Shown here piece after piece: positions 1-54,973 of a stretch of DNA of 54,973 nt. A program made the position numbers and the translations under genes. This stretch comes from a virus. The stretch's first letter is position 1; each line of letters opens with the position of its first letter. The stretch covers positions 1 through 54,973 of IMG/VR virus record IMGVR_UViG_3300025141_012176; one strand, given 5' to 3'. The notes beneath the pieces were generated by a model. The model was not told the DNA's origin. It did not search any database and was given only the letters and a program-made list of their open reading frames with translations.

Positions 1-117
1 GACGCTTAACTTGAGCTTATTGTGATTACAGAACGGGCAATGGAATAAGTGTTCGGATCCTGACTTGTAACTGCGCCCAAGAGCATTACGAACTATCTTT
101 AGCTTCTCTGCTTTCAT
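1..117 (-). CDS. DNA primase, N-terminal fragment (cut by window edge)
   Basis: This reading frame starts at an ATG at 117 and runs off the left edge after 39 codons. Residues 29-38 read HCPFCNHNKL, a CxxC zinc-knuckle preceded by a short helical segment and followed by a Lys-rich LKLSV strand. This matches the start of CHC2-type zinc-binding primases of large T4-like phages, where a CPFC-x-H-x-K-x-KL-x-V pattern is usual. In such phages primase makes RNA primers for lagging-strand synthesis. It overlaps the 3' end of the RuvC-like gene by 32 nt in another frame, so the two are likely co-transcribed. The second pair of zinc ligands and the catalytic Toprim domain would lie outside the window. 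Another phage zinc-ribbon protein is the main alternative. Confidence 0.6.
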   Translation of the reverse strand, partial: MKAEKLKIVRNALGRSYKSGSEHLFHCPFCNHNKLKLSV

Positions 118-628
118 TTATGGCCCCCGCCCTAGCGATAACAAGTGAATCCGCCCTATCAAATTCATGAGGTTTCGGATTACCATGCTTAGTATATAAT
201 ATAACAAACTCTGGCTCGTTGTCAAGTAAAAACTGCATAACAACTTGTTTTGCTTTCATTCCTCTGGGAACTTTGATGCCACAAGACTTTCTTGCGGAAG
301 TTGCTGAAAGGTATTTCGGCTCCATTCCCCAGATTCCCCAACAAATCCAACTCACTATTCCGTTAAAAGATGCGAGAGTTGAGAGCGTCTTTGCTGATGA
401 GAAACCAGAGCGGAATGTCTGGAGGCTCTTCTCAATGTAGATGTGCTTGATGTCGTATTCTGATTCGATGTCGAGGAGTTTGTTTTTTACTCTCTCGGCT
501 TTGTGGAATAGAGTTGGGAAATGATTTTTATTTCTCGTGTCTATTGCTTCGCAGAGAAGGATCTCGCCTTCATTGTTGATTACTGTGACACCAGTTATGC
601 TTGTGGAAATATCTAAGCCGAGGATCAT
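86..628 (-). CDS. RuvC-like Holliday junction resolvase (RNase H fold)
   Basis: A 180-aa protein with the retroviral-integrase/RNase H-like architecture of RuvC nucleases. Acidic catalytic positions are visible as D6 in LGLDIST (strand 1), E66 in IYIEKS (strand 4) and D157/D160 in HEFDRADS near the end. RuvC-like enzymes cleave four-way DNA junctions; in phages they resolve recombination or replication branches before packaging, taking the place of T4 endonuclease VII. Its length is close to cellular RuvC (about 170 aa). The start codon lies only five bases below a sigma-70-type -10 box, so the message may be leaderless. It leads into an overlapping primase gene, which supports a replication/recombination role. 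Confidence 0.8.
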   Translation of the reverse strand: MILGLDISTSITGVTVINNEGEILLCEAIDTRNKNHFPTLFHKAERVKNKLLDIESEYDIKHIYIEKSLQTFRSGFSSAKTLSTLASFNGIVSWICWGIWGMEPKYLSATSARKSCGIKVPRGMKAKQVVMQFLLDNEPEFVILYTKHGNPKPHEFDRADSLVIARAGAINESREAKDSS

Positions 629-633
629 ACTAT

Positions 634-662
634 ACTATAACACGATTAAACTTAGAAGTCAA
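634..662 (-). promoter_or_regulatory. Sigma-70-type promoter for the RuvC-primase genes
   Basis: On the minus strand TTGACT (657-662) is followed by a 17-bp spacer and TATAGT (634-639), a near-consensus -35/-10 pair. It overlaps the stop codon of the upstream virion gene (stop at 652-654). The predicted transcription start is about 627, on or within the ATG of the resolvase gene at 626-628. Read from sequence only. Confidence 0.65.
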
Positions 663-1869
663 TTTTTAATTTAAAAGTATAGTTTCTATTTTCTGTCTTT
701 TTAACAGGAGTTGCAACGCCGGCAACGCCGATTAGGTTTTGCTGTTCGTCGTATATGCCGATTTTAGAAATATAAGTTACTTTTTCAAAACTAGCTGTAG
801 GAAAGTCATATGCTGAAGATACGACATTCTTTATGGCTAGCTCGCTTTGCTCAGAAAAGCCATCTGTCCCAGAGGCAGGGAGGTCACGAGCATTGGTTCT
901 ATATTGTAGATATGTTGGGTTATTCGAATAGTTTACTTCTGATCTTCTGGCATGAGCCATTAGTGTCAAAGTTGGAACATAGTTTGTCCCCTCGAAAGAA
1001 ATTTTAGAAATTGTATTAGACATCGTAGCAGTTGCCCCAACTCCATCGCCGGGCATTGATGCACCAAAGAATTTCCACGCGGCATATTGGTGATCCGTTG
1101 CATCGCCCAGAAAATCTCTGGTTGAGTCTTCTAGCTTCCACGAGCCGGTAAGCAAAATTATTCCTTCGTTATAAAGAACAACGCCGGCGACGGATGCAGA
1201 CCCTTGAGTCATCGCATATGCGCTGCCGCTTACCTGTATAAGCTCTCCGTTTCTGTTTTTGTCTGTCGCTTCAGCGATCAAAGTGCCGGTGACATAATAC
1301 TGAAGTTTAACTGAGCCTTTCCTGATGCTGGAGCCATAGAATATGCTTGGAATCTCAATCATGCCAAGTGCTTGAGTTCCCTTGTTCCACCCTCCTTTTG
1401 TGTCATCTAGTGAAGAAGAGAAAACATAGTGGGCGCTCACTGGGGCATACATGTTTAAAGTATTCTTCAGCGCTGTGATATGTTTTCTTGATGCATTCTC
1501 GATATAATTAGTCCTATATAGGCTAGCCGTCATGGGGTAGCTTGAAGATATAATATCTCCATAGGAGAAGTTATTAGAGAAAGATGCTGTTGTCGTCGTC
1601 TTGAACGCTGACAATGCTCCTGTTTTTGTTATGAAAGGATAAATTATCTTTGGCGCGCCGGCGACAGTTGAGCCAGATAGCCTATCAACATTCATCTCAT
1701 AAAGGTTTATGTGCCCCTGTTCCGCGCCAATGCTAGAAGTAAACGCTCCAGAAACAGCAGTCTTGTTGTTGTAATAGATGTCACCATTAAAAATCAAAAA
1801 CTCAGACTGGGGGTGTGTTTTCACCCTGTTATGAAAGACATCGTTGGGCCCAAACTTATAAAGAGCCAT
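652..1869 (-). CDS. Virion structural protein, fibre/neck type (paralogue of next gene)
   Basis: A 405-aa protein rich in Ser, Thr, Gly and Asn, without Cys or membrane segments, typical of phage beta-structured fibre or tail accessory proteins. Its last ~110 residues (SEVNYSNNPTYL, then VTYISKIGIYDEQQ, LIGVAGVATPVKK and a final LKIDF) align with the C-terminus of the 362-aa product encoded immediately upstream, so the two are paralogues sharing a C-terminal domain. I recall this NPTYL...YIT.VGLY...VAKLS.P.KK signature in structural proteins of large myoviruses, but no precise function is known to me. It is the last gene of the virion block before the RuvC promoter. Confidence 0.6.
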   Translation of the reverse strand: MALYKFGPNDVFHNRVKTHPQSEFLIFNGDIYYNNKTAVSGAFTSSIGAEQGHINLYEMNVDRLSGSTVAGAPKIIYPFITKTGALSAFKTTTTASFSNNFSYGDIISSSYPMTASLYRTNYIENASRKHITALKNTLNMYAPVSAHYVFSSSLDDTKGGWNKGTQALGMIEIPSIFYGSSIRKGSVKLQYYVTGTLIAEATDKNRNGELIQVSGSAYAMTQGSASVAGVVLYNEGIILLTGSWKLEDSTRDFLGDATDHQYAAWKFFGASMPGDGVGATATMSNTISKISFEGTNYVPTLTLMAHARRSEVNYSNNPTYLQYRTNARDLPASGTDGFSEQSELAIKNVVSSAYDFPTASFEKVTYISKIGIYDEQQNLIGVAGVATPVKKTENRNYTFKLKIDF

Positions 1870-1881
1870 GGCGAGCCCTCC

Positions 1882-2970
1882 TTAGTAGTCTAGTCGAACG
1901 CGCAAAGTTAATTCATTCGTAGGATCTTTTTTGAGCGGCTCGGAAAGTTTGGCGACAGCTAGCATGTGGTTGTCTGCGGAAAACAGCCCAACAGTTGTTA
2001 TATATGAAATTGGCGAGTCGGCAGCTTCATTCTTAACTCTTATCTTGCTTTCTGTTAGATATGTTGGATTAGCACTAAAGTTGAATTCGTTGTGCGCTGC
2101 GCGGCAGAAGTAAATGGTGGAGTTTAATTCAACTGTGTTGTTGAATGCAATATTAACTAATCTGTTTCGGAAACCATTGCAGCTAGATGAGATTTCTGCT
2201 GCTCTGAACATTTCTGGCACATTTGTCTCTATTCTTCCAGAAACATCGCCGTCCCCAAAGTAGTCAGATCCTGTGTTCGGAACAAATGGATTTGTCGCAG
2301 ATGAGCCGGTTTTGTTAGACTCACCAAAGATAGATGCCGTCAAGACAACAATGCCTGCCTGATAATATATCAAGCCAACCTTTCTGCCATCCGCGCCGCC
2401 GCCCTCTGGATACAAGACAGCATATTCTCCAGCAGGAGAGTTTACTCGATAGTCGCTAGCGGCGCCAGAATCGCTGATGACAAGATCGTCCAACCTAGCT
2501 TTGTAGGTACCGCCAGTCATGACAGTAATTGCAAAAGATCCTTTCTTAATCTCGTCTTTTGTCAGGAGTCGAGAGAAATTCAAGAAGAAACATTCATTTA
2601 GCTTGGTTCCTCCAGAAACGATATCTCCGTCCTGATCAAATTTCAAAATGTTGCCGAGGTGATCATGCCCCACTAGGACTTGAGCCATCTGGTTATAGAT
2701 GTTAATTTTCTTAGAATTCTGAGTATTTGCAGTCGATGCCAATCCGGAATCCGATGAGTATCCTACTGTAATGTCCATAATATGGTTAGCAGAGGAGCTT
2801 AAGTATGGGTAGTCATATACGCTTTGAAACATTCCATGGGAGAAGTTCTTGATATTGTTATCAGAATAGGTTCCGGACAAAATGGTTCCAGTAAGAGGTA
2901 TTGCTTCATGAAGAAGCGTCCTTGTCGAAACCTTGTCGCTTGTGGTGAGTGCCTTAAAAGAAGTTGCCAT
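1882..2970 (-). CDS. Virion structural protein, fibre/neck type
   Basis: A 362-aa Ser/Gly/Asn-rich protein. The C-terminal part carries HNEFNFSANPTYL, then ITTVGLFSADN, VAKLSEPLKK and a closing LRVRLDY, repeated in diverged form in the downstream 405-aa gene. The N-terminal half (for example NIYNQMAQVLVGHD) is distinct from its paralogue. A good ribosome binding site (AGGA before AAAAATGG) supports the start. Located 12 bp from its paralogue within the minus-strand virion operon. Most likely a tail, fibre-attachment or neck component; assignment is by context and resemblance, not by a defined family. Confidence 0.6.
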   Translation of the reverse strand: MATSFKALTTSDKVSTRTLLHEAIPLTGTILSGTYSDNNIKNFSHGMFQSVYDYPYLSSSANHIMDITVGYSSDSGLASTANTQNSKKINIYNQMAQVLVGHDHLGNILKFDQDGDIVSGGTKLNECFFLNFSRLLTKDEIKKGSFAITVMTGGTYKARLDDLVISDSGAASDYRVNSPAGEYAVLYPEGGGADGRKVGLIYYQAGIVVLTASIFGESNKTGSSATNPFVPNTGSDYFGDGDVSGRIETNVPEMFRAAEISSSCNGFRNRLVNIAFNNTVELNSTIYFCRAAHNEFNFSANPTYLTESKIRVKNEAADSPISYITTVGLFSADNHMLAVAKLSEPLKKDPTNELTLRVRLDY

Positions 2971-2997
2971 TTTTGAGTCCTATAATTTATTGATTTT

Positions 2998-3912
2998 TTA
3001 AGATTGATTTTTTAAGAATCTAACGGGTATATCAATACGATATCCTGTGGTTAATCCGAGTACCGACACACTAGTGTCGATGTAGTAAGAGTCTGCCTGC
3101 AAACCCATTGGGCCAGTTGTCAGTTCAGTCGAGCCGAGATCAGTAAACAACTGTTCGCTGGTGTTCAATTCGGCGGATGCCTGGAAAGAGAACTTAAGAA
3201 TGGTTCCTCTGGCGCCTGCAATAACTTGAGTGCTCGGTGCGGCGAGAGTCTCGCCGTTGTCGACTACTATGAATTCATCAGCGCCGCCTTCTGAGAAGAC
3301 ATATGTCGCAATATTATCATCATCTAAAAGGCGGACGGCTTGTATTTCGTTGTTGGACGGGTCCATGATATCAGCAAATCGACTATCAATTTGAACCATA
3401 TAGGATGTCTCTCTTAGCTGGGGCGACAGTATTGTTGACGGGGCAACATTGACATTATCGATGCCCTGATCCAGCCGGATATAGTTGTTGCCCTGTGCTG
3501 CTCCGTTAAAGCCAAAAATATAATTTCCGGATGTACCCTCTTTGTCCTCTGTGACGGTATCAACCAGAACAACATATGCGCCGATGTCATGCCGTGCAGG
3601 GCCGCCTAGCTCATTGATTTTCATAACGGGCATGTACATGACATTAGTGTCTGAAATTGTTATTAGCCTTGAGTTCAGTGAAGACACATTATTGGTAAAA
3701 GCTTCAAGTACAGGAGTTTGTAATATCTCCAAATCATAGTATGCTGTGCCGCTAGCGTGAGTCTTGTTATAAAGACTGTAATCTATCTCGTCATCACCTA
3801 AAGCAAATTGTGAAATAGAAAAAGTTCCATCACCTTTGGCTAATCTCATTCTGCCAGTATCTGTTAATACTGCATCTAAAATTATGTCGCCGCTGTTATC
3901 TAAAAATGCCAT
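2998..3912 (-). CDS. Conserved virion structural protein (tail/fibre associated)
   Basis: A 304-aa protein beginning MAFLDNSGDIILDAVLTDTG, followed by RMRLAKGDG and FALGDDEIDYSLYN. This N-terminus is one I recognise as recurrent in structural genes of large marine T4-like phages, usually annotated only as virion structural protein. No enzymatic motif is visible. It is the only gene here with a full T4 late promoter octamer (TATAAATA at 3940-3947) just upstream, in a 55-bp gap after the 835-aa gene, so it probably heads a late transcript that includes the two paralogous fibre genes downstream. Confidence 0.65.
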   Translation of the reverse strand: MAFLDNSGDIILDAVLTDTGRMRLAKGDGTFSISQFALGDDEIDYSLYNKTHASGTAYYDLEILQTPVLEAFTNNVSSLNSRLITISDTNVMYMPVMKINELGGPARHDIGAYVVLVDTVTEDKEGTSGNYIFGFNGAAQGNNYIRLDQGIDNVNVAPSTILSPQLRETSYMVQIDSRFADIMDPSNNEIQAVRLLDDDNIATYVFSEGGADEFIVVDNGETLAAPSTQVIAGARGTILKFSFQASAELNTSEQLFTDLGSTELTTGPMGLQADSYYIDTSVSVLGLTTGYRIDIPVRFLKNQS

Positions 3913-3939
3913 TTGTTTACCTCTTCTTGTTGTAAATAG

Positions 3940-3947
3940 TATTTATA
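3940..3947 (-). promoter_or_regulatory. T4-type late promoter (TATAAATA)
   Basis: The minus strand reads GATATAAATACTATTTACAA. TATAAATA is the T4 late promoter octamer recognised by gp55-type sigma, and ACTATT continues the T4-like consensus. It lies in a short intergenic gap 28 bp upstream of the start codon of the 304-aa structural gene. A gp55-like sigma factor is encoded in this window, which makes the call consistent. Confidence 0.7.
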
Positions 3948-3967
3948 TCCCAAAATACACGAAGTAT

Positions 3968-6475
3968 TTAATCTAAACTGTCTAACTCAGTCGTTACATG
4001 CTCTGGCTTGCAAATCAAATTAATATCAAGCTTTTTGCCGGTCTTCATCGATGTCAGCCTTATCTTGAATTTTTTATCCCAAACAGATTTATCTGCCATA
4101 CCCAGAGATACATTCCCGCCTTGAGCCGCTACGAGATCTCTTGCACTAGAGTAATTAGCAAAATTTTCTTCATTAATTAATTGGTGCAACCCTGTCGGCT
4201 CGATTTGCAGGAACCTTCTGGCGCTTTTATTTGGCGCTGTTGGTACCTTATCTGCGAATTCTTTCATCACTTCAATATGAGGTATTACAATTTCTTCCTG
4301 CTGCGCAATCTCTACCTGATAAACTGGGGATGGATTTGAGGCATGCCCATGGACATCAATTGCCCTGAACATATAATAATATTTTGTATTCGGCTCGATT
4401 TCATCGATAAGCTCCATTGATGTTGAAAACTCATCCCTATTATAGATAATGGGCTGGCTTGAGTGTGTCGACACTCTTCCAGAGCCAAAACTACTATAGC
4501 TCACCGGCGCCTCGGTTAATCTGAACATTTGAAATTCTATCGGATAATCATCTGTCCCATAAGTAATCGGATCATCTGGTGAGAGATATCTCGCTTCTCT
4601 TATCGCTGCTGCCAGCGCCTGATCGTCTGATGTGATATATATTGGATCCGCAGTTATCTCCCCTATCGAGCCTTCAAGCAAGAACGATATACGGTTCGGC
4701 ACTCCGACGAACGGATAGGCGCTTATATGCGGTGGCAGGGGCGGCTTATCAAGAACAGTCCCTTTGGTTTGATAGTACGGTATCTCGACAACAATCGGAG
4801 ATATTGCAGTTACAATGTCAAATTCAGCCATTGCAATACTAGAAGGTGTTACAGTTATGTAAGTTTTGTCACCTGTTATGGGGTTGGTGGCAGTGGTTAG
4901 TCCCGGAACCCTTGCGTCAACCGGCTCTTCTGTCACGAAATCAACGAATTCAATACACTCGCCAGTAATTGGAACAGATTTTGATAGGTTCTCATATTTT
5001 AGTTCGGCGCCTAGGACGCAGACATAAGCAAAAATCTCATATGTATATTCTTGATCATACCTAATTTGGGTATCTAGATAAGATATCATGTCTAAATCTT
5101 TTTCGTTCGGTATCCATATGCTCTGTACCTCGGTGGGGCCTCTATATTTAACGATACGATATGCCAGTACATCAGAATATGACATATATCCTTTATATAT
5201 TTCTTCGGGGGTTCTATTGTGAGTGTTGGTGATTGCTGATAGTTTGCCAAAAAATACTGACATCGCCAGTGCCTTATTCATAAGGGATGACTCACTTGTT
5301 GCCATTTTAACGCCATCGCTCTGTGAGCTTCCCAAGAATATGCCCGCGGCTCCAAAACTGTAGGGGTTGGAGGCGAACGACGAAACCCACGAATAGAGCC
5401 CGAATGCATTCATGCCGGCTTGCTCCATCAAAGTTGAGTTATCGTCTGTCTCTATTAAATATGTAAATGGGGCACTGATTGGGGCGGCTGGGGACGCGTC
5501 AACACCGGGTCGGGGGTACCATCCCTCTGCCATATCTTTTAGCAGGATCTCATATACATTAGCTTCATCGAGCGCGGAGGAGAGAACCTCTGACTCATCT
5601 GTGGAGAATCTTATATCTGCATACCATGGGAACAAATCTTTTCTGTAGTTATAATCTGTTAATAAGTTGACGCTAGATTTTGGAACCAGAAGCAAAGAGA
5701 ATCTATCAGAGACATCAGCTAAATCGTTCGCCGAAGAAACATTCCTTCCATAAGATTTAAAATATGACCACGCGTGGTTATCACCGCTAGCGTTTACTCT
5801 GCCAAGCATATCTTCAGAAAGTGCGCCGTTGGCAGTAAGATTAGCCATAAACTCAGCATGATCTGGATCGTTAATAGCTAAGTTCTCAAATGTGAGCACT
5901 TCTCCCTCAACCGCCTCAGAAACAAAAGCATAGAAATTTGGAAGCGCGCTTTCAGGCTGTGAAGTTATTCCTGTGCTTGTCTCCCAATCTTTCTGATAGT
6001 AGTTGTAAATCATCTCCACTGTGGCAGTTTTTTCTTCAAGCTCTGAAGTTACCTCGGAAGTCCTTGTCTCCTCTGCTGGCACCAACTCATCAAAAGCATA
6101 ATCTTCAAAAGTATTGTTCATTGCAGTATTTTGGACTTCTTCTTGCAGAAACTCTTCCCATGAGGCGATCGCTACTTCCTGTTGTTGCGCAGTTATCGAG
6201 CCTTGTCCGTCTACGAAAGTGTCTTGAATTAATGTATCAATGTCGCCAACTATTCTTACAGAAGTTCGTGACATATGTAAATCCCCTGCCGGATCATATT
6301 CTGTCTCACCAAAAACAATCGAGGATATTCTAGAATCCATTCCAGAATAATCAGTTGCTATCTCCATCTTGCCATGCCAGTTCACGCCCAGAATATCCCT
6401 AATAGGATCCTCGGCGCCATTGCCATAGTTTGATGAGTTTACAAATTTTCTAGCTTTTCCGTATGTACCTGACAT
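3968..6475 (-). CDS. Large virion structural protein with FN3-like C-terminal region
   Basis: An 835-aa acidic protein, rich in Glu, Ser, Ala and Tyr. Around residues 690-721 it contains IEPNTKYYYMFRAIDVHGHA followed by SNPSPVYQVEI, the typical C-D-E strand pattern of a fibronectin type III domain. Other parts (for example IVKYRGPTEVQSIWIP) also look like beta-sandwich repeats. FN3-like domains in phages decorate tail or fibre proteins and bind carbohydrates weakly. It lies between the 195-aa Cys-rich gene upstream and the late-promoter-driven 304-aa gene downstream. Exact role unknown; a tail or fibre component is most likely. Confidence 0.55.
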   Translation of the reverse strand: MSGTYGKARKFVNSSNYGNGAEDPIRDILGVNWHGKMEIATDYSGMDSRISSIVFGETEYDPAGDLHMSRTSVRIVGDIDTLIQDTFVDGQGSITAQQQEVAIASWEEFLQEEVQNTAMNNTFEDYAFDELVPAEETRTSEVTSELEEKTATVEMIYNYYQKDWETSTGITSQPESALPNFYAFVSEAVEGEVLTFENLAINDPDHAEFMANLTANGALSEDMLGRVNASGDNHAWSYFKSYGRNVSSANDLADVSDRFSLLLVPKSSVNLLTDYNYRKDLFPWYADIRFSTDESEVLSSALDEANVYEILLKDMAEGWYPRPGVDASPAAPISAPFTYLIETDDNSTLMEQAGMNAFGLYSWVSSFASNPYSFGAAGIFLGSSQSDGVKMATSESSLMNKALAMSVFFGKLSAITNTHNRTPEEIYKGYMSYSDVLAYRIVKYRGPTEVQSIWIPNEKDLDMISYLDTQIRYDQEYTYEIFAYVCVLGAELKYENLSKSVPITGECIEFVDFVTEEPVDARVPGLTTATNPITGDKTYITVTPSSIAMAEFDIVTAISPIVVEIPYYQTKGTVLDKPPLPPHISAYPFVGVPNRISFLLEGSIGEITADPIYITSDDQALAAAIREARYLSPDDPITYGTDDYPIEFQMFRLTEAPVSYSSFGSGRVSTHSSQPIIYNRDEFSTSMELIDEIEPNTKYYYMFRAIDVHGHASNPSPVYQVEIAQQEEIVIPHIEVMKEFADKVPTAPNKSARRFLQIEPTGLHQLINEENFANYSSARDLVAAQGGNVSLGMADKSVWDKKFKIRLTSMKTGKKLDINLICKPEHVTTELDSLD

Positions 6476-6487
6476 TATATCTTCCTA

Positions 6488-7075
6488 TTAATAAGTAGCC
6501 GCCAACTCACTTTTATAAGCTTCTAACAGAGAAGTTGCTATGGCGTTTCCAAGCTCTGTTGCGCAGCAGGCCACAACTGGCGTAAATGTGGGGCCGGCTT
6601 CATCAATCAGCGCATCGAGATCTGTGCCTTCGAAGGTGCGCTCTGGATCGTCCTTTACGCAGTCGCCTTGCGTTATCGTTGTTGGTACCCAATGAAAATT
6701 GTCTCCACAGCCACTATTTGGCACACAAGCGCCGGTGTAGGTGCCATCTGCATCGCTCCACACAAAGGTGTCGTCGTATGTATAGCCATCAGGGCAACCC
6801 ATTTCACTCTCTGCTGCGTCTATCTCTTCCGATGGCTCTTCGTCAACCACTTCGGCATAGCCATTGTCGCCTTCTGCCAGACATTGCCATGAATCTTCTA
6901 TGCCGAACGCCGGTAGGCCCGGGACGAAAGTATATGTTTCGCCGTCCGCGCAATTGCCTCCTTCGCCAGTACCAGCGCCGGCGTCGTCCATAGGCACTAC
7001 TTCTCCTGCTGATATACCGGAGCCTTCAGAGATTGGTGGCGTATTGATGTTGTTGTTGTTGGGGAATGTTCCCAT
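6488..7075 (-). CDS. Small Cys-containing acidic virion-block protein
   Basis: A 195-aa protein. I chose the ATG at 7075 because the minus strand shows TTAAGGAGGAAAGATATAATG, a perfect Shine-Dalgarno with good spacing; an upstream ATG at 7105 would overlap the previous gene and has no such site. The N-terminus is low-complexity (MGTFPNNNNINTPP), followed by Gly/Glu-rich sequence and a Cys-bearing middle (MGCPDGYTYDD, GACVPNSGCGDN, QGDCVKDD, VACCATEL). The repeated C-x-(D/N)-G-x-x-(Y/W) spacing suggests small disulphide-stabilised or metal-binding repeats. No recognised family. Context suggests a tail accessory protein. Confidence 0.5.
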   Translation of the reverse strand: MGTFPNNNNINTPPISEGSGISAGEVVPMDDAGAGTGEGGNCADGETYTFVPGLPAFGIEDSWQCLAEGDNGYAEVVDEEPSEEIDAAESEMGCPDGYTYDDTFVWSDADGTYTGACVPNSGCGDNFHWVPTTITQGDCVKDDPERTFEGTDLDALIDEAGPTFTPVVACCATELGNAIATSLLEAYKSELAATY

Positions 7076-7089
7076 TATATCTTTCCTCC

Positions 7090-9324
7090 TTAAACTTCCA
7101 ACCAAAAATATCCATCAGTATTTGGAATATCATAGAGAGTGTCGCTCCCCATTCCAAGCGCTTGATTTTGATATTTTGATATTTTGCACAAGTATTTTCC
7201 AGCGCCCAAGCCATAGAATGTGTCGCTATCTAGAAGGCTCCAGACTGGTTTTAACATCAAAGGGCGGCCCACTTCGGAAGCCTCATATGATTCCAGAACA
7301 TATACTGCATAAACATTAAAGTAATTCAATTCAAATATAGCCGAAGTAATACATGATGAGATTGCGTCTGCATTCATTGAGTGCCAATTTACACGAGCGA
7401 CTGATTTGTTTGCCTTGAAAAGGGACTTTATCTGCTGCGGCAGCGCCATCAAATCTCCTATCCCTTCTTCCTCCGTAACATTTCCCACTGTCGAAGTATC
7501 ATAGTTTTTTATCTTCCTATGCGTTAAATATTTAACATCAAAAGGCTTGGTACCAATGTCATTTATGTTTCCATCTGATATTCCGGATGCCATGAGTTGT
7601 GATGCTATTGCCATGGCAAATGCAGATACATTGATATTTTTAGATACATGTTGCTGATCTTTCTCGGCTGGCGTTCTAGTCTTATCTGTCGAAAGTTTAG
7701 TGTCTTTAGTCAAGAGACTTTTAACATCAACATACGCTTTTGATGTCGCAGGATTTACTTTACTGCCATCGCTCGCGAGCCTAACAGATATGCCTGATCG
7801 CTCTAATACTGATGCCGCCACATTGTCCGTTGAAGCTCCGTTTGCCGCGGCTGATGATTTATCCATCTTCGCCAAAACGATATTTAACGCTGCATTTCTG
7901 TAATCCGAAGAATTCCAATTTCCCATTCCTTTCGGATTTGTATTAAGAGTTACTCCGGCAGTGGTTATTGTCTGCGGAGTGAGGTACGCTGTCTTATATT
8001 TGTCTATGTTTGTTATAGGATCGGCACCGTTCTCAGGGAATTCCGCAAAGTATTTGCTTGTCTCACGGTTAATTCTATTGATATATTCAGATTTTGTTAT
8101 TGTCCTGTAGGAGGAATACCTGCCTTCATTTATATCCCACATTGAACCAAAGGTATCGGATATGTCAACGCTATTTCCATATGCATACCCATTAAGAGTT
8201 GCATACACATTTAAAATTACCTCGACTGGCCAGCCCTCAGAAGCTCCAGCGGAATACCCTTCTGCCAGTTCAGCAATAGACAAGTTTAAGCCGTACTCTG
8301 ATACCTGCATGTCAATAAACTCTTGAAGCATATTTATGACTTCTAATATTGATGTCGGGGTGGCGGTTAGAGGACTCAAGTCGTAATATAGCGAATTGGC
8401 AACTTCAGCATATGCTGCGGTTGATACAGCTTCCGTTGAGAAGTATTGAGATGCTTGCAAAAAAGTTACAACTGGGCACACCCATGGTGCCTGAGATGCA
8501 CTCTCAGTGTCGTCGAAGGCGCCGGCGGCAGATATTGAGGCATATCTTTGCAATTGATAGTCGACAAAGAATTCTGCAAAAGCTCCCCAAGCAGAGTCAA
8601 AAGAGCATGTATACAGCGCTTCGGCTTGATATTCTTCCAACTTACCAATTGAAGCTGCTACAATTGCCAAAATATCAGCTAGATACTCGCCTATTAAATC
8701 CGAGAAGCTAACTTTTACCTCATATTCATATTGCCCTTCGGCAGGGAAATCAAAGTCATTAACCATGAATGTCGAATAGCCAGCATATCTTCCGTCTACC
8801 GTTATCATCTGTACTTCTTCTATTGTTGCCAGAATATCTGCGCCGCTTTCAACCTCTCTGTTGCCCAGCGCATCTGTTATATATGCTTCCCATGACCATC
8901 GCTCTCCGAATATCGCATCTGAATCCTGAAGGACTTCCATCACGCCCACACCGCCCGGAGTGCCCACTACTATTTCTACATCATCCTCGTCTACATCAAC
9001 CCTTTTTCTTGTTATCGTCACGGATTCAAGAGTTATTTTCGACAGAACATCGCCTAGAATATCTGGATTTAAACTGACAGTGTTTGCGATATAGTTTGCA
9101 AACGGGCTCTTTTCCGTGATCATGGTGGTGTAATCCATGTCAAAGGAAAAGAAAACTATATTAGCACCTTCTTTGATTTGAGTCTGCGTGGTGTAGGTGA
9201 ATGATTCAATATCTGGATATGAGACATATGCTTCTGAAAAGTAGCCCCCTTCAGCGAATTCACCTAAATCATCAAGTACCGATTCGTCAATTGTGTCTAA
9301 TTCCCATTGATGAAATTGTGCCAT
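7090..9324 (-). CDS. Large virion structural protein, unknown function
   Basis: A 744-aa protein, acidic (MAQFHQWELDTIDESVLDDL at the start), Ala/Ser/Tyr-rich, no Cys-rich or transmembrane region. Residues about 45-240 contain alternating hydrophobic strands and EGQYEYEVKVSFSD, reminiscent of an Ig-like or PKD-like beta-sandwich. The middle (about 230-400) is predicted mostly alpha-helical. The C-terminal 100 residues end with LLDSDTFYGLGAGKYLCKIS. It sits in the contiguous structural operon, 4 bp after the 260-aa gene and 14 bp before the 195-aa gene. No named family recognised; virion location is inferred from context. Confidence 0.5.
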   Translation of the reverse strand: MAQFHQWELDTIDESVLDDLGEFAEGGYFSEAYVSYPDIESFTYTTQTQIKEGANIVFFSFDMDYTTMITEKSPFANYIANTVSLNPDILGDVLSKITLESVTITRKRVDVDEDDVEIVVGTPGGVGVMEVLQDSDAIFGERWSWEAYITDALGNREVESGADILATIEEVQMITVDGRYAGYSTFMVNDFDFPAEGQYEYEVKVSFSDLIGEYLADILAIVAASIGKLEEYQAEALYTCSFDSAWGAFAEFFVDYQLQRYASISAAGAFDDTESASQAPWVCPVVTFLQASQYFSTEAVSTAAYAEVANSLYYDLSPLTATPTSILEVINMLQEFIDMQVSEYGLNLSIAELAEGYSAGASEGWPVEVILNVYATLNGYAYGNSVDISDTFGSMWDINEGRYSSYRTITKSEYINRINRETSKYFAEFPENGADPITNIDKYKTAYLTPQTITTAGVTLNTNPKGMGNWNSSDYRNAALNIVLAKMDKSSAAANGASTDNVAASVLERSGISVRLASDGSKVNPATSKAYVDVKSLLTKDTKLSTDKTRTPAEKDQQHVSKNINVSAFAMAIASQLMASGISDGNINDIGTKPFDVKYLTHRKIKNYDTSTVGNVTEEEGIGDLMALPQQIKSLFKANKSVARVNWHSMNADAISSCITSAIFELNYFNVYAVYVLESYEASEVGRPLMLKPVWSLLDSDTFYGLGAGKYLCKISKYQNQALGMGSDTLYDIPNTDGYFWLEV

Positions 9325-9328
9325 GAAT

Positions 9329-10111
9329 TTATCCCCCGTTGCCTGCTGCTTTTGAGGATTTTAACCCTAGTCTCTCTAATGCTCCGCCGGCGCCTCTGAA
9401 TGTCTTGTCTATGACTTTTTTGGTAGGCGTAAATCTGCCTCCGTCATAAACTATCTGATAGTTAACCTTGCCCATGTAATATTTTAAAATTCGTGGCGAC
9501 ATGTCCATATCAAATTCGGCAGAGAGAGCCTCCATGTCAACATAGGTGCATGCAAAATATGCCAAATCACTACTATATCCGTCCTTCAGAAGAAACTCAA
9601 AGGTGAAGCTGTATTTCAGCGCGCTATGTCCGTTTATCGTGCAAGGCACGCTCGGATTGGCGCTTTCTTCGTCTGTCAACAACAATGTCCTCTCTTGAAC
9701 TGTAATGCCGGAAAACTTTGAATATAATTTCGCGTCAGTATAGGCTCCATTAACCCTTGCCTTGGCAGTGAACTGAGGGTTTGTGCTCTGTAAAACCTTC
9801 AGCTTAATATTTTTAGAAAAGTCTTTGTTCGCCCAATAAGTTTCTCCCGATGCATCTACCCTGTCATATATAACCACAGTAACCTTACACATGCTATCAA
9901 CGGACTTTTGGTTTGCGACTTCTCCATTTGAAACCTGTACGCGCTCGATTTCTCCATTGAATTTTAGTTTATTTACTATTGGGCCATTTCCGGTGTGAAC
10001 ATCTGCGGTGGGGTTAACTATGGTAGTGCCCTGCTCTATTACTGCTTGCGTTATATAGGCGCTTGGAAGCTTGGACCCCAATAAGCCAGATGCGTTGTTC
10101 ATGTCTAACAT
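9329..10111 (-). CDS. Virion structural protein, unknown function
   Basis: A 260-aa mixed alpha/beta protein with start MLDMNNASGLLGSKLP; an AGGGGG ribosome site ten bases ahead supports the ATG at 10111, which overlaps the previous stop codon. Notable segments are VTVVIYDRVDASG, TINGHSALKYSFTFEFLLKD and a basic tail (TPTKKVIDKTFRGAGGALER). No transmembrane segment or catalytic motif seen. It follows the 358-aa gene by translational overlap, so the two products are probably made together. In T4 the corresponding stretch after gp6 and gp7 holds gp8, but I do not see enough similarity to call it gp8. Confidence 0.5.
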   Translation of the reverse strand: MLDMNNASGLLGSKLPSAYITQAVIEQGTTIVNPTADVHTGNGPIVNKLKFNGEIERVQVSNGEVANQKSVDSMCKVTVVIYDRVDASGETYWANKDFSKNIKLKVLQSTNPQFTAKARVNGAYTDAKLYSKFSGITVQERTLLLTDEESANPSVPCTINGHSALKYSFTFEFLLKDGYSSDLAYFACTYVDMEALSAEFDMDMSPRILKYYMGKVNYQIVYDGGRFTPTKKVIDKTFRGAGGALERLGLKSSKAAGNGG

Positions 10112-11181
10112 TCTTCAACATCCCCCTCTGACACATTGCTGGTATAAATATTATATGGAGTCGCAGTTACCTCAGAATCTGGGCACTCCGACAACTGCTC
10201 AAGGAAAATAGACATTTCGGCGCCTCTTCTCCTAATTTTGCTAGCCGCGGAGCACAGGGCTGTCTGGCTTATTTCATGATCAGCGAGAATAGAAAAATAA
10301 TATTCAGCATATGTGGAGTCAGGAGCGACATGCTGAAACGGTAAATCTTTCTGATCTAGTAATATATTATTAACTACTTGCTCTGGTTGGCTGATAAACG
10401 ACAGAGGGGTTAATGTTTCTGTTTGGGATTCGCTTGAAATGCTTGGAGTGGAGACGCCGCCTGCTGACTCGACTGTCTCTACTTCAAACAATTCTATATA
10501 AAAGTTCTCACCTTCAAAAGATGTGTTTTCTTCAAATATCTCCAACAGCAGAGGTTCGCTATCCATTATTGCAAGAAAAGTATCATCCTCAAAGTATGTC
10601 GATACGATAGGCAAGCCCTCCATGTTGATTGCCGTAACATCATTATATGTCGCCGTTTCCTGGTTCAAAAGTGTTGTCTCTTTTTCTTGCACATATGTCT
10701 TATATTTTAACTCCACCTCAAGTTGCGGGATTCTCTGTGTTGGCGCCGATCCTGTTAAATACTCTATTGAGCCAGACAACTCTCCGGTAAGAAATCTAAC
10801 TTCCCATGACGGAGAATAAACAGAGCCAAGCTCGGATGTTCCTAATTGTCCGCCAAGAGCATAAGCAGTCGCCGAGGTTCGAACCATCGGAACAACATCG
10901 CCAACCTTTAGAGCCTCTTCTGAGGCAGCGGCGAACTGATTTACGGAAGATTCAACTCCGTAAAAAACATGGCGAGGGCGTATGTACGGGGTTTCTTCTT
11001 GAATTCTTTCTTCTGCCTTATTCTGTTGTTCTTCGAAGCTAGCCCATTGAGAATCGTACAAGACTCCTTCATCGTGAAAAGTATAATATACTGGCTTAAA
11101 CTTGCCCTGCGACAAGAGGTATTTGCCGTATTGAGTTAGTTGAATATCTAAGACATCTTCTTTTGGGTTGAAAAATTCCAT
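10105..11181 (-). CDS. Conserved virion-block protein (MEFFNPKEDVLDIQLTQYG family)
   Basis: A 358-aa acidic protein starting MEFFNPKEDVLDIQLTQYGK followed by YLLSQGKFKPVYYTFHDEGVLYD. This start is shared, as far as I recall, by unannotated proteins found next to the giant baseplate/fibre genes of large marine myoviruses. The rest is Glu/Ser-rich with poly-acidic stretches and no catalytic motif. It is encoded directly after the 3967-aa gene (48-bp gap) and overlaps the next gene by 7 nt. A baseplate or tail-fibre connector role is plausible from position; the molecular function is unknown. Confidence 0.55.
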   Translation of the reverse strand: MEFFNPKEDVLDIQLTQYGKYLLSQGKFKPVYYTFHDEGVLYDSQWASFEEQQNKAEERIQEETPYIRPRHVFYGVESSVNQFAAASEEALKVGDVVPMVRTSATAYALGGQLGTSELGSVYSPSWEVRFLTGELSGSIEYLTGSAPTQRIPQLEVELKYKTYVQEKETTLLNQETATYNDVTAINMEGLPIVSTYFEDDTFLAIMDSEPLLLEIFEENTSFEGENFYIELFEVETVESAGGVSTPSISSESQTETLTPLSFISQPEQVVNNILLDQKDLPFQHVAPDSTYAEYYFSILADHEISQTALCSAASKIRRRGAEMSIFLEQLSECPDSEVTATPYNIYTSNVSEGDVEEC

Positions 11182-11229
11182 AAATTAATTAGTTTCCATG
11201 CTTTATTTTCTTGTTACTTGTTGTTGTGA

Positions 11230-14200
11230 TTATTGAGCTTCATAATCCGGATCATCTGAGCCGTCCAGGAGGAAACCCGGATTGTTAGGATCCGGCGCTT
11301 TGCCAGGGGGGCCGTCCCAGGCGCCGCCTCCGCCGCCTCCGCCTCCGTCGCCTCCGTCGCCGCCCACTCCAGCCTTTCCAAAATCCTGACCGCCGGCTTT
11401 GTGCTGGTCGCGCTTGCTGCCTGAGCCGTCATTTAAATCCGCCTCCTCCTTGCCACCAACCTTTCCGGCGTTATTCTCAAGCGCTTGGACGACGGAGAAA
11501 AGCGGAGTAAAACCAATTTCTGATTCAATCTGTGCTGATTCAATTATAGAGAAATAATCATAAGGCCAGTTGTATCCGTAGTTTGGATTAGTGTTCGTAC
11601 CAAACGGCAGCGATTTCTGTGCGCCGGCGGCGCTTTCCCAAGCATCTGTAAGGGTTGTATCTTGGGTGCTTTCTCCGCCGGCTATTGTCTCATAATAATT
11701 TATCTTGCCTTTTTGTTTTGCCTTGAATACCATCCACTGAACTTTATCTTGGAACGGCGCGTTGACCATGGTAATGTCACCGAACTGGCCGGCGAAAGCT
11801 TTCTGGGCTCCAATATCGGCGAATTTCGCTTCTTCTTCGTTTGCATACCCCATCAACTCGTTCAGCAGCAAATCATGGCTTATCGAAGCTTCAGCAAGAG
11901 AGAGTTTCTTAGAGCATGGTGGTGCGACATTCTGCCAAATGTGAGCCAAATCATCTTGATCAAAAGTATAACTAAACGGGAATATATACATTGCAATCGG
12001 AGGTACATCCTCGTTTGTAACAAAGTCAAAAGTAGGCGGGAGGATAAATCTGCCCATCATGTTGATCTGCTCCATGATGCTAGGGCCTGCCGGCTCAAAC
12101 TCAACCGCTAGCGGTCTTCCGAGAGCCTGCGCTACTTGATTTGGCTCAAGTGCAAAGAAGGATTTCTCTCCAGACTTCTCTATAAATGGCACTGCGACGA
12201 TTGCCTCTTCCACAGTCAAGGTATCCCTAATCTGGCCGAGCTTTGTCGGTGTAGAGTCAAATCCCACCAAATCAACTAAGGATTTCATGTTGGCAGCATC
12301 TTGCATTCTTTGATATTCTAAGTCGGCGCCGGTTAGGGTAGAAGAAAGCGATGATTGATATATGTCCGTGGTTCTTGGCCATCCGTGATTTTGCAGCCAG
12401 TTTTGGGGAATATCATTTATTTCCATAAATATTCCTCTATGTGCGGAATTTTCTATGGCGCCATATTGGTGCCACATCCCTGACGGGACAGATTCTGACC
12501 CATGAGTCGGAATAGTAAGATCTGAAGCTCTCTGTGCTGGATTATAGGATGGGTTGAAGTTAAACATAGGGGTTTCGAATTTCGGTTGAATTGTCCAAAC
12601 TTTTTGATCAGCGAGGTTTGATATCTCAGTTTTTCCGGTGGCTTTATTAACCGTGACTTGGAAAGTATCTGTTATCTCTTGGGATAGCAAATTAAGGGAA
12701 GCGCTAATCTGCATTGCATTTCGGTTAATGTTCTCTCCCGAATACAGCGAGGAGCTATGCATGCCGTTCGTAGTAAACTTTGGATAGCGCTCGTCTGCCA
12801 AGGTTTTTACAGCAGCAAAGTTGCCGGCATTGGGATCATGTATGCCTGGATCGTGGCGCCAGTATTGAATCTTAACCTCTGACATCAACTCATCAAGCGT
12901 GTATTCTTTTGTCGATGACGGCGCGAAAAGAATATCTGCCCAAGCCTCTCCGTCATAATATGGGGGAGTGAAACTCCAATAATAACCTTCAAGGCTGTCC
13001 ATCGTGCCCCAATCGGAGCCAGACATGGATTCCCTGTGGAAGTTATTAGATCCTGTATTATAAGTATTCATATGAATCTTCTGATGTATTCTTCCCCACA
13101 CCGGCGGGCCAAAGGCTGATGGGCGGCTATACATTGTAAAAGTCTCAACCATACCGGTTTGGTTCCTAGGATCTTGTGGAAGCTCATATGAGCCAGTCGC
13201 GGCAAAGGTATCCTTGATTGCAGTATTTGAGCCGCCTCCTTCTGTAACATCCTCATCCCATGAGCGGGCCTTGTTCATCGAGCGCCGGAGCTTAACTCTG
13301 GCGCCATATATATCGCCGCCCTGAATTGCAAGATTCATCGCATCTTCTCCCCGCGATGTTATCTTGGTGTTTTGTCCATCATTCAAGAAAAAGTTAGAAA
13401 CCTCGGCGCAGAAGTTATTTGCCATCATCTTATACAAGAAGTTTCCGCCGCCGTCCCAAGATGCCGTAACATCAATTCTAACCCTTGGATCCGGCTCGTG
13501 ATCGATAAGGGGGGTGTTGAGGATATACTTCTCTGGATTTAGAATTGCTTCGAAAGGAATTCTGTAGTCCCATACGCCGGCGTTATAATCTAAGGACGCA
13601 GTGTTTCCTATGTCGGCATTGGTTTTGATCAGTAGCCGTTCATCGTAGAAAGTACCCAGGTTGAAGGACTGATTGGTGATGTTATCTGGATCTGTTTTGT
13701 TATTACCATTTCTTCCATCTTCATCGAAGAGGGGAGACTCTCCAACCCCATCAAAGCCAAGCCCCCAATAATCTGAGTTTCCTAGTTTTGTTTTTCTGAT
13801 TTTTGAACCATGTGTCATTATCGGATAATCAACAGCCAAGCCAGACTTAATAGAGTTGAACAATATTCCTGGTGCCATCATTGGCTGCAAGAAGGCGCGC
13901 CATGAGCCCTTAGTCGGAGCGTTAGCCGCGTCGAAGCCATCCTCGTTGGTTGCCGCAATTCCTCCCTCAAATGACACGGAAGACGCGTATGAAGACGAGA
14001 ATTGTTTTGCTAACGCTAATGTGCGCTCACAAGGATAAAAACCATCATATGGCAAGAACTTAATTGCGGCACGGCATGTCAGCGTCAGCTTTGCAGGCTC
14101 TGCCACTCCCTCTAAATCTGATTTTATCGTCGCAAAATTCTTCATGAAGTCTGAAGTGGAGTATATCTCATAGAAGCTAGCTGTGACTGAAGACTGTGGA

Positions 14201-17200
14201 TAAGTGTCGGAAGAGTTGTCTTGTCCGATTATTTCGAACATGTTCTGCTGATCGGCAAGAACATTTCCTTGATTCGTCACCACATAAAAACCTATATTGT
14301 CACCTATGCGGAATTCTGGGATTATAGAGTAGTCTTTTGCTTGTGCTCTAATTTCTGTCGCATATGAATCATAATCTTTATACCATGGATCAGAGGAGCC
14401 TGACACCCAAGCTGCCCTTCCCACTTGTCCGGCGCTTAAGTCATACCTGCCAGCAGATTCGGCAACTTGCCACTCTGCATATCCATACCCAATTGACGCA
14501 GAGCCTGCCCAGTTTCTATCGGTATGTCCATCAGAGTTGGCGAGGCGGCCTGCGGCGACAGGGCGATTGGGATTTGTCACTGATGCGGTGGAGCTAAGAA
14601 GGTGCGGGCGGATGTAGCAAGGGCTAGCATTTGCTACGGCACTAATAGCGCTGTAGTCTATAACAATACTGGAAGGTTGGCCGATGGAGCCTGATGCTCC
14701 CGCCAATGATGCGCCGATATTGTGGAAATATGTATGAGTGTTCATCAACTCGCCAGATATAGCTGTGACGCCGCTGGCGGTTACAGAAACTTCAGTGCCA
14801 GATGCAAAAGTATCAAATGCATCCAGTGGCCACATACTGTGCTTTAGTGCCTGGCCAGTCGTCGTTGGGGGTGCGGTGATGTGTCGATCTGCCCTGTTCT
14901 TCCTCCAGAAGTTATTTGTATAATTATATCTCTGCCTAACTCTGTTGTCGTACATGTTTTCAGAAGAAGGATAAATTATTTCTTTGTAGCTTATAGAAGT
15001 TAGATTCTCTACTGACGATTCAAGCCCAAGCAGCGCGCCGTTAGCATATTGATCTTTAACTAAGTCATAAGCAGTAACACTTCTCACGACAAGAGAAACG
15101 CTTGCGCTGGCATCCACTTTTGAATCGTCGAAATAAACCAAGTCATTTCCATGTGTTGTCCCTACGATGACTTTTAGAGGAGGCTCATTCGCCGGATCGT
15201 AGAAAAATGTATAATTGTTAGATGCTTCGTCATATGTCAAGCCTTCGGTGTAGAGCGTAACGGCGTGCTCGACGGGGCGGTACTTTGAGGACACAGGCGT
15301 TATCCTCTCGAAAACATCGATTGTTCCGAATTCAGATGCGACAGTTGGAGCAGCAGAATCGAAGTTCGCAACCTCGCCGGCTCTTACAATAGAATAAATA
15401 TTGTTCTTTCTTTGGTATCTAGCAACTGGATGCTCTCCTGTTCGTATCTGTTTCCAAGAAGGATATCCATAGGGCCCATTACGATGCAGGAGGAGGCAAT
15501 TTAGCGCGCCTACGCTGCCTGGCGAGCCTGATTCTAGAGTATTCAGCGCTGGTTTTACTGCTGAGTTTATGAAGCCTCCTGTGACAAAATCTTCGGCGCC
15601 GGCGTCAGCTAGCTCACCGGGTGATCCGATGTTGATATAATAAGTCGCATCCTTAGATATAGCGAAACCTAGGTTATTGGTGCTGGCAGCAAGAGAACTA
15701 GTTATAGGCTCTCTGATGTTGGTGTTGAGTCCGACGAAATCTGTAAACATTAGCCCCGTTTGGCCAGAGCCTACATTTGATTTGTCTTTGGCAAATCTTC
15801 TTTCCCCATCTTTCACTACACTGACTAGCTCGCTTGCTGACACGAAGTTAAGTGCGTTCTCCCAGCCCTGCCTGACAAGCACTCCATCTCTGGTCCGGAC
15901 AGCAGAGCTTGAAACTCTTCCACTATAAGGGGCATATCCAAGCACACGGCTGCCAGAAGATGCCAACGATGCGGTAATCCATGAGTATTGCATATCGCTG
16001 CGCGGTATCATGTGGCTAATATAGCCGTTATCATATTTTGAAGATGTTACATATGTTGGGTAATGGGAAACCAAGGAGGTGCTGTCCCCCACTGTACCGG
16101 CGCTGGCTGTCGCATCGAATATTCTTCCGGTGGCACTACCGGTTGAGACATCAGACACGGCAGCAGTGTCGCCACCTCCCAACTTGTACCAAGCGCAGAG
16201 ATTAGCATTTTCTGCCGCATGTGATTCTGTTAAAGCTTGTGGTCCCCATGAAAGATAGTCATCATAATTTCTATTGATGCTCCAAACTTCAGGATCGTTT
16301 AGTATGCCATCCCAAATCATACACTCCGCGATGGCGCCACTGAATGTGCAAGTATCGTAGTTCGAGCCACTGGTTGCAGTGCCGGCGCCGTTCCCTATCA
16401 TAGGTGCCAATTCATTAGGACTAGCAAAGGTAACCGGCGCTGAATCTGATGCATCACCAAATCTAGGATCTCCTATGAATCCACCTCTGCTAGTAGCATA
16501 TTCGATACTACCAGAAGCGTACTTTGCATAATCAGAATCCCGCTCCCACACATAGAATGTAGGTAAGGCGCCTTGAGCATCCTGGTATCCGTCGTTTTGG
16601 TTTACCCCCCCTTCCCCAGCCGCCACCGGTCCAAGCGCATTGGAGGTTCCATCAAAAGTAACTGCCACTAGCGTCCAGACGCCGGGATTAATACACTTGT
16701 CACTTGTCTTTACTACCAAAGAGCGATCATCAGCGGAGCCTCCGGCATATGCCCTATGGAAGAATAGCTTGGCATTATCGGCTTCTGAGCCTGAAATTCC
16801 GAACATCAAGCCGCGGCCGGCTTTGAAAGTGTTTTTATTCATGAATCCAGCGCAGAATATAGACTGCCAACCTCTTTCGCCAGCAGTGAGATCGCTGTGA
16901 TCACCTATGCCATCCCAACGGATCCATGCAGCTATGGTGCATTTATCAGTTCCGTCGGATCCGAAAATATCATCAAAGTAATTCAAAGCAGTCAAGCCAC
17001 CTTCATCTTCTATCTCGACTCTATCATCACGGACTCTGGTTGAGACGCCGCCGGCGGCATCCATTGCTATTCCATCAAAAGTCGTTGCGTTGTGCGCCAC
17101 ATATGTTGGTGTGCCGCTAAGTTCCATACGCTTCAGTCTATTTCTGTTAGTCTTGTGGAGAGAAGGATTAGTTACATAAGTCGTAGAAGACACAGAGCCA

Positions 17201-20200
17201 ATCTGTTGATCGTGCCCAAACTGCCCACTATAGCGCGCTAGATGGGTTCTTAAGCCGTAGGTTGTATTAAGATGATCTCTTACTCGCATGGTGTTGGCTT
17301 CGCCGCTTCCAGAGCCCAATACGGACAAGTTTCGGAATGGCAGTGCATTGTAGACTGAATACTCTTCAGCGTTCTTATCTAAGAATCCTCGTGACATTTG
17401 TTCGGGGCCGCCGGGAGAAGAGAAACGAGAAACGATAACACTATCTGAGCCTGTTAAGTCGCGTCGTGGCAGAGTAAATACGGTTGCGCTCGTGGCGGCG
17501 GTGCCGCCTGTAAAAGTAGTTTCACCATTGGCCGTCATGCCAGTTACTAAAGTTATTGCTGTGTTGCCAGCGGTGCCGGCGGTAGTTTGAGTTAGTGTAA
17601 ATGATGTTTGGGTGCCAGTATCGGTAGCGGGTACAGCCGTCATGTCTAGTTCGAGAGCAGCGATTGCGGCCAAGCATGCAATGTGAAAGGCCTGCGTAGC
17701 CTTCCTAACCTCGGAACCACCACTAATGCCTCCGGTGTTGACTTCCCATATGTGATCGCCTCCGTCGGAAGAAGTGTCACCAAAGTTCTTAGTAGGATCT
17801 GTATGGAAGGTTACGGTTGATCCATCAGCATTTGTCAATATTATATTTGTACCATCGGCACCGTTCAAAGCAGCAGTTCCTACAAATGTAGCAGTGGCAG
17901 CGGTGCTGCCGCTATTTTGTTGGGCGAACCTTAAAGATGTGTCCCTATCTAGCGATGGGCTGTCGTCGGCCGTTGTCGGGCTAGTGATGAAAGAAGGGCC
18001 GTGATCGTTTGCGTCTTCAGGGCGAACAGCAATCAATGTATGAACATTTGTTGTTGCCGGCAGCGCTGATGCGCCACTATGAATTAAGCCCGGAAGAGGT
18101 GCGACATTCGATTTACCAATGGTGTCGTCATTTGAATAACTTCTCTTCAAGAAACGATTGTTCGAAGATCTTCCCGCTATTTGAACAACATCGTAATTGA
18201 AAGTATAGTTTCCTATCTTTGTCGGAGAAGTCGTTGTCGAACCAGTAGCTGTTGATCCAGTTATTTGTTTTATGTTCTTTATATTATAATGGCACTTTCT
18301 TCCGAAGTCGCGACTCCACAAGGCAGAAGGGGTGTGGCCGGCGGGGCGAGAGAACACAATAGCAGACTGAGCGTTTGTTGTGTTGGAAAAACTAAGATCC
18401 CAAGCTTCGGGACGGTTGTGCCGCTCATCAAGAGACTTATTGCTGTCAGCATAGTTCAGGTCGACATGGCGGTTAAAATATCCGCCAACATATTTCTCAG
18501 GAAATGGGCCCTGCATAGGTATCTCTTTATCGGGCCCATAAGCATCAGTATGAAGGTTGGTTATTTGTACAGAAGCCGAGCCGGATAAAGGAGGGCTCCA
18601 GAGAACAACATCGGTTTGATATCCGGTGGAAACCGAGGAACTGACAAGATTAAAAGGAGCAATCAGATGCCCTTTGCCTGAGTTTGTGAAATCATTATTC
18701 TGGTTTGCGTCCGTAAATGCCTTAAAAGTGTACATCCTCTTTGCGCTTGGATTTTGGACATCATCAATATTGGGGAAATTATAAACTTCGGATGCTGAAA
18801 CCGCCAATACGCTAGCGCCCATTGCATTCTTAAGAATCCTGCTCCTAATGAATCCAAGCTTCTTGTTTTTGTTAAAGTTTATTCCGCCTCCGATGTGCCG
18901 AAGGTTATTTGTTTCAAAATTATAAGTCCTAGTGAACACTCTTCTTGGGTATTTTTTTGTTTTAAACGCAGTGCCTCCTTTAGTCGTGACAGAGCCAATG
19001 CCGGAAGCAGAGACATGCGTGGTGATCCTGTCTCTAATTACATTTCTATCTCTATCCAGTTCTGGAGTTGCAGAAGTAAGCCGGGAGTGTTCACGAGCGG
19101 CTCGCTCTCTCCACCAAAGGGCATTCTTCTCTTCAGGAGTTGAGCCGCCAGTAAAAGCAGTTTCACCATTGGCCGTCATGCCAGTTACTAAAGTTATTGC
19201 TGTATTGCCGTCTTCCCCAAGAGTAGTTTGAGTTAGCGTAAATGATGTTTGCGTGCCGGTGTTGGTAGCGGGCACGGCTGTCATATCTAGTTCGCCGGCT
19301 GCAATTGCAGTTAAGCAAGCAATATGGAATGCCTGCGTAGCCTTCCTGATTCCTTCCGACGAAAAATCCCCTCCGGTGTTGATGATCCAGCGATGATCTC
19401 CATCATCGTTAGAAGTGTCACCAAAGTTCTTAGTAGGATCTGTGTGGAAGGTTACGGTTGAACCGTCAGCATTTGTCAATATCAGATTTGTACCATCTTC
19501 ACCAGCCAAGGCGGTAGTTCCTACAAATGTCGCTGTAGCCGCAGTATCGGGAAGGGGTGCATGTCCATGCTCCCAATCGTAAAGCATTTCTGAAATGCCG
19601 AAGAGGCTAGCCTCTGGATCTTCTGCCTTGAATTCAATTGTTGGGAACTTACTCCAATACTTATTCCTCTCAAGGACATGGCTTTCCACCATTGTCCGGA
19701 CATCCTCAGATATATTAGCGGATGCTGGCACTAATTGGCGAATGAACTCTGCTATTGAGGAGTCAATCCACTTATAGTAGTCGACATATTTATCCAGTTG
19801 CGGGGTGTTTCCAATTCTATCAAAGAAAAGCTGCTTTAGTTTTTCAATGTCTTTATATTGAGGACGATAGCGATTTACAGGTTCGCCAATAAGGTTATTA
19901 AAGCCTACAATGCTTCCAAAGAAATTCATCATTTCTTCAGACATAGTGCGATACATGCTCTTTTCTATTGAGTAGAAATAATCAGTTATTCTGTCTTCGG
20001 CGCTGAAGTCTTTGGCCTCGTCTGCCTCTGTGGTGATCTGAATCATGTCGTTCGAATCGATATTTTCAGGCGGCTGCAATCTGGAGGCTCCGACAAAGTT
20101 GAAGTCTATAGCGTTGCCGTCTCCACTCTCCGGAGGCAGGAAGAAGTCACCTTTGCCGGAATGTTGCTTCTTTGCTATGTTTCCAAGCCAACTATATCCC

Positions 20201-23133
20201 CACCCCGCGCCGGCTCTGCTTGTCAGGTCGGAAGAACCAGACGATATATCATCAACATAAAAGATTGAGTCTGCCGATGATGGGTCGCCTGAATCTGAGG
20301 ATGCTGAAATGACATTTCCAAAATCCCAGTGTAAGGCTAGCGTATCAATATGTGGGATGAATGAGCCGGTATTGGGCCCTGCAATAGTCTTTTGTCCCAA
20401 ATATGGACTTCGATATGGATGCTCAACACCATAGTTTCTTGGATCTTTAGCGTGAGCAATAATGGAGCTAGTTGGCAAATAAGATGCCCAGTAACGAACG
20501 CCAGATATTTTTGCATCACTTTTTTGTAGTGCGCTGCCAGTAAAGTCTGTACGGTGGCAGCCAACATACATTCTTTTATGTGCTCGCATGAATTTCTCTG
20601 CGGATGCGGTTCCAATCATCTGTGTCTTATGGAAAGATCTTTCGACGACTCCACCCCTAACATTTGTTCCAAAGAATTCTAATTTATAAGCATTAGCAGA
20701 ACTCCCTGTTACAAGATTTGTTATGCCATAATTTTCTGGGCGTACCGAAACAGAAAGGTTCCACTTCTCATTGTCGTACACTCCCTTGAACAGGCTCGTC
20801 GTTAATTCTGATATGGGCGACGGAGTAGTGGAAGTTAGCGAGAAATACCCATCAGCAGATTCACGATTTGGCTTAATTAAATATACTTGGAAGTTTGCAT
20901 CATCAGGGTCACGCCAGCCAGTACTGGCTGCTGTTTCGCCCTTTGCCGTATGCATACCAAAAATTGAGGCGCTCTGGAATGGCGTGTCGAAATAGAACGA
21001 ATTACGAATGTCTGGCTTTATCGGGAATATTGCCTCGCACTCTGCCGTAAAGCCTAAGTGAGATTCTGCCCTCTCAAGGCTGCCAGTCAAACTTCCAGAG
21101 ATAAAGCCTACGGTATTTGAGTTGCTGGGGTCTGCATATTGATATACAGTTGAAGAGAATTTGTCCGGATCGTTAAAGTTGACATATCTTTTCTTTACTA
21201 CTGTTTCTCGGTAGCTATCTCTCAGATTGTGGTCAGCGTTGTTGGCGTAAAGATTTAGCCGCACAATGTCTTCGTCAACACCGAAACAATGAAGCAGGTT
21301 TCTGATAGATTTTGTTGTACCTTTTGTCTTGAAGATATAAGAAAGGTTGTTATAAATGTTTTGATAAATTAAGTTCTTAACATCATCCACATCTTCTTTA
21401 AAGTTGCGATCTTCGTCGCGCTGCATCATGATATTTAAAACATCAGCCTCAATGAATAGCTCAGGTGTTGATATGCCGAGATTTGAAATTAAATTTGAAG
21501 CAAAAGGATATGGCTTGTGGCTTGACGACATATATCCTGGCGCCTTGACTTTCGGCAATTGCCCAATCATCAGATGCAAGTTGTCAAAATAAGAACCAAC
21601 TAGCTGAACCATGTTTTTGAAAGTTCCATCTCCAGATGTATCATCTTCTTCTGAAATCCAATGTGGTATTGACATCAATAGAGATGAATTGTTTTGGCTG
21701 TCCCAGTCTGAACCTGAGATTGCTAACGATGAACTTAAGCCAGAAACCAGTGAATGTCCCGTATATATGATTGGATCTTCGAACTCCTTGTCAGCGGCTG
21801 AAGCCTCTAGGATAGCAGAGCCTGTATTTCTGGAAGCGCTGTCTGGGTAACCTACCCACACTCCATTAGATATCCTGCCTGAATAATCTAAAACTGTCGA
21901 GTCTGTTGTTGAGTTGCCAGTTATACCTTCATTAAATTTATAGTAAACTCCAAGGGACGCGTTTGCTATGTCTGTATTTGAGCCGCCACGAACTTGCGTG
22001 AACCAACTCCTTCCAATCTCTTTGTGGCTTCTAGCTTCTTTCCAGAACCTAAACTCATCCATAGATGCAGATAGTTTGCCCCATCCTTGAGTCGGATCAG
22101 TATATGCACCGGAGGGCGCTGTCCTCAGTGCTCCGATATTTGCAGTGAGCGATCCAGTTATTTCTCCGAGAGTAGCAGAGCCAGTGCCAACGGTATGATT
22201 AAGGTTGCCATTTACAAATAGCCTGATTTGTTGTTTTGAGCCGGAGTTTGCGACTGTAATTGCATAGTGATTCCAGTCTTCCATGAAGCCAGTTGTAACA
22301 GTGCTGTCGCCTATAGGAACATTATGGACTCCGCCGCCTAGGCTGCCGGCGTGGCTGCCAGACAATATAGTAACTCGAAATGGCGAGCCTGAGGCGCCGC
22401 CTGTCAATTCAACTCTAAATCTACCATAGTTGCCTGCCGTCTTTGCAGCGCCATTCCAAAGATCAAAAATAACCTCTTTTTGTGTCTTAGTCAAATCCCA
22501 TGCCGGCTTCTTAAGCCAGAACTCTACTGTAACTCCGTTGTCAAGATTTGTTCTCAAGTTTGAGAGTCGACTTCCTAGCCTGTCGCTTTGCAAAGCTTTG
22601 TTTGTTGAATAAATGTCAGTATCATAATAGTTCGAACCAGTAAATGTCGTTGCCAAGCTGCCCGTTGGCATGCCACCAGAAGCAGTGTGTGGGCCGCCGG
22701 TGATTCTAATATATTCATAAGAAGCAGTAGCGGGGGCGCCATAGCCTCCAAGATCATTTGTTTCATATGACTGCAAGTCGCCGAAGTTGCGTCCAAGTAT
22801 TGCGTAACCATTGGTTCGTGGGTATTTCTCTTCCAAAACCCATTTGGTAACATTTCCAGCATCATTTAAGAATTTTTGTTGTTCAGCTTCGGAGCCATCA
22901 TATGGCCACTGGTTTGCAATAACGCTCATGGCATCCATATAATATTTCTCGGCAGAGCCATACATGGCAAAGTTTGATGCAGTTGCCCAGTTAATATTGG
23001 GAACTACAGTATCCTTCTGAACCTGTCTTTGTTTAATCTGATCGGCAGATTCCGCATCGGCAGTTCCAAGCCTATCTAAATCTTTACTTGTAACTATACC
23101 TTTTTGATTTTGAAAAAATTCTCTAGCAGACAT
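11230..23133 (-). CDS. Giant 3967-aa virion protein with LamG/ConA-like lectin domains
   Basis: One uninterrupted frame of 11.9 kb. Residues about 180-430 form a concanavalin A/LamG-like domain (VTVEFWLKKP, HYAITVANSG, ASMDEFRFWKEARSHKEIGR); a second lies at about 2025-2300 (CTIAAWIRWDG, WTLVAVTFDGT, GAIAECMIWDGILNDPE). Two copies of a 130-aa repeat module lie near 1197-1330 and 1740-1877 and recur in the neighbouring 788-aa protein. The C-terminus is a Gly/Asp-rich run ending in acidic residues. N-terminal residues 1-100 are helical (ESADQIKQRQVQKD). It follows the gp6-like and 788-aa genes, the position of T4 gp7. Lectin folds suggest binding of host surface glycans; it probably builds part of the baseplate periphery or fibres. 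Its length is extreme for a phage protein. Confidence 0.7.
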   Translation of the reverse strand: MSAREFFQNQKGIVTSKDLDRLGTADAESADQIKQRQVQKDTVVPNINWATASNFAMYGSAEKYYMDAMSVIANQWPYDGSEAEQQKFLNDAGNVTKWVLEEKYPRTNGYAILGRNFGDLQSYETNDLGGYGAPATASYEYIRITGGPHTASGGMPTGSLATTFTGSNYYDTDIYSTNKALQSDRLGSRLSNLRTNLDNGVTVEFWLKKPAWDLTKTQKEVIFDLWNGAAKTAGNYGRFRVELTGGASGSPFRVTILSGSHAGSLGGGVHNVPIGDSTVTTGFMEDWNHYAITVANSGSKQQIRLFVNGNLNHTVGTGSATLGEITGSLTANIGALRTAPSGAYTDPTQGWGKLSASMDEFRFWKEARSHKEIGRSWFTQVRGGSNTDIANASLGVYYKFNEGITGNSTTDSTVLDYSGRISNGVWVGYPDSASRNTGSAILEASAADKEFEDPIIYTGHSLVSGLSSSLAISGSDWDSQNNSSLLMSIPHWISEEDDTSGDGTFKNMVQLVGSYFDNLHLMIGQLPKVKAPGYMSSSHKPYPFASNLISNLGISTPELFIEADVLNIMMQRDEDRNFKEDVDDVKNLIYQNIYNNLSYIFKTKGTTKSIRNLLHCFGVDEDIVRLNLYANNADHNLRDSYRETVVKKRYVNFNDPDKFSSTVYQYADPSNSNTVGFISGSLTGSLERAESHLGFTAECEAIFPIKPDIRNSFYFDTPFQSASIFGMHTAKGETAASTGWRDPDDANFQVYLIKPNRESADGYFSLTSTTPSPISELTTSLFKGVYDNEKWNLSVSVRPENYGITNLVTGSSANAYKLEFFGTNVRGGVVERSFHKTQMIGTASAEKFMRAHKRMYVGCHRTDFTGSALQKSDAKISGVRYWASYLPTSSIIAHAKDPRNYGVEHPYRSPYLGQKTIAGPNTGSFIPHIDTLALHWDFGNVISASSDSGDPSSADSIFYVDDISSGSSDLTSRAGAGWGYSWLGNIAKKQHSGKGDFFLPPESGDGNAIDFNFVGASRLQPPENIDSNDMIQITTEADEAKDFSAEDRITDYFYSIEKSMYRTMSEEMMNFFGSIVGFNNLIGEPVNRYRPQYKDIEKLKQLFFDRIGNTPQLDKYVDYYKWIDSSIAEFIRQLVPASANISEDVRTMVESHVLERNKYWSKFPTIEFKAEDPEASLFGISEMLYDWEHGHAPLPDTAATATFVGTTALAGEDGTNLILTNADGSTVTFHTDPTKNFGDTSNDDGDHRWIINTGGDFSSEGIRKATQAFHIACLTAIAAGELDMTAVPATNTGTQTSFTLTQTTLGEDGNTAITLVTGMTANGETAFTGGSTPEEKNALWWRERAAREHSRLTSATPELDRDRNVIRDRITTHVSASGIGSVTTKGGTAFKTKKYPRRVFTRTYNFETNNLRHIGGGINFNKNKKLGFIRSRILKNAMGASVLAVSASEVYNFPNIDDVQNPSAKRMYTFKAFTDANQNNDFTNSGKGHLIAPFNLVSSSVSTGYQTDVVLWSPPLSGSASVQITNLHTDAYGPDKEIPMQGPFPEKYVGGYFNRHVDLNYADSNKSLDERHNRPEAWDLSFSNTTNAQSAIVFSRPAGHTPSALWSRDFGRKCHYNIKNIKQITGSTATGSTTTSPTKIGNYTFNYDVVQIAGRSSNNRFLKRSYSNDDTIGKSNVAPLPGLIHSGASALPATTNVHTLIAVRPEDANDHGPSFITSPTTADDSPSLDRDTSLRFAQQNSGSTAATATFVGTAALNGADGTNIILTNADGSTVTFHTDPTKNFGDTSSDGGDHIWEVNTGGISGGSEVRKATQAFHIACLAAIAALELDMTAVPATDTGTQTSFTLTQTTAGTAGNTAITLVTGMTANGETTFTGGTAATSATVFTLPRRDLTGSDSVIVSRFSSPGGPEQMSRGFLDKNAEEYSVYNALPFRNLSVLGSGSGEANTMRVRDHLNTTYGLRTHLARYSGQFGHDQQIGSVSSTTYVTNPSLHKTNRNRLKRMELSGTPTYVAHNATTFDGIAMDAAGGVSTRVRDDRVEIEDEGGLTALNYFDDIFGSDGTDKCTIAAWIRWDGIGDHSDLTAGERGWQSIFCAGFMNKNTFKAGRGLMFGISGSEADNAKLFFHRAYAGGSADDRSLVVKTSDKCINPGVWTLVAVTFDGTSNALGPVAAGEGGVNQNDGYQDAQGALPTFYVWERDSDYAKYASGSIEYATSRGGFIGDPRFGDASDSAPVTFASPNELAPMIGNGAGTATSGSNYDTCTFSGAIAECMIWDGILNDPEVWSINRNYDDYLSWGPQALTESHAAENANLCAWYKLGGGDTAAVSDVSTGSATGRIFDATASAGTVGDSTSLVSHYPTYVTSSKYDNGYISHMIPRSDMQYSWITASLASSGSRVLGYAPYSGRVSSSAVRTRDGVLVRQGWENALNFVSASELVSVVKDGERRFAKDKSNVGSGQTGLMFTDFVGLNTNIREPITSSLAASTNNLGFAISKDATYYINIGSPGELADAGAEDFVTGGFINSAVKPALNTLESGSPGSVGALNCLLLHRNGPYGYPSWKQIRTGEHPVARYQRKNNIYSIVRAGEVANFDSAAPTVASEFGTIDVFERITPVSSKYRPVEHAVTLYTEGLTYDEASNNYTFFYDPANEPPLKVIVGTTHGNDLVYFDDSKVDASASVSLVVRSVTAYDLVKDQYANGALLGLESSVENLTSISYKEIIYPSSENMYDNRVRQRYNYTNNFWRKNRADRHITAPPTTTGQALKHSMWPLDAFDTFASGTEVSVTASGVTAISGELMNTHTYFHNIGASLAGASGSIGQPSSIVIDYSAISAVANASPCYIRPHLLSSTASVTNPNRPVAAGRLANSDGHTDRNWAGSASIGYGYAEWQVAESAGRYDLSAGQVGRAAWVSGSSDPWYKDYDSYATEIRAQAKDYSIIPEFRIGDNIGFYVVTNQGNVLADQQNMFEIIGQDNSSDTYPQSSVTASFYEIYSTSDFMKNFATIKSDLEGVAEPAKLTLTCRAAIKFLPYDGFYPCERTLALAKQFSSSYASSVSFEGGIAATNEDGFDAANAPTKGSWRAFLQPMMAPGILFNSIKSGLAVDYPIMTHGSKIRKTKLGNSDYWGLGFDGVGESPLFDEDGRNGNNKTDPDNITNQSFNLGTFYDERLLIKTNADIGNTASLDYNAGVWDYRIPFEAILNPEKYILNTPLIDHEPDPRVRIDVTASWDGGGNFLYKMMANNFCAEVSNFFLNDGQNTKITSRGEDAMNLAIQGGDIYGARVKLRRSMNKARSWDEDVTEGGGSNTAIKDTFAATGSYELPQDPRNQTGMVETFTMYSRPSAFGPPVWGRIHQKIHMNTYNTGSNNFHRESMSGSDWGTMDSLEGYYWSFTPPYYDGEAWADILFAPSSTKEYTLDELMSEVKIQYWRHDPGIHDPNAGNFAAVKTLADERYPKFTTNGMHSSSLYSGENINRNAMQISASLNLLSQEITDTFQVTVNKATGKTEISNLADQKVWTIQPKFETPMFNFNPSYNPAQRASDLTIPTHGSESVPSGMWHQYGAIENSAHRGIFMEINDIPQNWLQNHGWPRTTDIYQSSLSSTLTGADLEYQRMQDAANMKSLVDLVGFDSTPTKLGQIRDTLTVEEAIVAVPFIEKSGEKSFFALEPNQVAQALGRPLAVEFEPAGPSIMEQINMMGRFILPPTFDFVTNEDVPPIAMYIFPFSYTFDQDDLAHIWQNVAPPCSKKLSLAEASISHDLLLNELMGYANEEEAKFADIGAQKAFAGQFGDITMVNAPFQDKVQWMVFKAKQKGKINYYETIAGGESTQDTTLTDAWESAAGAQKSLPFGTNTNPNYGYNWPYDYFSIIESAQIESEIGFTPLFSVVQALENNAGKVGGKEEADLNDGSGSKRDQHKAGGQDFGKAGVGGDGGDGGGGGGGGAWDGPPGKAPDPNNPGFLLDGSDDPDYEAQ
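17503..17915 (-). repeat. Intragenic module copy (giant protein, second copy)
   Basis: Encodes roughly residues 1740-1877 of the giant protein: TATFVGTAALNGADGTN, then STVTFHTDPTKNFGDTS, SGGSEVRKATQAFHIACLA, TSFTLTQTT and GNTAITLVTGMTANGE. It is very similar in DNA and protein to the copy at 19147-19545 and clearly related to copies in the 788-aa gene. Confidence 0.8.
19147..19545 (-). repeat. Intragenic module copy (giant protein, first copy)
   Basis: Encodes roughly residues 1197-1330: TATFVGTTALAGEDGTN, STVTFHTDPTKNFGDTS, GIRKATQAFHIACLTA, TSFTLTQTTLGEDGNTAI and VTGMTANGETAFTGG. Long stretches of nucleotide identity with 17503-17915 (for example the run encoding the TDPTKNFGDT strand) point to recent duplication or gene conversion. 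Confidence 0.8.
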
Positions 23134-23140
23134 TAATCAC

Positions 23141-25507
23141 CTAGTCCTCGACATCTTCTACTCTAAATTTAAATGTTTCTGGCTGTTCTACCCACTGGCT
23201 TACTGCTCCGTTGTAATACGCGAAATTCATGCCATATGCATATCCGCCCTCAAGAACATTCATATCTAAGTCTAGGTAATTTCCAGAAACATCAAACGAT
23301 AGTAGTGTGTGCAAAGTAGATCCTGTTCCGTATGGTATCACTTCTAAGTTGTCAATAACCCGATGTACCCTGAACGAAGCGCTCTCAATTGTGGTATTCG
23401 AAATAGCAGTAGACGCTTTAGTATAAATAGTTGGGCTCCAATCTTTTTCGCGGACGAACAATCTAAATCTGGCTGACTTCTCTCTTCTATTGTACTCTGG
23501 GCGAAGGTTCGTTATGGCGGTAACATAAGTCGGATCCGGGCTGTAATTGCTAGCCTTAAGTCGAGTTGCTGTGAATGAGCCTGTGTGATATTCTGTTGTC
23601 GCCTTCCACCATACATCATAATATGTCTGCGGTGCGGCGGAGGAAGATGTCAAGCAGAAACTAGCGCTATATATTCCAGTGGATACATATCCACCAGTCA
23701 TAGCAGTCTTAGATGTGTCATTAACATGTGTGCCGTCTTTGTGAAGCTCCAATTTATCACCGGATGGCTCAGTATCATCAGATGAGCCAGAAAATAGACT
23801 GACATACACCTGCCCTGTTCCAAGATCTGGTACATTTCTTAACTGGCCTCTGAAATAATTGTAGAAATATATTGTATTAAGATTTTCATCTGCCGTCATC
23901 AAAGAGCTACTGAAATATATATTTCCCCTTTCATCTTTTGTTCTTGAATCCCATCTTGCCTCAATGTATGGGCGCTTAAAGAAATACTCGCTTGTTCTGC
24001 CGAAAAACTTTTTAGTATAATATGAATTTGTTGAGCCTGTCAAGTTGGTGGAAGAGGATGCCTCGCTGCTGGCTGTTATCATCACGCCAATTCCATAATC
24101 AGCAATCGGGGTACCATCTATCCACTCCTCTACTAGATGAGTAATATCAAGCTCGATATCTTCAGTGCCTTTGTCAAAATAGACACTATAATTGGATCCT
24201 GTAAGATAATCTCCTCCTGGGGACGCCCAAGTTCCGTGTGGTATGCCACCAGTAAAAGCAGTTTCACCATCTGCCGTCACACCAGTTATTAAAGTTATAG
24301 CTGTATTTCCAGCAGTCCCAACAGTAGTTTGAGTTAGTGTAAACTCTTCTTCGTCACCCCAGGTAGTGGGACTAATCGTCATGTCTAATTCGCCGGCGTC
24401 AATTGCACCTTTACATGCAATCCAGAATGCCTGCGTAGCCTTCCTGACTTCGCTGCCTCCACTGATGCCTTCGGTGTTGACTCTCCACCGTTGTCCTATG
24501 CCGCCGGTAAAAGCAGTTTCACCATCTGCCGTCACACCGGTTATTAAAGTTATTGCTGTATTGCCATCAGTCCCAACAGTAGTTTGAGTTAGTGTAAACT
24601 CTTCTTCGTCACCCCAGGTAGTGGGACTAATCGTCATGTCTAGTACACCGGCGTCTATTGCTGCCTTGCATGCAATCCAGAATGCCTGCGTAGCCTTTCT
24701 GACTTCGCTGCCTCCGGAAATATCTCTGGTGTTAACAGTGAAGGGTGACGCTGTTTCGTCGACCGTATCGCCAAAGTTCTTGGTAGGATCCGTGGTAAAT
24801 GTTATAATTTCGCCATCAGCATTTACCAATTTAAAAGATGTGCCATCTGCGTCGTCCAAGGATGCATTTCCTATAATTGTCGCTGTAGCCGCGGCGGTGA
24901 GATCGGCGGTGACATCGCCGAAGTTGAGAGTGGGATCCGTAGTAAATGTTACAGTTGATGCATCAGCATTTACCAATATCAAAGATGTACCACTTGCGTC
25001 GTCCAAGGATGCATTTCCTATAATTGTCGCGGTGGCAGAAGTAGGTACACTATTGAGCGTGCTTCCGTTGGCATATATCCAGTTTGAGCCGATATTACCA
25101 TTGACAAGATCTTTATACTCGAACATATCCAAGCCTGTTCCTTCTTGCCACGAAGCTGATACCGGCGACACACTAAGATAGAAGGCACGCGGCGTGGTTT
25201 GAGAATGCGGTGCATTAAACATCCTCAAATAGAAATTCACAGAGCCGGATGCAGGAATAGTTGTCGCTGTTCTATCCGATTCTATGGAATTTGTGCCCGT
25301 CACTGGAAACTTTATAAGGAATCTTGACAACTCTGAACTGCTAGCGGCGTTTGATACCGATGCTGTTGCCGATTGTCCGTATATAGAGAACACTTCCAAA
25401 ATATCAGAAGCGCCCATGTTGGATCCAGTTGCCCTTGTGCTTAGATTTTCAAGATAAGCATTAGTAATTGTGTTGTCTGCGGTTGCCCAATATCTTTTTA
25501 TTGCCAT
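23141..25507 (-). CDS. Baseplate/fibre structural protein with DNRLRE-like fold and inserted repeats
   Basis: A 788-aa protein. The N-terminal part (MAIKRYWATADNTITNAYLE, then LSRFLIKFPV, NFYLRMFNAPHSQTTPR, SPVSASWQEGTGLDM) and the segment after residue 422 (WASPGGDYLTGSNYSVYFD, IELDITHLVEEWIDG, YGIGVMITASSE) resemble halves of one DNRLRE-type beta-sandwich, as in large myovirus baseplate proteins. Between them residues 158-422 are a tandem repeat insert (two N-type and two C-type units). The C-terminal half (STTYYDVWWKATT-like strands, AITNLRPEYNRREKSARFRL) looks like further beta domains. The ATG overlaps the gp6-like stop as TAATG, so translation is coupled. Position after gp6 suggests a role like T4 gp7 or its peripheral substitutes. 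Confidence 0.6.
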   Translation of the reverse strand: MAIKRYWATADNTITNAYLENLSTRATGSNMGASDILEVFSIYGQSATASVSNAASSSELSRFLIKFPVTGTNSIESDRTATTIPASGSVNFYLRMFNAPHSQTTPRAFYLSVSPVSASWQEGTGLDMFEYKDLVNGNIGSNWIYANGSTLNSVPTSATATIIGNASLDDASGTSLILVNADASTVTFTTDPTLNFGDVTADLTAAATATIIGNASLDDADGTSFKLVNADGEIITFTTDPTKNFGDTVDETASPFTVNTRDISGGSEVRKATQAFWIACKAAIDAGVLDMTISPTTWGDEEEFTLTQTTVGTDGNTAITLITGVTADGETAFTGGIGQRWRVNTEGISGGSEVRKATQAFWIACKGAIDAGELDMTISPTTWGDEEEFTLTQTTVGTAGNTAITLITGVTADGETAFTGGIPHGTWASPGGDYLTGSNYSVYFDKGTEDIELDITHLVEEWIDGTPIADYGIGVMITASSEASSSTNLTGSTNSYYTKKFFGRTSEYFFKRPYIEARWDSRTKDERGNIYFSSSLMTADENLNTIYFYNYFRGQLRNVPDLGTGQVYVSLFSGSSDDTEPSGDKLELHKDGTHVNDTSKTAMTGGYVSTGIYSASFCLTSSSAAPQTYYDVWWKATTEYHTGSFTATRLKASNYSPDPTYVTAITNLRPEYNRREKSARFRLFVREKDWSPTIYTKASTAISNTTIESASFRVHRVIDNLEVIPYGTGSTLHTLLSFDVSGNYLDLDMNVLEGGYAYGMNFAYYNGAVSQWVEQPETFKFRVEDVED
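24242..25036 (-). repeat. Tandem insert N-N-C-C in the 788-aa structural gene
   Basis: Four in-frame units. N-type units (TATIIGNASLDDA...TDPT.NFGD) occupy 24899-25036 and 24752-24889; C-type units (SGGSEVRKATQAFWIACK...FTLTQTTVGT.GNTAIT) occupy 24497-24745 and 24242-24490. The two C-type copies are nearly identical at DNA level. In the giant gene each copy is a single N-C pair, so here each half has been doubled. Confidence 0.85.
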
Positions 25508-27309
25508 TACATTATTGTCCCTTTAATATCGGCATCAGGAAATTTAATCTCAAATGCTACATTATGTGGCATTATTATATATCTTCCATCTGGAGATGTA
25601 TTCGCGGCGATGCTGAATCGATAATCAGAATAATTTCCGCCGACATTCTGGGTTACTTTGACTCTTTTGACATCTGAAACGCCCTCAACTTTATTTAGAG
25701 CAGTTTGAATTTCTGAGATGTAGAACGGCTCTCCAATATATGTTGGGTTCGCGTATTTCGCTTTAAGCATATCTTGTGTTGCCTGAAGAACATCATACTT
25801 ATTCGAATCATGTGTCGCGACGACGGTGTACTCAATTTGTATGTTGATAATTTTTCCATCAATTATGTCTATTGTGTCGTTCATCATCTTATATTGTGCC
25901 AGCCAAGTCTTAAGATTGTTCTTTACAGTGTTGTTTGCTGATGTTAAATATCCGTTACTGTCCTCACCCAATACATAAAGATTAAGATTTCTTTTTATTG
26001 AATCCAAGTCTCTAACAATTCTACACCTCCTTATGGCGCCATACCTTTCTGGCATTGCATATGTAAGCGCTTCATAATCTCTTTTCGTGACTGCCCTGTT
26101 TTGCGTAGCGAAGTGATCTAGAGTTCTTCTCTTTAGTTCGTCCGTAGTCGGCAGAGAAACATCTCCAATGATTGGCTCTTCGTTGTAAACCTCAAAAGAA
26201 TTAATCACATCATCTTTCTTTGACTTAACAAGAACGAGAGGGTTTGCAAACTCTACAAAAGTATTGCCAACTTTAGTTATGCCACCAACAGCGGCATTAG
26301 CGTTGGCAGCCGTTACTGTTCGATATGTTATGTCAACATTCGTATTGGAAGGCGCCACGCCAAACTTATCTGTACCCAGAAGTTTCGATGGATCGAAGGT
26401 GGTGTCCGTTATGTAATCTCTGCCAAACATATCAAGCACAACATTAGTTGGCTCCGCCACAGAAGACCCTGTAAGCTCTGAGTCTGACCCAAATCCGAAT
26501 TGCAAATAAGTATTGTTTCTTTCCCTTTCAACCACAAATCTTCGTGGCACCACAAATGGCTTTAATATGGAAGACACTCCGTCAGACGAGGCTTCCGAGT
26601 TTACAATATCTTTATAGACGACATTTTGTGACAAGTAATCAACCTCGTAATACTGGTGCCCCTCATCATCAACCACTTTCAAAATCTCTGCAATGTTAGA
26701 TGCTGGAACTTTTACTCTTAAAAACCTTTCATAGCCTCCAACTGTAATCGTCTTTTGTCCCATTAGCCCAGATATAATCCTCGCGTAGGCTTTTATTGCA
26801 TAATGTGTTGGCAGCCCAGTGGAAGAATCCGTCCTAGCCACAACATGTGAATGTTTTGATGAATCGAAAAACAAATCTTCAACCAACAAGAAAGATGCAC
26901 CGTTGTCTCCTGAGAACGATGACCCCCTACGCAGAGTTGGTAAATAATTAGGATCAATGCCCATTCCACTAGTGGTGGCTGGGACTATTGCATAAATAGC
27001 TAGTACGCCATGGGTTGAAGGCGAGCCTCGAAACTTAAACCCCAGTTGCCGGGCATGTCTAAGGACATTGTTATATTCTAGCGCTGTATCCATAAAGGAC
27101 TCGTTAACTGCGTAGTCGAGATAGAAAGACAGAACATCACTGGTATAAGCAACCGTGTCAAGCATCAAAGAGCCGAAGGACGCTTCGCTAAAGTCTTTAT
27201 AAGTGTCGGGGTAATAAATCTTTGCCTGATCAATCAATTCGTTCTTGATCGAAGAGAAATCTCGACTAAGATAATTTATCTTTCTTGTGTGTTTTTTATC
27301 TCTTGCCAT
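25507..27309 (-). CDS. gp6: Baseplate wedge protein, T4 gp6-like
   Basis: A 600-aa protein beginning with a basic segment (MARDKKHTRKINYLSRDFSS) then IKNELIDQAKIYYPDTYKDF, SFGSLMLDTVAYTSDVLSFY and LDYAVNESF. This YLSRDF...F.S.G.ML.D..AY..D.LS.Y.D pattern is the hallmark of T4 gp6/baseplate J-like wedge proteins. A J-like core continues to about residue 500 (RVVTKRDYEALTYAMPERY-like segment, then EYTVVATHDSNKYDV, GEPFYISEIQTALNKVEGV). gp6 dimers form the inner ring of the baseplate wedge that triggers sheath contraction. T4 gp6 is 660 aa. It lies 20 bp downstream of gp25, the T4 order. Confidence 0.85.
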   Translation of the reverse strand: MARDKKHTRKINYLSRDFSSIKNELIDQAKIYYPDTYKDFSEASFGSLMLDTVAYTSDVLSFYLDYAVNESFMDTALEYNNVLRHARQLGFKFRGSPSTHGVLAIYAIVPATTSGMGIDPNYLPTLRRGSSFSGDNGASFLLVEDLFFDSSKHSHVVARTDSSTGLPTHYAIKAYARIISGLMGQKTITVGGYERFLRVKVPASNIAEILKVVDDEGHQYYEVDYLSQNVVYKDIVNSEASSDGVSSILKPFVVPRRFVVERERNNTYLQFGFGSDSELTGSSVAEPTNVVLDMFGRDYITDTTFDPSKLLGTDKFGVAPSNTNVDITYRTVTAANANAAVGGITKVGNTFVEFANPLVLVKSKKDDVINSFEVYNEEPIIGDVSLPTTDELKRRTLDHFATQNRAVTKRDYEALTYAMPERYGAIRRCRIVRDLDSIKRNLNLYVLGEDSNGYLTSANNTVKNNLKTWLAQYKMMNDTIDIIDGKIINIQIEYTVVATHDSNKYDVLQATQDMLKAKYANPTYIGEPFYISEIQTALNKVEGVSDVKRVKVTQNVGGNYSDYRFSIAANTSPDGRYIIMPHNVAFEIKFPDADIKGTIM

Positions 27310-27329
27310 TGATAGCTTTAACTCCTAGT

Positions 27330-27728
27330 CTAGAAATTTAATTCTAATGTTGAATCAGCGCCGGACGGGATAACCTTGAATCTAATCGATATTCCAAGAA
27401 AGTTTGGATCCATATTCTCATATAAAGATGGAGACTCCGATTTTCCTGCGCTAGTGAAATTCACAGATGAAATATTAATATATGGAAGATATTTCTTTGC
27501 TTGTTTCTTTATTTTTGATTCTATTCTGCCCATTGTTTTTTGATTTAGTGGCTCAAATAAAAACTTCTTGAGCCCAACACCAAAATTTGGATCCATAATG
27601 CGCTCTCCGGGGACAGTCAGTAGTACCATTTTTAAGTTCTGTTTCGCAACTGAATTGATATCAGTTAGCGTCCCAAATCCGTATACGCCATCTCTAACAA
27701 ATGGTAATCTCGCTCCAAAACCTGACAT
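27330..27728 (-). CDS. gp25: Baseplate wedge protein, T4 gp25/GPW-like
   Basis: A 132-aa protein, the same size as T4 gp25 (132 aa). It contains the GPW/gp25 core: QNLKMVLLTVPGERIMDPNF, then GVGLKKFLFEPLNQ, and ends with a beta strand LGISIRFKVIP. gp25 sits at the baseplate core and connects the wedge to the first sheath layer. Located between the 2143-aa gene and the gp6-like gene. A late-promoter-like TATAAATG (27771-27778) and a CTATTTAT motif lie in the 53-bp gap upstream. Confidence 0.9.
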   Translation of the reverse strand: MSGFGARLPFVRDGVYGFGTLTDINSVAKQNLKMVLLTVPGERIMDPNFGVGLKKFLFEPLNQKTMGRIESKIKKQAKKYLPYINISSVNFTSAGKSESPSLYENMDPNFLGISIRFKVIPSGADSTLELNF

Positions 27729-27748
27729 ATAGTTTTATTCCTTCTTCT

Positions 27749-27762
27749 TTCTATAAATAGAA
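27749..27762. repeat. Perfect 14-bp inverted repeat upstream of gp25
   Basis: TTCTAT-AA-ATAGAA, with 6-bp arms and a 2-bp centre, located 21 bp upstream of the gp25 start codon. The minus strand reads TTCTATTTATAGAA and therefore contains the CTATTTAT motif also seen ahead of three other genes. It could be a protein-binding site rather than an RNA hairpin, as the loop is too small. Confidence 0.5.
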
Positions 27763-27770
27763 GCAATATC

Positions 27771-27778
27771 CATTTATA
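27771..27778 (-). promoter_or_regulatory. Late-promoter-like element (TATAAATG) for gp25-gp6
   Basis: The minus strand reads GCTATAAATGGATATTGC, one mismatch from the T4 late octamer TATAAATA, immediately after the stop codon of the 2143-aa gene and 42 bp upstream of gp25. Weaker than the element at 3940. Confidence 0.4.
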
Positions 27779-27781
27779 GCC

Positions 27782-30700
27782 CTAACAATCGTTTCCGTCT
27801 TTGTCGTATGGATTGCCCCGGCTTCTGCTCTTGTGGAACCAGCTTACATCCAAGTCAGGAAGCAAGCCGAAAAAGTCTCGCATATTTTCTAAGAAGTTGG
27901 TTTGGCTATCGTGCGAGTCCTCATCGGTAAAGGAAAACTCTCTTGATTTCCACATGGCTTTGAACAATCTACGGCATTGCTCCTTAGACTTGCTAAATGT
28001 CTTTGACTGATCCCATTTGTCAAACTTCGCCGAGAATGGGAGATTTCCAACATCTTTTCGAGCTATCGGTGGGTCGGCGCCATCAGAATCGGCATATGGG
28101 TTCCACCCATCACTTTCTCCGATAGAAGGCACAAACCCTCTAGCTGTATATATCGCCAATAATCCCTGAAGCTTCTCAAGTGGGAAAACATATTCAAGCA
28201 ACAGTTCAAGTCTTGGCTCTTTTGCAAGAAGCTCTGCCATACAGTCGACATCGTAAGAGTCAACGGCAGCATTGAAGCCATAGTCATCAATCGCCATATC
28301 AAGAGCGTCAATCTCTGTTGAAACCAAGGGGATGAGTAATAGATCTGGCCCCGAGGTGACTTCGGGGTTGGGGTTGGCGTCATCGGATAGCACATATTTT
28401 TGACCATATTGAGGATCCATAGGCTCCTGAGTATCGATGGTGCTCGCTGCCGGCGAATAAGTCCTGTCCCTAATAGTATTAATGTTGCTAAAGTTTAAGT
28501 TTGGATCGGCGGCTTTCACAGTCGCTGAAAGACTTTCGGGCAGTGCGTATGACAACCTAAGTCCATATCGAACCCCCACAGAGCCTTCAAGATTGTTGCT
28601 GGCGTCAAGAGACAAGTTTCCGAAGTACTCAGATAATGGAACTGAGGTGTCTATGTTTGAATTGGTGATCAGCGAATCAATAAATTCTTGCCAATCTTCA
28701 AGAGAAGTTACTCCTCTCGTTAGTTCCGATCTGTCAAGTATTTCTTGCGGTATTATGCCCACTGGTATCGGAAACTGGCTGGCTTCGGCGAGATCCTCTA
28801 TTACAACATATTTCTCCAAGAAAAAGAAGCCGGCTTCCACATCTTTCGGATCTATTGTTTCCAATTGCGATAGTGGGCTAGCCAGGAACGCTCCATCGTC
28901 GACCTCTATGATTACACCAACATCCATTATTGTCGGAGTGGCTCCGGATCGGAGATCTTCCGGTAAATCAATTTCCAAACTGCTTCCCAAGCACATGCCA
29001 CTAGTTCCCAGAAAATATTTCTTAAGATTGTCAATCGAAGGATTAATCCCGATGGGAGACAATGTTTCTCTGGCAGAGTCTGCCATGAATTCCAATTGCT
29101 CTTGCACGAGAGCAGAGAATATTGTTTTGGCATCAGCCTCTGTTTGCTGAACTCCCTGAAGAACTTTAAGTTGTCTGTATTCTTTGAGGCTCGTGAAAAT
29201 ATTAATCTTGTCTCCCAGTATCTCCTCGTCGGCTTCTTGTGCCGATCCTAGATCGCTCTCTGAAGGGAAGTTTACTTCAAAATTAATTTGAAAATCGTTT
29301 AGAGAGTCGAGCGCTTGCTGGGTGCCCCCTGTAACTTCTATTTCTCCAGCGTCAACTCTCCTTCCATAAACTTGAACTGCCTGCTCCAGCAAGGCATACC
29401 AATATTTTTGATCCCTAAAGAGCCCAAGTCTTATAGTATTATTCTTTATGTCTTCTGAAATCTTTGTCGTGATGTAGTCTGCGAAGATGGCGCCGGCTGT
29501 TGGCACAGTAAATTTACCGAACACAGGCATAGCTTTCATAAATTCTTCAGAAACATATATTCTTATCAAAGCAGCCAGCACTCCTTCAATGTTGGCAGCG
29601 GCTGTCCTGTCGAGGATTCTGGCATAAGGAAGCTCTTTAATGCATTCTTGATCTTGTGATAGTCTGGGATCGTCGGGCATGTTGTTAAAAACTTCATCAA
29701 CCCTCTCGGTGATATCGGCAAAAGTGATTAGCTTTTGAGGCTGCGGATCACAGCCGCATATTTCTGGCACTAGTGCCTGTAGTATGCCTGTCCAGCCGGT
29801 TGCCACCGGTGGCGATACATAATATGGGGCGCGCATGTAATTACCTCCATATAGCTGTGGATCTAGGAAAGTAACTCTTGGGTGCGGAATCGCTGTGATT
29901 GTGCCATCTTCATCAACCTCAGCACTAATACCTAACGGTCCGATGTCTTTCTTGGCTTTCACTGCTTCAAGATATTGTGCGCCAGAGAGTCCGGACAAAC
30001 TGGAGCCATAGTATTTGTCGCCTACTGTGTTTCCTACCGCGGCATCTGGCTCTAGATAGGCAAGATCAACATCGGTGATCGAAGAGTCCGACCATCCATG
30101 GCTCCAAAGAATTTCTCCATCGGCTATACTTTCAGCGAAATACGCGAGGAATCGTGTGATGATATTGTCCCAGAACTCTTGTGAGCCTCCAAATTCGGCG
30201 CCGATGGACTCAACAGCAGCGTCGACGCACTCGGATTGACGCAAGGATTCCATGAGGATCTGCCCAAAGCATTCAATTTGCGGGGAGAATTTTGCGGCAG
30301 ACAAATCGTATTTCGATTTCTCGCTGGTAGCTGCTGATGACAATGTGCTTTTAGAAGTAAATGACATCACTGCCTCAGATTCTTCCACCGTTTTGTCAAA
30401 AAGTGTTGACTGGTATTTATCAACTATTCTAAGTTGAGATACATCATCCGTGTTGGGAACTGCGGCGTCACCGTCATAAGTATATGTAAAATATTCAAAA
30501 TTAATATCAAATCCGTATTTATATGTTTCGCCGTCGCCGTTGCCATCTTGATTGTTGTCTCTGAATTCTAATACCAGATCTGGCTCCTTCGAAGGTATTG
30601 TCCCCATTGCTATCAACTGATCTTCGGTTAATCCCAGTAGAGCCTCAAGGTAGGCAAAGTCATCAACATAGTTTATGTTGGTGGCAAATTCAGCGTCCCT

Positions 30701-33700
30701 TAGATTAACCAACTCGTTTCTCAAGTGGCTGGCTACTCCGGTAGGCCACATACCTAGGGATTCCATTCCGAAGACATCTTTTTGGACTGTCTGTATGGCA
30801 CCCAGTAGTCCGTCATGTTCTTGATCTTCTGTGTGCACATACAGCGGAGAGAAAAAAGATCCAACGCGTCGATTGTGCCTCGTATATGGCATGGCAAGAG
30901 TATCGGAAAGGAGCATGTTAGCAAACCCCGTCCTGCCGAGGAGATCTGAAACGAATGCAGCTTCTATTCCACCGAACAGGGTATTGGTGGCAGATGACAT
31001 AACTTGGCTTAATTCTTCAGGCTCTCTTGGCAAAAGAGCGGTGCCGGCTTCTTGAGGATCAGGACAATCGGGGCAGTCTGGATCTCTGGCGCCTGATGGC
31101 ATGAGCGGCGGAAGAGCATCTTGCAAGAACTGTCCTGGACCTTTTTGCAGTATATTCGATACAGTATTGAAATCATCTTTGATCCTGTCTCTAAGTTTAT
31201 TCCACTGCTCTTCTATCTGCTCCTCAGTTACTGTATCGCCCGATATGTCAGCATTATGTCTCAGGAGCGCTGCTCTTGCGTTCCTCCAGTTCTCTAAATC
31301 TTCAGCAGAGGAACAGATGGTTGGACTAGATGGTTTCGTTCCGAGACGAGGACGAACTCTTTCCCTCAAGTCTCGTTTAAAATTCTTTGGAAGAAGAGCG
31401 CCGACATTTCGGAATACTGCCTTAATCTGTGCCTTGTTTGCGAAACTGGATTTATATGCTGGATTCTCAATCTCTATAATCTCCTGAACCAAGCTCAAAG
31501 AATCTGGAGTTGGGTTGCCTAAGATTAAGTCTGCCATTTCCTCCTCAGTTAGAACGGCAGATATATCAGTCACTAAAGAGTTTAAGCCATCTGCGCTAGA
31601 TAGTTCGCCGGCGGTGTCTGAGTCTGTGACGCCGAGTGCGGACATCAAGCCATTCAATGTATCTGTTACTTCTTCATCTGTCGCATCTGGCCCACAAAAG
31701 GCTTCTTTCACCATGTCGGAGAGGCTTATCTGTTCTCCAGACAGCAGAGCGGCCGCCATATCTGTTGCTGCCGTTAAAAGCTTGCATAACAGGCCATATA
31801 ATAGCTCAAGTATCTTTATTATGAGAGCCTTCAAGGCAGCTAAAAGTATTTGTTCAATTGTATACTTGGCAATTATAATAACATATTTAAAATAATCTTT
31901 TAAATTAGGCAACCAACCTAAAGGATTATTCATGTGGGGAAGAGTTACCGCGAGAGTCATTTCGCAAAAGTCTAGCTCTATTGACTTAATGAAGTCCATT
32001 ATGCTTGGATCAAACAATGGAGGGGAGGGGCAACCAATTAATGAAATAATGTTTGCTATAACTTGAGCGCCGGGAATATTATTAAGCGCATCTAAAACAT
32101 TATCGAAGCCTTTCTCTGCATAATAGCTCAAAAGAGTCGTAGCATAAACTTCCAGAATAATCTCCGCCGATTCTGACGCTGCTCCTGCAACGCCAATACA
32201 CGGAGCAATTCCAAAATTACTAGAGCCAGAGGAGCCTGAACTCGTGCCGAAACCATTGTCCTCTGACTGTTCGCTGCTAGAAGTTGCCGGTACTGTTTTG
32301 AGTGCGTCCCTTATTCTATCTATAATTTCATTTACTTCTTCAGAGCTTGGTATTGTAACATCATCGGTATATGAGTTGCCTGTCATATCATCTGCCGACA
32401 ATGCAGAATCTAGTTGCGTAGTGCTGCTTCCTTCCGGCAGCGCGCTGAGGGCTGCCTGAATGCCGCCAAAAGAGTCTAGCGCGGATTGCATATCGGTGGT
32501 ATCCAAATAGTCCACATCCATTGTACTGAGGGCATTAAGTATCGCTTCAACAATAATGGGATCCTCTTCTAGCACTATCGTTTCAAGCTGAGACATTAAT
32601 GATTTTGTTTGCTCAACCGTGTCCCATGGTGCTATAATTGCTTCTCCTAGCTGTACAGCGATATCGGCCGAGATAGCCTCCCTATCCTCTGATGGCAGTA
32701 ATAACCAAAGCTTCTCAAAAGCGCTTGTATCCATAGCATTTATGGCGGCAGAACAAGCTAGCTCCATAATTTCTTCAAAATCCAGTCCGATGCTAAGACA
32801 CTCTAGAGCGGTGCTCATTAAGTTAAACAACCCACAAAGTTTTAGATTATCAAATATTTCTGTAAAGAATTCTTTGATATCTGTTACTTCTTTCATTATA
32901 TCCGGAAGTTTGCCAAAGAAATCTGCATTGTCAAAAAATTCATTAAATATTGCCTCATCCTGCAATTGCTCCAGAAGCGATTCGTCGCTGAGGCTGGCTA
33001 AAATCTCCGCTCTCTCTTCTGGAGTCATGCAAAGGCTTTTATCAAAAAGGAAAGCAAGGGCATCTGGAAGGCTTATAAGGTTCTCAAACAATTCGCTGAA
33101 TACATCTCCCAGATTTAGATTATCGAGGGCACAACTCAACGCACTTTCTTCCATCTCATCGTCATCAGTGCTAATACCAGAGTCAATCAACACTGTGGGG
33201 TAAGTGTATTCTTCTACGAATTCGAGCCATGGCTTTGGGCCGCCGCGAGCGGCGAGATCGTCTGCCATCAAATTGATGTTGGAAATATACCCCATTGTCG
33301 ACGGATTGTTAAACGGAAATGTCTGTTTAAGAGTGGATATCTTGCCGCCATCTAAAACAATTGGATCACAATATTTGTTCTTTATGATAGTAACAGCCTT
33401 AAGCTCCATCTCTTCAGTGAAATCAAGGGTAACGGTTTCTGCCTGATCTAATCCCGGCTTGAAGATGCCTTCCTTTGGCACAAAGCCCTGTTCCTTGACG
33501 AAATCCAAGAACACGGCCCTAAACTCTTTAAAATAATAATGCTCATCTTGCAAATTCAGCGGCTTATTGTCCTCAAACAGTATCTTGCCGCCGTCTGTTC
33601 TGCTCCACATGCCTTGATATCTTGAGTAGAGAGCAAGTCCATGCCCAACCTTTCTATGAGTGTTCTTGAAGCCTGGAAGATCTATGTCAACTGTTTTCTC

Positions 33701-34213
33701 TCCACTTACAACATCGGATGTTTCAGCATCGGGAACAGCTAAATCGTTCAAAACATTTTCTGGAAGAGTAACCAAAACCCTCATTTTTATGCCCGGGCGC
33801 TCTGAAAGGTGGTAATCTTCGGCTACGGCGTACTGAGAAACTGTTTCGACTGTTGCGATGTCGTCTGATTTTCCATTATTTATCAAGAAAGATGTGACTG
33901 CGGGCTTGATGTACTGTTGCATACGAGCCTCAAGCTCATCGGCTCCGGTAGAAGTATAAAAAACTGGGTTTTCGTCATCGTCCCATGCAACCCTAGATGT
34001 GATCCAGTGTTGGCAAGTCCTTTCATTCATGAATGATTCGTTTATTCTTCTCTTTGTCCAGTCAGGGACAATAGCCTCTGGATTAGGCTCACACTCTCCT
34101 GGACACGGAGGGCAATCTACAGCAGACTCCGGAGGCGGCTCTGCCAACGGATTACATTCAGTCTCTAGTTCCGAAAACGGATTTTGATGTTCTAAGTATT
34201 TCGAGGTGCTCAT
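27782..34213 (-). CDS. 2143-aa virion structural protein of the baseplate region
   Basis: A very large acidic protein. Near the N-terminus is a Cys/Pro cluster (VDCPPCPGECEPNPEA) followed by a basic segment (DWTKRRINESFMNERTCQHW). Residues about 400-1000 are strongly helical and Leu/Glu-rich (EERAEILASLSDESLLEQLQ). Residues near 770-840 include a long hydrophobic helix region (YFKYVIIIAKYTIEQILLAA, then LKALIIKILELLYGLLCKLL), unusual for a soluble virion protein. The remainder mixes helices and strands. It precedes gp25, in the neighbourhood where other myoviruses encode baseplate hub and tape-measure proteins; the helical, partly membrane-seeking centre would suit a tape measure or a DNA-ejection protein, but this is inference. 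The start is supported by AAGGAT upstream. Confidence 0.55.
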   Translation of the reverse strand: MSTSKYLEHQNPFSELETECNPLAEPPPESAVDCPPCPGECEPNPEAIVPDWTKRRINESFMNERTCQHWITSRVAWDDDENPVFYTSTGADELEARMQQYIKPAVTSFLINNGKSDDIATVETVSQYAVAEDYHLSERPGIKMRVLVTLPENVLNDLAVPDAETSDVVSGEKTVDIDLPGFKNTHRKVGHGLALYSRYQGMWSRTDGGKILFEDNKPLNLQDEHYYFKEFRAVFLDFVKEQGFVPKEGIFKPGLDQAETVTLDFTEEMELKAVTIIKNKYCDPIVLDGGKISTLKQTFPFNNPSTMGYISNINLMADDLAARGGPKPWLEFVEEYTYPTVLIDSGISTDDDEMEESALSCALDNLNLGDVFSELFENLISLPDALAFLFDKSLCMTPEERAEILASLSDESLLEQLQDEAIFNEFFDNADFFGKLPDIMKEVTDIKEFFTEIFDNLKLCGLFNLMSTALECLSIGLDFEEIMELACSAAINAMDTSAFEKLWLLLPSEDREAISADIAVQLGEAIIAPWDTVEQTKSLMSQLETIVLEEDPIIVEAILNALSTMDVDYLDTTDMQSALDSFGGIQAALSALPEGSSTTQLDSALSADDMTGNSYTDDVTIPSSEEVNEIIDRIRDALKTVPATSSSEQSEDNGFGTSSGSSGSSNFGIAPCIGVAGAASESAEIILEVYATTLLSYYAEKGFDNVLDALNNIPGAQVIANIISLIGCPSPPLFDPSIMDFIKSIELDFCEMTLAVTLPHMNNPLGWLPNLKDYFKYVIIIAKYTIEQILLAALKALIIKILELLYGLLCKLLTAATDMAAALLSGEQISLSDMVKEAFCGPDATDEEVTDTLNGLMSALGVTDSDTAGELSSADGLNSLVTDISAVLTEEEMADLILGNPTPDSLSLVQEIIEIENPAYKSSFANKAQIKAVFRNVGALLPKNFKRDLRERVRPRLGTKPSSPTICSSAEDLENWRNARAALLRHNADISGDTVTEEQIEEQWNKLRDRIKDDFNTVSNILQKGPGQFLQDALPPLMPSGARDPDCPDCPDPQEAGTALLPREPEELSQVMSSATNTLFGGIEAAFVSDLLGRTGFANMLLSDTLAMPYTRHNRRVGSFFSPLYVHTEDQEHDGLLGAIQTVQKDVFGMESLGMWPTGVASHLRNELVNLRDAEFATNINYVDDFAYLEALLGLTEDQLIAMGTIPSKEPDLVLEFRDNNQDGNGDGETYKYGFDINFEYFTYTYDGDAAVPNTDDVSQLRIVDKYQSTLFDKTVEESEAVMSFTSKSTLSSAATSEKSKYDLSAAKFSPQIECFGQILMESLRQSECVDAAVESIGAEFGGSQEFWDNIITRFLAYFAESIADGEILWSHGWSDSSITDVDLAYLEPDAAVGNTVGDKYYGSSLSGLSGAQYLEAVKAKKDIGPLGISAEVDEDGTITAIPHPRVTFLDPQLYGGNYMRAPYYVSPPVATGWTGILQALVPEICGCDPQPQKLITFADITERVDEVFNNMPDDPRLSQDQECIKELPYARILDRTAAANIEGVLAALIRIYVSEEFMKAMPVFGKFTVPTAGAIFADYITTKISEDIKNNTIRLGLFRDQKYWYALLEQAVQVYGRRVDAGEIEVTGGTQQALDSLNDFQINFEVNFPSESDLGSAQEADEEILGDKINIFTSLKEYRQLKVLQGVQQTEADAKTIFSALVQEQLEFMADSARETLSPIGINPSIDNLKKYFLGTSGMCLGSSLEIDLPEDLRSGATPTIMDVGVIIEVDDGAFLASPLSQLETIDPKDVEAGFFFLEKYVVIEDLAEASQFPIPVGIIPQEILDRSELTRGVTSLEDWQEFIDSLITNSNIDTSVPLSEYFGNLSLDASNNLEGSVGVRYGLRLSYALPESLSATVKAADPNLNFSNINTIRDRTYSPAASTIDTQEPMDPQYGQKYVLSDDANPNPEVTSGPDLLLIPLVSTEIDALDMAIDDYGFNAAVDSYDVDCMAELLAKEPRLELLLEYVFPLEKLQGLLAIYTARGFVPSIGESDGWNPYADSDGADPPIARKDVGNLPFSAKFDKWDQSKTFSKSKEQCRRLFKAMWKSREFSFTDEDSHDSQTNFLENMRDFFGLLPDLDVSWFHKSRSRGNPYDKDGNDC

Positions 34214-34225
34214 GAGTTTATATCC

Positions 34226-35236
34226 TTATGTAGTCCTTACATTTCGACTGCATATATATTGCAAGCCATATGGCTCCAGAAAGTTAACTTCGTAGAACAT
34301 AGTGTTTACTTTTTGCGCCCAAAGAGGGCCATGAACATCTGTAAGCATGTTTGTAATGTTAACTGTGCCGGCTCCAACAAGCTCTGGAGATGGAAATGTC
34401 TGGATGGCTCCAATGCCGGCGCCTTGGTGCGTATGCAACATCAGTGCCGCGTTGAACGCTTGTTGGTATATTGCAAAGTTAACAACAGAGGCTTGTAGTT
34501 GATTTATCAAATCAACCAACTCTTTCATCCCTTCTACCATGTTGTCGCCCATTATTAATGGCTGTAAGGTGTTTATTTCGAAGACTCCCTTTGTGGGGGA
34601 AAAGTGCAGATGGGGGCTTGTGTTGTTTCCAGCAATGAACTCAATTCCTGGAGCAGGCATGCCAGAGGTGTATCCAAGGGCATTTTTCTCTCCACCTGGA
34701 CCGGCGGAGACGCCCCTCCCCTTTCCAGTGACTATTTTTACTCCCTCTCTTCCTATAACCCTAACATCATCAGCTTTAATTCCTATGCCGGAAGTTCCTT
34801 CTTTTCTTCCTATCTTTCCCGCTTCTAAACCAAAGTTTCTATCAATATTTGTCTTTTGGCTGATATGTATTCTGGCGGCGTCACCAAAGAAATTGGGGGC
34901 GGAGATGGTGGCTGACGGGCCGTCTTCTTGAGATGAGCCCCTTCCAACAACAACATCAATAGAGCCGGCTTGAGTGGCGCCTCTTGCTCCGAAACCGCTT
35001 GCGCGGCTAGCAGGGCGATCTCTGCCCATAACAATCCAAGTGTTATTATTGCCTCTGATTACATGCTCGTTTGTGGTGCCATCATAAACAGGCTGCGGCT
35101 CTGTGACGCTTTCCTGATTGAGCCCTAATACTTTCGCTGCGCTGGCAGGCGTGTATGTGGAAAGAAAATCCTGTACCTCTTGGTCTATTTCCTTGAACAG
35201 GTTTGAGATTTCCCAATTTTTTGTTCTGCGTGCCAT
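34226..35236 (-). CDS. Baseplate-hub/spike-region structural protein, unknown family
   Basis: A 336-aa protein, Gly-rich in its middle (SRASGFGARGATQAGSIDVV, then GIGIKADDVRVIGREGVKIV, TGKGRGVSAGPGGEKN). The pattern of short strands with repeated V-x-I-x-G-x-x-V-x-I resembles beta-helix or OB/spike-like segments of phage baseplate puncturing proteins. A His-containing NFAIYQQAFNAALMLHTHQG helix follows. It lies between the L,D-transpeptidase-like gene and the 2143-aa gene, roughly where T4 gp5 (hub lysozyme/spike) would stand. No lysozyme catalytic motif is visible, and the neighbouring gene may supply the cell-wall activity. Function by context only. Confidence 0.5.
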   Translation of the reverse strand: MARRTKNWEISNLFKEIDQEVQDFLSTYTPASAAKVLGLNQESVTEPQPVYDGTTNEHVIRGNNNTWIVMGRDRPASRASGFGARGATQAGSIDVVVGRGSSQEDGPSATISAPNFFGDAARIHISQKTNIDRNFGLEAGKIGRKEGTSGIGIKADDVRVIGREGVKIVTGKGRGVSAGPGGEKNALGYTSGMPAPGIEFIAGNNTSPHLHFSPTKGVFEINTLQPLIMGDNMVEGMKELVDLINQLQASVVNFAIYQQAFNAALMLHTHQGAGIGAIQTFPSPELVGAGTVNITNMLTDVHGPLWAQKVNTMFYEVNFLEPYGLQYICSRNVRTT

Positions 35237-35245
35237 TAAAAAGTC

Positions 35246-36568
35246 CTAAGGGTTCCAGCCGGCCGGGAGTTCTGCGCTCGATACCAATGTATATCCTAGT
35301 GTCGAGTCGTACCCGCCGCCCCAGATCTCTTCGTGCTTCCTAGCTAGCGTCATGAATTCCATAAAATGGCCTACATTTGCAAAAACCTGACAGCCTCCGG
35401 AGTACTTGTTGACGAGTGTTGAAGTACCTGTTCCGCTTGATCGGTGTAAGTTTAGTCCAACATTCTTCTGCTGTTGATTAATCTCCGCATATTGAGTGTC
35501 CCAATTGGCATCTCGAAAAGTTACCCCAGGATAGGGAGAGTTGGTACCCACCGCTTCATAGCTTATGTGTTTCCGAACTCTATATCCTGGCTGTCGAACA
35601 GCAGTTTTGTGCGTTGGCATAAACGCGACCCCGGCGTCGTTGAGCGGCTTCAGGGTACCATTTTTTTGCGGGTTGCCAAGCAGCCATGTCATACCAGGAC
35701 GAGTTGTGCATGGCCATATTTTGAACTGGGTTTCTCCGTTTACTTTATATGTGACTGTAAAGAAGTCATCAAACAGATTTGTTAAGTTTGGAGGCGGTCC
35801 TGCCTCGGAATTCTGCACACCAACGATATTCAATTGATAATCTTCTTCAAACCATAGATGGCCATTATCTTTCATGAATGTCTCTATCACTCCTGCGTCG
35901 ATTGAATTTTCGAGATGTGAATAATCTGGCAACTTCGAAGATGGCACATATGGTTCAAATGGGGGGATTCCGGCAGGGTTGCCATTGGATCCAACTGGTA
36001 CGCCGCCTTCTCCAATGAGCGCGGCCAAGTCTACGGCACAGCCTGGCGCTGAACCGTTATTGCCCGAAGGCGTCGTCGCCTTCGAACACAAACCTAGAAT
36101 AGTTTTAGATTCCCTGTCCACCCAAACAATATCGCCAATAGCTATCGTTTCATCCGAACCGGCGCCTTCGTTCTCTTTGCTCGTCACATAAAGAGGGTGC
36201 ATATAAATCCGCTTAAGCGCGATGTCCGGAGAATCAACAATATCACATGGATCTGGGTATATCGCGTCAGGGCTAGGTATGTTTTCATCCGGAGGGAGAC
36301 AGCGGCATCTGCAAGCTTTTCTTGGTTTGGCGCCGAATAGTGAGCCAATGATGCCTCCAGCACCGTTTGCCTCTGAGGTTGGCGGCCAAATTGTGGGCTC
36401 CTCCAATACCAGCGCGGCATAACGCGGTATACTAGCGTATACCCCAAAGCTTTCCATAGATTGCTGGGCTGCCCACAGCGCACCTTCTGCCTGAAGCTCT
36501 ATCATGGCTTCGTGATCACCTAAGATTCCGGGATCAAATCTATACTGAAAGGTGCTGCTATTTGCCAT
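35246..36568 (-). CDS. Virion-associated protein with L,D-transpeptidase-like C-terminal domain
   Basis: A 440-aa protein. The last ~80 residues contain GLNLHRSSGTGTSTLVNKYS followed by GGCQVF, i.e. H375-x14-S-G-G-C393. L,D-transpeptidases (YkuD) have H-x14-17-(S/T)-H-G-C, so spacing and the catalytic Cys are kept but the second His is Gly. I recall related IHR...SAGCQVF endings in phage cell-wall enzymes. The N-terminal part has a Cys cluster (KACRCRCLPPDENIPSPD) that may bind metal, then Gly/Pro-rich linker and strands. Role: probably attack on, or binding to, peptidoglycan during infection, as part of the tail tip; it is the first gene of the virion block after the small-gene cluster. A lytic enzyme used at release is the alternative. 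Confidence 0.55.
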   Translation of the reverse strand: MANSSTFQYRFDPGILGDHEAMIELQAEGALWAAQQSMESFGVYASIPRYAALVLEEPTIWPPTSEANGAGGIIGSLFGAKPRKACRCRCLPPDENIPSPDAIYPDPCDIVDSPDIALKRIYMHPLYVTSKENEGAGSDETIAIGDIVWVDRESKTILGLCSKATTPSGNNGSAPGCAVDLAALIGEGGVPVGSNGNPAGIPPFEPYVPSSKLPDYSHLENSIDAGVIETFMKDNGHLWFEEDYQLNIVGVQNSEAGPPPNLTNLFDDFFTVTYKVNGETQFKIWPCTTRPGMTWLLGNPQKNGTLKPLNDAGVAFMPTHKTAVRQPGYRVRKHISYEAVGTNSPYPGVTFRDANWDTQYAEINQQQKNVGLNLHRSSGTGTSTLVNKYSGGCQVFANVGHFMEFMTLARKHEEIWGGGYDSTLGYTLVSSAELPAGWNP

Positions 36569-36570
36569 CC

Positions 36571-36879
36571 TTAGTCGTTCTCCTGTTCGCGAGTACTCGG
36601 CGATGAACCTAGCATCTCATATATATCTTTCTTGTCAGTCTCTGACAAGCCGGTATTTCCTGCTTGCTGCTTATACAATAACTGCGCTGCTTTAACCAAT
36701 TGCTCGTTTGAGCGTTGCTGAGTTTCCACATATTTGGCAGCTATTAGCCCATGATCGCGGTGGGGTTCTGGGGCTTTGCTCATATAGTTAATCAAATCAT
36801 TCAGAAGTTCGTTGGTGACAGTTCTGTCTGCGCGAACATTATCGATTGCTTCTTGTACAATATCCTCTACTTTGCTCAT
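36571..36879 (-). CDS. Small conserved phage protein, unknown function
   Basis: A 102-aa helical protein. The ATG at 36879 overlaps the sigma-factor stop codon as ATGA, and gives MSKVEDIVQEAIDNVRADRT; an ATG further upstream (36897) lies inside the sigma gene. The middle reads LLNDLINYMSKAPEPHRDHG and YVETQQRSNEQLVKAAQLLY. I have an impression of similar small proteins beside gp55 in marine T4-like phages. DNA-packaging (small terminase-like) or a transcription co-factor are possibilities; I cannot decide. It ends 2 bp before the transpeptidase-like gene. Confidence 0.5.
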   Translation of the reverse strand: MSKVEDIVQEAIDNVRADRTVTNELLNDLINYMSKAPEPHRDHGLIAAKYVETQQRSNEQLVKAAQLLYKQQAGNTGLSETDKKDIYEMLGSSPSTREQEND

Positions 36880-37589
36880 ATCTTTCCATCTTCCCATTTA
36901 ACTTTAAAAACACGATACTTGATGCGCATCTTGTTTAGATTATTAACTACCTGCTTTGTATTCAGCCCAGTAATCTCCCTCAGATATAAGTAAATAGCTT
37001 TCTTGTTGAAAATTTCTATATCATCTGGGTGCTCTAGAAGTATTTTGACTGCTTCATATACTTTTTTCTCGTTGTCTTTCATCCCTTCAGGGTTCCAGCC
37101 GTCCATCTCGGACTTTAGACTAGCCCAGAATTGAGTCTTCGCTGTCTCCTCTAGCCATGGATTTTGTATAGACATAAACTCTAATTCAGAATCTCTGGAC
37201 ATGTTATCCAAATCGACTTCGGTGAAGCGCTTCTTCCGCTGTACTTTTACCTTATGAATAAACCAATTTTTTGTAATGACGCTAAAATAGGAGAAGGCTT
37301 TGTATCCCTTGCTCTGATCATATTTATCTAGTATTGTAGTCAGCCAGATTTTGCACTCTTCCCTAAGATCTGTTATGTTTGACAGTGTTGTGAATTTATA
37401 TGTAAATACAATCTTGTCAACCAACTCATTAAAAGCAGGGCCGATGAGGTTGACATATAACTCTGTGCGTCTTTTTATATCTTCAGTCTTGGCATATTCT
37501 ATTATCGCATCCTCATGGACTTGAGTAAAATAAAGTCTCTTTTGCTTTTTTCTCTTTGGCTTAGATGGCAGGTTCTTCGGTTTCGACAT
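36876..37589 (-). CDS. gp55: Late-transcription sigma factor, T4 gp55-like
   Basis: A 237-aa protein. The start at 37589 is chosen because the minus strand has GAAGGAGAGGATGATAATG, with GGAG nine bases ahead; earlier starts overlap the preceding gene heavily. A Lys-rich N-terminus is followed by an RNAP-binding sigma region 2-like segment: LREECKIWLTTILDKYDQSK, then AFSYFSVITKNWFIHKVKVQ and RKKRF. This D..KG..F..Y....I.N..I...K pattern is seen in gp55 and other group IV-like sigmas. The C-terminal segment (YLREITGLNTKQVVNNLNKM) looks like a helix-turn-helix. T4 gp55 (185 aa) directs host RNA polymerase to TATAAATA late promoters with the sliding clamp; such promoters are seen in this window. 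Confidence 0.75.
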   Translation of the reverse strand: MSKPKNLPSKPKRKKQKRLYFTQVHEDAIIEYAKTEDIKRRTELYVNLIGPAFNELVDKIVFTYKFTTLSNITDLREECKIWLTTILDKYDQSKGYKAFSYFSVITKNWFIHKVKVQRKKRFTEVDLDNMSRDSELEFMSIQNPWLEETAKTQFWASLKSEMDGWNPEGMKDNEKKVYEAVKILLEHPDDIEIFNKKAIYLYLREITGLNTKQVVNNLNKMRIKYRVFKVKWEDGKI

Positions 37590-37914
37590 TATCATCCTCT
37601 CCTTCTTCAACAATCTCGTCATCAGTTTCAACTAAGGTATATATGTCCCTATAGTCCTCCAGTTGTTGCGATAAATCTTTTGCATGCTCCAGGAGGAACC
37701 CTAAAGTCTCATCTCCATAATAATTTTCAAGACTATAAACCTTCTCCAAATGACTTTCAAAGCCCTCTATCATAGTTCTTAAATCTAACATGTTGCCCGA
37801 AACAAAGACTAAGCGCCGGAGCGCCTGTCTCGTATACCATATCAATCCAACATTTAAAATGATAGAAAAGAGTGCTAGCGCTGACAAGCATATGATAATC
37901 GTATATATATTCAT
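37561..37914 (-). CDS. Small single-pass membrane protein with acidic tail
   Basis: A 117-aa protein. Residues 3-27 (IYTIIICLSALALFSIILNV, then GLIWY) form one transmembrane helix, followed by a basic RQALRR cytoplasmic-side flank and a helical region (LRTMIEGFESHLEKVYSLEN). The tail is highly acidic (EEGEDDNVETEEP). Similar N-anchored proteins are common beside gp55 in marine T4-like phages, always without known function. It overlaps the sigma gene by 29 nt and the FmdB-like gene by 4 nt (ATGA), so it belongs to one polycistronic unit. Membrane anchoring of a host-interaction or lysis-timing function is possible but not shown. Confidence 0.6.
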   Translation of the reverse strand: MNIYTIIICLSALALFSIILNVGLIWYTRQALRRLVFVSGNMLDLRTMIEGFESHLEKVYSLENYYGDETLGFLLEHAKDLSQQLEDYRDIYTLVETDDEIVEEGEDDNVETEEPAI

Positions 37915-38171
37915 TTGTATTCCTCCTTTTTTATTCTTTCTTTTTCTGCTTTTAGATCTTCTTTGCTGTTCTCGATAAACTCTCTAACTGCTACCCCTAC
38001 TGGCTGTTCACCCGAACCCCCACTTGGTGATGTTGTGGTGAATGCAGATGGCAGCCTAGATAGAGAGCCGTTGGTGGCGCAGATGGCGCACACTTCCAAG
38101 TCCTCAGACATAGAATGATGTGTTTCAAATACGCCACCACAGTCCTCGCAGCGGTAAGAATATCTAGGCAT
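37911..38171 (-). CDS. FmdB-type zinc-ribbon protein
   Basis: An 86-aa protein starting MPRYSYRCEDCGGVFETHHS at the ATG at 38171, which overlaps the preceding stop (ATGCCTAG). Cys pairs CEDC and CAIC make a zinc ribbon of the FmdB/CxxC_CxxC_SSSS regulatory family, whose members begin MP.Y.Y.C..CG..FE. The linker is Ser/Thr/Gly-rich and the C-terminus is a charged helix (ENSKEDLKAEKERIKKEE). These small proteins are frequent in phages, and are thought to bind nucleic acid or partner proteins. Located in the small-gene cluster before the sigma factor. Confidence 0.7.
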   Translation of the reverse strand: MPRYSYRCEDCGGVFETHHSMSEDLEVCAICATNGSLSRLPSAFTTTSPSGGSGEQPVGVAVREFIENSKEDLKAEKERIKKEEYK

Positions 38172-38364
38172 CTTGTTCTTGACTCTCGTTATCAAACTTA
38201 ACAAGAGGGGGGTTCATTACCATGAGTCCCTCCTCAGAATTCTTAAGCTTGAATCCCTTGATCACAGGCACAATATCGCTCTGCTCCATCAAAGACTTCT
38301 GCAAAGCCATCATTAAAGCACCAACGGCTTGATCTGAAAGTTGCATATTTTGTTCTTTACTCAT
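38164..38364 (-). CDS. Small conserved T4-like phage protein
   Basis: A 66-aa protein, with the core LSDQAVGALMMALQKSLMEQ followed by SDIVPVIKGFKL and NPPLVKF. I recall a very similar small protein in cyanophages and other marine T4-like phages next to gp55-region genes; it has no assigned function. It overlaps the HAD gene upstream by 8 nt and the zinc-ribbon gene downstream by 8 nt. The amphipathic helix plus beta segment suggests a small adaptor protein. Confidence 0.6.
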   Translation of the reverse strand: MSKEQNMQLSDQAVGALMMALQKSLMEQSDIVPVIKGFKLKNSEEGLMVMNPPLVKFDNESQEQDA

Positions 38365-38668
38365 TATCTTCTCCTTTAAAAAATGCTTCTGAGCTTATGT
38401 TCTTGTCATCTACAAATAAATCATAGATTGGTTTGCCAAATTTCAAATCATGATATTTGACTCCCCATTTATCAAATTGTTTTTCTGTCACACTTCTCCA
38501 GTCAATTCCTGAGCCAGTTCCTCTGGCTGTCCAGTATGTGATTGTATTTCCTTCATCATAAAGTTGATTGATTTTCTCTATATTTTTCTTTATGGGTTCA
38601 GCTTTTGCATAGTCTCTATCATCAGGAGATACGCATATTGTCTCATCTATATCAACATATAAAATCAT
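38357..38668 (-). CDS. HAD-superfamily phosphatase, short capsule-type
   Basis: A 103-aa protein starting MILYVDIDETICVSPDDRDY; the ATG at 38668 overlaps the cytidylyltransferase stop as ATGA. HAD motif I is DIDET (D5, D7), motif II lies in YWTARGTGSG, and motifs III/IV are in GKPIYDLFVDDKN (K and DD). The fold is the compact cap-less C0 type found beside CMP-sugar synthetases in capsule and nonulosonate clusters, for example as a phosphatase acting on 9-phosphate intermediates before CMP activation. Here it follows directly after the cytidylyltransferase gene. Substrate is inferred from context. Confidence 0.7.
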   Translation of the reverse strand: MILYVDIDETICVSPDDRDYAKAEPIKKNIEKINQLYDEGNTITYWTARGTGSGIDWRSVTEKQFDKWGVKYHDLKFGKPIYDLFVDDKNISSEAFFKGEDNE

Positions 38669-39357
38669 TCTTGAGCCTGCTTTGCTTTGTATAGTGTTTC
38701 TGCTACACCGAATTGCCACTCATAGTCAACATCAAAAGTTTCTTCTTCCGGCACTACAAATAGTTCTGGGCTGTTGGGAGTGTAATCTCCCATCCAGACA
38801 TTCTCTCCCAAAGCAGGCATTGAGCCGGCATAAAGACAGTGCGCAGCCTCAAGGGTTGTACCCACCATCTTGGTGTTCAACACTGCCTCTCCTTCTGGCC
38901 ATTCTGTTATCAACTCGCCCTCTGTATTCCAAAAATAGTTTTTCTTCTCAATTACACCGAACAAACCATCAGAATCAGTTTGTAAATAGTGCCTTATAAA
39001 TTTATCAATAGTCTCTGTTGATAACAGACTGCAACAAGCATTGAACATCAAAACATACTTATAAGGAAGCTTATCCCACCATTCGAAGATTTCCGTCATC
39101 GGGGTACCCTCTGACTTGGCAGATTTTTCACTCCTCTCGAAAACATTGATTCCACGATTCTTGCCAATAGAAATAAGCTCTGGCTCGTGCGCTGCCAAAT
39201 AAAAGTTTTCTTTTGGAAGCACCTTGCTGTCCAAAACCTTATCTATGGCAATGTCTGTCAATGTACTACCAGCAAATGGACGAATCATCTTATTGGGGCA
39301 GCGTTGTGATCCCAGTCTAGCTTGAACGATCAAGCAAATATCTTTGATATTCTTCAC
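38665..39357 (-). CDS. Cytidylyltransferase, NeuA/PseF/SpsF-like
   Basis: A 230-aa Rossmann-like nucleotidyltransferase. The start is a GTG at 39357 with CAGGAG six bases upstream. The N-terminal signature is ICLIVQARLGSQRCPNKMIR, the nucleotide-binding loop of acylneuraminate cytidylyltransferase-like enzymes (usually PARGGSKG.PKKN; the QARLGS-R-P-K form is typical of the SpsF branch). EGTPMTEIFEWWD and VLMFNACCSLLSTETIDKFI follow in the expected places. The likely reaction is activation of a nonulosonic acid with CTP to give the CMP-sugar donor. It overlaps the preceding gene by 41 nt. Specificity cannot be read from sequence. Confidence 0.7.
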   Translation of the reverse strand: MKNIKDICLIVQARLGSQRCPNKMIRPFAGSTLTDIAIDKVLDSKVLPKENFYLAAHEPELISIGKNRGINVFERSEKSAKSEGTPMTEIFEWWDKLPYKYVLMFNACCSLLSTETIDKFIRHYLQTDSDGLFGVIEKKNYFWNTEGELITEWPEGEAVLNTKMVGTTLEAAHCLYAGSMPALGENVWMGDYTPNSPELFVVPEEETFDVDYEWQFGVAETLYKAKQAQE

Positions 39358-40183
39358 CTAAAACTCCTGTTAAAACTTGTGTGCTTATGTTGCACGGATG
39401 TCCGTGCCCTAAATTTCTAAACTTAACATCTTTTCCAATGTCATGCAAGAGATAATCCCATAAAACTAAGAATTGTTTAGAATATTTTTCAATTATTTCT
39501 TCTTCTTTATTGGAATTTTCTATCGCGCCAGTTTGATCTTTCTGTTTTTGAAACGCATGATAGTGTTTGCCAGAGAGTGGTGTCGGGATATAACCATCCA
39601 TCCCCGCTATGTGTATCTCTAAGGCGCCCAACAGTGTTGCGATGACAACCAATCTGGGTATGGCACCTATTTTTGAATGATATCGAGTGTGTGCCCAGAA
39701 AACCCTATCACCATATTTTGCTTTGAATTTTTTCATCTCTTTTGGATCTCTGCCGCAGTTTTCAAAACAAAGCATAGTGTTATGTTTTTCTAAATACTCA
39801 TGTAATTCTTTGTTAGAAAAACGAACTTCATCGCCAATATTAGCCAGAGAGACATTAATGCCTTTAACTCTATCATTCATGAAAAAATGATTTGTTGAGA
39901 AGACAAAATCATAATCATCTGCCTCCCAGTTGACTTCAGTTGTCGTTGGACCTGCTCCCAGAATTAAAATCTTCGAGCCTTTAAATCTATCTAGTCGACT
40001 GTTCACCTGATGAATAATTTCATCATCTACCAATGTCTTTCCTCCTCCTAAGTTGGGTACCAATATTTGCTTGACATAATCAATGCCTCTGCGTCGATTG
40101 TTGGCAAAAGTGGCGGCAGGCGAAATAAAAGAAGAGTCTGTTATAGAACTATTAAACCAATTTAGCTCTTTAGTCCATATCAT
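39317..40183 (-). CDS. DUF115/Maf-like sugar-transfer or pterin-kinase-like protein
   Basis: A 288-aa protein. Residues 68-90 (FKGSKILILGAGPTTTEVNW) have the glycine-rich GxGP(S/T) loop of the DUF115/6-HMP-kinase-like (MptE) superfamily. The Maf flagellin glycosyltransferases that attach pseudaminic or legionaminic acid belong to this group. Later segments VFSTNHFFM, VFWAHTRYHSK and IPRLVVIATLLGALEIHIAG, then MDGY, fit the second Rossmann half. The presence of a related domain in the 677-aa neighbour and of nonulosonate-making enzymes makes a transferase role plausible. It sits 24 bp downstream of the formyltransferase gene. A scaffold or other sugar enzyme cannot be excluded. Confidence 0.55.
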   Translation of the reverse strand: MIWTKELNWFNSSITDSSFISPAATFANNRRRGIDYVKQILVPNLGGGKTLVDDEIIHQVNSRLDRFKGSKILILGAGPTTTEVNWEADDYDFVFSTNHFFMNDRVKGINVSLANIGDEVRFSNKELHEYLEKHNTMLCFENCGRDPKEMKKFKAKYGDRVFWAHTRYHSKIGAIPRLVVIATLLGALEIHIAGMDGYIPTPLSGKHYHAFQKQKDQTGAIENSNKEEEIIEKYSKQFLVLWDYLLHDIGKDVKFRNLGHGHPCNISTQVLTGVLGEEYQRYLLDRSS

Positions 40184-40207
40184 AGCTTCCCCTCATTATT
40201 TTTCATT

Positions 40208-40858
40208 TTATTCTCCTAATTCTGCTAATTTAATTAATAATTTCTTACCATCTGATGTCCGAATGAACGCATTCGGATATGGATCTCCAAGCATGCGGAT
40301 CTTGTTGTAAAGGTGTTCGCCAGTTTGATTTTTAATCTCATCCAAAGAAATCTCGCTCTGTTCTGGCTTTCTCCTAGAAAAGTAAGTCGCCTTGCTGTCG
40401 TCCTGCTTTTCTGGCTGCATGCCTTCTCTAAGAATTTTAACAGTAAGAGATGTACCAATCTTTGTTAGTCTATCAAAAATTTCTGTTATTGTCCCAGAAA
40501 GAGATAGGGGGCCCTGTGCTACAACATCTCCTGCATCGTATTCTTCTCCAATAACAAACAGTGTTACCTTAGAGTTAACAACCCCTCTGATAATTTGATT
40601 CTGAATTGGGCTGCCTCCGCGGAACTCAGGAAGGGGAGAGGGATGAAGCATGATTGATTTATAATTTTTAAAAATCTCAGGCTCTATTTTCCAACTCCAT
40701 CCGTAAAAAAGAACAACATCCGGATTGTAATCCATAATAATTTTCTTGTCATATTTTTCTTTGGAGCCTATTACCAGTACTTCGTGTTCCGTATTTATCA
40801 AAAGATGCTCATAGATTCTTAGAGCCCAAGCACGATAGCCCACACATGCCACCCTCAT
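40208..40858 (-). CDS. Sugar N-formyltransferase-like protein
   Basis: A 216-aa protein of the methionyl-tRNA formyltransferase N-domain fold. The start at 40858 overlaps the deacetylase stop as ATGA with GAGGG seven bases ahead. The central motif is IMLHPSPLPEFRGGSPIQNQ, matching the HxSLLPxxRG loop with catalytic His; YDAGDVVAQG supplies the catalytic Asp. The usual Asn two residues before the His is Met here, as in a subgroup from O-antigen clusters. Such enzymes transfer formyl from N10-formyl-tetrahydrofolate to an amino sugar. Placed next to a PIG-L deacetylase, it may re-acylate an amine freed by that enzyme. A truncated tRNA-formyltransferase is unlikely because there is no C-terminal OB domain. 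Confidence 0.7.
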   Translation of the reverse strand: MRVACVGYRAWALRIYEHLLINTEHEVLVIGSKEKYDKKIIMDYNPDVVLFYGWSWKIEPEIFKNYKSIMLHPSPLPEFRGGSPIQNQIIRGVVNSKVTLFVIGEEYDAGDVVAQGPLSLSGTITEIFDRLTKIGTSLTVKILREGMQPEKQDDSKATYFSRRKPEQSEISLDEIKNQTGEHLYNKIRMLGDPYPNAFIRTSDGKKLLIKLAELGE

Positions 40859-41535
40859 TTGCATGCCCTCAATATCCTGAATGCTTCTGAGAATTCATTA
40901 CCGCTTTGCATTCCTCGAAACTTACTCAGGACTTCGATTCCACTATCGTTCCTAGGGTGAGGCCAGGGATTACCTTCTGTGTAATATTTTCTAAATGCCG
41001 AACATTTATTGTCGATGTCTTTTTCTGTAACGCTAAAAAACAAGTTGGGAGAAAAGCTATCTTTAAATCCCCACTCTGAACTGCTCAAGACTTCGTAACA
41101 CAAAACAGTTGCAACGCCGGAACCTAGTGTACTGGGACGGGTAGCAATCACCGTTGCATCATGAACCTTTCTGTGGTCTATGTTGCTATCCCCATCCCAG
41201 TGCGTAAAGACAGTATCTGGCTTAAATTCTTTCACATGCTTCTCTATAATTTTATTTATTTCGATCTGTGGTACCTGATCCAGCTTTCCACAAGGAAGAT
41301 TGTTGAAAAAAACCTGTGTCACTCGTAGTTCGTGCAAGGCATCCAATGCGGAATTATTTCTCTTTGTCAACTCTGCGCCATAATCTTCGCAGTCTGTATC
41401 CGAAAACCTACAGCTTGTACCCTCCGCAATAAAAACTACCCTGAACTCTGTTTGAGACTGAAATCTGCTCATGGTTGCGCCGCATCCCAAGATATCGTCA
41501 TCAGGGTGCGCTGCTATTATTAATGCTCTTTTCAT
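40855..41535 (-). CDS. PIG-L/LmbE-type N-acetylsugar deacetylase
   Basis: A 226-aa protein with the signature ALIIAAHPDDDILGCGATMS; HPDD provides zinc ligands and the general base. The second site DGDSNIDHRKVHDATVIATR contains the H-x(3)-H pair (HRKVH). PIG-L family enzymes are zinc-dependent de-N-acetylases acting on GlcNAc-linked substrates, mycothiol precursors or antibiotic intermediates; some are found with NeuB in surface polysaccharide clusters. It overlaps the GNAT gene by 35 nt upstream and the formyltransferase by 4 nt downstream. The pair suggests exchange of an N-acetyl for an N-formyl group on a sugar; that is inference. Confidence 0.8.
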   Translation of the reverse strand: MKRALIIAAHPDDDILGCGATMSRFQSQTEFRVVFIAEGTSCRFSDTDCEDYGAELTKRNNSALDALHELRVTQVFFNNLPCGKLDQVPQIEINKIIEKHVKEFKPDTVFTHWDGDSNIDHRKVHDATVIATRPSTLGSGVATVLCYEVLSSSEWGFKDSFSPNLFFSVTEKDIDNKCSAFRKYYTEGNPWPHPRNDSGIEVLSKFRGMQSGNEFSEAFRILRACK

Positions 41536-42055
41536 AATCCCCCCTTAACATAGACAAGATATAAGAATCATAGTATTTACCATCATAATAATAATGTTGC
41601 CTATGACATGCGTCGACAGAAAAACCTCTTTCTTTAAAGAAATCTAGTTTCTTATTGTCTATTTCATAAATCTCTGCCCATACCTTGTTCATGTTTAAAA
41701 AATGAAAAGCCCTCTTTAAAGCCAATTCAAAAGCATCAGGGGCGTACTTCTCGTCAATCCATGCAGCGTCATGTCCGATGTAGAAGTGCAAGTCGCAATG
41801 ACGATTTAACCAATCAATATAAGTGAACCCTGTTACCCCTATGGGCATGCTCTCTTTTTCTTGATCAGTTATCATAAACATTTCGAAATTATTATCGAAT
41901 GTCATGTCTTCATACCACTTATTCTTTTGCATCATTGAGAATTCTCGATATTCCCTAAAGTACTTTCTTAGGTTCTCATTGTTTCTCCACTTATGCAACA
42001 GCGGCAGATCTTCTTTTTCTATGGCACGGATGGCTATTTTGTTATATTCTACCAC
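41501..42055 (-). CDS. GNAT-family N-acetyltransferase (PseH-like)
   Basis: A 184-aa protein beginning with GTG at 42055. The GNAT fold is recognisable from IAIRAIEKEDLPLLHKWRNN (the RxxxxxDxxxxxxWRNN start typical of RimJ/RimL and PseH-like enzymes), the substrate/CoA region HCDLHFYIGHDAAWIDEKYA and the C-terminal DNKKLDFFKERGFSVDA (the NKxxxxxxxxxGF motif). PseH acetylates a 4-amino-dideoxy sugar nucleotide with acetyl-CoA in pseudaminic acid synthesis. The gene overlaps the SAF-containing synthase gene upstream and the deacetylase downstream, which favours a sugar substrate over a protein one. Confidence 0.7.
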   Translation of the reverse strand: MVEYNKIAIRAIEKEDLPLLHKWRNNENLRKYFREYREFSMMQKNKWYEDMTFDNNFEMFMITDQEKESMPIGVTGFTYIDWLNRHCDLHFYIGHDAAWIDEKYAPDAFELALKRAFHFLNMNKVWAEIYEIDNKKLDFFKERGFSVDACHRQHYYYDGKYYDSYILSMLRGDYEKSINNSSAP

Positions 42056-43116
42056 TTAAAATGCTCTCTGCGAAGATAATCTCCATGGATAATGTTCTTG
42101 TTAATCTCCAGTCCGGTCAAAGAATTTATGTCATTTACAGATATCGCATCGGGCGGACAAGGGCGCTGGAATTGGACAATAGATCTATCAAATGCTTCTC
42201 CTTGAGAGACATCTCTTGTTACTCTGATTGCTCTTCGTTGTAAAACCACAGTCTCTTGTTCGTTTGTTTGGACTTCTTTTGTGCCGTGTCCAATTGAAGA
42301 CTCTAACATCCTAGTGTCCTCAACCATTCTACTCCAGGTGTTTGGGTCCATTGAAAATGGATGGTCTGGGCCGGCTCGACTAGTGTCATCTGTAAAGTGT
42401 TTCTCAATCACTCTCGCGCCAAGAGCGATGGCGCCTAGGACAGTAACATGGCCATGAGTGTGATCGCTGAGGCCCAGAATCATGTTGGGATACATTGAAC
42501 GATATGTTTTCAGCACATTCAAGTTGATGTATTTAAGATTCTCCGAATCAGCAGTATAGTTTGTATTGCACTGCATAAGCACAAGCTGAGAATTGTGCTT
42601 CTGGATAATGTCAACCGCTGACTGCACTTCGCCTATCGTGCTAGCGCCGGTGGCCAAAAGAGTAGGCTTGCCCTTCTTTGCAACCTTCTCAAGCATCTCG
42701 TGCCACGCCGCATCTCCACTTCCTATCTTAAACGCCGGGACATGTTCATCTAGATAGTCAACCAAATCTAAATCATATGGCGTAGAGAAAAACGCAATTT
42801 CGAGTTCTTTGCATAACCCCTTAAGTTCCAGCGTCCAATCTAGCGGAACTTCAGCATCTTTATATACTTCAAAGATAGTCTTGTCCCAACTAGACTGGTG
42901 GCTGAACTTTCCGCCTAGGTTTTTAAATCCATAATCGCTTACATATTTTGTAACATCATGGTGCTGAAATTTAACGGCATCAGCGCCGGAATCTTTAGCT
43001 AGCTTGATTAGATCTTTTGCTCTTTGAATGTCTCCATCGTGATTTGCTGCAATATCAGCGATAAAGTAAGTCTTAGAGTCTTTTGAAATTAAGTCATTTC
43101 CTATTTTTATAATCAT
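42049..43116 (-). CDS. neuB: N-acetylneuraminate/pseudaminate synthase family enzyme with SAF domain
   Basis: A 355-aa full-length NeuB/PseI-type protein. The TIM-barrel part starts YFIADIAANHDGDIQRAKDL; ADAVKFQHHD, AFFSTPYDLDLVDYL, FKIGSGDAAWHEMLE, LLATGASTIGEVQSAV, LMQCNTNYTA, LGLSDHTHGH and VIEKHFTDD are in canonical order with metal and PEP-binding residues. The C-terminal 65 residues (QRRAIRVTRDVSQGEAFDRS onward) are the SAF/antifreeze-like domain that caps the partner active site. The enzyme condenses PEP with a 6-carbon acetamido sugar to a nine-carbon nonulosonic acid. It overlaps the SDR gene upstream and the GNAT gene downstream. Sialic, legionaminic and pseudaminic specificity cannot be told apart by eye. 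Confidence 0.88.
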   Translation of the reverse strand: MIIKIGNDLISKDSKTYFIADIAANHDGDIQRAKDLIKLAKDSGADAVKFQHHDVTKYVSDYGFKNLGGKFSHQSSWDKTIFEVYKDAEVPLDWTLELKGLCKELEIAFFSTPYDLDLVDYLDEHVPAFKIGSGDAAWHEMLEKVAKKGKPTLLATGASTIGEVQSAVDIIQKHNSQLVLMQCNTNYTADSENLKYINLNVLKTYRSMYPNMILGLSDHTHGHVTVLGAIALGARVIEKHFTDDTSRAGPDHPFSMDPNTWSRMVEDTRMLESSIGHGTKEVQTNEQETVVLQRRAIRVTRDVSQGEAFDRSIVQFQRPCPPDAISVNDINSLTGLEINKNIIHGDYLRREHFKW

Positions 43117-43870
43117 TTTCTAACATCTCCATTCCTTCTTTAAAGGAAAATAATTCATCAGGCATCTCTAAAACAAGTTGCTGACGCGGTGTTGACACTG
43201 GCCTAACCAACGAAGGATCTAAGTCCATTCTTTTTGCCACTTCTATGAGAAAATTATATTTGCTCATAATCTTATCGGAAGCGACAGTACACAGTGATTT
43301 TGAGAATTTCGAACTGTCGGTGCACTCTCTCTTTATAAATTTAGATAACTGACCAACATGTACAGGGTTGAAAAAACTATTCTCAAACCCATCGATTGGC
43401 TCTTTATTAGATAGCTTATTTATTGCCCACTCTGCAAGATTCGAAGGGCCAAAAAGATTTGTGCGGATTACTAAATTTCCTTCACTAGATAATGTTTTCT
43501 CTTCTCCAGCCTTCTTTGTTTCAAAATAAACACTTTTTTTATAATCATCTTTGTTCCACACAGGAATTGTTGAAATATAAATCAGTTTATCACAATGTTT
43601 TTTTAGCGTGTCGACGATTGTCGCATGCAGAGCAAGGCTTTCTTCCGCATTATCTTCGCATGCTCTCAAATCTGTGATGGCTGCCGTATGTATGATGATA
43701 GAATAGAATTTTCCAGATAGCCATTTTCTAGCTTCCTCTAGGTTCGTCAAATTCAAGTGCTCGCGGCCTTTTATCGTCTCGACGGGCATGCGCCTAAAGT
43801 CTTCAGACAATCTTGAGCCCAACATGCCATTTGAGCCGGTAATTAAGATCTTTCTATCCCTCAATGCCAA
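43094..43870 (-). CDS. RmlD-like SDR sugar reductase/epimerase
   Basis: A 258-aa extended short-chain dehydrogenase. RKILITGSNGMLGSRLSEDF holds the GxxGxxG NAD(P)-binding motif, followed by IIIHTAAITDLRACEDNAEE and a truncated active-site region (IYISTIPVWNKDD, then VYFETKKAGEEK, the Y-x-x-x-K pair). The RmlD/dTDP-4-dehydrorhamnose reductase branch is closest. Start codons are TTG: either 43870 or, with a better spaced AGGGG, 43864. It overlaps the dehydratase gene, so it probably reduces or epimerises the 4-keto sugar made by that enzyme. Confidence 0.7.
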   Translation of the reverse strand: MALRDRKILITGSNGMLGSRLSEDFRRMPVETIKGREHLNLTNLEEARKWLSGKFYSIIIHTAAITDLRACEDNAEESLALHATIVDTLKKHCDKLIYISTIPVWNKDDYKKSVYFETKKAGEEKTLSSEGNLVIRTNLFGPSNLAEWAINKLSNKEPIDGFENSFFNPVHVGQLSKFIKRECTDSSKFSKSLCTVASDKIMSKYNFLIEVAKRMDLDPSLVRPVSTPRQQLVLEMPDELFSFKEGMEMLENDYKNRK

Positions 43871-44825
43871 CCCCTACCTCAATAATTTTTCTTAAAGATG
43901 ATACATTGTTGTCGAGATGCAGGGAAGAGTTATACTCCAAACCCTCATATCTTTTGTCATATGTATGTTCTTTGTTTGTGTATTGAGGAGTAACCACCAT
44001 TAAGGTTTCATCAACTTCGTAGGTAAATGGAAGCTCTGTTTTAGCCAGCATATCCTCATGAATCTTTTCGCCGGGACGCATGCCGAGGACTACAGTGTCT
44101 GCATTTTCAACGCCAGTCATCTCCAATACCGCATCAAGTACCGTCTCAAGTTTATAAGAGTTTATCTTCGGAATAAATACCTCACCACCTTGCGTGGTTT
44201 CTAATGCAAGCAGAACAGTGTCGACTGCATCATCAAGCGTAAACAAGAACCTACTACAATCAAAAGATGTGATTGGAATTTGCTCATTATTTCTTACTTT
44301 TTCCATCCACAAAGGAATAAAAGAGCCACGACTTGCAATGACATTTCCGTATCGAACGGATGCGAAAACTGTGCTGCTAGAGTTGTAATCAAAGTTTGTA
44401 AATATTCTTTCGGCGATAAACTTACTGGAGCCATAAACATTTATTGGCTGGCATGCTTTGTCAGTAGAAATCAGCATACATTTCTTGACATCGTTTGCCA
44501 AAGCTGCTGTTGCAACATTTTGAGATCCCATGACATTTGTTTTTATACATTCATCTGGATGAAACTCCATATCGTCAACCCTCTTGAGGGCTGCTGCATG
44601 GATTACATAATCTGGCTTATGCAACCTCATTGTTGTGTCTATCTTCGTAAGATCTCGGACATCCCCAATCACTCTAATAATATCAGGATCAGAACCAAAG
44701 GCAAGCGCCTGCTTTGCCTCGTCCCGACTGTAAACGATTATCTTCCATCCCAGATTTTTAATCTTCTTAATCAAAGCCTTGCCCAGAGAGCCAGTGCCAC
44801 CGGTTATTAATATCTTCTTTCTCAA
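43854..44825 (-). CDS. UDP-sugar 4,6-dehydratase-like (PseB/CapD/FlaA1 family)
   Basis: A 323-aa extended SDR starting at a TTG (44825) with GGGGG just ahead. KKILITGGTGSLGKALIKKI carries GxxGxxG. VIGDVRDLTKIDTTMRLHKP, VIHAAALKRVDDMEFHPDEC, KTNVMGSQNV and LISTDKACQPINVYGSSKFI are signature blocks of the PseB/FlaA1 polysaccharide-biosynthesis family (D-K-A plus Y-x-x-x-K), then VRYGNVIASRGSFIPLW. Such enzymes dehydrate UDP-GlcNAc to a 4-keto-6-deoxy sugar, the first step towards pseudaminic and related sugars. Located after the short NeuB-like gene and overlapping the next SDR. Confidence 0.82.
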   Translation of the reverse strand: MRKKILITGGTGSLGKALIKKIKNLGWKIIVYSRDEAKQALAFGSDPDIIRVIGDVRDLTKIDTTMRLHKPDYVIHAAALKRVDDMEFHPDECIKTNVMGSQNVATAALANDVKKCMLISTDKACQPINVYGSSKFIAERIFTNFDYNSSSTVFASVRYGNVIASRGSFIPLWMEKVRNNEQIPITSFDCSRFLFTLDDAVDTVLLALETTQGGEVFIPKINSYKLETVLDAVLEMTGVENADTVVLGMRPGEKIHEDMLAKTELPFTYEVDETLMVVTPQYTNKEHTYDKRYEGLEYNSSLHLDNNVSSLRKIIEVGVGIEG

Positions 44826-44826
44826 A

Positions 44827-45657
44827 TTACCCCCTAAGTTTTTTGCGTATGGGCTCTTCGCCCTCGGTTACCTTTTTAATTCCATCGCCATAAGCCATTT
44901 CTAATTCCCTAATGCCTTTGACTAGCTTAATTAGCCCTTGTGGCTCTATGGATGACAAATGATCAGAGCCCCACATTGTTCTGTCGAGAGTTATGTGCCT
45001 TTCAATTATAGATGCCCCTAGGTAGATTGCGGCGACAGAAGTGCCCAATCTGAACTCGTGCCCACTATAGCCCACTTCGCAGCCGTAGCGAGCCTTCAGG
45101 GTGCCTATACAGGATAGATTCAATTCCTCTAGTGGTGCTGGATAAGTTGAATTGCAATGCAACAAGCTAAACTCTGCCCCTTCTTCTCTCATCCACCGAA
45201 CTGCTTCGTCTGTTTCGCTCATTGTGCTCATGCCTGTAGAGAAAATAATCTTTTTGCCTGTTCTGGCTGACGCCCTCATTAGCTCTTCGTTTGTCATCAT
45301 AGCAGACGGAAGCTTCAAAAAAGGAATGTCGTACTGCATCAAAAACTCAAGACTGTCAATGTCCCATGGAGAAGCAGACCATGCAATGCCTCTGGATATG
45401 CAATATGCATCAATTTCATCATATTCTTCTTTGCCGAATTCGACACGATATTTGTAGTCCAAGTATGTCATTCTGCCCCATGGAGTATCCCTCATTACAC
45501 CCTTTTGGTGTTCCGGAACACATACATCGGGATTTCTTTTCTGGAACTTTACAGCATCACAGCCAGAGACGGCAGCAATGTCTATAAGTTTTTTAGCATT
45601 TTCCATGGAGCCGTTGTGGTTAATTCCAATTTCTGCTATGACATATGTTTTTTTCAT
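44827..45657 (-). CDS. neuB: NeuB-family synthase without the SAF domain
   Basis: A 276-aa NeuB-like TIM barrel: YVIAEIGINHNGSMENAKKL, CDAVKFQKRNPDVCVPEHQK, WSASPWDIDSLEFL, FLKLPSAMMTNEELM, IIFSTGMSTMSETDEAV, LLHCNSTYPAP, VGYSGHEFRLGTSVAA, IIERHITLDRTMWGSDH. It ends at EEPIRKKLRG and therefore lacks the C-terminal SAF domain seen in the 355-aa neighbour. The barrel motifs are intact, so catalysis is likely, but the dimeric cap would be missing. A short NeuB branch of this length occurs in some environmental genomes. The two synthases are only distantly alike, so they are probably not recent duplicates. Confidence 0.82.
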   Translation of the reverse strand: MKKTYVIAEIGINHNGSMENAKKLIDIAAVSGCDAVKFQKRNPDVCVPEHQKGVMRDTPWGRMTYLDYKYRVEFGKEEYDEIDAYCISRGIAWSASPWDIDSLEFLMQYDIPFLKLPSAMMTNEELMRASARTGKKIIFSTGMSTMSETDEAVRWMREEGAEFSLLHCNSTYPAPLEELNLSCIGTLKARYGCEVGYSGHEFRLGTSVAAIYLGASIIERHITLDRTMWGSDHLSSIEPQGLIKLVKGIRELEMAYGDGIKKVTEGEEPIRKKLRG

Positions 45658-47687
45658 AATTGTACTCTCGGTATTTCTTCGTAAAGAGAACTTTTATCTG
45701 ATGCAAGCTCAAGATGTACACCGCGTTCCTTTAACCATTTATAAAGATGCTCTGACGCTTCTCTGGTTGAATCGATTTCCCAATCTAGAATATCTCCTCG
45801 ATTGTGTAAAGACTCGGTTGTTCCAAAGAAATGTTCATAATCATCCAGTTCTTTAGGGTTATTATAACACAGATCCCACCCAAGTGCAACTATTTTCTTT
45901 ACTCCAAGGTGCAGCGCTGCGTATAAAACTGTCTCATACATTATGCCCGGGCCGCAGGGGCGCTCTATTTGATTGTCCAAAGTATATTTTTCAAAGTCTT
46001 TTGTCACAGAAAGAAACTCATTGTCTATCTCCGTTCTGATTGGTACCTTGAAAAACAAATCTGATTTTTGGAATCTGCTCCAGCGTTGCCCGTGAGAATA
46101 ATTGCTGCTAGCGATAGATATTGGCGACATTTTATCATATATGTAGTGCTCCCAAAGTGGAGGCTTCGTTGGTGCCGGCATGTTTGCACAGTTAAAGAAA
46201 TGAAAATCCGTAATGTATGGGAATTTTTCATATGCTTGCTTTACAGAAAAAACCAATTTGTTCTTTAGCATGCTCCTTAAAAGCTCTGGATCGTAATCTG
46301 ACAGAGATGGACCGCATGAGAGTATATAACAAGTTTCTCCCTCAAAAGAATCTTTTAGCAGCGCTACCTTCTCGTCAAGAGTTGGAAGCTTTCGAAGCCT
46401 AGATTTGATATCAAGCCGCTTCTCCGTGATGGCGCTGGTGCCAGACATAGTTGTGTGCACAAATGTTTCATCAGATTTCTTAGCAGTCTCATATATCATC
46501 TCTCCTATCTTTAGCGGAGAGTAGTCTCCGGAAAGAACATTGTCACTGCCGGACTTGCCCATGTCTTCCAGTTCTTCTCTTTTGTTCTTCCATAGGTTGT
46601 ATGCTTTTCTTAGCTGCTTTCTTGTGCTATTAACATGACACTCATACCATTCTCCATCATTCTCGTATGGCACAACACCGAAAAGACATGTGTCCCAGTG
46701 TCCGTCTACAAGAAATGCTGCATCATCATGAACAAAGCCCGTGTGTCCTCCTTTCTTCGGCACCAGCACCGGCAATGCTTTAGTCAGCGCCTCAGCGATT
46801 GGCAAGCCGAAGCCTTCACCCCTAGAGGTTAGCGCAAAAACATCAGAGTTCTCGTATAGCCAATTAATATTCTCAAAAGGAAGGAATCCTGGTATTAAAA
46901 TAATATTGTTGTCAACAGGATCCGCATATTTCGGGTTAACCATGTCATGTTTGTAATACCTGATTTCATTCTGCATTGCTTCGACATTATGTGTTCCACT
47001 AGCATATGCTTTAAGTATCAGAATGGCATCGTCTTCTTTTGTGAACTCAGCAGCCCAGGCTTTGAGAAGGATATCAAATCCTTTCCTTTTCGTCCACTGA
47101 GATATTGACAATACTGTAAACTTATCATCAAGCTTGACAGGCAAGTTTAATTCCTTTGGTGGCGTCATATTTTCCTCAATAACATGAGGAATAACTGTCG
47201 TTTCGCAGCCGGCTGCTTTTTCAAATGGCTCTCTGTTCCATTCGCAAGGAACAATTACTTTATCAGTGTGATAATATTCATACACCTTTTTCCATTCCCA
47301 AGGAACAGAATCGGTTTCCCAAGTGCATATGCTTATATTCCTATCTGATGCATTCTGTAGTTTTAGAACTGACGGACTGCAATTTGGAGATGGACGAAAC
47401 TTGTCATCAGCAAATGTCAAAAGAGGCGTTGGCATGTGCCATAAAAAAGTATATCTTTGTCGAACCATTTGATCAATATCATGATCATTCTGGAACTCGT
47501 ACTTCTCAATAAGCGCCAACTCCTCCGAAGACAGGTTGTCAGACTCTGTTATGACGGTAGAGTATATTTTCAACTCAAAAGCATCTGGATTCTCTTTTAG
47601 ATATGCATCCAGAGCCTTAAGATAACCTCTTGCTGCAACAGCGTATCCTGCTGTATCCCTAAATTGGGCACAATATACTATTCTCAT
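45654..47687 (-). CDS. GT4 glycosyltransferase fused to a DUF115/Maf-like domain
   Basis: A 677-aa two-domain protein. Residues 1-420 are a GT-B, GT4-type glycosyltransferase: FTVLSISQWTKRKGFDILLK is the mid-domain link and TSRGEGFGLPIAEALTKALP holds the E-x7-E donor-binding motif. Residues 450-677 are a DUF115-like domain: GETCYILSCGPSLSDYDPEL with the GPSL loop, FFNCANMPA, RPCGPGIMYETVLYAALHLG and IVALGWDLCYNN. DUF115 includes Maf proteins, which transfer nonulosonic acids to flagellin Ser/Thr. The fusion suggests two sequential sugar-transfer steps on one acceptor. It overlaps the next gene by 4 nt. Confidence 0.75.
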   Translation of the reverse strand: MRIVYCAQFRDTAGYAVAARGYLKALDAYLKENPDAFELKIYSTVITESDNLSSEELALIEKYEFQNDHDIDQMVRQRYTFLWHMPTPLLTFADDKFRPSPNCSPSVLKLQNASDRNISICTWETDSVPWEWKKVYEYYHTDKVIVPCEWNREPFEKAAGCETTVIPHVIEENMTPPKELNLPVKLDDKFTVLSISQWTKRKGFDILLKAWAAEFTKEDDAILILKAYASGTHNVEAMQNEIRYYKHDMVNPKYADPVDNNIILIPGFLPFENINWLYENSDVFALTSRGEGFGLPIAEALTKALPVLVPKKGGHTGFVHDDAAFLVDGHWDTCLFGVVPYENDGEWYECHVNSTRKQLRKAYNLWKNKREELEDMGKSGSDNVLSGDYSPLKIGEMIYETAKKSDETFVHTTMSGTSAITEKRLDIKSRLRKLPTLDEKVALLKDSFEGETCYILSCGPSLSDYDPELLRSMLKNKLVFSVKQAYEKFPYITDFHFFNCANMPAPTKPPLWEHYIYDKMSPISIASSNYSHGQRWSRFQKSDLFFKVPIRTEIDNEFLSVTKDFEKYTLDNQIERPCGPGIMYETVLYAALHLGVKKIVALGWDLCYNNPKELDDYEHFFGTTESLHNRGDILDWEIDSTREASEHLYKWLKERGVHLELASDKSSLYEEIPRVQL

Positions 47688-48955
47688 AACATCACTATGT
47701 TCTGTGATGCATCCTGTGCCGGAGCTTGTGCCTCCTCTGTCTGCAAGGCATCAACGAAGTTCTCATACATTATTTCATCTGTAAAGTTTGTAGTTACATA
47801 CTTCTTTAGCTTCTTGGCTCGGTTTTTTGCCTTGCTATATGATTCTTTTACATTTCTCATTTGCTCTTTAAAGCTAGACTCTTCAGGGTAACACCACATT
47901 GATCCGTTCTCTATGACTCCCTCCCAAAGCGCATCTTTTTGTACGGGGCCCAATGTGAATTCTACTCTCGAAAATAATGGGCGGGTTTTAACTTTTCCGG
48001 TTTTCTTATCCTTTAGTGGTGCATATAAAAAGTCGTTCTGCCCACTCCAGCCTGGTGCAATGACAGGCAAGCCGTAATAGGCAGCCTCAAAGATTGGCAG
48101 CCCGTAGCCCTCGCCGTGAGCGATGGTTACGAAAGCCTTAATCTTTTCATGTTGGTATAAAGCCGAAAGCTCTTCTTCTGACATGTTTCCATGAAGAAGA
48201 TATACCTTACACTTGCTATCCTTAAAGTTTTCCATTATCTGCCTGATGTTCATTTCCGTATGGTTTTTATCCATAAGACAATTTTTAGCCAGACTGGTTT
48301 TTAGCACCAAACCAACTTCTTCGTCCTTAAATTCCTGCATAAACCAAGCAATTGTATTTGGAAGATTCTTTCTTGGGCCAAACTGTGCAATTGCTAAAAA
48401 ATTAAAATCATAATCTAGATTTAGCTCAAAGTCTTCTTCTGGCTTCTTTGCTCGGACAGGATAATTAACGACACTTATCGGAGTTTCGCTTTTTAGTGTA
48501 ACCTCTTGCCCTGTTTCGGGATGAGGTGCCTTATATACAGTGTTCATGAACACCTCTTTAGAATGATTGGATACAACAATAATTTTATCCATGTGATTGC
48601 AAGCCTCCAGCCAGACTGGTGCAGCCTTTGTAGTCTCTATCCCTGCTGTATATCCAATGTTGATGGGTGCCATATTTTGGAACTCGTTAGGAATCGTTAT
48701 CTGCAAAGATATATCATACTGCGCGCCTGTGTGGGGTGACTGTTCGTAGTCTCTGGTTTTAATACACAGGGAGTCGATCCATGCATGCTCTGGTGTATCA
48801 TCCTGTATCCAACTAGTTTTGCCCCAATTGATTGGATGCACATATATATCATACATATGCTGATGTTCTCTAAGCGCTCTTAGTGCGAACCTAGCCTGCT
48901 CTCCATATCCTGAGCGCGTTAGTACGGGCCCATGAACTATTATTTTCTTTCTCAT
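47684..48955 (-). CDS. GT4-family glycosyltransferase
   Basis: A 423-aa GT-B enzyme. The N-terminal domain starts KIIVHGPVLTRSGYGEQARF, with the SGYG acceptor-side loop common in phage and marine bacterial GT4 proteins. FLAIAQFGPRKNLPNTIAWF begins the C-terminal domain, and IAHGEGYGLPIFEAAYYGLP carries E-x7-E. An Ala/Gln-rich tail follows (EEAQAPAQDASQ). Retaining GT4 enzymes use nucleotide-sugars to build oligosaccharides. It overlaps genes on both sides by 4 nt (ATGA), so three glycosyltransferases are co-translated. The acceptor, whether virion protein, DNA or host glycan, is unknown. Confidence 0.82.
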   Translation of the reverse strand: MRKKIIVHGPVLTRSGYGEQARFALRALREHQHMYDIYVHPINWGKTSWIQDDTPEHAWIDSLCIKTRDYEQSPHTGAQYDISLQITIPNEFQNMAPINIGYTAGIETTKAAPVWLEACNHMDKIIVVSNHSKEVFMNTVYKAPHPETGQEVTLKSETPISVVNYPVRAKKPEEDFELNLDYDFNFLAIAQFGPRKNLPNTIAWFMQEFKDEEVGLVLKTSLAKNCLMDKNHTEMNIRQIMENFKDSKCKVYLLHGNMSEEELSALYQHEKIKAFVTIAHGEGYGLPIFEAAYYGLPVIAPGWSGQNDFLYAPLKDKKTGKVKTRPLFSRVEFTLGPVQKDALWEGVIENGSMWCYPEESSFKEQMRNVKESYSKAKNRAKKLKKYVTTNFTDEIMYENFVDALQTEEAQAPAQDASQNIVML

Positions 48956-50226
48956 GCTATCTCCTTAAGTGTCCAGTTTTTGTATAGTTTCCTGTCTTTC
49001 CATGAGCCATGTTTTTCATAAACGCTATCCATAAGCTCTACCCATTTCTTTGCAAAATCTTCAAAATTATAATTCTTTCTTACATGTCCCAATCCCTTTC
49101 TGCTAAGTTCTCTCCTATCTCCTTCTGGCATATTCATCATCTTTGTCAAAGCATCCATAAAATCTTCTTTATTGATTCTGTCTTCAAAGATATATGGTAC
49201 CTGCTGAGAACCAATGAGAGCCTTGGACGATGGCTCAATGCCTATTCCGAACCACTCTTCGCCGTCTGTGAGTTGCTCCTTCAGTCCACCAGTCATGGTG
49301 GCGATGATTGGAGTGCCGGTGCTCAATGACTCTAGAGTAGCCAATCCAAACCCTTCGGCATCAGAAATGTTAATAGTGCAATCTGCCATGTTATAAAGAT
49401 TATTCAGATACTGAGGAGGGAGCTTGTCGATCGACAACATAAGCTCTTTGTTCGTTAACCCAAACTTCTGACATAAATGCACTAATGGCTGCCCATGCGC
49501 ATCGTTAGGATCAGTATGCATGACTAGCCTTGCTTTATCTCTACCAACTCTATCCAAGAATTCGTTAAACCAATATATCAAAGTTCCAGATTGTTTTCTT
49601 CTTGCGTTGCGATTGTTCCAGAAAAAAGTGAACCTAGGTTCAATATCGTCCATAGACTCAACCCCAAACAGATCAATCATGAAAGGCTCTATGTCTTCTT
49701 TCTGGAGCGGGTGAAAGAACTCTGGATCAATTGCGTGAGGGACATAGTGCCTTTCCACATCTGGGGCGACAATTGAAACAATATCGTCGGTAACTTTAGA
49801 TATCGTTGCGACAACATCATTAGATTGATAAAAAACTTTATTGAATTCTGGTGCTGGATAATTATCCCAGACATGATAATATACCATTGGTACATTCGCT
49901 CGGATTTCGTCTTCTATTTCCCACAGCCATCCCCAAAATCTAGGATCCGTCATGAACCATAGGATATCTGGTTTTTCGGAGCGCAGACAGGAACGGATAT
50001 GTTCCTGTGTGCCATAATTGTCTACTGGCAATATTCTCCAATCATCCATATATGGCTCAACCTTTGACATCTCATAATTTTCATGGCTGATTGCCCCTCC
50101 GAAGCTAAGTACTTCGTATCTTCCTGTCTTCAGCAAAGCTTCGATAACATATTTTGTTTGCGTCCCAACCCCAGAAGGAGACAGAGGATGATCAGAAATC
50201 GTTAAAATTTTAATTTTTTTATTCAT
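48952..50226 (-). CDS. GT4-family glycosyltransferase
   Basis: A 424-aa GT-B protein beginning KILTISDHPLSPSGVGTQTK. A second-domain entry FTFFWNNRNARRKQSGTLIY and the donor motif ISDAEGFGLATLESLSTGTP (E-x7-E) identify family 4. It differs clearly from the 423-aa neighbour (SPSGVGTQ versus SGYGEQ loop), so it probably adds a different sugar. A Lys-rich C-terminus (SWKDRKLYKNWTLKEIA) may touch nucleic acid or membrane. It is first in the glycan block, 12 bp after the nuclease gene. Confidence 0.82.
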   Translation of the reverse strand: MNKKIKILTISDHPLSPSGVGTQTKYVIEALLKTGRYEVLSFGGAISHENYEMSKVEPYMDDWRILPVDNYGTQEHIRSCLRSEKPDILWFMTDPRFWGWLWEIEDEIRANVPMVYYHVWDNYPAPEFNKVFYQSNDVVATISKVTDDIVSIVAPDVERHYVPHAIDPEFFHPLQKEDIEPFMIDLFGVESMDDIEPRFTFFWNNRNARRKQSGTLIYWFNEFLDRVGRDKARLVMHTDPNDAHGQPLVHLCQKFGLTNKELMLSIDKLPPQYLNNLYNMADCTINISDAEGFGLATLESLSTGTPIIATMTGGLKEQLTDGEEWFGIGIEPSSKALIGSQQVPYIFEDRINKEDFMDALTKMMNMPEGDRRELSRKGLGHVRKNYNFEDFAKKWVELMDSVYEKHGSWKDRKLYKNWTLKEIA

Positions 50227-50238
50227 ATTTTCCTTCTT

Positions 50239-51003
50239 TTAAGTACAGTGTACTGTTTTGTAAAATTCACACTTTTGGCAGGCTAAACGATTCTTGACGC
50301 AATTGCCGGCTTTGATATTTTTGACAGCTTTTGTCAAGAGCGTCAAAGCTCTCTTTGTTTTTAGCTTGCCGCTAGTGACTCTAAAAAATTCAACTTTGTT
50401 CTTCTTTGCTGTTCTTTTCAGGAGAGCAAAGTGAGTCTCGATATTGTCTGGATCTATGCCGTGTTTTTTGGCATAGAAATGCTTGTATAGCGTTAACTGA
50501 TAAGTTGTCATAGGATCCGATTTTCGTCGAGAATCCCACCCCCAAGAGCAAGTCTTCCAATCAAATATATGATATTTGCCATCAGAAGTTTTCACGACTC
50601 CATCGATGAAGCCCTTGAACATATATCCCTCTTCATCTGTTGGCACCATTAGATTTTCTTCAGCGCTGATTACCTTGTAATCTTCAAAATATAAATCCAA
50701 AGCTCCTTCAATCTCTGGGAGGAGACTTAAGCCTTGCTCTCCCATGTCATCAATCAGCTTCTGATCCATTGGCACGCCATCTTCCTCCAGTCCATCGACA
50801 ATTTTGATAAAGCTGGAAAGAAAAACTTCTTCAGGGTTCCTGCGTGACTTTAATAAGATGCCCTCACAAACATTATGCACCGCATTGCCAAACGCAGTGA
50901 ATTCATTGCCGACGAAACCCTTAAGGTTATCAATCTTGATTAATTTGTGATAATAAGCACATTGATCCCAGAGTTTAAGCTCTGAAAAAGATATATGTGA
51001 CAA
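50239..51003 (-). CDS. Cas4/AddB-like Fe-S PD-(D/E)XK nuclease
   Basis: A 254-aa protein, with TTG start at 51003 and AGAGG six bases upstream. The PD-(D/E)XK core is complete: H43 in GNAVHNVCEG, D134 in FKGFIDGVVK, then D148-x-K150 in HIFDWKTC, and a QLTLYKHFYAKK helix. Four Cys, C15 near the N-terminus and C235/C242/C245/C253 at the end (spacing CxxC then x7 C), form the expected 4Fe-4S cluster of Cas4/AddB/RecB-like exonucleases. These resect DNA ends; in phages they serve recombination or degradation of host DNA. There is no cas1 or CRISPR array nearby. Confidence 0.85.
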   Translation of the reverse strand: MSHISFSELKLWDQCAYYHKLIKIDNLKGFVGNEFTAFGNAVHNVCEGILLKSRRNPEEVFLSSFIKIVDGLEEDGVPMDQKLIDDMGEQGLSLLPEIEGALDLYFEDYKVISAEENLMVPTDEEGYMFKGFIDGVVKTSDGKYHIFDWKTCSWGWDSRRKSDPMTTYQLTLYKHFYAKKHGIDPDNIETHFALLKRTAKKNKVEFFRVTSGKLKTKRALTLLTKAVKNIKAGNCVKNRLACQKCEFYKTVHCT

Positions 51004-51004
51004 T

Positions 51005-51364
51005 CTACACCTCTTTTTTAGTTGTTTTCTTTTTTATGCCGTATGACTTCGACGAAGTAGCTTTTTTTGCCGGCTTGCTTGTAGTTGCCGCGGCTTTCTT
51101 AACTTTTTTAACTGGCTTAACTGGCTCAGAGAATATCCACTCAGCAGACATTGTTTTTGGATATCTTGTATCCAATGTGTCGTTTTTTAAAAGTTCTCCA
51201 AACTCAATATTGTTCTGCTTTAGAAGCTTTTTAATTTCTTGAGAGTTTGCATATTTTATCTCAAGAGTTGCTTCCGAAGGCTTCGGGGTTTTAAAAGATG
51301 CGGAAACTATAATTTTTCCACCCTCTCTGTTGATTGTTAAATCTTTAAAATTAATGTCCATCAT
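51005..51364 (-). CDS. Small protein with Lys-rich C-terminal tail
   Basis: A 119-aa protein. Residues 1-80 form a mixed alpha/beta domain (MDINFKDLTINREGGKIIV, LEIKYANSQEIKKLLKQNNI). From residue 85 the sequence is a low-complexity Lys/Ala/Thr/Pro tail (PVKPVKKVKKAAATTSKPAK, then KATSSKSYGIKKKTTKKE), like histone H1 tails or nucleic-acid-binding extensions. Immediately precedes the Fe-S nuclease gene (1-bp gap) and overlaps the metalloprotease gene by 14 nt. It may be a nuclease accessory or DNA-binding protein; no family is recognised. Confidence 0.55.
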   Translation of the reverse strand: MMDINFKDLTINREGGKIIVSASFKTPKPSEATLEIKYANSQEIKKLLKQNNIEFGELLKNDTLDTRYPKTMSAEWIFSEPVKPVKKVKKAAATTSKPAKKATSSKSYGIKKKTTKKEV

Positions 51365-52106
51365 ATTCTCCTATTTCTAAAGTGTTCAAAATTTTATAAA
51401 GTGCTGGGCTTACTTTTCCCAAATATTCGCGAAGCTTCATATCAACAAAATAATCTTCAAATCCTGTTGAAAAATACTCTGACAATGATGTTATGGCATA
51501 CGGAGTATTAAGATATTCTTTTGTCAAATTAAGGATCGTTGGATATCCTATTTCCTTAGCCAAATAGACATCTAATTCTTCATTAAATTCTAGTTCTTTA
51601 AGAAAATGTCTCATATATTTATCTACTCCCTCAAATTCAGGATAATTGAGCATAGTAAAGAAAAGTTTCCTTCGCTTCCCCAAGAACTCTCGTGATAGCT
51701 TGCCATCACTGTAGATAAGTCCACCATGTTTTTCCTCTAATGAGTGGGCGAATTCGTGGATAATGTCGTCAACCATGTCTTTGGCACTACTCTGAATGTT
51801 TGATACATATATCGCGCCAGCATCGTACATGGCGTTGATATCCCTGCTCTCAAAAATGTCAAAAGTGCCAATATATATTGAATCGATCTCTTGCATCAGG
51901 TGAGCAGGAACTAAATTTTTTATATTTTCAAGTACTTCCTGCACGGAAACACCCTCTTTATCTGGCTCGGAGGCTTCCATATCGTTTACAATATAAACAT
52001 ATATGTGATTTAAAAAATACTCCTTTTGTGACTTTTTTGCTTCACCAAGGGAATGCAATATTGCTTCTTGTATTTTATTATTCTTCATTGCTTCCGGCCG
52101 ATTCAT
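51351..52106 (-). CDS. Zincin-like metalloprotease (HExxH)
   Basis: A 251-aa protein with the zincin motif VDDIIHEFAHSLEEKHG: H117-E118-F-A-H121 would bind zinc, and E210 in the helix SLSEYFSTGFEDYF is the likely third ligand. This spacing is that of single-domain M34/M-like toxins and ATLF-type peptidases rather than of thermolysin. No signal peptide is seen. Two starts are possible: 52106, or an ATG at 52088 close behind a GGAAG. It follows the small acidic protein with a 29-nt overlap, in the operon driven by the promoter at 52343-52371. Role unknown: it could cleave a host or virion protein. Confidence 0.65.
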   Translation of the reverse strand: MNRPEAMKNNKIQEAILHSLGEAKKSQKEYFLNHIYVYIVNDMEASEPDKEGVSVQEVLENIKNLVPAHLMQEIDSIYIGTFDIFESRDINAMYDAGAIYVSNIQSSAKDMVDDIIHEFAHSLEEKHGGLIYSDGKLSREFLGKRRKLFFTMLNYPEFEGVDKYMRHFLKELEFNEELDVYLAKEIGYPTILNLTKEYLNTPYAITSLSEYFSTGFEDYFVDMKLREYLGKVSPALYKILNTLEIGEYDGH

Positions 52107-52314
52107 TCATGAGTCTTTCGCCCTCAGAAACATCAGCTAAACCCTGCTCGTATCCACGAATCCAGTTTTCTTCAGCCACTAGCATTAAGAATTCTGGGAA
52201 CTCTTCTGCTAGAACTTCTACAATCATTTCAACAGTAACTTCTTCATCAGAAGATAGTTTCTCTCCCACATAATCGATTATAAAATCTTTCAGTGGCGTC
52301 TCTTTGTCCGTCAT
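52078..52314 (-). CDS. Small acidic protein, first gene of the promoter-driven operon
   Basis: A 78-aa protein, pI acidic (VGEKLSSDEEVTVEMIVEVL, EEFPEFLMLVAEENWIRGYE). Predicted as two amphipathic helices; the EENWIRGYEQGLADVSEGER stretch would suit a dimerising or partner-binding surface. A consensus sigma-70 promoter sits about 29 bp upstream, so its mRNA is short-leadered. No family recognised. Position directly ahead of the protease and nuclease genes may mean an adaptor or regulatory role. Confidence 0.55.
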   Translation of the reverse strand: MTDKETPLKDFIIDYVGEKLSSDEEVTVEMIVEVLAEEFPEFLMLVAEENWIRGYEQGLADVSEGERLMNESAGSNEE

Positions 52315-52342
52315 GCTCTGACCTCTTTAAGTTAACTCCTAT

Positions 52343-52371
52343 AATATAACCCAAATTGGATGCAATGTCAA
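52343..52371 (-). promoter_or_regulatory. Consensus sigma-70 promoter for the early/sugar operon
   Basis: The minus strand has TTGACA (52366-52371), a 17-bp spacer and TATATT (52343-52348). The -35 box begins 8 bp past the PhoH-like stop codon. Genes from 52314 down to about 36571 follow with overlaps or gaps of at most 24 bp, so this promoter could drive the nuclease, glycan and sigma genes. Confidence 0.75.
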
Positions 52372-52378
52372 GTATTAA

Positions 52379-53734
52379 TTATAAATTTTTTGCTGCGACA
52401 GTTGCCAACTTAGATCTCTCGCCCTTTCTTAAGGTAACATGCCCAGCAATGTCAAACTTCTTCAGCCTCTCTACGGCATGAACTAGGCCTGTCGATGTCT
52501 CGTTAATGTAAATGTTGTCTATCTGTTCGATGTCGCCAGTAAGGACAATTTTTGTCCCCTCTCCTGCTCGCGTAAGAATAGTCTTCACTTCATGTCGAGA
52601 GAGGTTTTGCGCCTCATCAATAATGATAAAAGCATTTGCAATGGAACGCCCTCGAATATAAGTGAGCGCTTCCATCTCGATGATGCCCTTCTCCATGTAC
52701 ATTTCCAGTGTAGAGTTGTCGTCGCCTGTAAGGTACTTCAGGTTATCCTCAATAGGAGCCAACCATGGCTTCATCTTATCTTCTACATCGCCGGGAAGGA
52801 AACCAATGTCTTTTCCCATAGGCTGTATGGGGCGGGACACGATTAAACGCTTATATAAGCCGCCTGAGAAGCCCTTGTCGTTGAAAGCCGTGCTCATTGC
52901 CGTCTCTCTGCCTACGACTTGCTCTAGTCCCGCTGCAATGGCTAATAGTGTCTTTCCTGAGCCTGCCTTGCCAATGAGAGATACAATCTGGATTTCTGGA
53001 TTCATTAGCAAATCAAGAGCGAATGTCTGCTCTTTGTTTCTGGCCCTTACTCCCCAGAGCTTTTCCTTGTATGCTCTGATGGGCTGTAGTGGCCACATGT
53101 AACCCAAGAAGCGACAGAGGGCAGTCTTCTTCTCATTTGTGTTGGAGACGAGCATAATAAACTGGTTCGGGAGCAATCCAACTTTATCGTCTTTTTCAAT
53201 GAAGACACTTTCTCCAGAGTAGAACTGATCAACCACTTGCTCATCGACGAGATACTTGACAAAGCCTGAATAAAGCTCGCTTTCTTTCCTTATTGCCTGA
53301 TTCTTGTTGTAATCCTCTGACAGAATACCGATGGAGTCAGCGATGACTCGCATGTTGATGTCGCGACTTACAAGAATAACTTTTCTTTTGTCATGAAAAG
53401 ATTTTTCTGTGAGAGCAGTAGAAATAATGATGTGATCGTTATGCTCGCAATCCAAATCATCAGGCAAAGCTGAAACTCCATGCGAAGCAACCTTTAAGAT
53501 GCCCTTGCCCTTTCCGAGTCTCACGCCCTTTTGGAGCGTTCCTTTTGTGCGCAACTCATCAAATTTACGAATGATGCTTCTCGCCATGGCTCCGACAGTA
53601 TCCTGTCGCTTCTTGTGCCCATCGATCTCCTCTAACACCTTGAGAGGAATAACGATGTCGTTATTGTCGTAGTCAAAGATACAGTTGGCATCAGACAAGC
53701 AGACACTGGTGTCCAAAACATAAATTTTCTTCAT
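52379..53734 (-). CDS. phoH: PIN-PhoH fusion: PhoH-like ATPase with N-terminal PIN domain
   Basis: A 451-aa protein. Residues 1-140 form a PIN nuclease domain: D8 (YVLDTSV), E35/E36 and D100 (CEHNDHI) plus D125 (LVSRDIN) are the acidic residues expected. Residues 235-451 are the PhoH/P-loop ATPase: Walker A G255-KAGSGKT, Walker B IIIDEAQN (372-377), and a sensor IVLTGDIEQID. The YlaK/PhoL-type PIN-PhoH form occurs in bacteria and large phages, usually considered an RNA-related helicase/nuclease. A ribosome site (AAAGGAAAG) precedes the ATG; the upstream leader has a CTATTTAT element and terminator hairpin. Confidence 0.85.
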   Translation of the reverse strand: MKKIYVLDTSVCLSDANCIFDYDNNDIVIPLKVLEEIDGHKKRQDTVGAMARSIIRKFDELRTKGTLQKGVRLGKGKGILKVASHGVSALPDDLDCEHNDHIIISTALTEKSFHDKRKVILVSRDINMRVIADSIGILSEDYNKNQAIRKESELYSGFVKYLVDEQVVDQFYSGESVFIEKDDKVGLLPNQFIMLVSNTNEKKTALCRFLGYMWPLQPIRAYKEKLWGVRARNKEQTFALDLLMNPEIQIVSLIGKAGSGKTLLAIAAGLEQVVGRETAMSTAFNDKGFSGGLYKRLIVSRPIQPMGKDIGFLPGDVEDKMKPWLAPIEDNLKYLTGDDNSTLEMYMEKGIIEMEALTYIRGRSIANAFIIIDEAQNLSRHEVKTILTRAGEGTKIVLTGDIEQIDNIYINETSTGLVHAVERLKKFDIAGHVTLRKGERSKLATVAAKNL

Positions 53735-53903
53735 TTACTTTCCTTTTGCGAGCCTTGACCCTTACTGATAAATAGTTCCAGAAAGAAGAAAGCCACCGAC
53801 AAAGCGATGGCTTTCAAAGAAGAAGAGAGGGCGAAAGGGCTTTTTCGAGTCACCAATGGTTTTAGGCTAACTCAGTCCAGCCAACGGACTTAGGGGGGGG
53901 TAG
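53735..53903. other. Intergenic region between the small membrane gene and phoH
   Basis: This 169-bp stretch holds the hairpin at 53790-53817 on a T-rich background, the ACTATTTATCAGTAAG motif (minus strand, 53763-53778), a ribosome site for phoH, and an 8-G tract (plus strand 53893-53900). No further gene is seen. Confidence 0.5.
53781..53817 (-). terminator. Rho-independent terminator-like hairpin
   Basis: On the minus strand GAAAGCCA (53817-53810) pairs with TGGCTTTC (53797-53790) over a 12-nt loop, followed by TTTCTTCT. It follows the 59-aa membrane gene and could end its transcript before phoH. The stem of 8 bp with moderate GC makes it a plausible but weak terminator. Confidence 0.5.
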
Positions 53904-54083
53904 TTATTTTTCCACCCTCTCTTCTAAACACTCTGTAATTTGTAATATTTTTGCTGCGTCTTTGTTTCCTGTAACAACTTGATAAATTAATGTGCCCACC
54001 ACCGAGGCGACAATGGAGCCAAAGATGGTCCCGATTCCAAATGCGATATATGCCGCACCGGCTTTCTTGAGTTTATTGAACAT
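53904..54083 (-). CDS. Small single-pass membrane protein (59 aa)
   Basis: A short frame starting MFNKLKKAGAAYIAFGIGTI and ending EERVEK. Residues 9-37 (GAAYIAFGIGTIFGSIVASV, then VGTLIYQVV) form a single glycine-rich transmembrane helix behind a basic N-terminus (KLKK), so the C-terminus probably faces outward or forms a helix (AAKILQITECLEERV). A GGGGGG ribosome site lies nine bases ahead, matching the start. Such short phage membrane proteins may be holin-like or virulence modulators; there is no second helix to call a holin. Its 5' and 3' mRNA regions could pair (see findings). Confidence 0.6.
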   Translation of the reverse strand: MFNKLKKAGAAYIAFGIGTIFGSIVASVVGTLIYQVVTGNKDAAKILQITECLEERVEK

Positions 54084-54149
54084 TCCATTTTACCCCCCAA
54101 GATGTTCATACTCATAAATAGTCGGTAATATTTCTTAAAGATAATCATT

Positions 54150-54443
54150 TTATAATTTATATAACCAATAGTTTGCGGTAAGTTCTTCGCCTTCTTTTAT
54201 ATCCTTAATGCTTCTTAAGCTTATCACTTCAAAATTCTCATAAGCTTCACAGTTTGGATATTCTGAATGGTTAAAAAACCCTCCAAGTGGTGTTCTACAA
54301 TATCCATTTGGAAATCTCCAGTCTTTAACATGGCTGATTCCAAATTCTGTGTTGCAGGGAATGTCTTCCTTTGCGAACAAGCCAATGCCCTCTATATCAG
54401 ATTGATCAATTGTAAGACAATCCGGCAGAGGGCGGTATGACAT
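54150..54443 (-). CDS. SET-domain protein (putative lysine methyltransferase)
   Basis: A 97-aa minimal SET domain. The N-terminal SET strand is SDIEGIGLFAKEDIPCNTEF, the N-H-S-x-x-P-N-C motif is GGFFNHSEYPNCEAYENFEV, and the C-terminal GEELxxxY motif is IKEGEELTANYWLYKL. These are the AdoMet/substrate pocket elements of protein lysine methyltransferases (as in chlorovirus vSET and chlamydial SET proteins). It has no pre- or post-SET zinc domains. The ATG shares a base with the upstream stop (TAATG) of the histone-like gene, so translation is probably coupled and a basic DNA-binding substrate is suggested. Substrate is inferred. Confidence 0.8.
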   Translation of the reverse strand: MSYRPLPDCLTIDQSDIEGIGLFAKEDIPCNTEFGISHVKDWRFPNGYCRTPLGGFFNHSEYPNCEAYENFEVISLRSIKDIKEGEELTANYWLYKL

Positions 54444-54625
54444 TACTTGTCAGCGTTCTTCGTTTTCTGAACATTCAAACGAAGCTCTTGTGCAAGCAGC
54501 TTTAACTCTTGCATGTTCTTGCGAACTCTTGTTCCTGCTGCTGCATTTCCCTTGTCATAGAACTTTTCACAGTCCTCTTCAGTTGCTGCAACTAATTCTC
54601 TAATTTGTTCTAAAAGATTGCTCAT
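54443..54625 (-). CDS. Histone H1/Hc1-like small basic protein
   Basis: A 60-aa protein. The core CEKFYDKGNAAAGTRVRKNM followed by QELKLLAQELRLNVQKTKN is the Hc1/histone-H1-like helical pair, seen in small nucleoproteins of Chlamydia-like and Bacteroidetes bacteria and of some viruses (KFYxKGNxxAGTRxRKxxQxLKxLAQExR). Such proteins compact or coat DNA. A strong sigma-70 promoter (54644-54672) and an AAGGAGA ribosome site lie upstream, so it is likely an early, abundant product. It overlaps the SET gene downstream by one base. Absence of the long Lys/Ala tail of chlamydial Hc1 is notable. Confidence 0.8.
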   Translation of the reverse strand: MSNLLEQIRELVAATEEDCEKFYDKGNAAAGTRVRKNMQELKLLAQELRLNVQKTKNADK

Positions 54626-54643
54626 TTCTTTCTCCTTTCTTAG

Positions 54644-54672
54644 AATATAACACTTTAAAACTTACTTGTCAA
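54644..54672 (-). promoter_or_regulatory. Consensus sigma-70 promoter for the histone-like/SET genes
   Basis: The minus strand shows TTGACA (54667-54672), a 17-bp spacer and TATATT (54644-54649). It overlaps the 3' end of the upstream gene (stop at 54662-54664) and lies about 20 bp ahead of the ATG of the histone-like gene. Identical in both boxes to the promoter at 52343. Confidence 0.75.
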
Positions 54673-54973
54673 TAACTTTCTTTGTTTTTATCTTCTTTTT
54701 AGTTGTTGTCTTTGTTTTTGTCTTTTTTCTTTTCTTAAGCTCTTTAATGTCTTTCTGGATCTCAGACATACCTTCATCTATTCTTGTTGACTGCTCTTGT
54801 ATGGATTCAATAGCCTTATCACAGCCTTTATCTTCAAGTTCAGTCACCAACCCTGTCTCGTCAGCTTCTTCGTCTTCTGGTGGCTGTTGGGCGACTGCAA
54901 CAGCAGGTGTTGGCTGAGTAGAGGCACATGTCAAGGGTGCTGCTGCTGCGAAGAGTGTCGCAATAACCATCAG
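54662..54973 (-). CDS. Secreted or lipoprotein-like protein (5' end outside window)
   Basis: The frame reaches the right edge with no stop; the visible part starts LMVIATLFAAAAPLTCASTQ, a hydrophobic signal core followed by a small-residue C. The N-terminal charged region of a signal peptide is missing, so the true start is probably upstream and outside the window. The mature part is Gln/Pro/Glu-rich, then a coiled coil (KAIESIQEQSTRIDEGMSEI) and a Lys/Thr-rich tail (KKRKKTKTKTTTKKKIKTKK). A periplasmic or envelope-attached phage protein (spanin-like) is possible; the weak lipobox (PLTC) makes this uncertain. Confidence 0.45.
   Translation of the reverse strand: MMVIATLFAAAAPLTCASTQPTPAVAVAQQPPEDEEADETGLVTELEDKGCDKAIESIQEQSTRIDEGMSEIQKDIKELKKRKKTKTKTTTKKKIKTKKVIDK

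Follow-up and report, generated by a model that had tools for sequence, protein, structure and literature searches.

The stretch of DNA analysed here (hereafter, the window) is the 54,973-nucleotide IMG/VR virus record IMGVR_UViG_3300025141_012176, and its most conspicuous feature is a minus-strand block of 13 contiguous, tightly packed ORFs (positions 38,357–50,226) in which 10 of the 12 junctions are overlaps and the other two are gaps of 1 and 24 bp (Table 1). A first-pass annotation made from the sequence had described the contiguity, strand and overlaps correctly, but had counted twelve genes. ORFs were called as the longest frame, so that some genes, HAD and CMPtr for example, may in truth start further inside it. 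Pfam profile searches bore out nearly all of the enzyme families named in that annotation, i.e. two NeuB-family synthases, SDRs, a GNAT acetyltransferase, a PIG-L deacetylase, a formyltransferase, a cytidylyltransferase and three GT4 glycosyltransferases; the HAD phosphatase it had listed drew a blank in Pfam but is supported by its best PDB match, the capsule biosynthesis protein 9iqw (2.6e-13). All ten island proteins scanned missed the corresponding NCBIfam equivalog cut-offs.

The phage context was likewise confirmed, with a gp6-type baseplate protein (1.2e-19), a weak gp55-like sigma factor (2e-4), PhoH and an exonuclease in the window. While this T4-type evidence within the window consists of the baseplate protein and the weak sigma factor, 11 of 15 related viral records also encode a Gp23 major capsid protein, and the island carrier is predicted to be a marine T4-like virus of bacteria. 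T4-type late promoters (TATAAATA) occurred five times in the window against 3.07 expected, and never inside the island; a tRNA scan found none, sigma-70 and terminator scans were close to background, and the product of 652–1869 had no match when used as a query against phages.

Table 1. Predicted genes of the island and its conserved flanks, in order of position.
Feature	Coordinates	Strand	Basis
gp55-like late sigma factor, conserved opposite flank	36876..37631	-	phrog_234 2e-4; synteny
HAD, small HAD-type phosphatase, proposed NulO-9-phosphate phosphatase	38357..38719	-	9iqw match
CMPtr, CMP-nonulosonate cytidylyltransferase	38665..39357	-	PF02348 6.7e-12
GT42-like putative CMP-nonulosonate transferase (stand-alone "DUF115" protein)	39317..40183	-	sequence profile and fold
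FmT, sugar N-formyltransferase	40208..40864	-	PF00551 6.5e-12; TIGR00460 6.8e-24, below cut-off
PIG-L-type N-deacetylase	40855..41535	-	PF02585 5.1e-21
GNAT acetyltransferase, PseH-like	41501..42055	-	PF13302 1.3e-15; TIGR03585 63.1 bits, cut-off 93.1
NeuB1, nonulosonate synthase of SAF-bearing length	42049..43116	-	PF03102 2.4e-71
RmlD-like SDR, proposed 4-keto reductase	43094..43870	-	PF04321 7.4e-22
PseB-like UDP-GlcNAc 4,6-dehydratase	43854..44825	-	PF02719 (Polysacc_synt_2) 4.1e-81; TIGR03589 275.2 bits, cut-off 407.75
NeuB2s, SAF-less NeuB, proposed nonulosonate-9-phosphate synthase	44827..45657	-	PF03102 1.1e-75; SAF-less clade
GT4 glycosyltransferase fused to Maf/sialyltransferase-fold domain, 677 aa	45654..47687	-	PF00534 7e-12
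GT4b glycosyltransferase	47684..48955	-	PF00534 5e-6
GT4c glycosyltransferase	48952..50226	-	PF00534 9.2e-12
PD-(D/E)XK exonuclease, conserved island flank	50239..51003	-	PF12705 1.1e-12; phrog_69 3.3e-18

The first-pass annotation had suggested looking for the same block elsewhere, and many other contigs indeed carry it in the same gene order, flanked by the same phage genes. This speaks against the block being an assembly chimera or bacterial contamination, a possibility raised by the G+C content of the island (0.39–0.42), slightly below that of the structural genes (0.41–0.49). The same junctions are found in many contigs from other metagenomes, with NeuBs 29–83% identical to those of the window, and the phage flank at 50–53 kb has an equally low G+C, leaving an artefact with a practically negligible probability. 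After removal of two copies of the window and of 21 loci that came from the same contig as another or were nearly identical to it (a judgement made by eye on contig names and matching scores rather than on alignments), 82 of 105 loci were retained, among which NeuB counts are biased because the loci were fetched through NeuB. Seventeen carry both GT4c and the sigma factor, and in these both GT4s, CMPtr and HAD were each present in 17 of 17, and the Maf-like and GT42-like domains each in 16 of 17. Across the 59 loci with GT4c, some on incomplete stretches, GT4b was found in 58, CMPtr in 56, and HAD and the Maf-like domain in 40 each. Unlabelled island ORFs formed 94 clusters, with about ten proteins scanned.

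Both NeuBs far exceed the Pfam NeuB cut-off (240.4 and 254.6 bits vs 22.1), and they are of two types. NeuB1 aligns over residues 5–353 with the full-length solved PseI 8h2c and groups with SAF-bearing NeuBs in our tree, the Pfam SAF model giving no match, whereas NeuB2s ends at the TIM barrel without a C-terminal SAF/antifreeze-like domain, and its relatives scoring at least 320 bits have C-terminal tails of at most 6 residues. A single SAF-less clade joins 44 phage and cell rows, NeuB2s included (SH-aLRT 99, from a quick method without bootstrap), in a tree that included nine SAF-bearing cell rows of the 17 listed and three of six additional rows from Bacteroidota (plus-strand frames), with two phage rows shortened. 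A KFQKR motif was present in 77 of 81 phage and 96 of 99 cell SAF-less NeuBs vs 1 of 43 phage and none of 30 cell SAF-bearing ones, the cell count being biased because 80 of the cell loci were fetched partly with the pattern VKFQKRNP. The best PDB match of NeuB2s, the solved NeuB-like chain 6ncs (290 residues), was set aside as proof of a barrel working alone, since it lacks KFQKR in the alignment and may be a cut construct.

The two types also differ in their bacterial neighborhoods: a KdsC-like phosphatase adjoins NeuB in 28 of 33 SAF-less loci and in 0 of 28 SAF-bearing ones, a count that covers L191–L255 of L191–L267 and includes two low-scoring SAF-less rows from outside the clade (L251 and L255). 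L256–L267, together with four unclassified loci of the 65 (L205–L208), are weak matches, KdsA- or DAHP-synthase-like in look. Loci in these surveys came from no more than 30 matches apiece, mostly the best-scoring of each genome, and because related sequences are not independent, the Fisher values for this count (2e-12) and for the island gene-content survey (1.9e-4) are indicative only. The KdsC model, built largely from loci adjoining SAF-less NeuBs, also picked up, at L205, a KdsC-like gene in the vicinity of a KdsA-like one. It matched in 60 of 80 cell loci, 34 of these 60 having titles that name Chlorobi and kin (out of 35 loci with such titles, by title count), and in the Bacteroidota survey alone a KdsC-like neighbor was seen in 19 of 21 loci (L218–L238). 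The idea that SAF-less NeuBs generally take the place of KdsA was also considered but not supported, as KDO-8-P synthase scored over the cut-off in three of five other genomes tested, and just below it in one more (311.6 vs 314). The division between SAF-less and SAF-bearing NeuBs, with and without a phosphatase neighbor, is a rule that could be put to the test directly in bacteria as well.

Because bacterial SAF-less NeuBs adjoin a KdsC-like phosphatase and SAF-bearing ones do not, the core NeuB and HAD of the island probably make a 9-phosphorylated sugar such as Kdn-9-P. No KdsC-like phosphatase lies beside NeuB2s; the small HAD of the island is of a different type and sits ~6 kb away. From the observed gene families, synteny, and clades, we infer the substrates and order of steps as follows: NeuB2s would use PEP and a hexose-6-phosphate (Man-6-P or ManNAc-6-P) to form a nonulosonate-9-phosphate, HAD would remove the phosphate, and CMPtr would convert the freed nonulosonate to a CMP-sugar. 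The best PDB match of CMPtr is the CMP-Neu5Ac synthetase 1qwj (1.3e-4), and it scored over the CTP_transf_3 cut-off (46.1 vs 22.6 bits) but missed the PseF equivalog (33.6 vs 205.7 bits). Only one of the 17 loci with GT4c and sigma has a second CMPtr, hence a single CMPtr must mostly serve both synthases. The CMP-activated nonulosonic acid put forward in the first-pass annotation is supported as the likely product, with the pathway refined to two distinct NeuB routes.

The second route would rely on a module (PseB, RmlD, SAF-type NeuB, GNAT, PIG-L, and formyltransferase) whose content varies between relatives. In particular, RmlD and an aminotransferase largely substitute for each other, a DegT aminotransferase being found in many other islands, although other SDRs may also score against the RmlD model, and loci with RmlD only were fetched via the NeuB1 query. 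PIG-L was accompanied by FmT in 11 of 11 PIG-L-bearing loci among those listed. The pseudaminic and legionaminic pathways follow the order PseB-PseC-PseH-PseG-PseI-PseF, and neither a PseC-type aminotransferase nor an NDP-sugar/PseG-type hydrolase was recognised among the 13 ORFs of this genome fragment. Judged by its predicted genes, the PseB/RmlD route is incomplete as a pseudaminic or legionaminic pathway; since the window is a fragment, the missing steps may sit elsewhere or be supplied by the host. PseB would dehydrate UDP-GlcNAc, RmlD would reduce the 4-keto group, NeuB1 would form a second nonulosonate, and PIG-L, the formyltransferase and GNAT would swap its N-acyl groups. A glycine/phenylalanine position is said to part Neu/Leg from Pse synthases (PMC7371886). 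The unlike content of the module between relatives could also mean that part or all of it is idle cargo from hosts. This is improbable, however, given that all 13 island frames are open, that the cassette gene order is kept in several relatives, and that NeuB1 is 74% identical in its two nearest relatives.

For sugar transfer, the first-pass annotation had listed two DUF115/Maf-like domains, of which the second forms the C-terminus of the 677-aa GT4 protein and is Maf-like in fold. The stand-alone protein resembles GT42 sialyltransferases and is a putative transferase. The latter had no Pfam match, but the nine best PDB sequences for its profile (42 sequences) were all sialyltransferases (Cst-I, Cst-II, and a Pasteurella enzyme), with whole-sequence E-values of 7.6e-8 to 4.9e-5 and a best single stretch of ~2e-4 among the matches listed. 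Cst-I and Cst-II we take to be members of family GT42, with His188 as the catalytic histidine of Cst-II. The AF2 model (pLDDT 94.9) aligned with Cst-I (Z 12.3, rmsd 3.7, 190 aligned) and, in a tie, with the pterin kinase MptE (Z 12.4, rmsd 4.2, 187 aligned), which tops the Foldseek list; MptE was rejected as the identity of this protein on its far weaker sequence profile (E 0.11 vs 7.6e-8). The C-terminal domain of the fusion, modelled over 45654–46415 (pLDDT 82.7), showed a Maf and sialyltransferase fold in structure comparison (Maf 5mu5: Z 11.4, rmsd 4.1, 193 aligned); it scored 29.7 bits against the MptE-like/DUF115 model, below the cut-off of 34.6. The Maf-like and GT42-like domains would move the CMP-sugar onto short glycans begun by the GT4 enzymes.

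As to what these glycans decorate, we lean towards reading the island as a sialylation-type system that the phage encodes, that works in the cytoplasm and whose sugar cassette can be exchanged, the most likely acceptor being a virion protein produced in the same cytoplasm. Fold and sequence kinship are observed, whereas the acceptor and the benefit to the phage we infer. Cytoplasmic glycosylation of virion proteins appears favored over polysaccharide export because none of the 313 ORFs of the 17 loci had three or more predicted membrane spans by simple hydropathy (control proteins gave 6–11), and hence no flippase or polymerase was recognised. The same count weighs against the idea that the CMP-nonulosonates instead feed host lipopolysaccharide or capsule transferases and alter the infected-cell surface, blocking superinfection or hiding the cell. 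Maf works on protein in the cytoplasm, which also argues against such a use, while Cst enzymes work on lipooligosaccharide. Yet surface glycans typically involve GT4 enzymes and nonulosonates, and in four of five marine Neomarinimicrobiota loci (L111 Pfam-checked) the nearest cellular SAF-less NeuB shares a gene row with one that is Kdo-transferase-like; overall, we regard host-surface use as rather unlikely. Alternatively, the sugars could be placed on phage DNA or another intracellular molecule as a shield from nucleases. T4 DNA is glycosylated, and GT4c scored just above the cut-off of the Pfam model "GT4 in conflict systems" (27.9 vs 26), but the general GT4 model scored higher, a base-modifying gene was not recognised among the window proteins scanned from this genome fragment, and we know of no case of CMP-nonulosonate transfer to DNA, all of which makes a DNA shield very improbable. 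Returning to virion glycosylation, pseudaminic acid put on flagellin in the cytoplasm provides a precedent (PMC7591256).

A more specific version, in which a widespread marine T4-like lineage sialylates its own virions with a fixed Kdn-like phosphorylated core and an exchangeable second, N-formylated nonulosonate, is possible but doubtful. If true, each phage would wear a different glycan coat, as bacteria vary their O-antigens, and the sugar made by the core route may imitate one present in the lipopolysaccharide core of the host itself. A block that would build, activate, and attach nonulosonates is hardly known in cultured phages: among 50,697 GenBank phage records, both NeuB queries hit the same three, including one that carries the label of a bacterium, Moritella viscosa, and at 0.001 neither NeuB had a match to any PHROG family. 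Within IMG/VR, however, 134 stretches encode a relative of the SAF-less NeuB. Among the matches listed from the open-licence PMC literature, no paper dealt with phage nonulosonate synthesis, although one may exist beyond it; the nearest of those listed describes phage-encoded enzymes converting bacterial pseudaminic acid (PMC12053666). Phage sialylation, if true, would be a new kind of particle modification, would account for a locus of marine phages that is both large and variable, and would supply enzymes to make rare nine-carbon sugars.

Among known systems, the core route is closest to the Kdn-9-P pathway described for Bacteroides thetaiotaomicron and Prymnesium parvum (PMC6200933), which comprises a Kdn-9-P synthase using Man-6-P together with a phosphatase and a CMP-Kdn synthetase, i.e. 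the same set of NeuB-type synthase, phosphatase and cytidylyltransferase. The phosphatase adjoining bacterial SAF-less NeuBs is a further likeness. Unlike that route, the island is phage-encoded, would use a small non-KdsC HAD as its phosphatase, and is linked to transferases and GT4 enzymes. The variable route shares PseB-, PseH-, PseI/NeuB- and PseF-like members with the pseudaminic and legionaminic pathways, but differs from them in its RmlD-like reductase and its extra PIG-L and formyltransferase. The GT42-like protein has a profile and fold in common with Cst-I and Cst-II, and the C-terminal domain of the fusion shares its fold with the Maf flagellin glycosyltransferases (5mu5), from which it differs in being fused to a GT4 and in its PDB sequence matches, none of which reached significance (best 0.2), the solved Maf included. 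Finally, in Flavobacterium phage immuto and Microcystis phage Mel-JY01, GT4c relatives (31–34% identity) lie near a PD-(D/E)XK nuclease gene, in the same succession as in the island of nuclease, then GT4c-/GT4b-like genes, then glycan genes, but unlike the island these two phages gave no NeuB match within 31-kb stretches.

The island comprises 13 minus-strand ORFs (ORF calling on the 54,973-base IMG/VR virus record), which overlap at ten of their 12 junctions and are separated by gaps of 1 and 24 bp at the other two. Pfam and NCBIfam comparisons identified three GT4 glycosyltransferases, one of them fused to a DUF115/Maf-like domain, two NeuB synthases, a PseB-like dehydratase, an RmlD-like SDR, GNAT, a PIG-L deacetylase, a formyltransferase, and a cytidylyltransferase (CMPtr), with no Pfam match for the small HAD or the GT42-like protein. 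None of the ten island proteins (of 13) scanned with NCBIfam reached a curated cut-off, hence family names cannot give the exact sugar. Phage genes surround the island, namely a gp6-type baseplate protein, a weak gp55-like sigma, PhoH, and an exonuclease, and the order exonuclease, GT4c, GT4b, (GT4-)Maf, SAF-less NeuB ... HAD, sigma is repeated across many IMG/VR contigs. The T4-type capsid gene Gp23 was present in 11 of 15 related viral records tested. An assembly chimera is taken as excluded, and the island as belonging to the phage. In seven of the 11 records (G131, G132, G133, G136, G138, G140, and G143), the Gp23 match came in two pieces, as with an inserted domain. The window also encodes a zinc-metallopeptidase-like protein, whose relatives adjoin the exonuclease in many loci, and a small phage-borne SET-domain protein.

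Coordinates of features in the window and in related loci (L-numbers, NeuB loci retrieved by search)
Feature	Source	Coordinates	Match or motif
Island, minus strand	window	50226-38357	
GT4c	window	48952-50226	
GT4b	window	47684-48955	
GT4-Maf fusion, 677 aa	window	45654-47687	
NeuB2s, SAF-less	window	44827-45657	
NeuB1, of SAF-bearing length	window	42049-43116	
GT42-like protein	window	39317-40183	
CMPtr	window	38665-39357	
Small HAD	window	38357-38719	
Metallopeptidase-like	window	51351-52106	HEFAH; Pfam M34-type, 25.3, just under cut-off 27.4
SET-domain protein	window	54150-54443	PF00856, 3e-11
GT29-type	L110	19247-19876	PF00777, 1.6e-26
GT29-type	L110	21978-22658	PF00777, 7.9e-32
GT29-type	L110	22639-23319	PF00777, 2.1e-30
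PhyH-like dioxygenase (example)	L077	18476-19327	
NeuB-SAF fusion	L031	12459-13970	
NeuB-SAF fusion	L039	13290-15188	

IMG/VR searches yielded 23 loci with NeuB1 and, with NeuB2s, the best 80 of 134 confirmed stretches; 105 loci were cut down to 82, including subsets with GT4c (n=59) and with both GT4c and sigma (n=17). With NeuB frequencies biased because NeuB was the bait, the 17 loci, of which L059 differs in gene order, all encode GT4c, GT4b, SAF-less NeuB, CMPtr, and HAD, and 16 each encode Maf-like and GT42-like proteins, next to a variable cassette (SAF-type NeuB, 11; PseB, 9; GNAT, 8; RmlD, 6; PIG-L, 4; formyltransferase, 4; DegT aminotransferase, 3), while the 59, some on incomplete stretches, include GT4b in 58, SAF-less NeuB in 57, CMPtr in 56, GT42-like in 52, HAD and Maf-like in 40 each, and SAF-type NeuB in 32. 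The GT4-Maf fusion is two separate genes in L026, L028, and L056, and some phage NeuB-SAF proteins are fused to a cupin or xylose-isomerase-like barrel. One cluster (cluster 0; 58 of 383 unlabelled island ORFs) is PhyH-like, based on Pfam analysis of one member; the window showed no recognisable counterpart.

PseB and a longer NeuB occur together in 29 loci. Of these, 9 encode RmlD alone, 16 DegT alone, 3 the two together, and 1 lacks either; NeuB type does not divide them strictly (L010 pairs a NeuB1-like synthase with DegT). Judging from family chemistry, a 4-keto reductase instead of a 4-aminotransferase would leave a hydroxyl, not an amine, at the matching carbon of the nonulosonate. PIG-L occurs in 11 of the loci listed, never without a formyltransferase (11/11), which suggests that an acetyl group may be taken off and a formyl group put on.

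NeuB2s ends with the barrel, as do its close relatives, and its nearest bacterial relatives are from Neomarinimicrobiota (67-69%). When 71 rows were placed in a quick maximum-likelihood tree, SAF-less phage and cellular sequences formed one group (44 rows, SH-aLRT 99), and NeuB1 grouped with SAF-bearing NeuBs (24 rows, SH-aLRT 95). Ten genomes and two phylum surveys supplied 61 NeuB loci, in which a KdsC-like phosphatase (flanks of ~1.5 kb) neighboured 28 of 33 SAF-less but 0 of 28 SAF-bearing NeuBs (19/21 SAF-less in the Bacteroidota survey alone). One such partner HAD, from Chlorobium, matches 3e81 (1.6e-27), the HAD that is the Bacteroides Kdn-9-P phosphatase, along with other KdsC-family proteins. 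The phage HAD is not KdsC-like and matches a capsule biosynthesis protein. It was seen in 44 of 68 loci with SAF-less NeuB, within 300 bp of NeuB in 10 of these, directly follows SAF-less NeuB in marine virus AG-345-L05, and keeps with NeuB and CMPtr, apart from sigma, in L059; it therefore tends to accompany SAF-less NeuB. A known route consists of a Kdn-9-P synthase using Man-6-P, followed by a phosphatase (PMC6200933). From this route, the KdsC-like neighbours, and the 3e81 match, we infer that NeuB2s probably makes a nonulosonate-9-phosphate, with the phage HAD as putative phosphatase.

For the GT42-like protein, the top nine PDB sequences matched by a 42-sequence profile were sialyltransferases (Cst-I, Cst-II, and a Pasteurella enzyme; 7.6e-8 to 4.9e-5). 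Its AF2 model (pLDDT 94.9, pTM 0.93) aligned with MptE (Z 12.4, rmsd 4.2, 187 aligned), Cst-I (Z 12.3, rmsd 3.7, 190 aligned), Cst-II, and Maf (Z 10.2, rmsd 3.9, 187 aligned); by Foldseek alone, MptE and human sialyltransferases ranked first. The C-terminal domain of the 677-aa fusion had no significant PDB sequence match, and its model (pLDDT 82.7, pTM 0.86) aligned with Maf (Z 11.4, rmsd 4.1, 193 aligned), MptE (Z 9.9, rmsd 4.2, 165 aligned), and Cst-I (Z 9.6, rmsd 4.6, 196 aligned). Profile and models fit a predicted role of both in CMP-nonulosonate transfer. In L110 (LR756508.1), a 484-kb uncultured phage, three sialyltransferases of GT29 type, a family most familiar from animals, surround a SAF-less NeuB and lie near a small HAD.

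Hydropathy predicted at least three membrane spans in none of 313 ORFs from the 17 loci (two small ORFs had two spans; five control proteins from bacterial loci had 6-11), and export or polymerisation machinery was therefore not recognised in these loci. The simplest soluble acceptor would be a virion protein; use of the nonulosonates on the host cell surface is the less probable alternative. A candidate virion acceptor is a 788-aa structural-region protein (Ser+Thr 23.5%), and a precedent exists in bacteria, where flagellin is O-glycosylated with pseudaminic acid in the cytoplasm (PMC7591256).

Four Neomarinimicrobiota loci (L111, L112, L114, and L115) encode SAF-less NeuB, a cytidylyltransferase, a KdsC-like HAD, and a Kdo-transferase-like protein in a row (Pfam check on L111). 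In five such genomes, MAGs that may be partial, KDO-8-P synthase gave no match (5/5), and the Kdo-transferase domain and NeuB were each found in 5/5; NeuB may replace KdsA in the lipid A core of these bacteria. Among GenBank phages, each NeuB query hit the same 3 of 50,697 records, and the literature matches listed held no report of a nonulosonate system in a phage setting. The nuclease-GT4c-GT4b start recurs in Flavobacterium phage immuto and Microcystis phage Mel-JY01, followed there by other glycan genes. Overall, we judge the island to be a variant of known nonulosonate systems.
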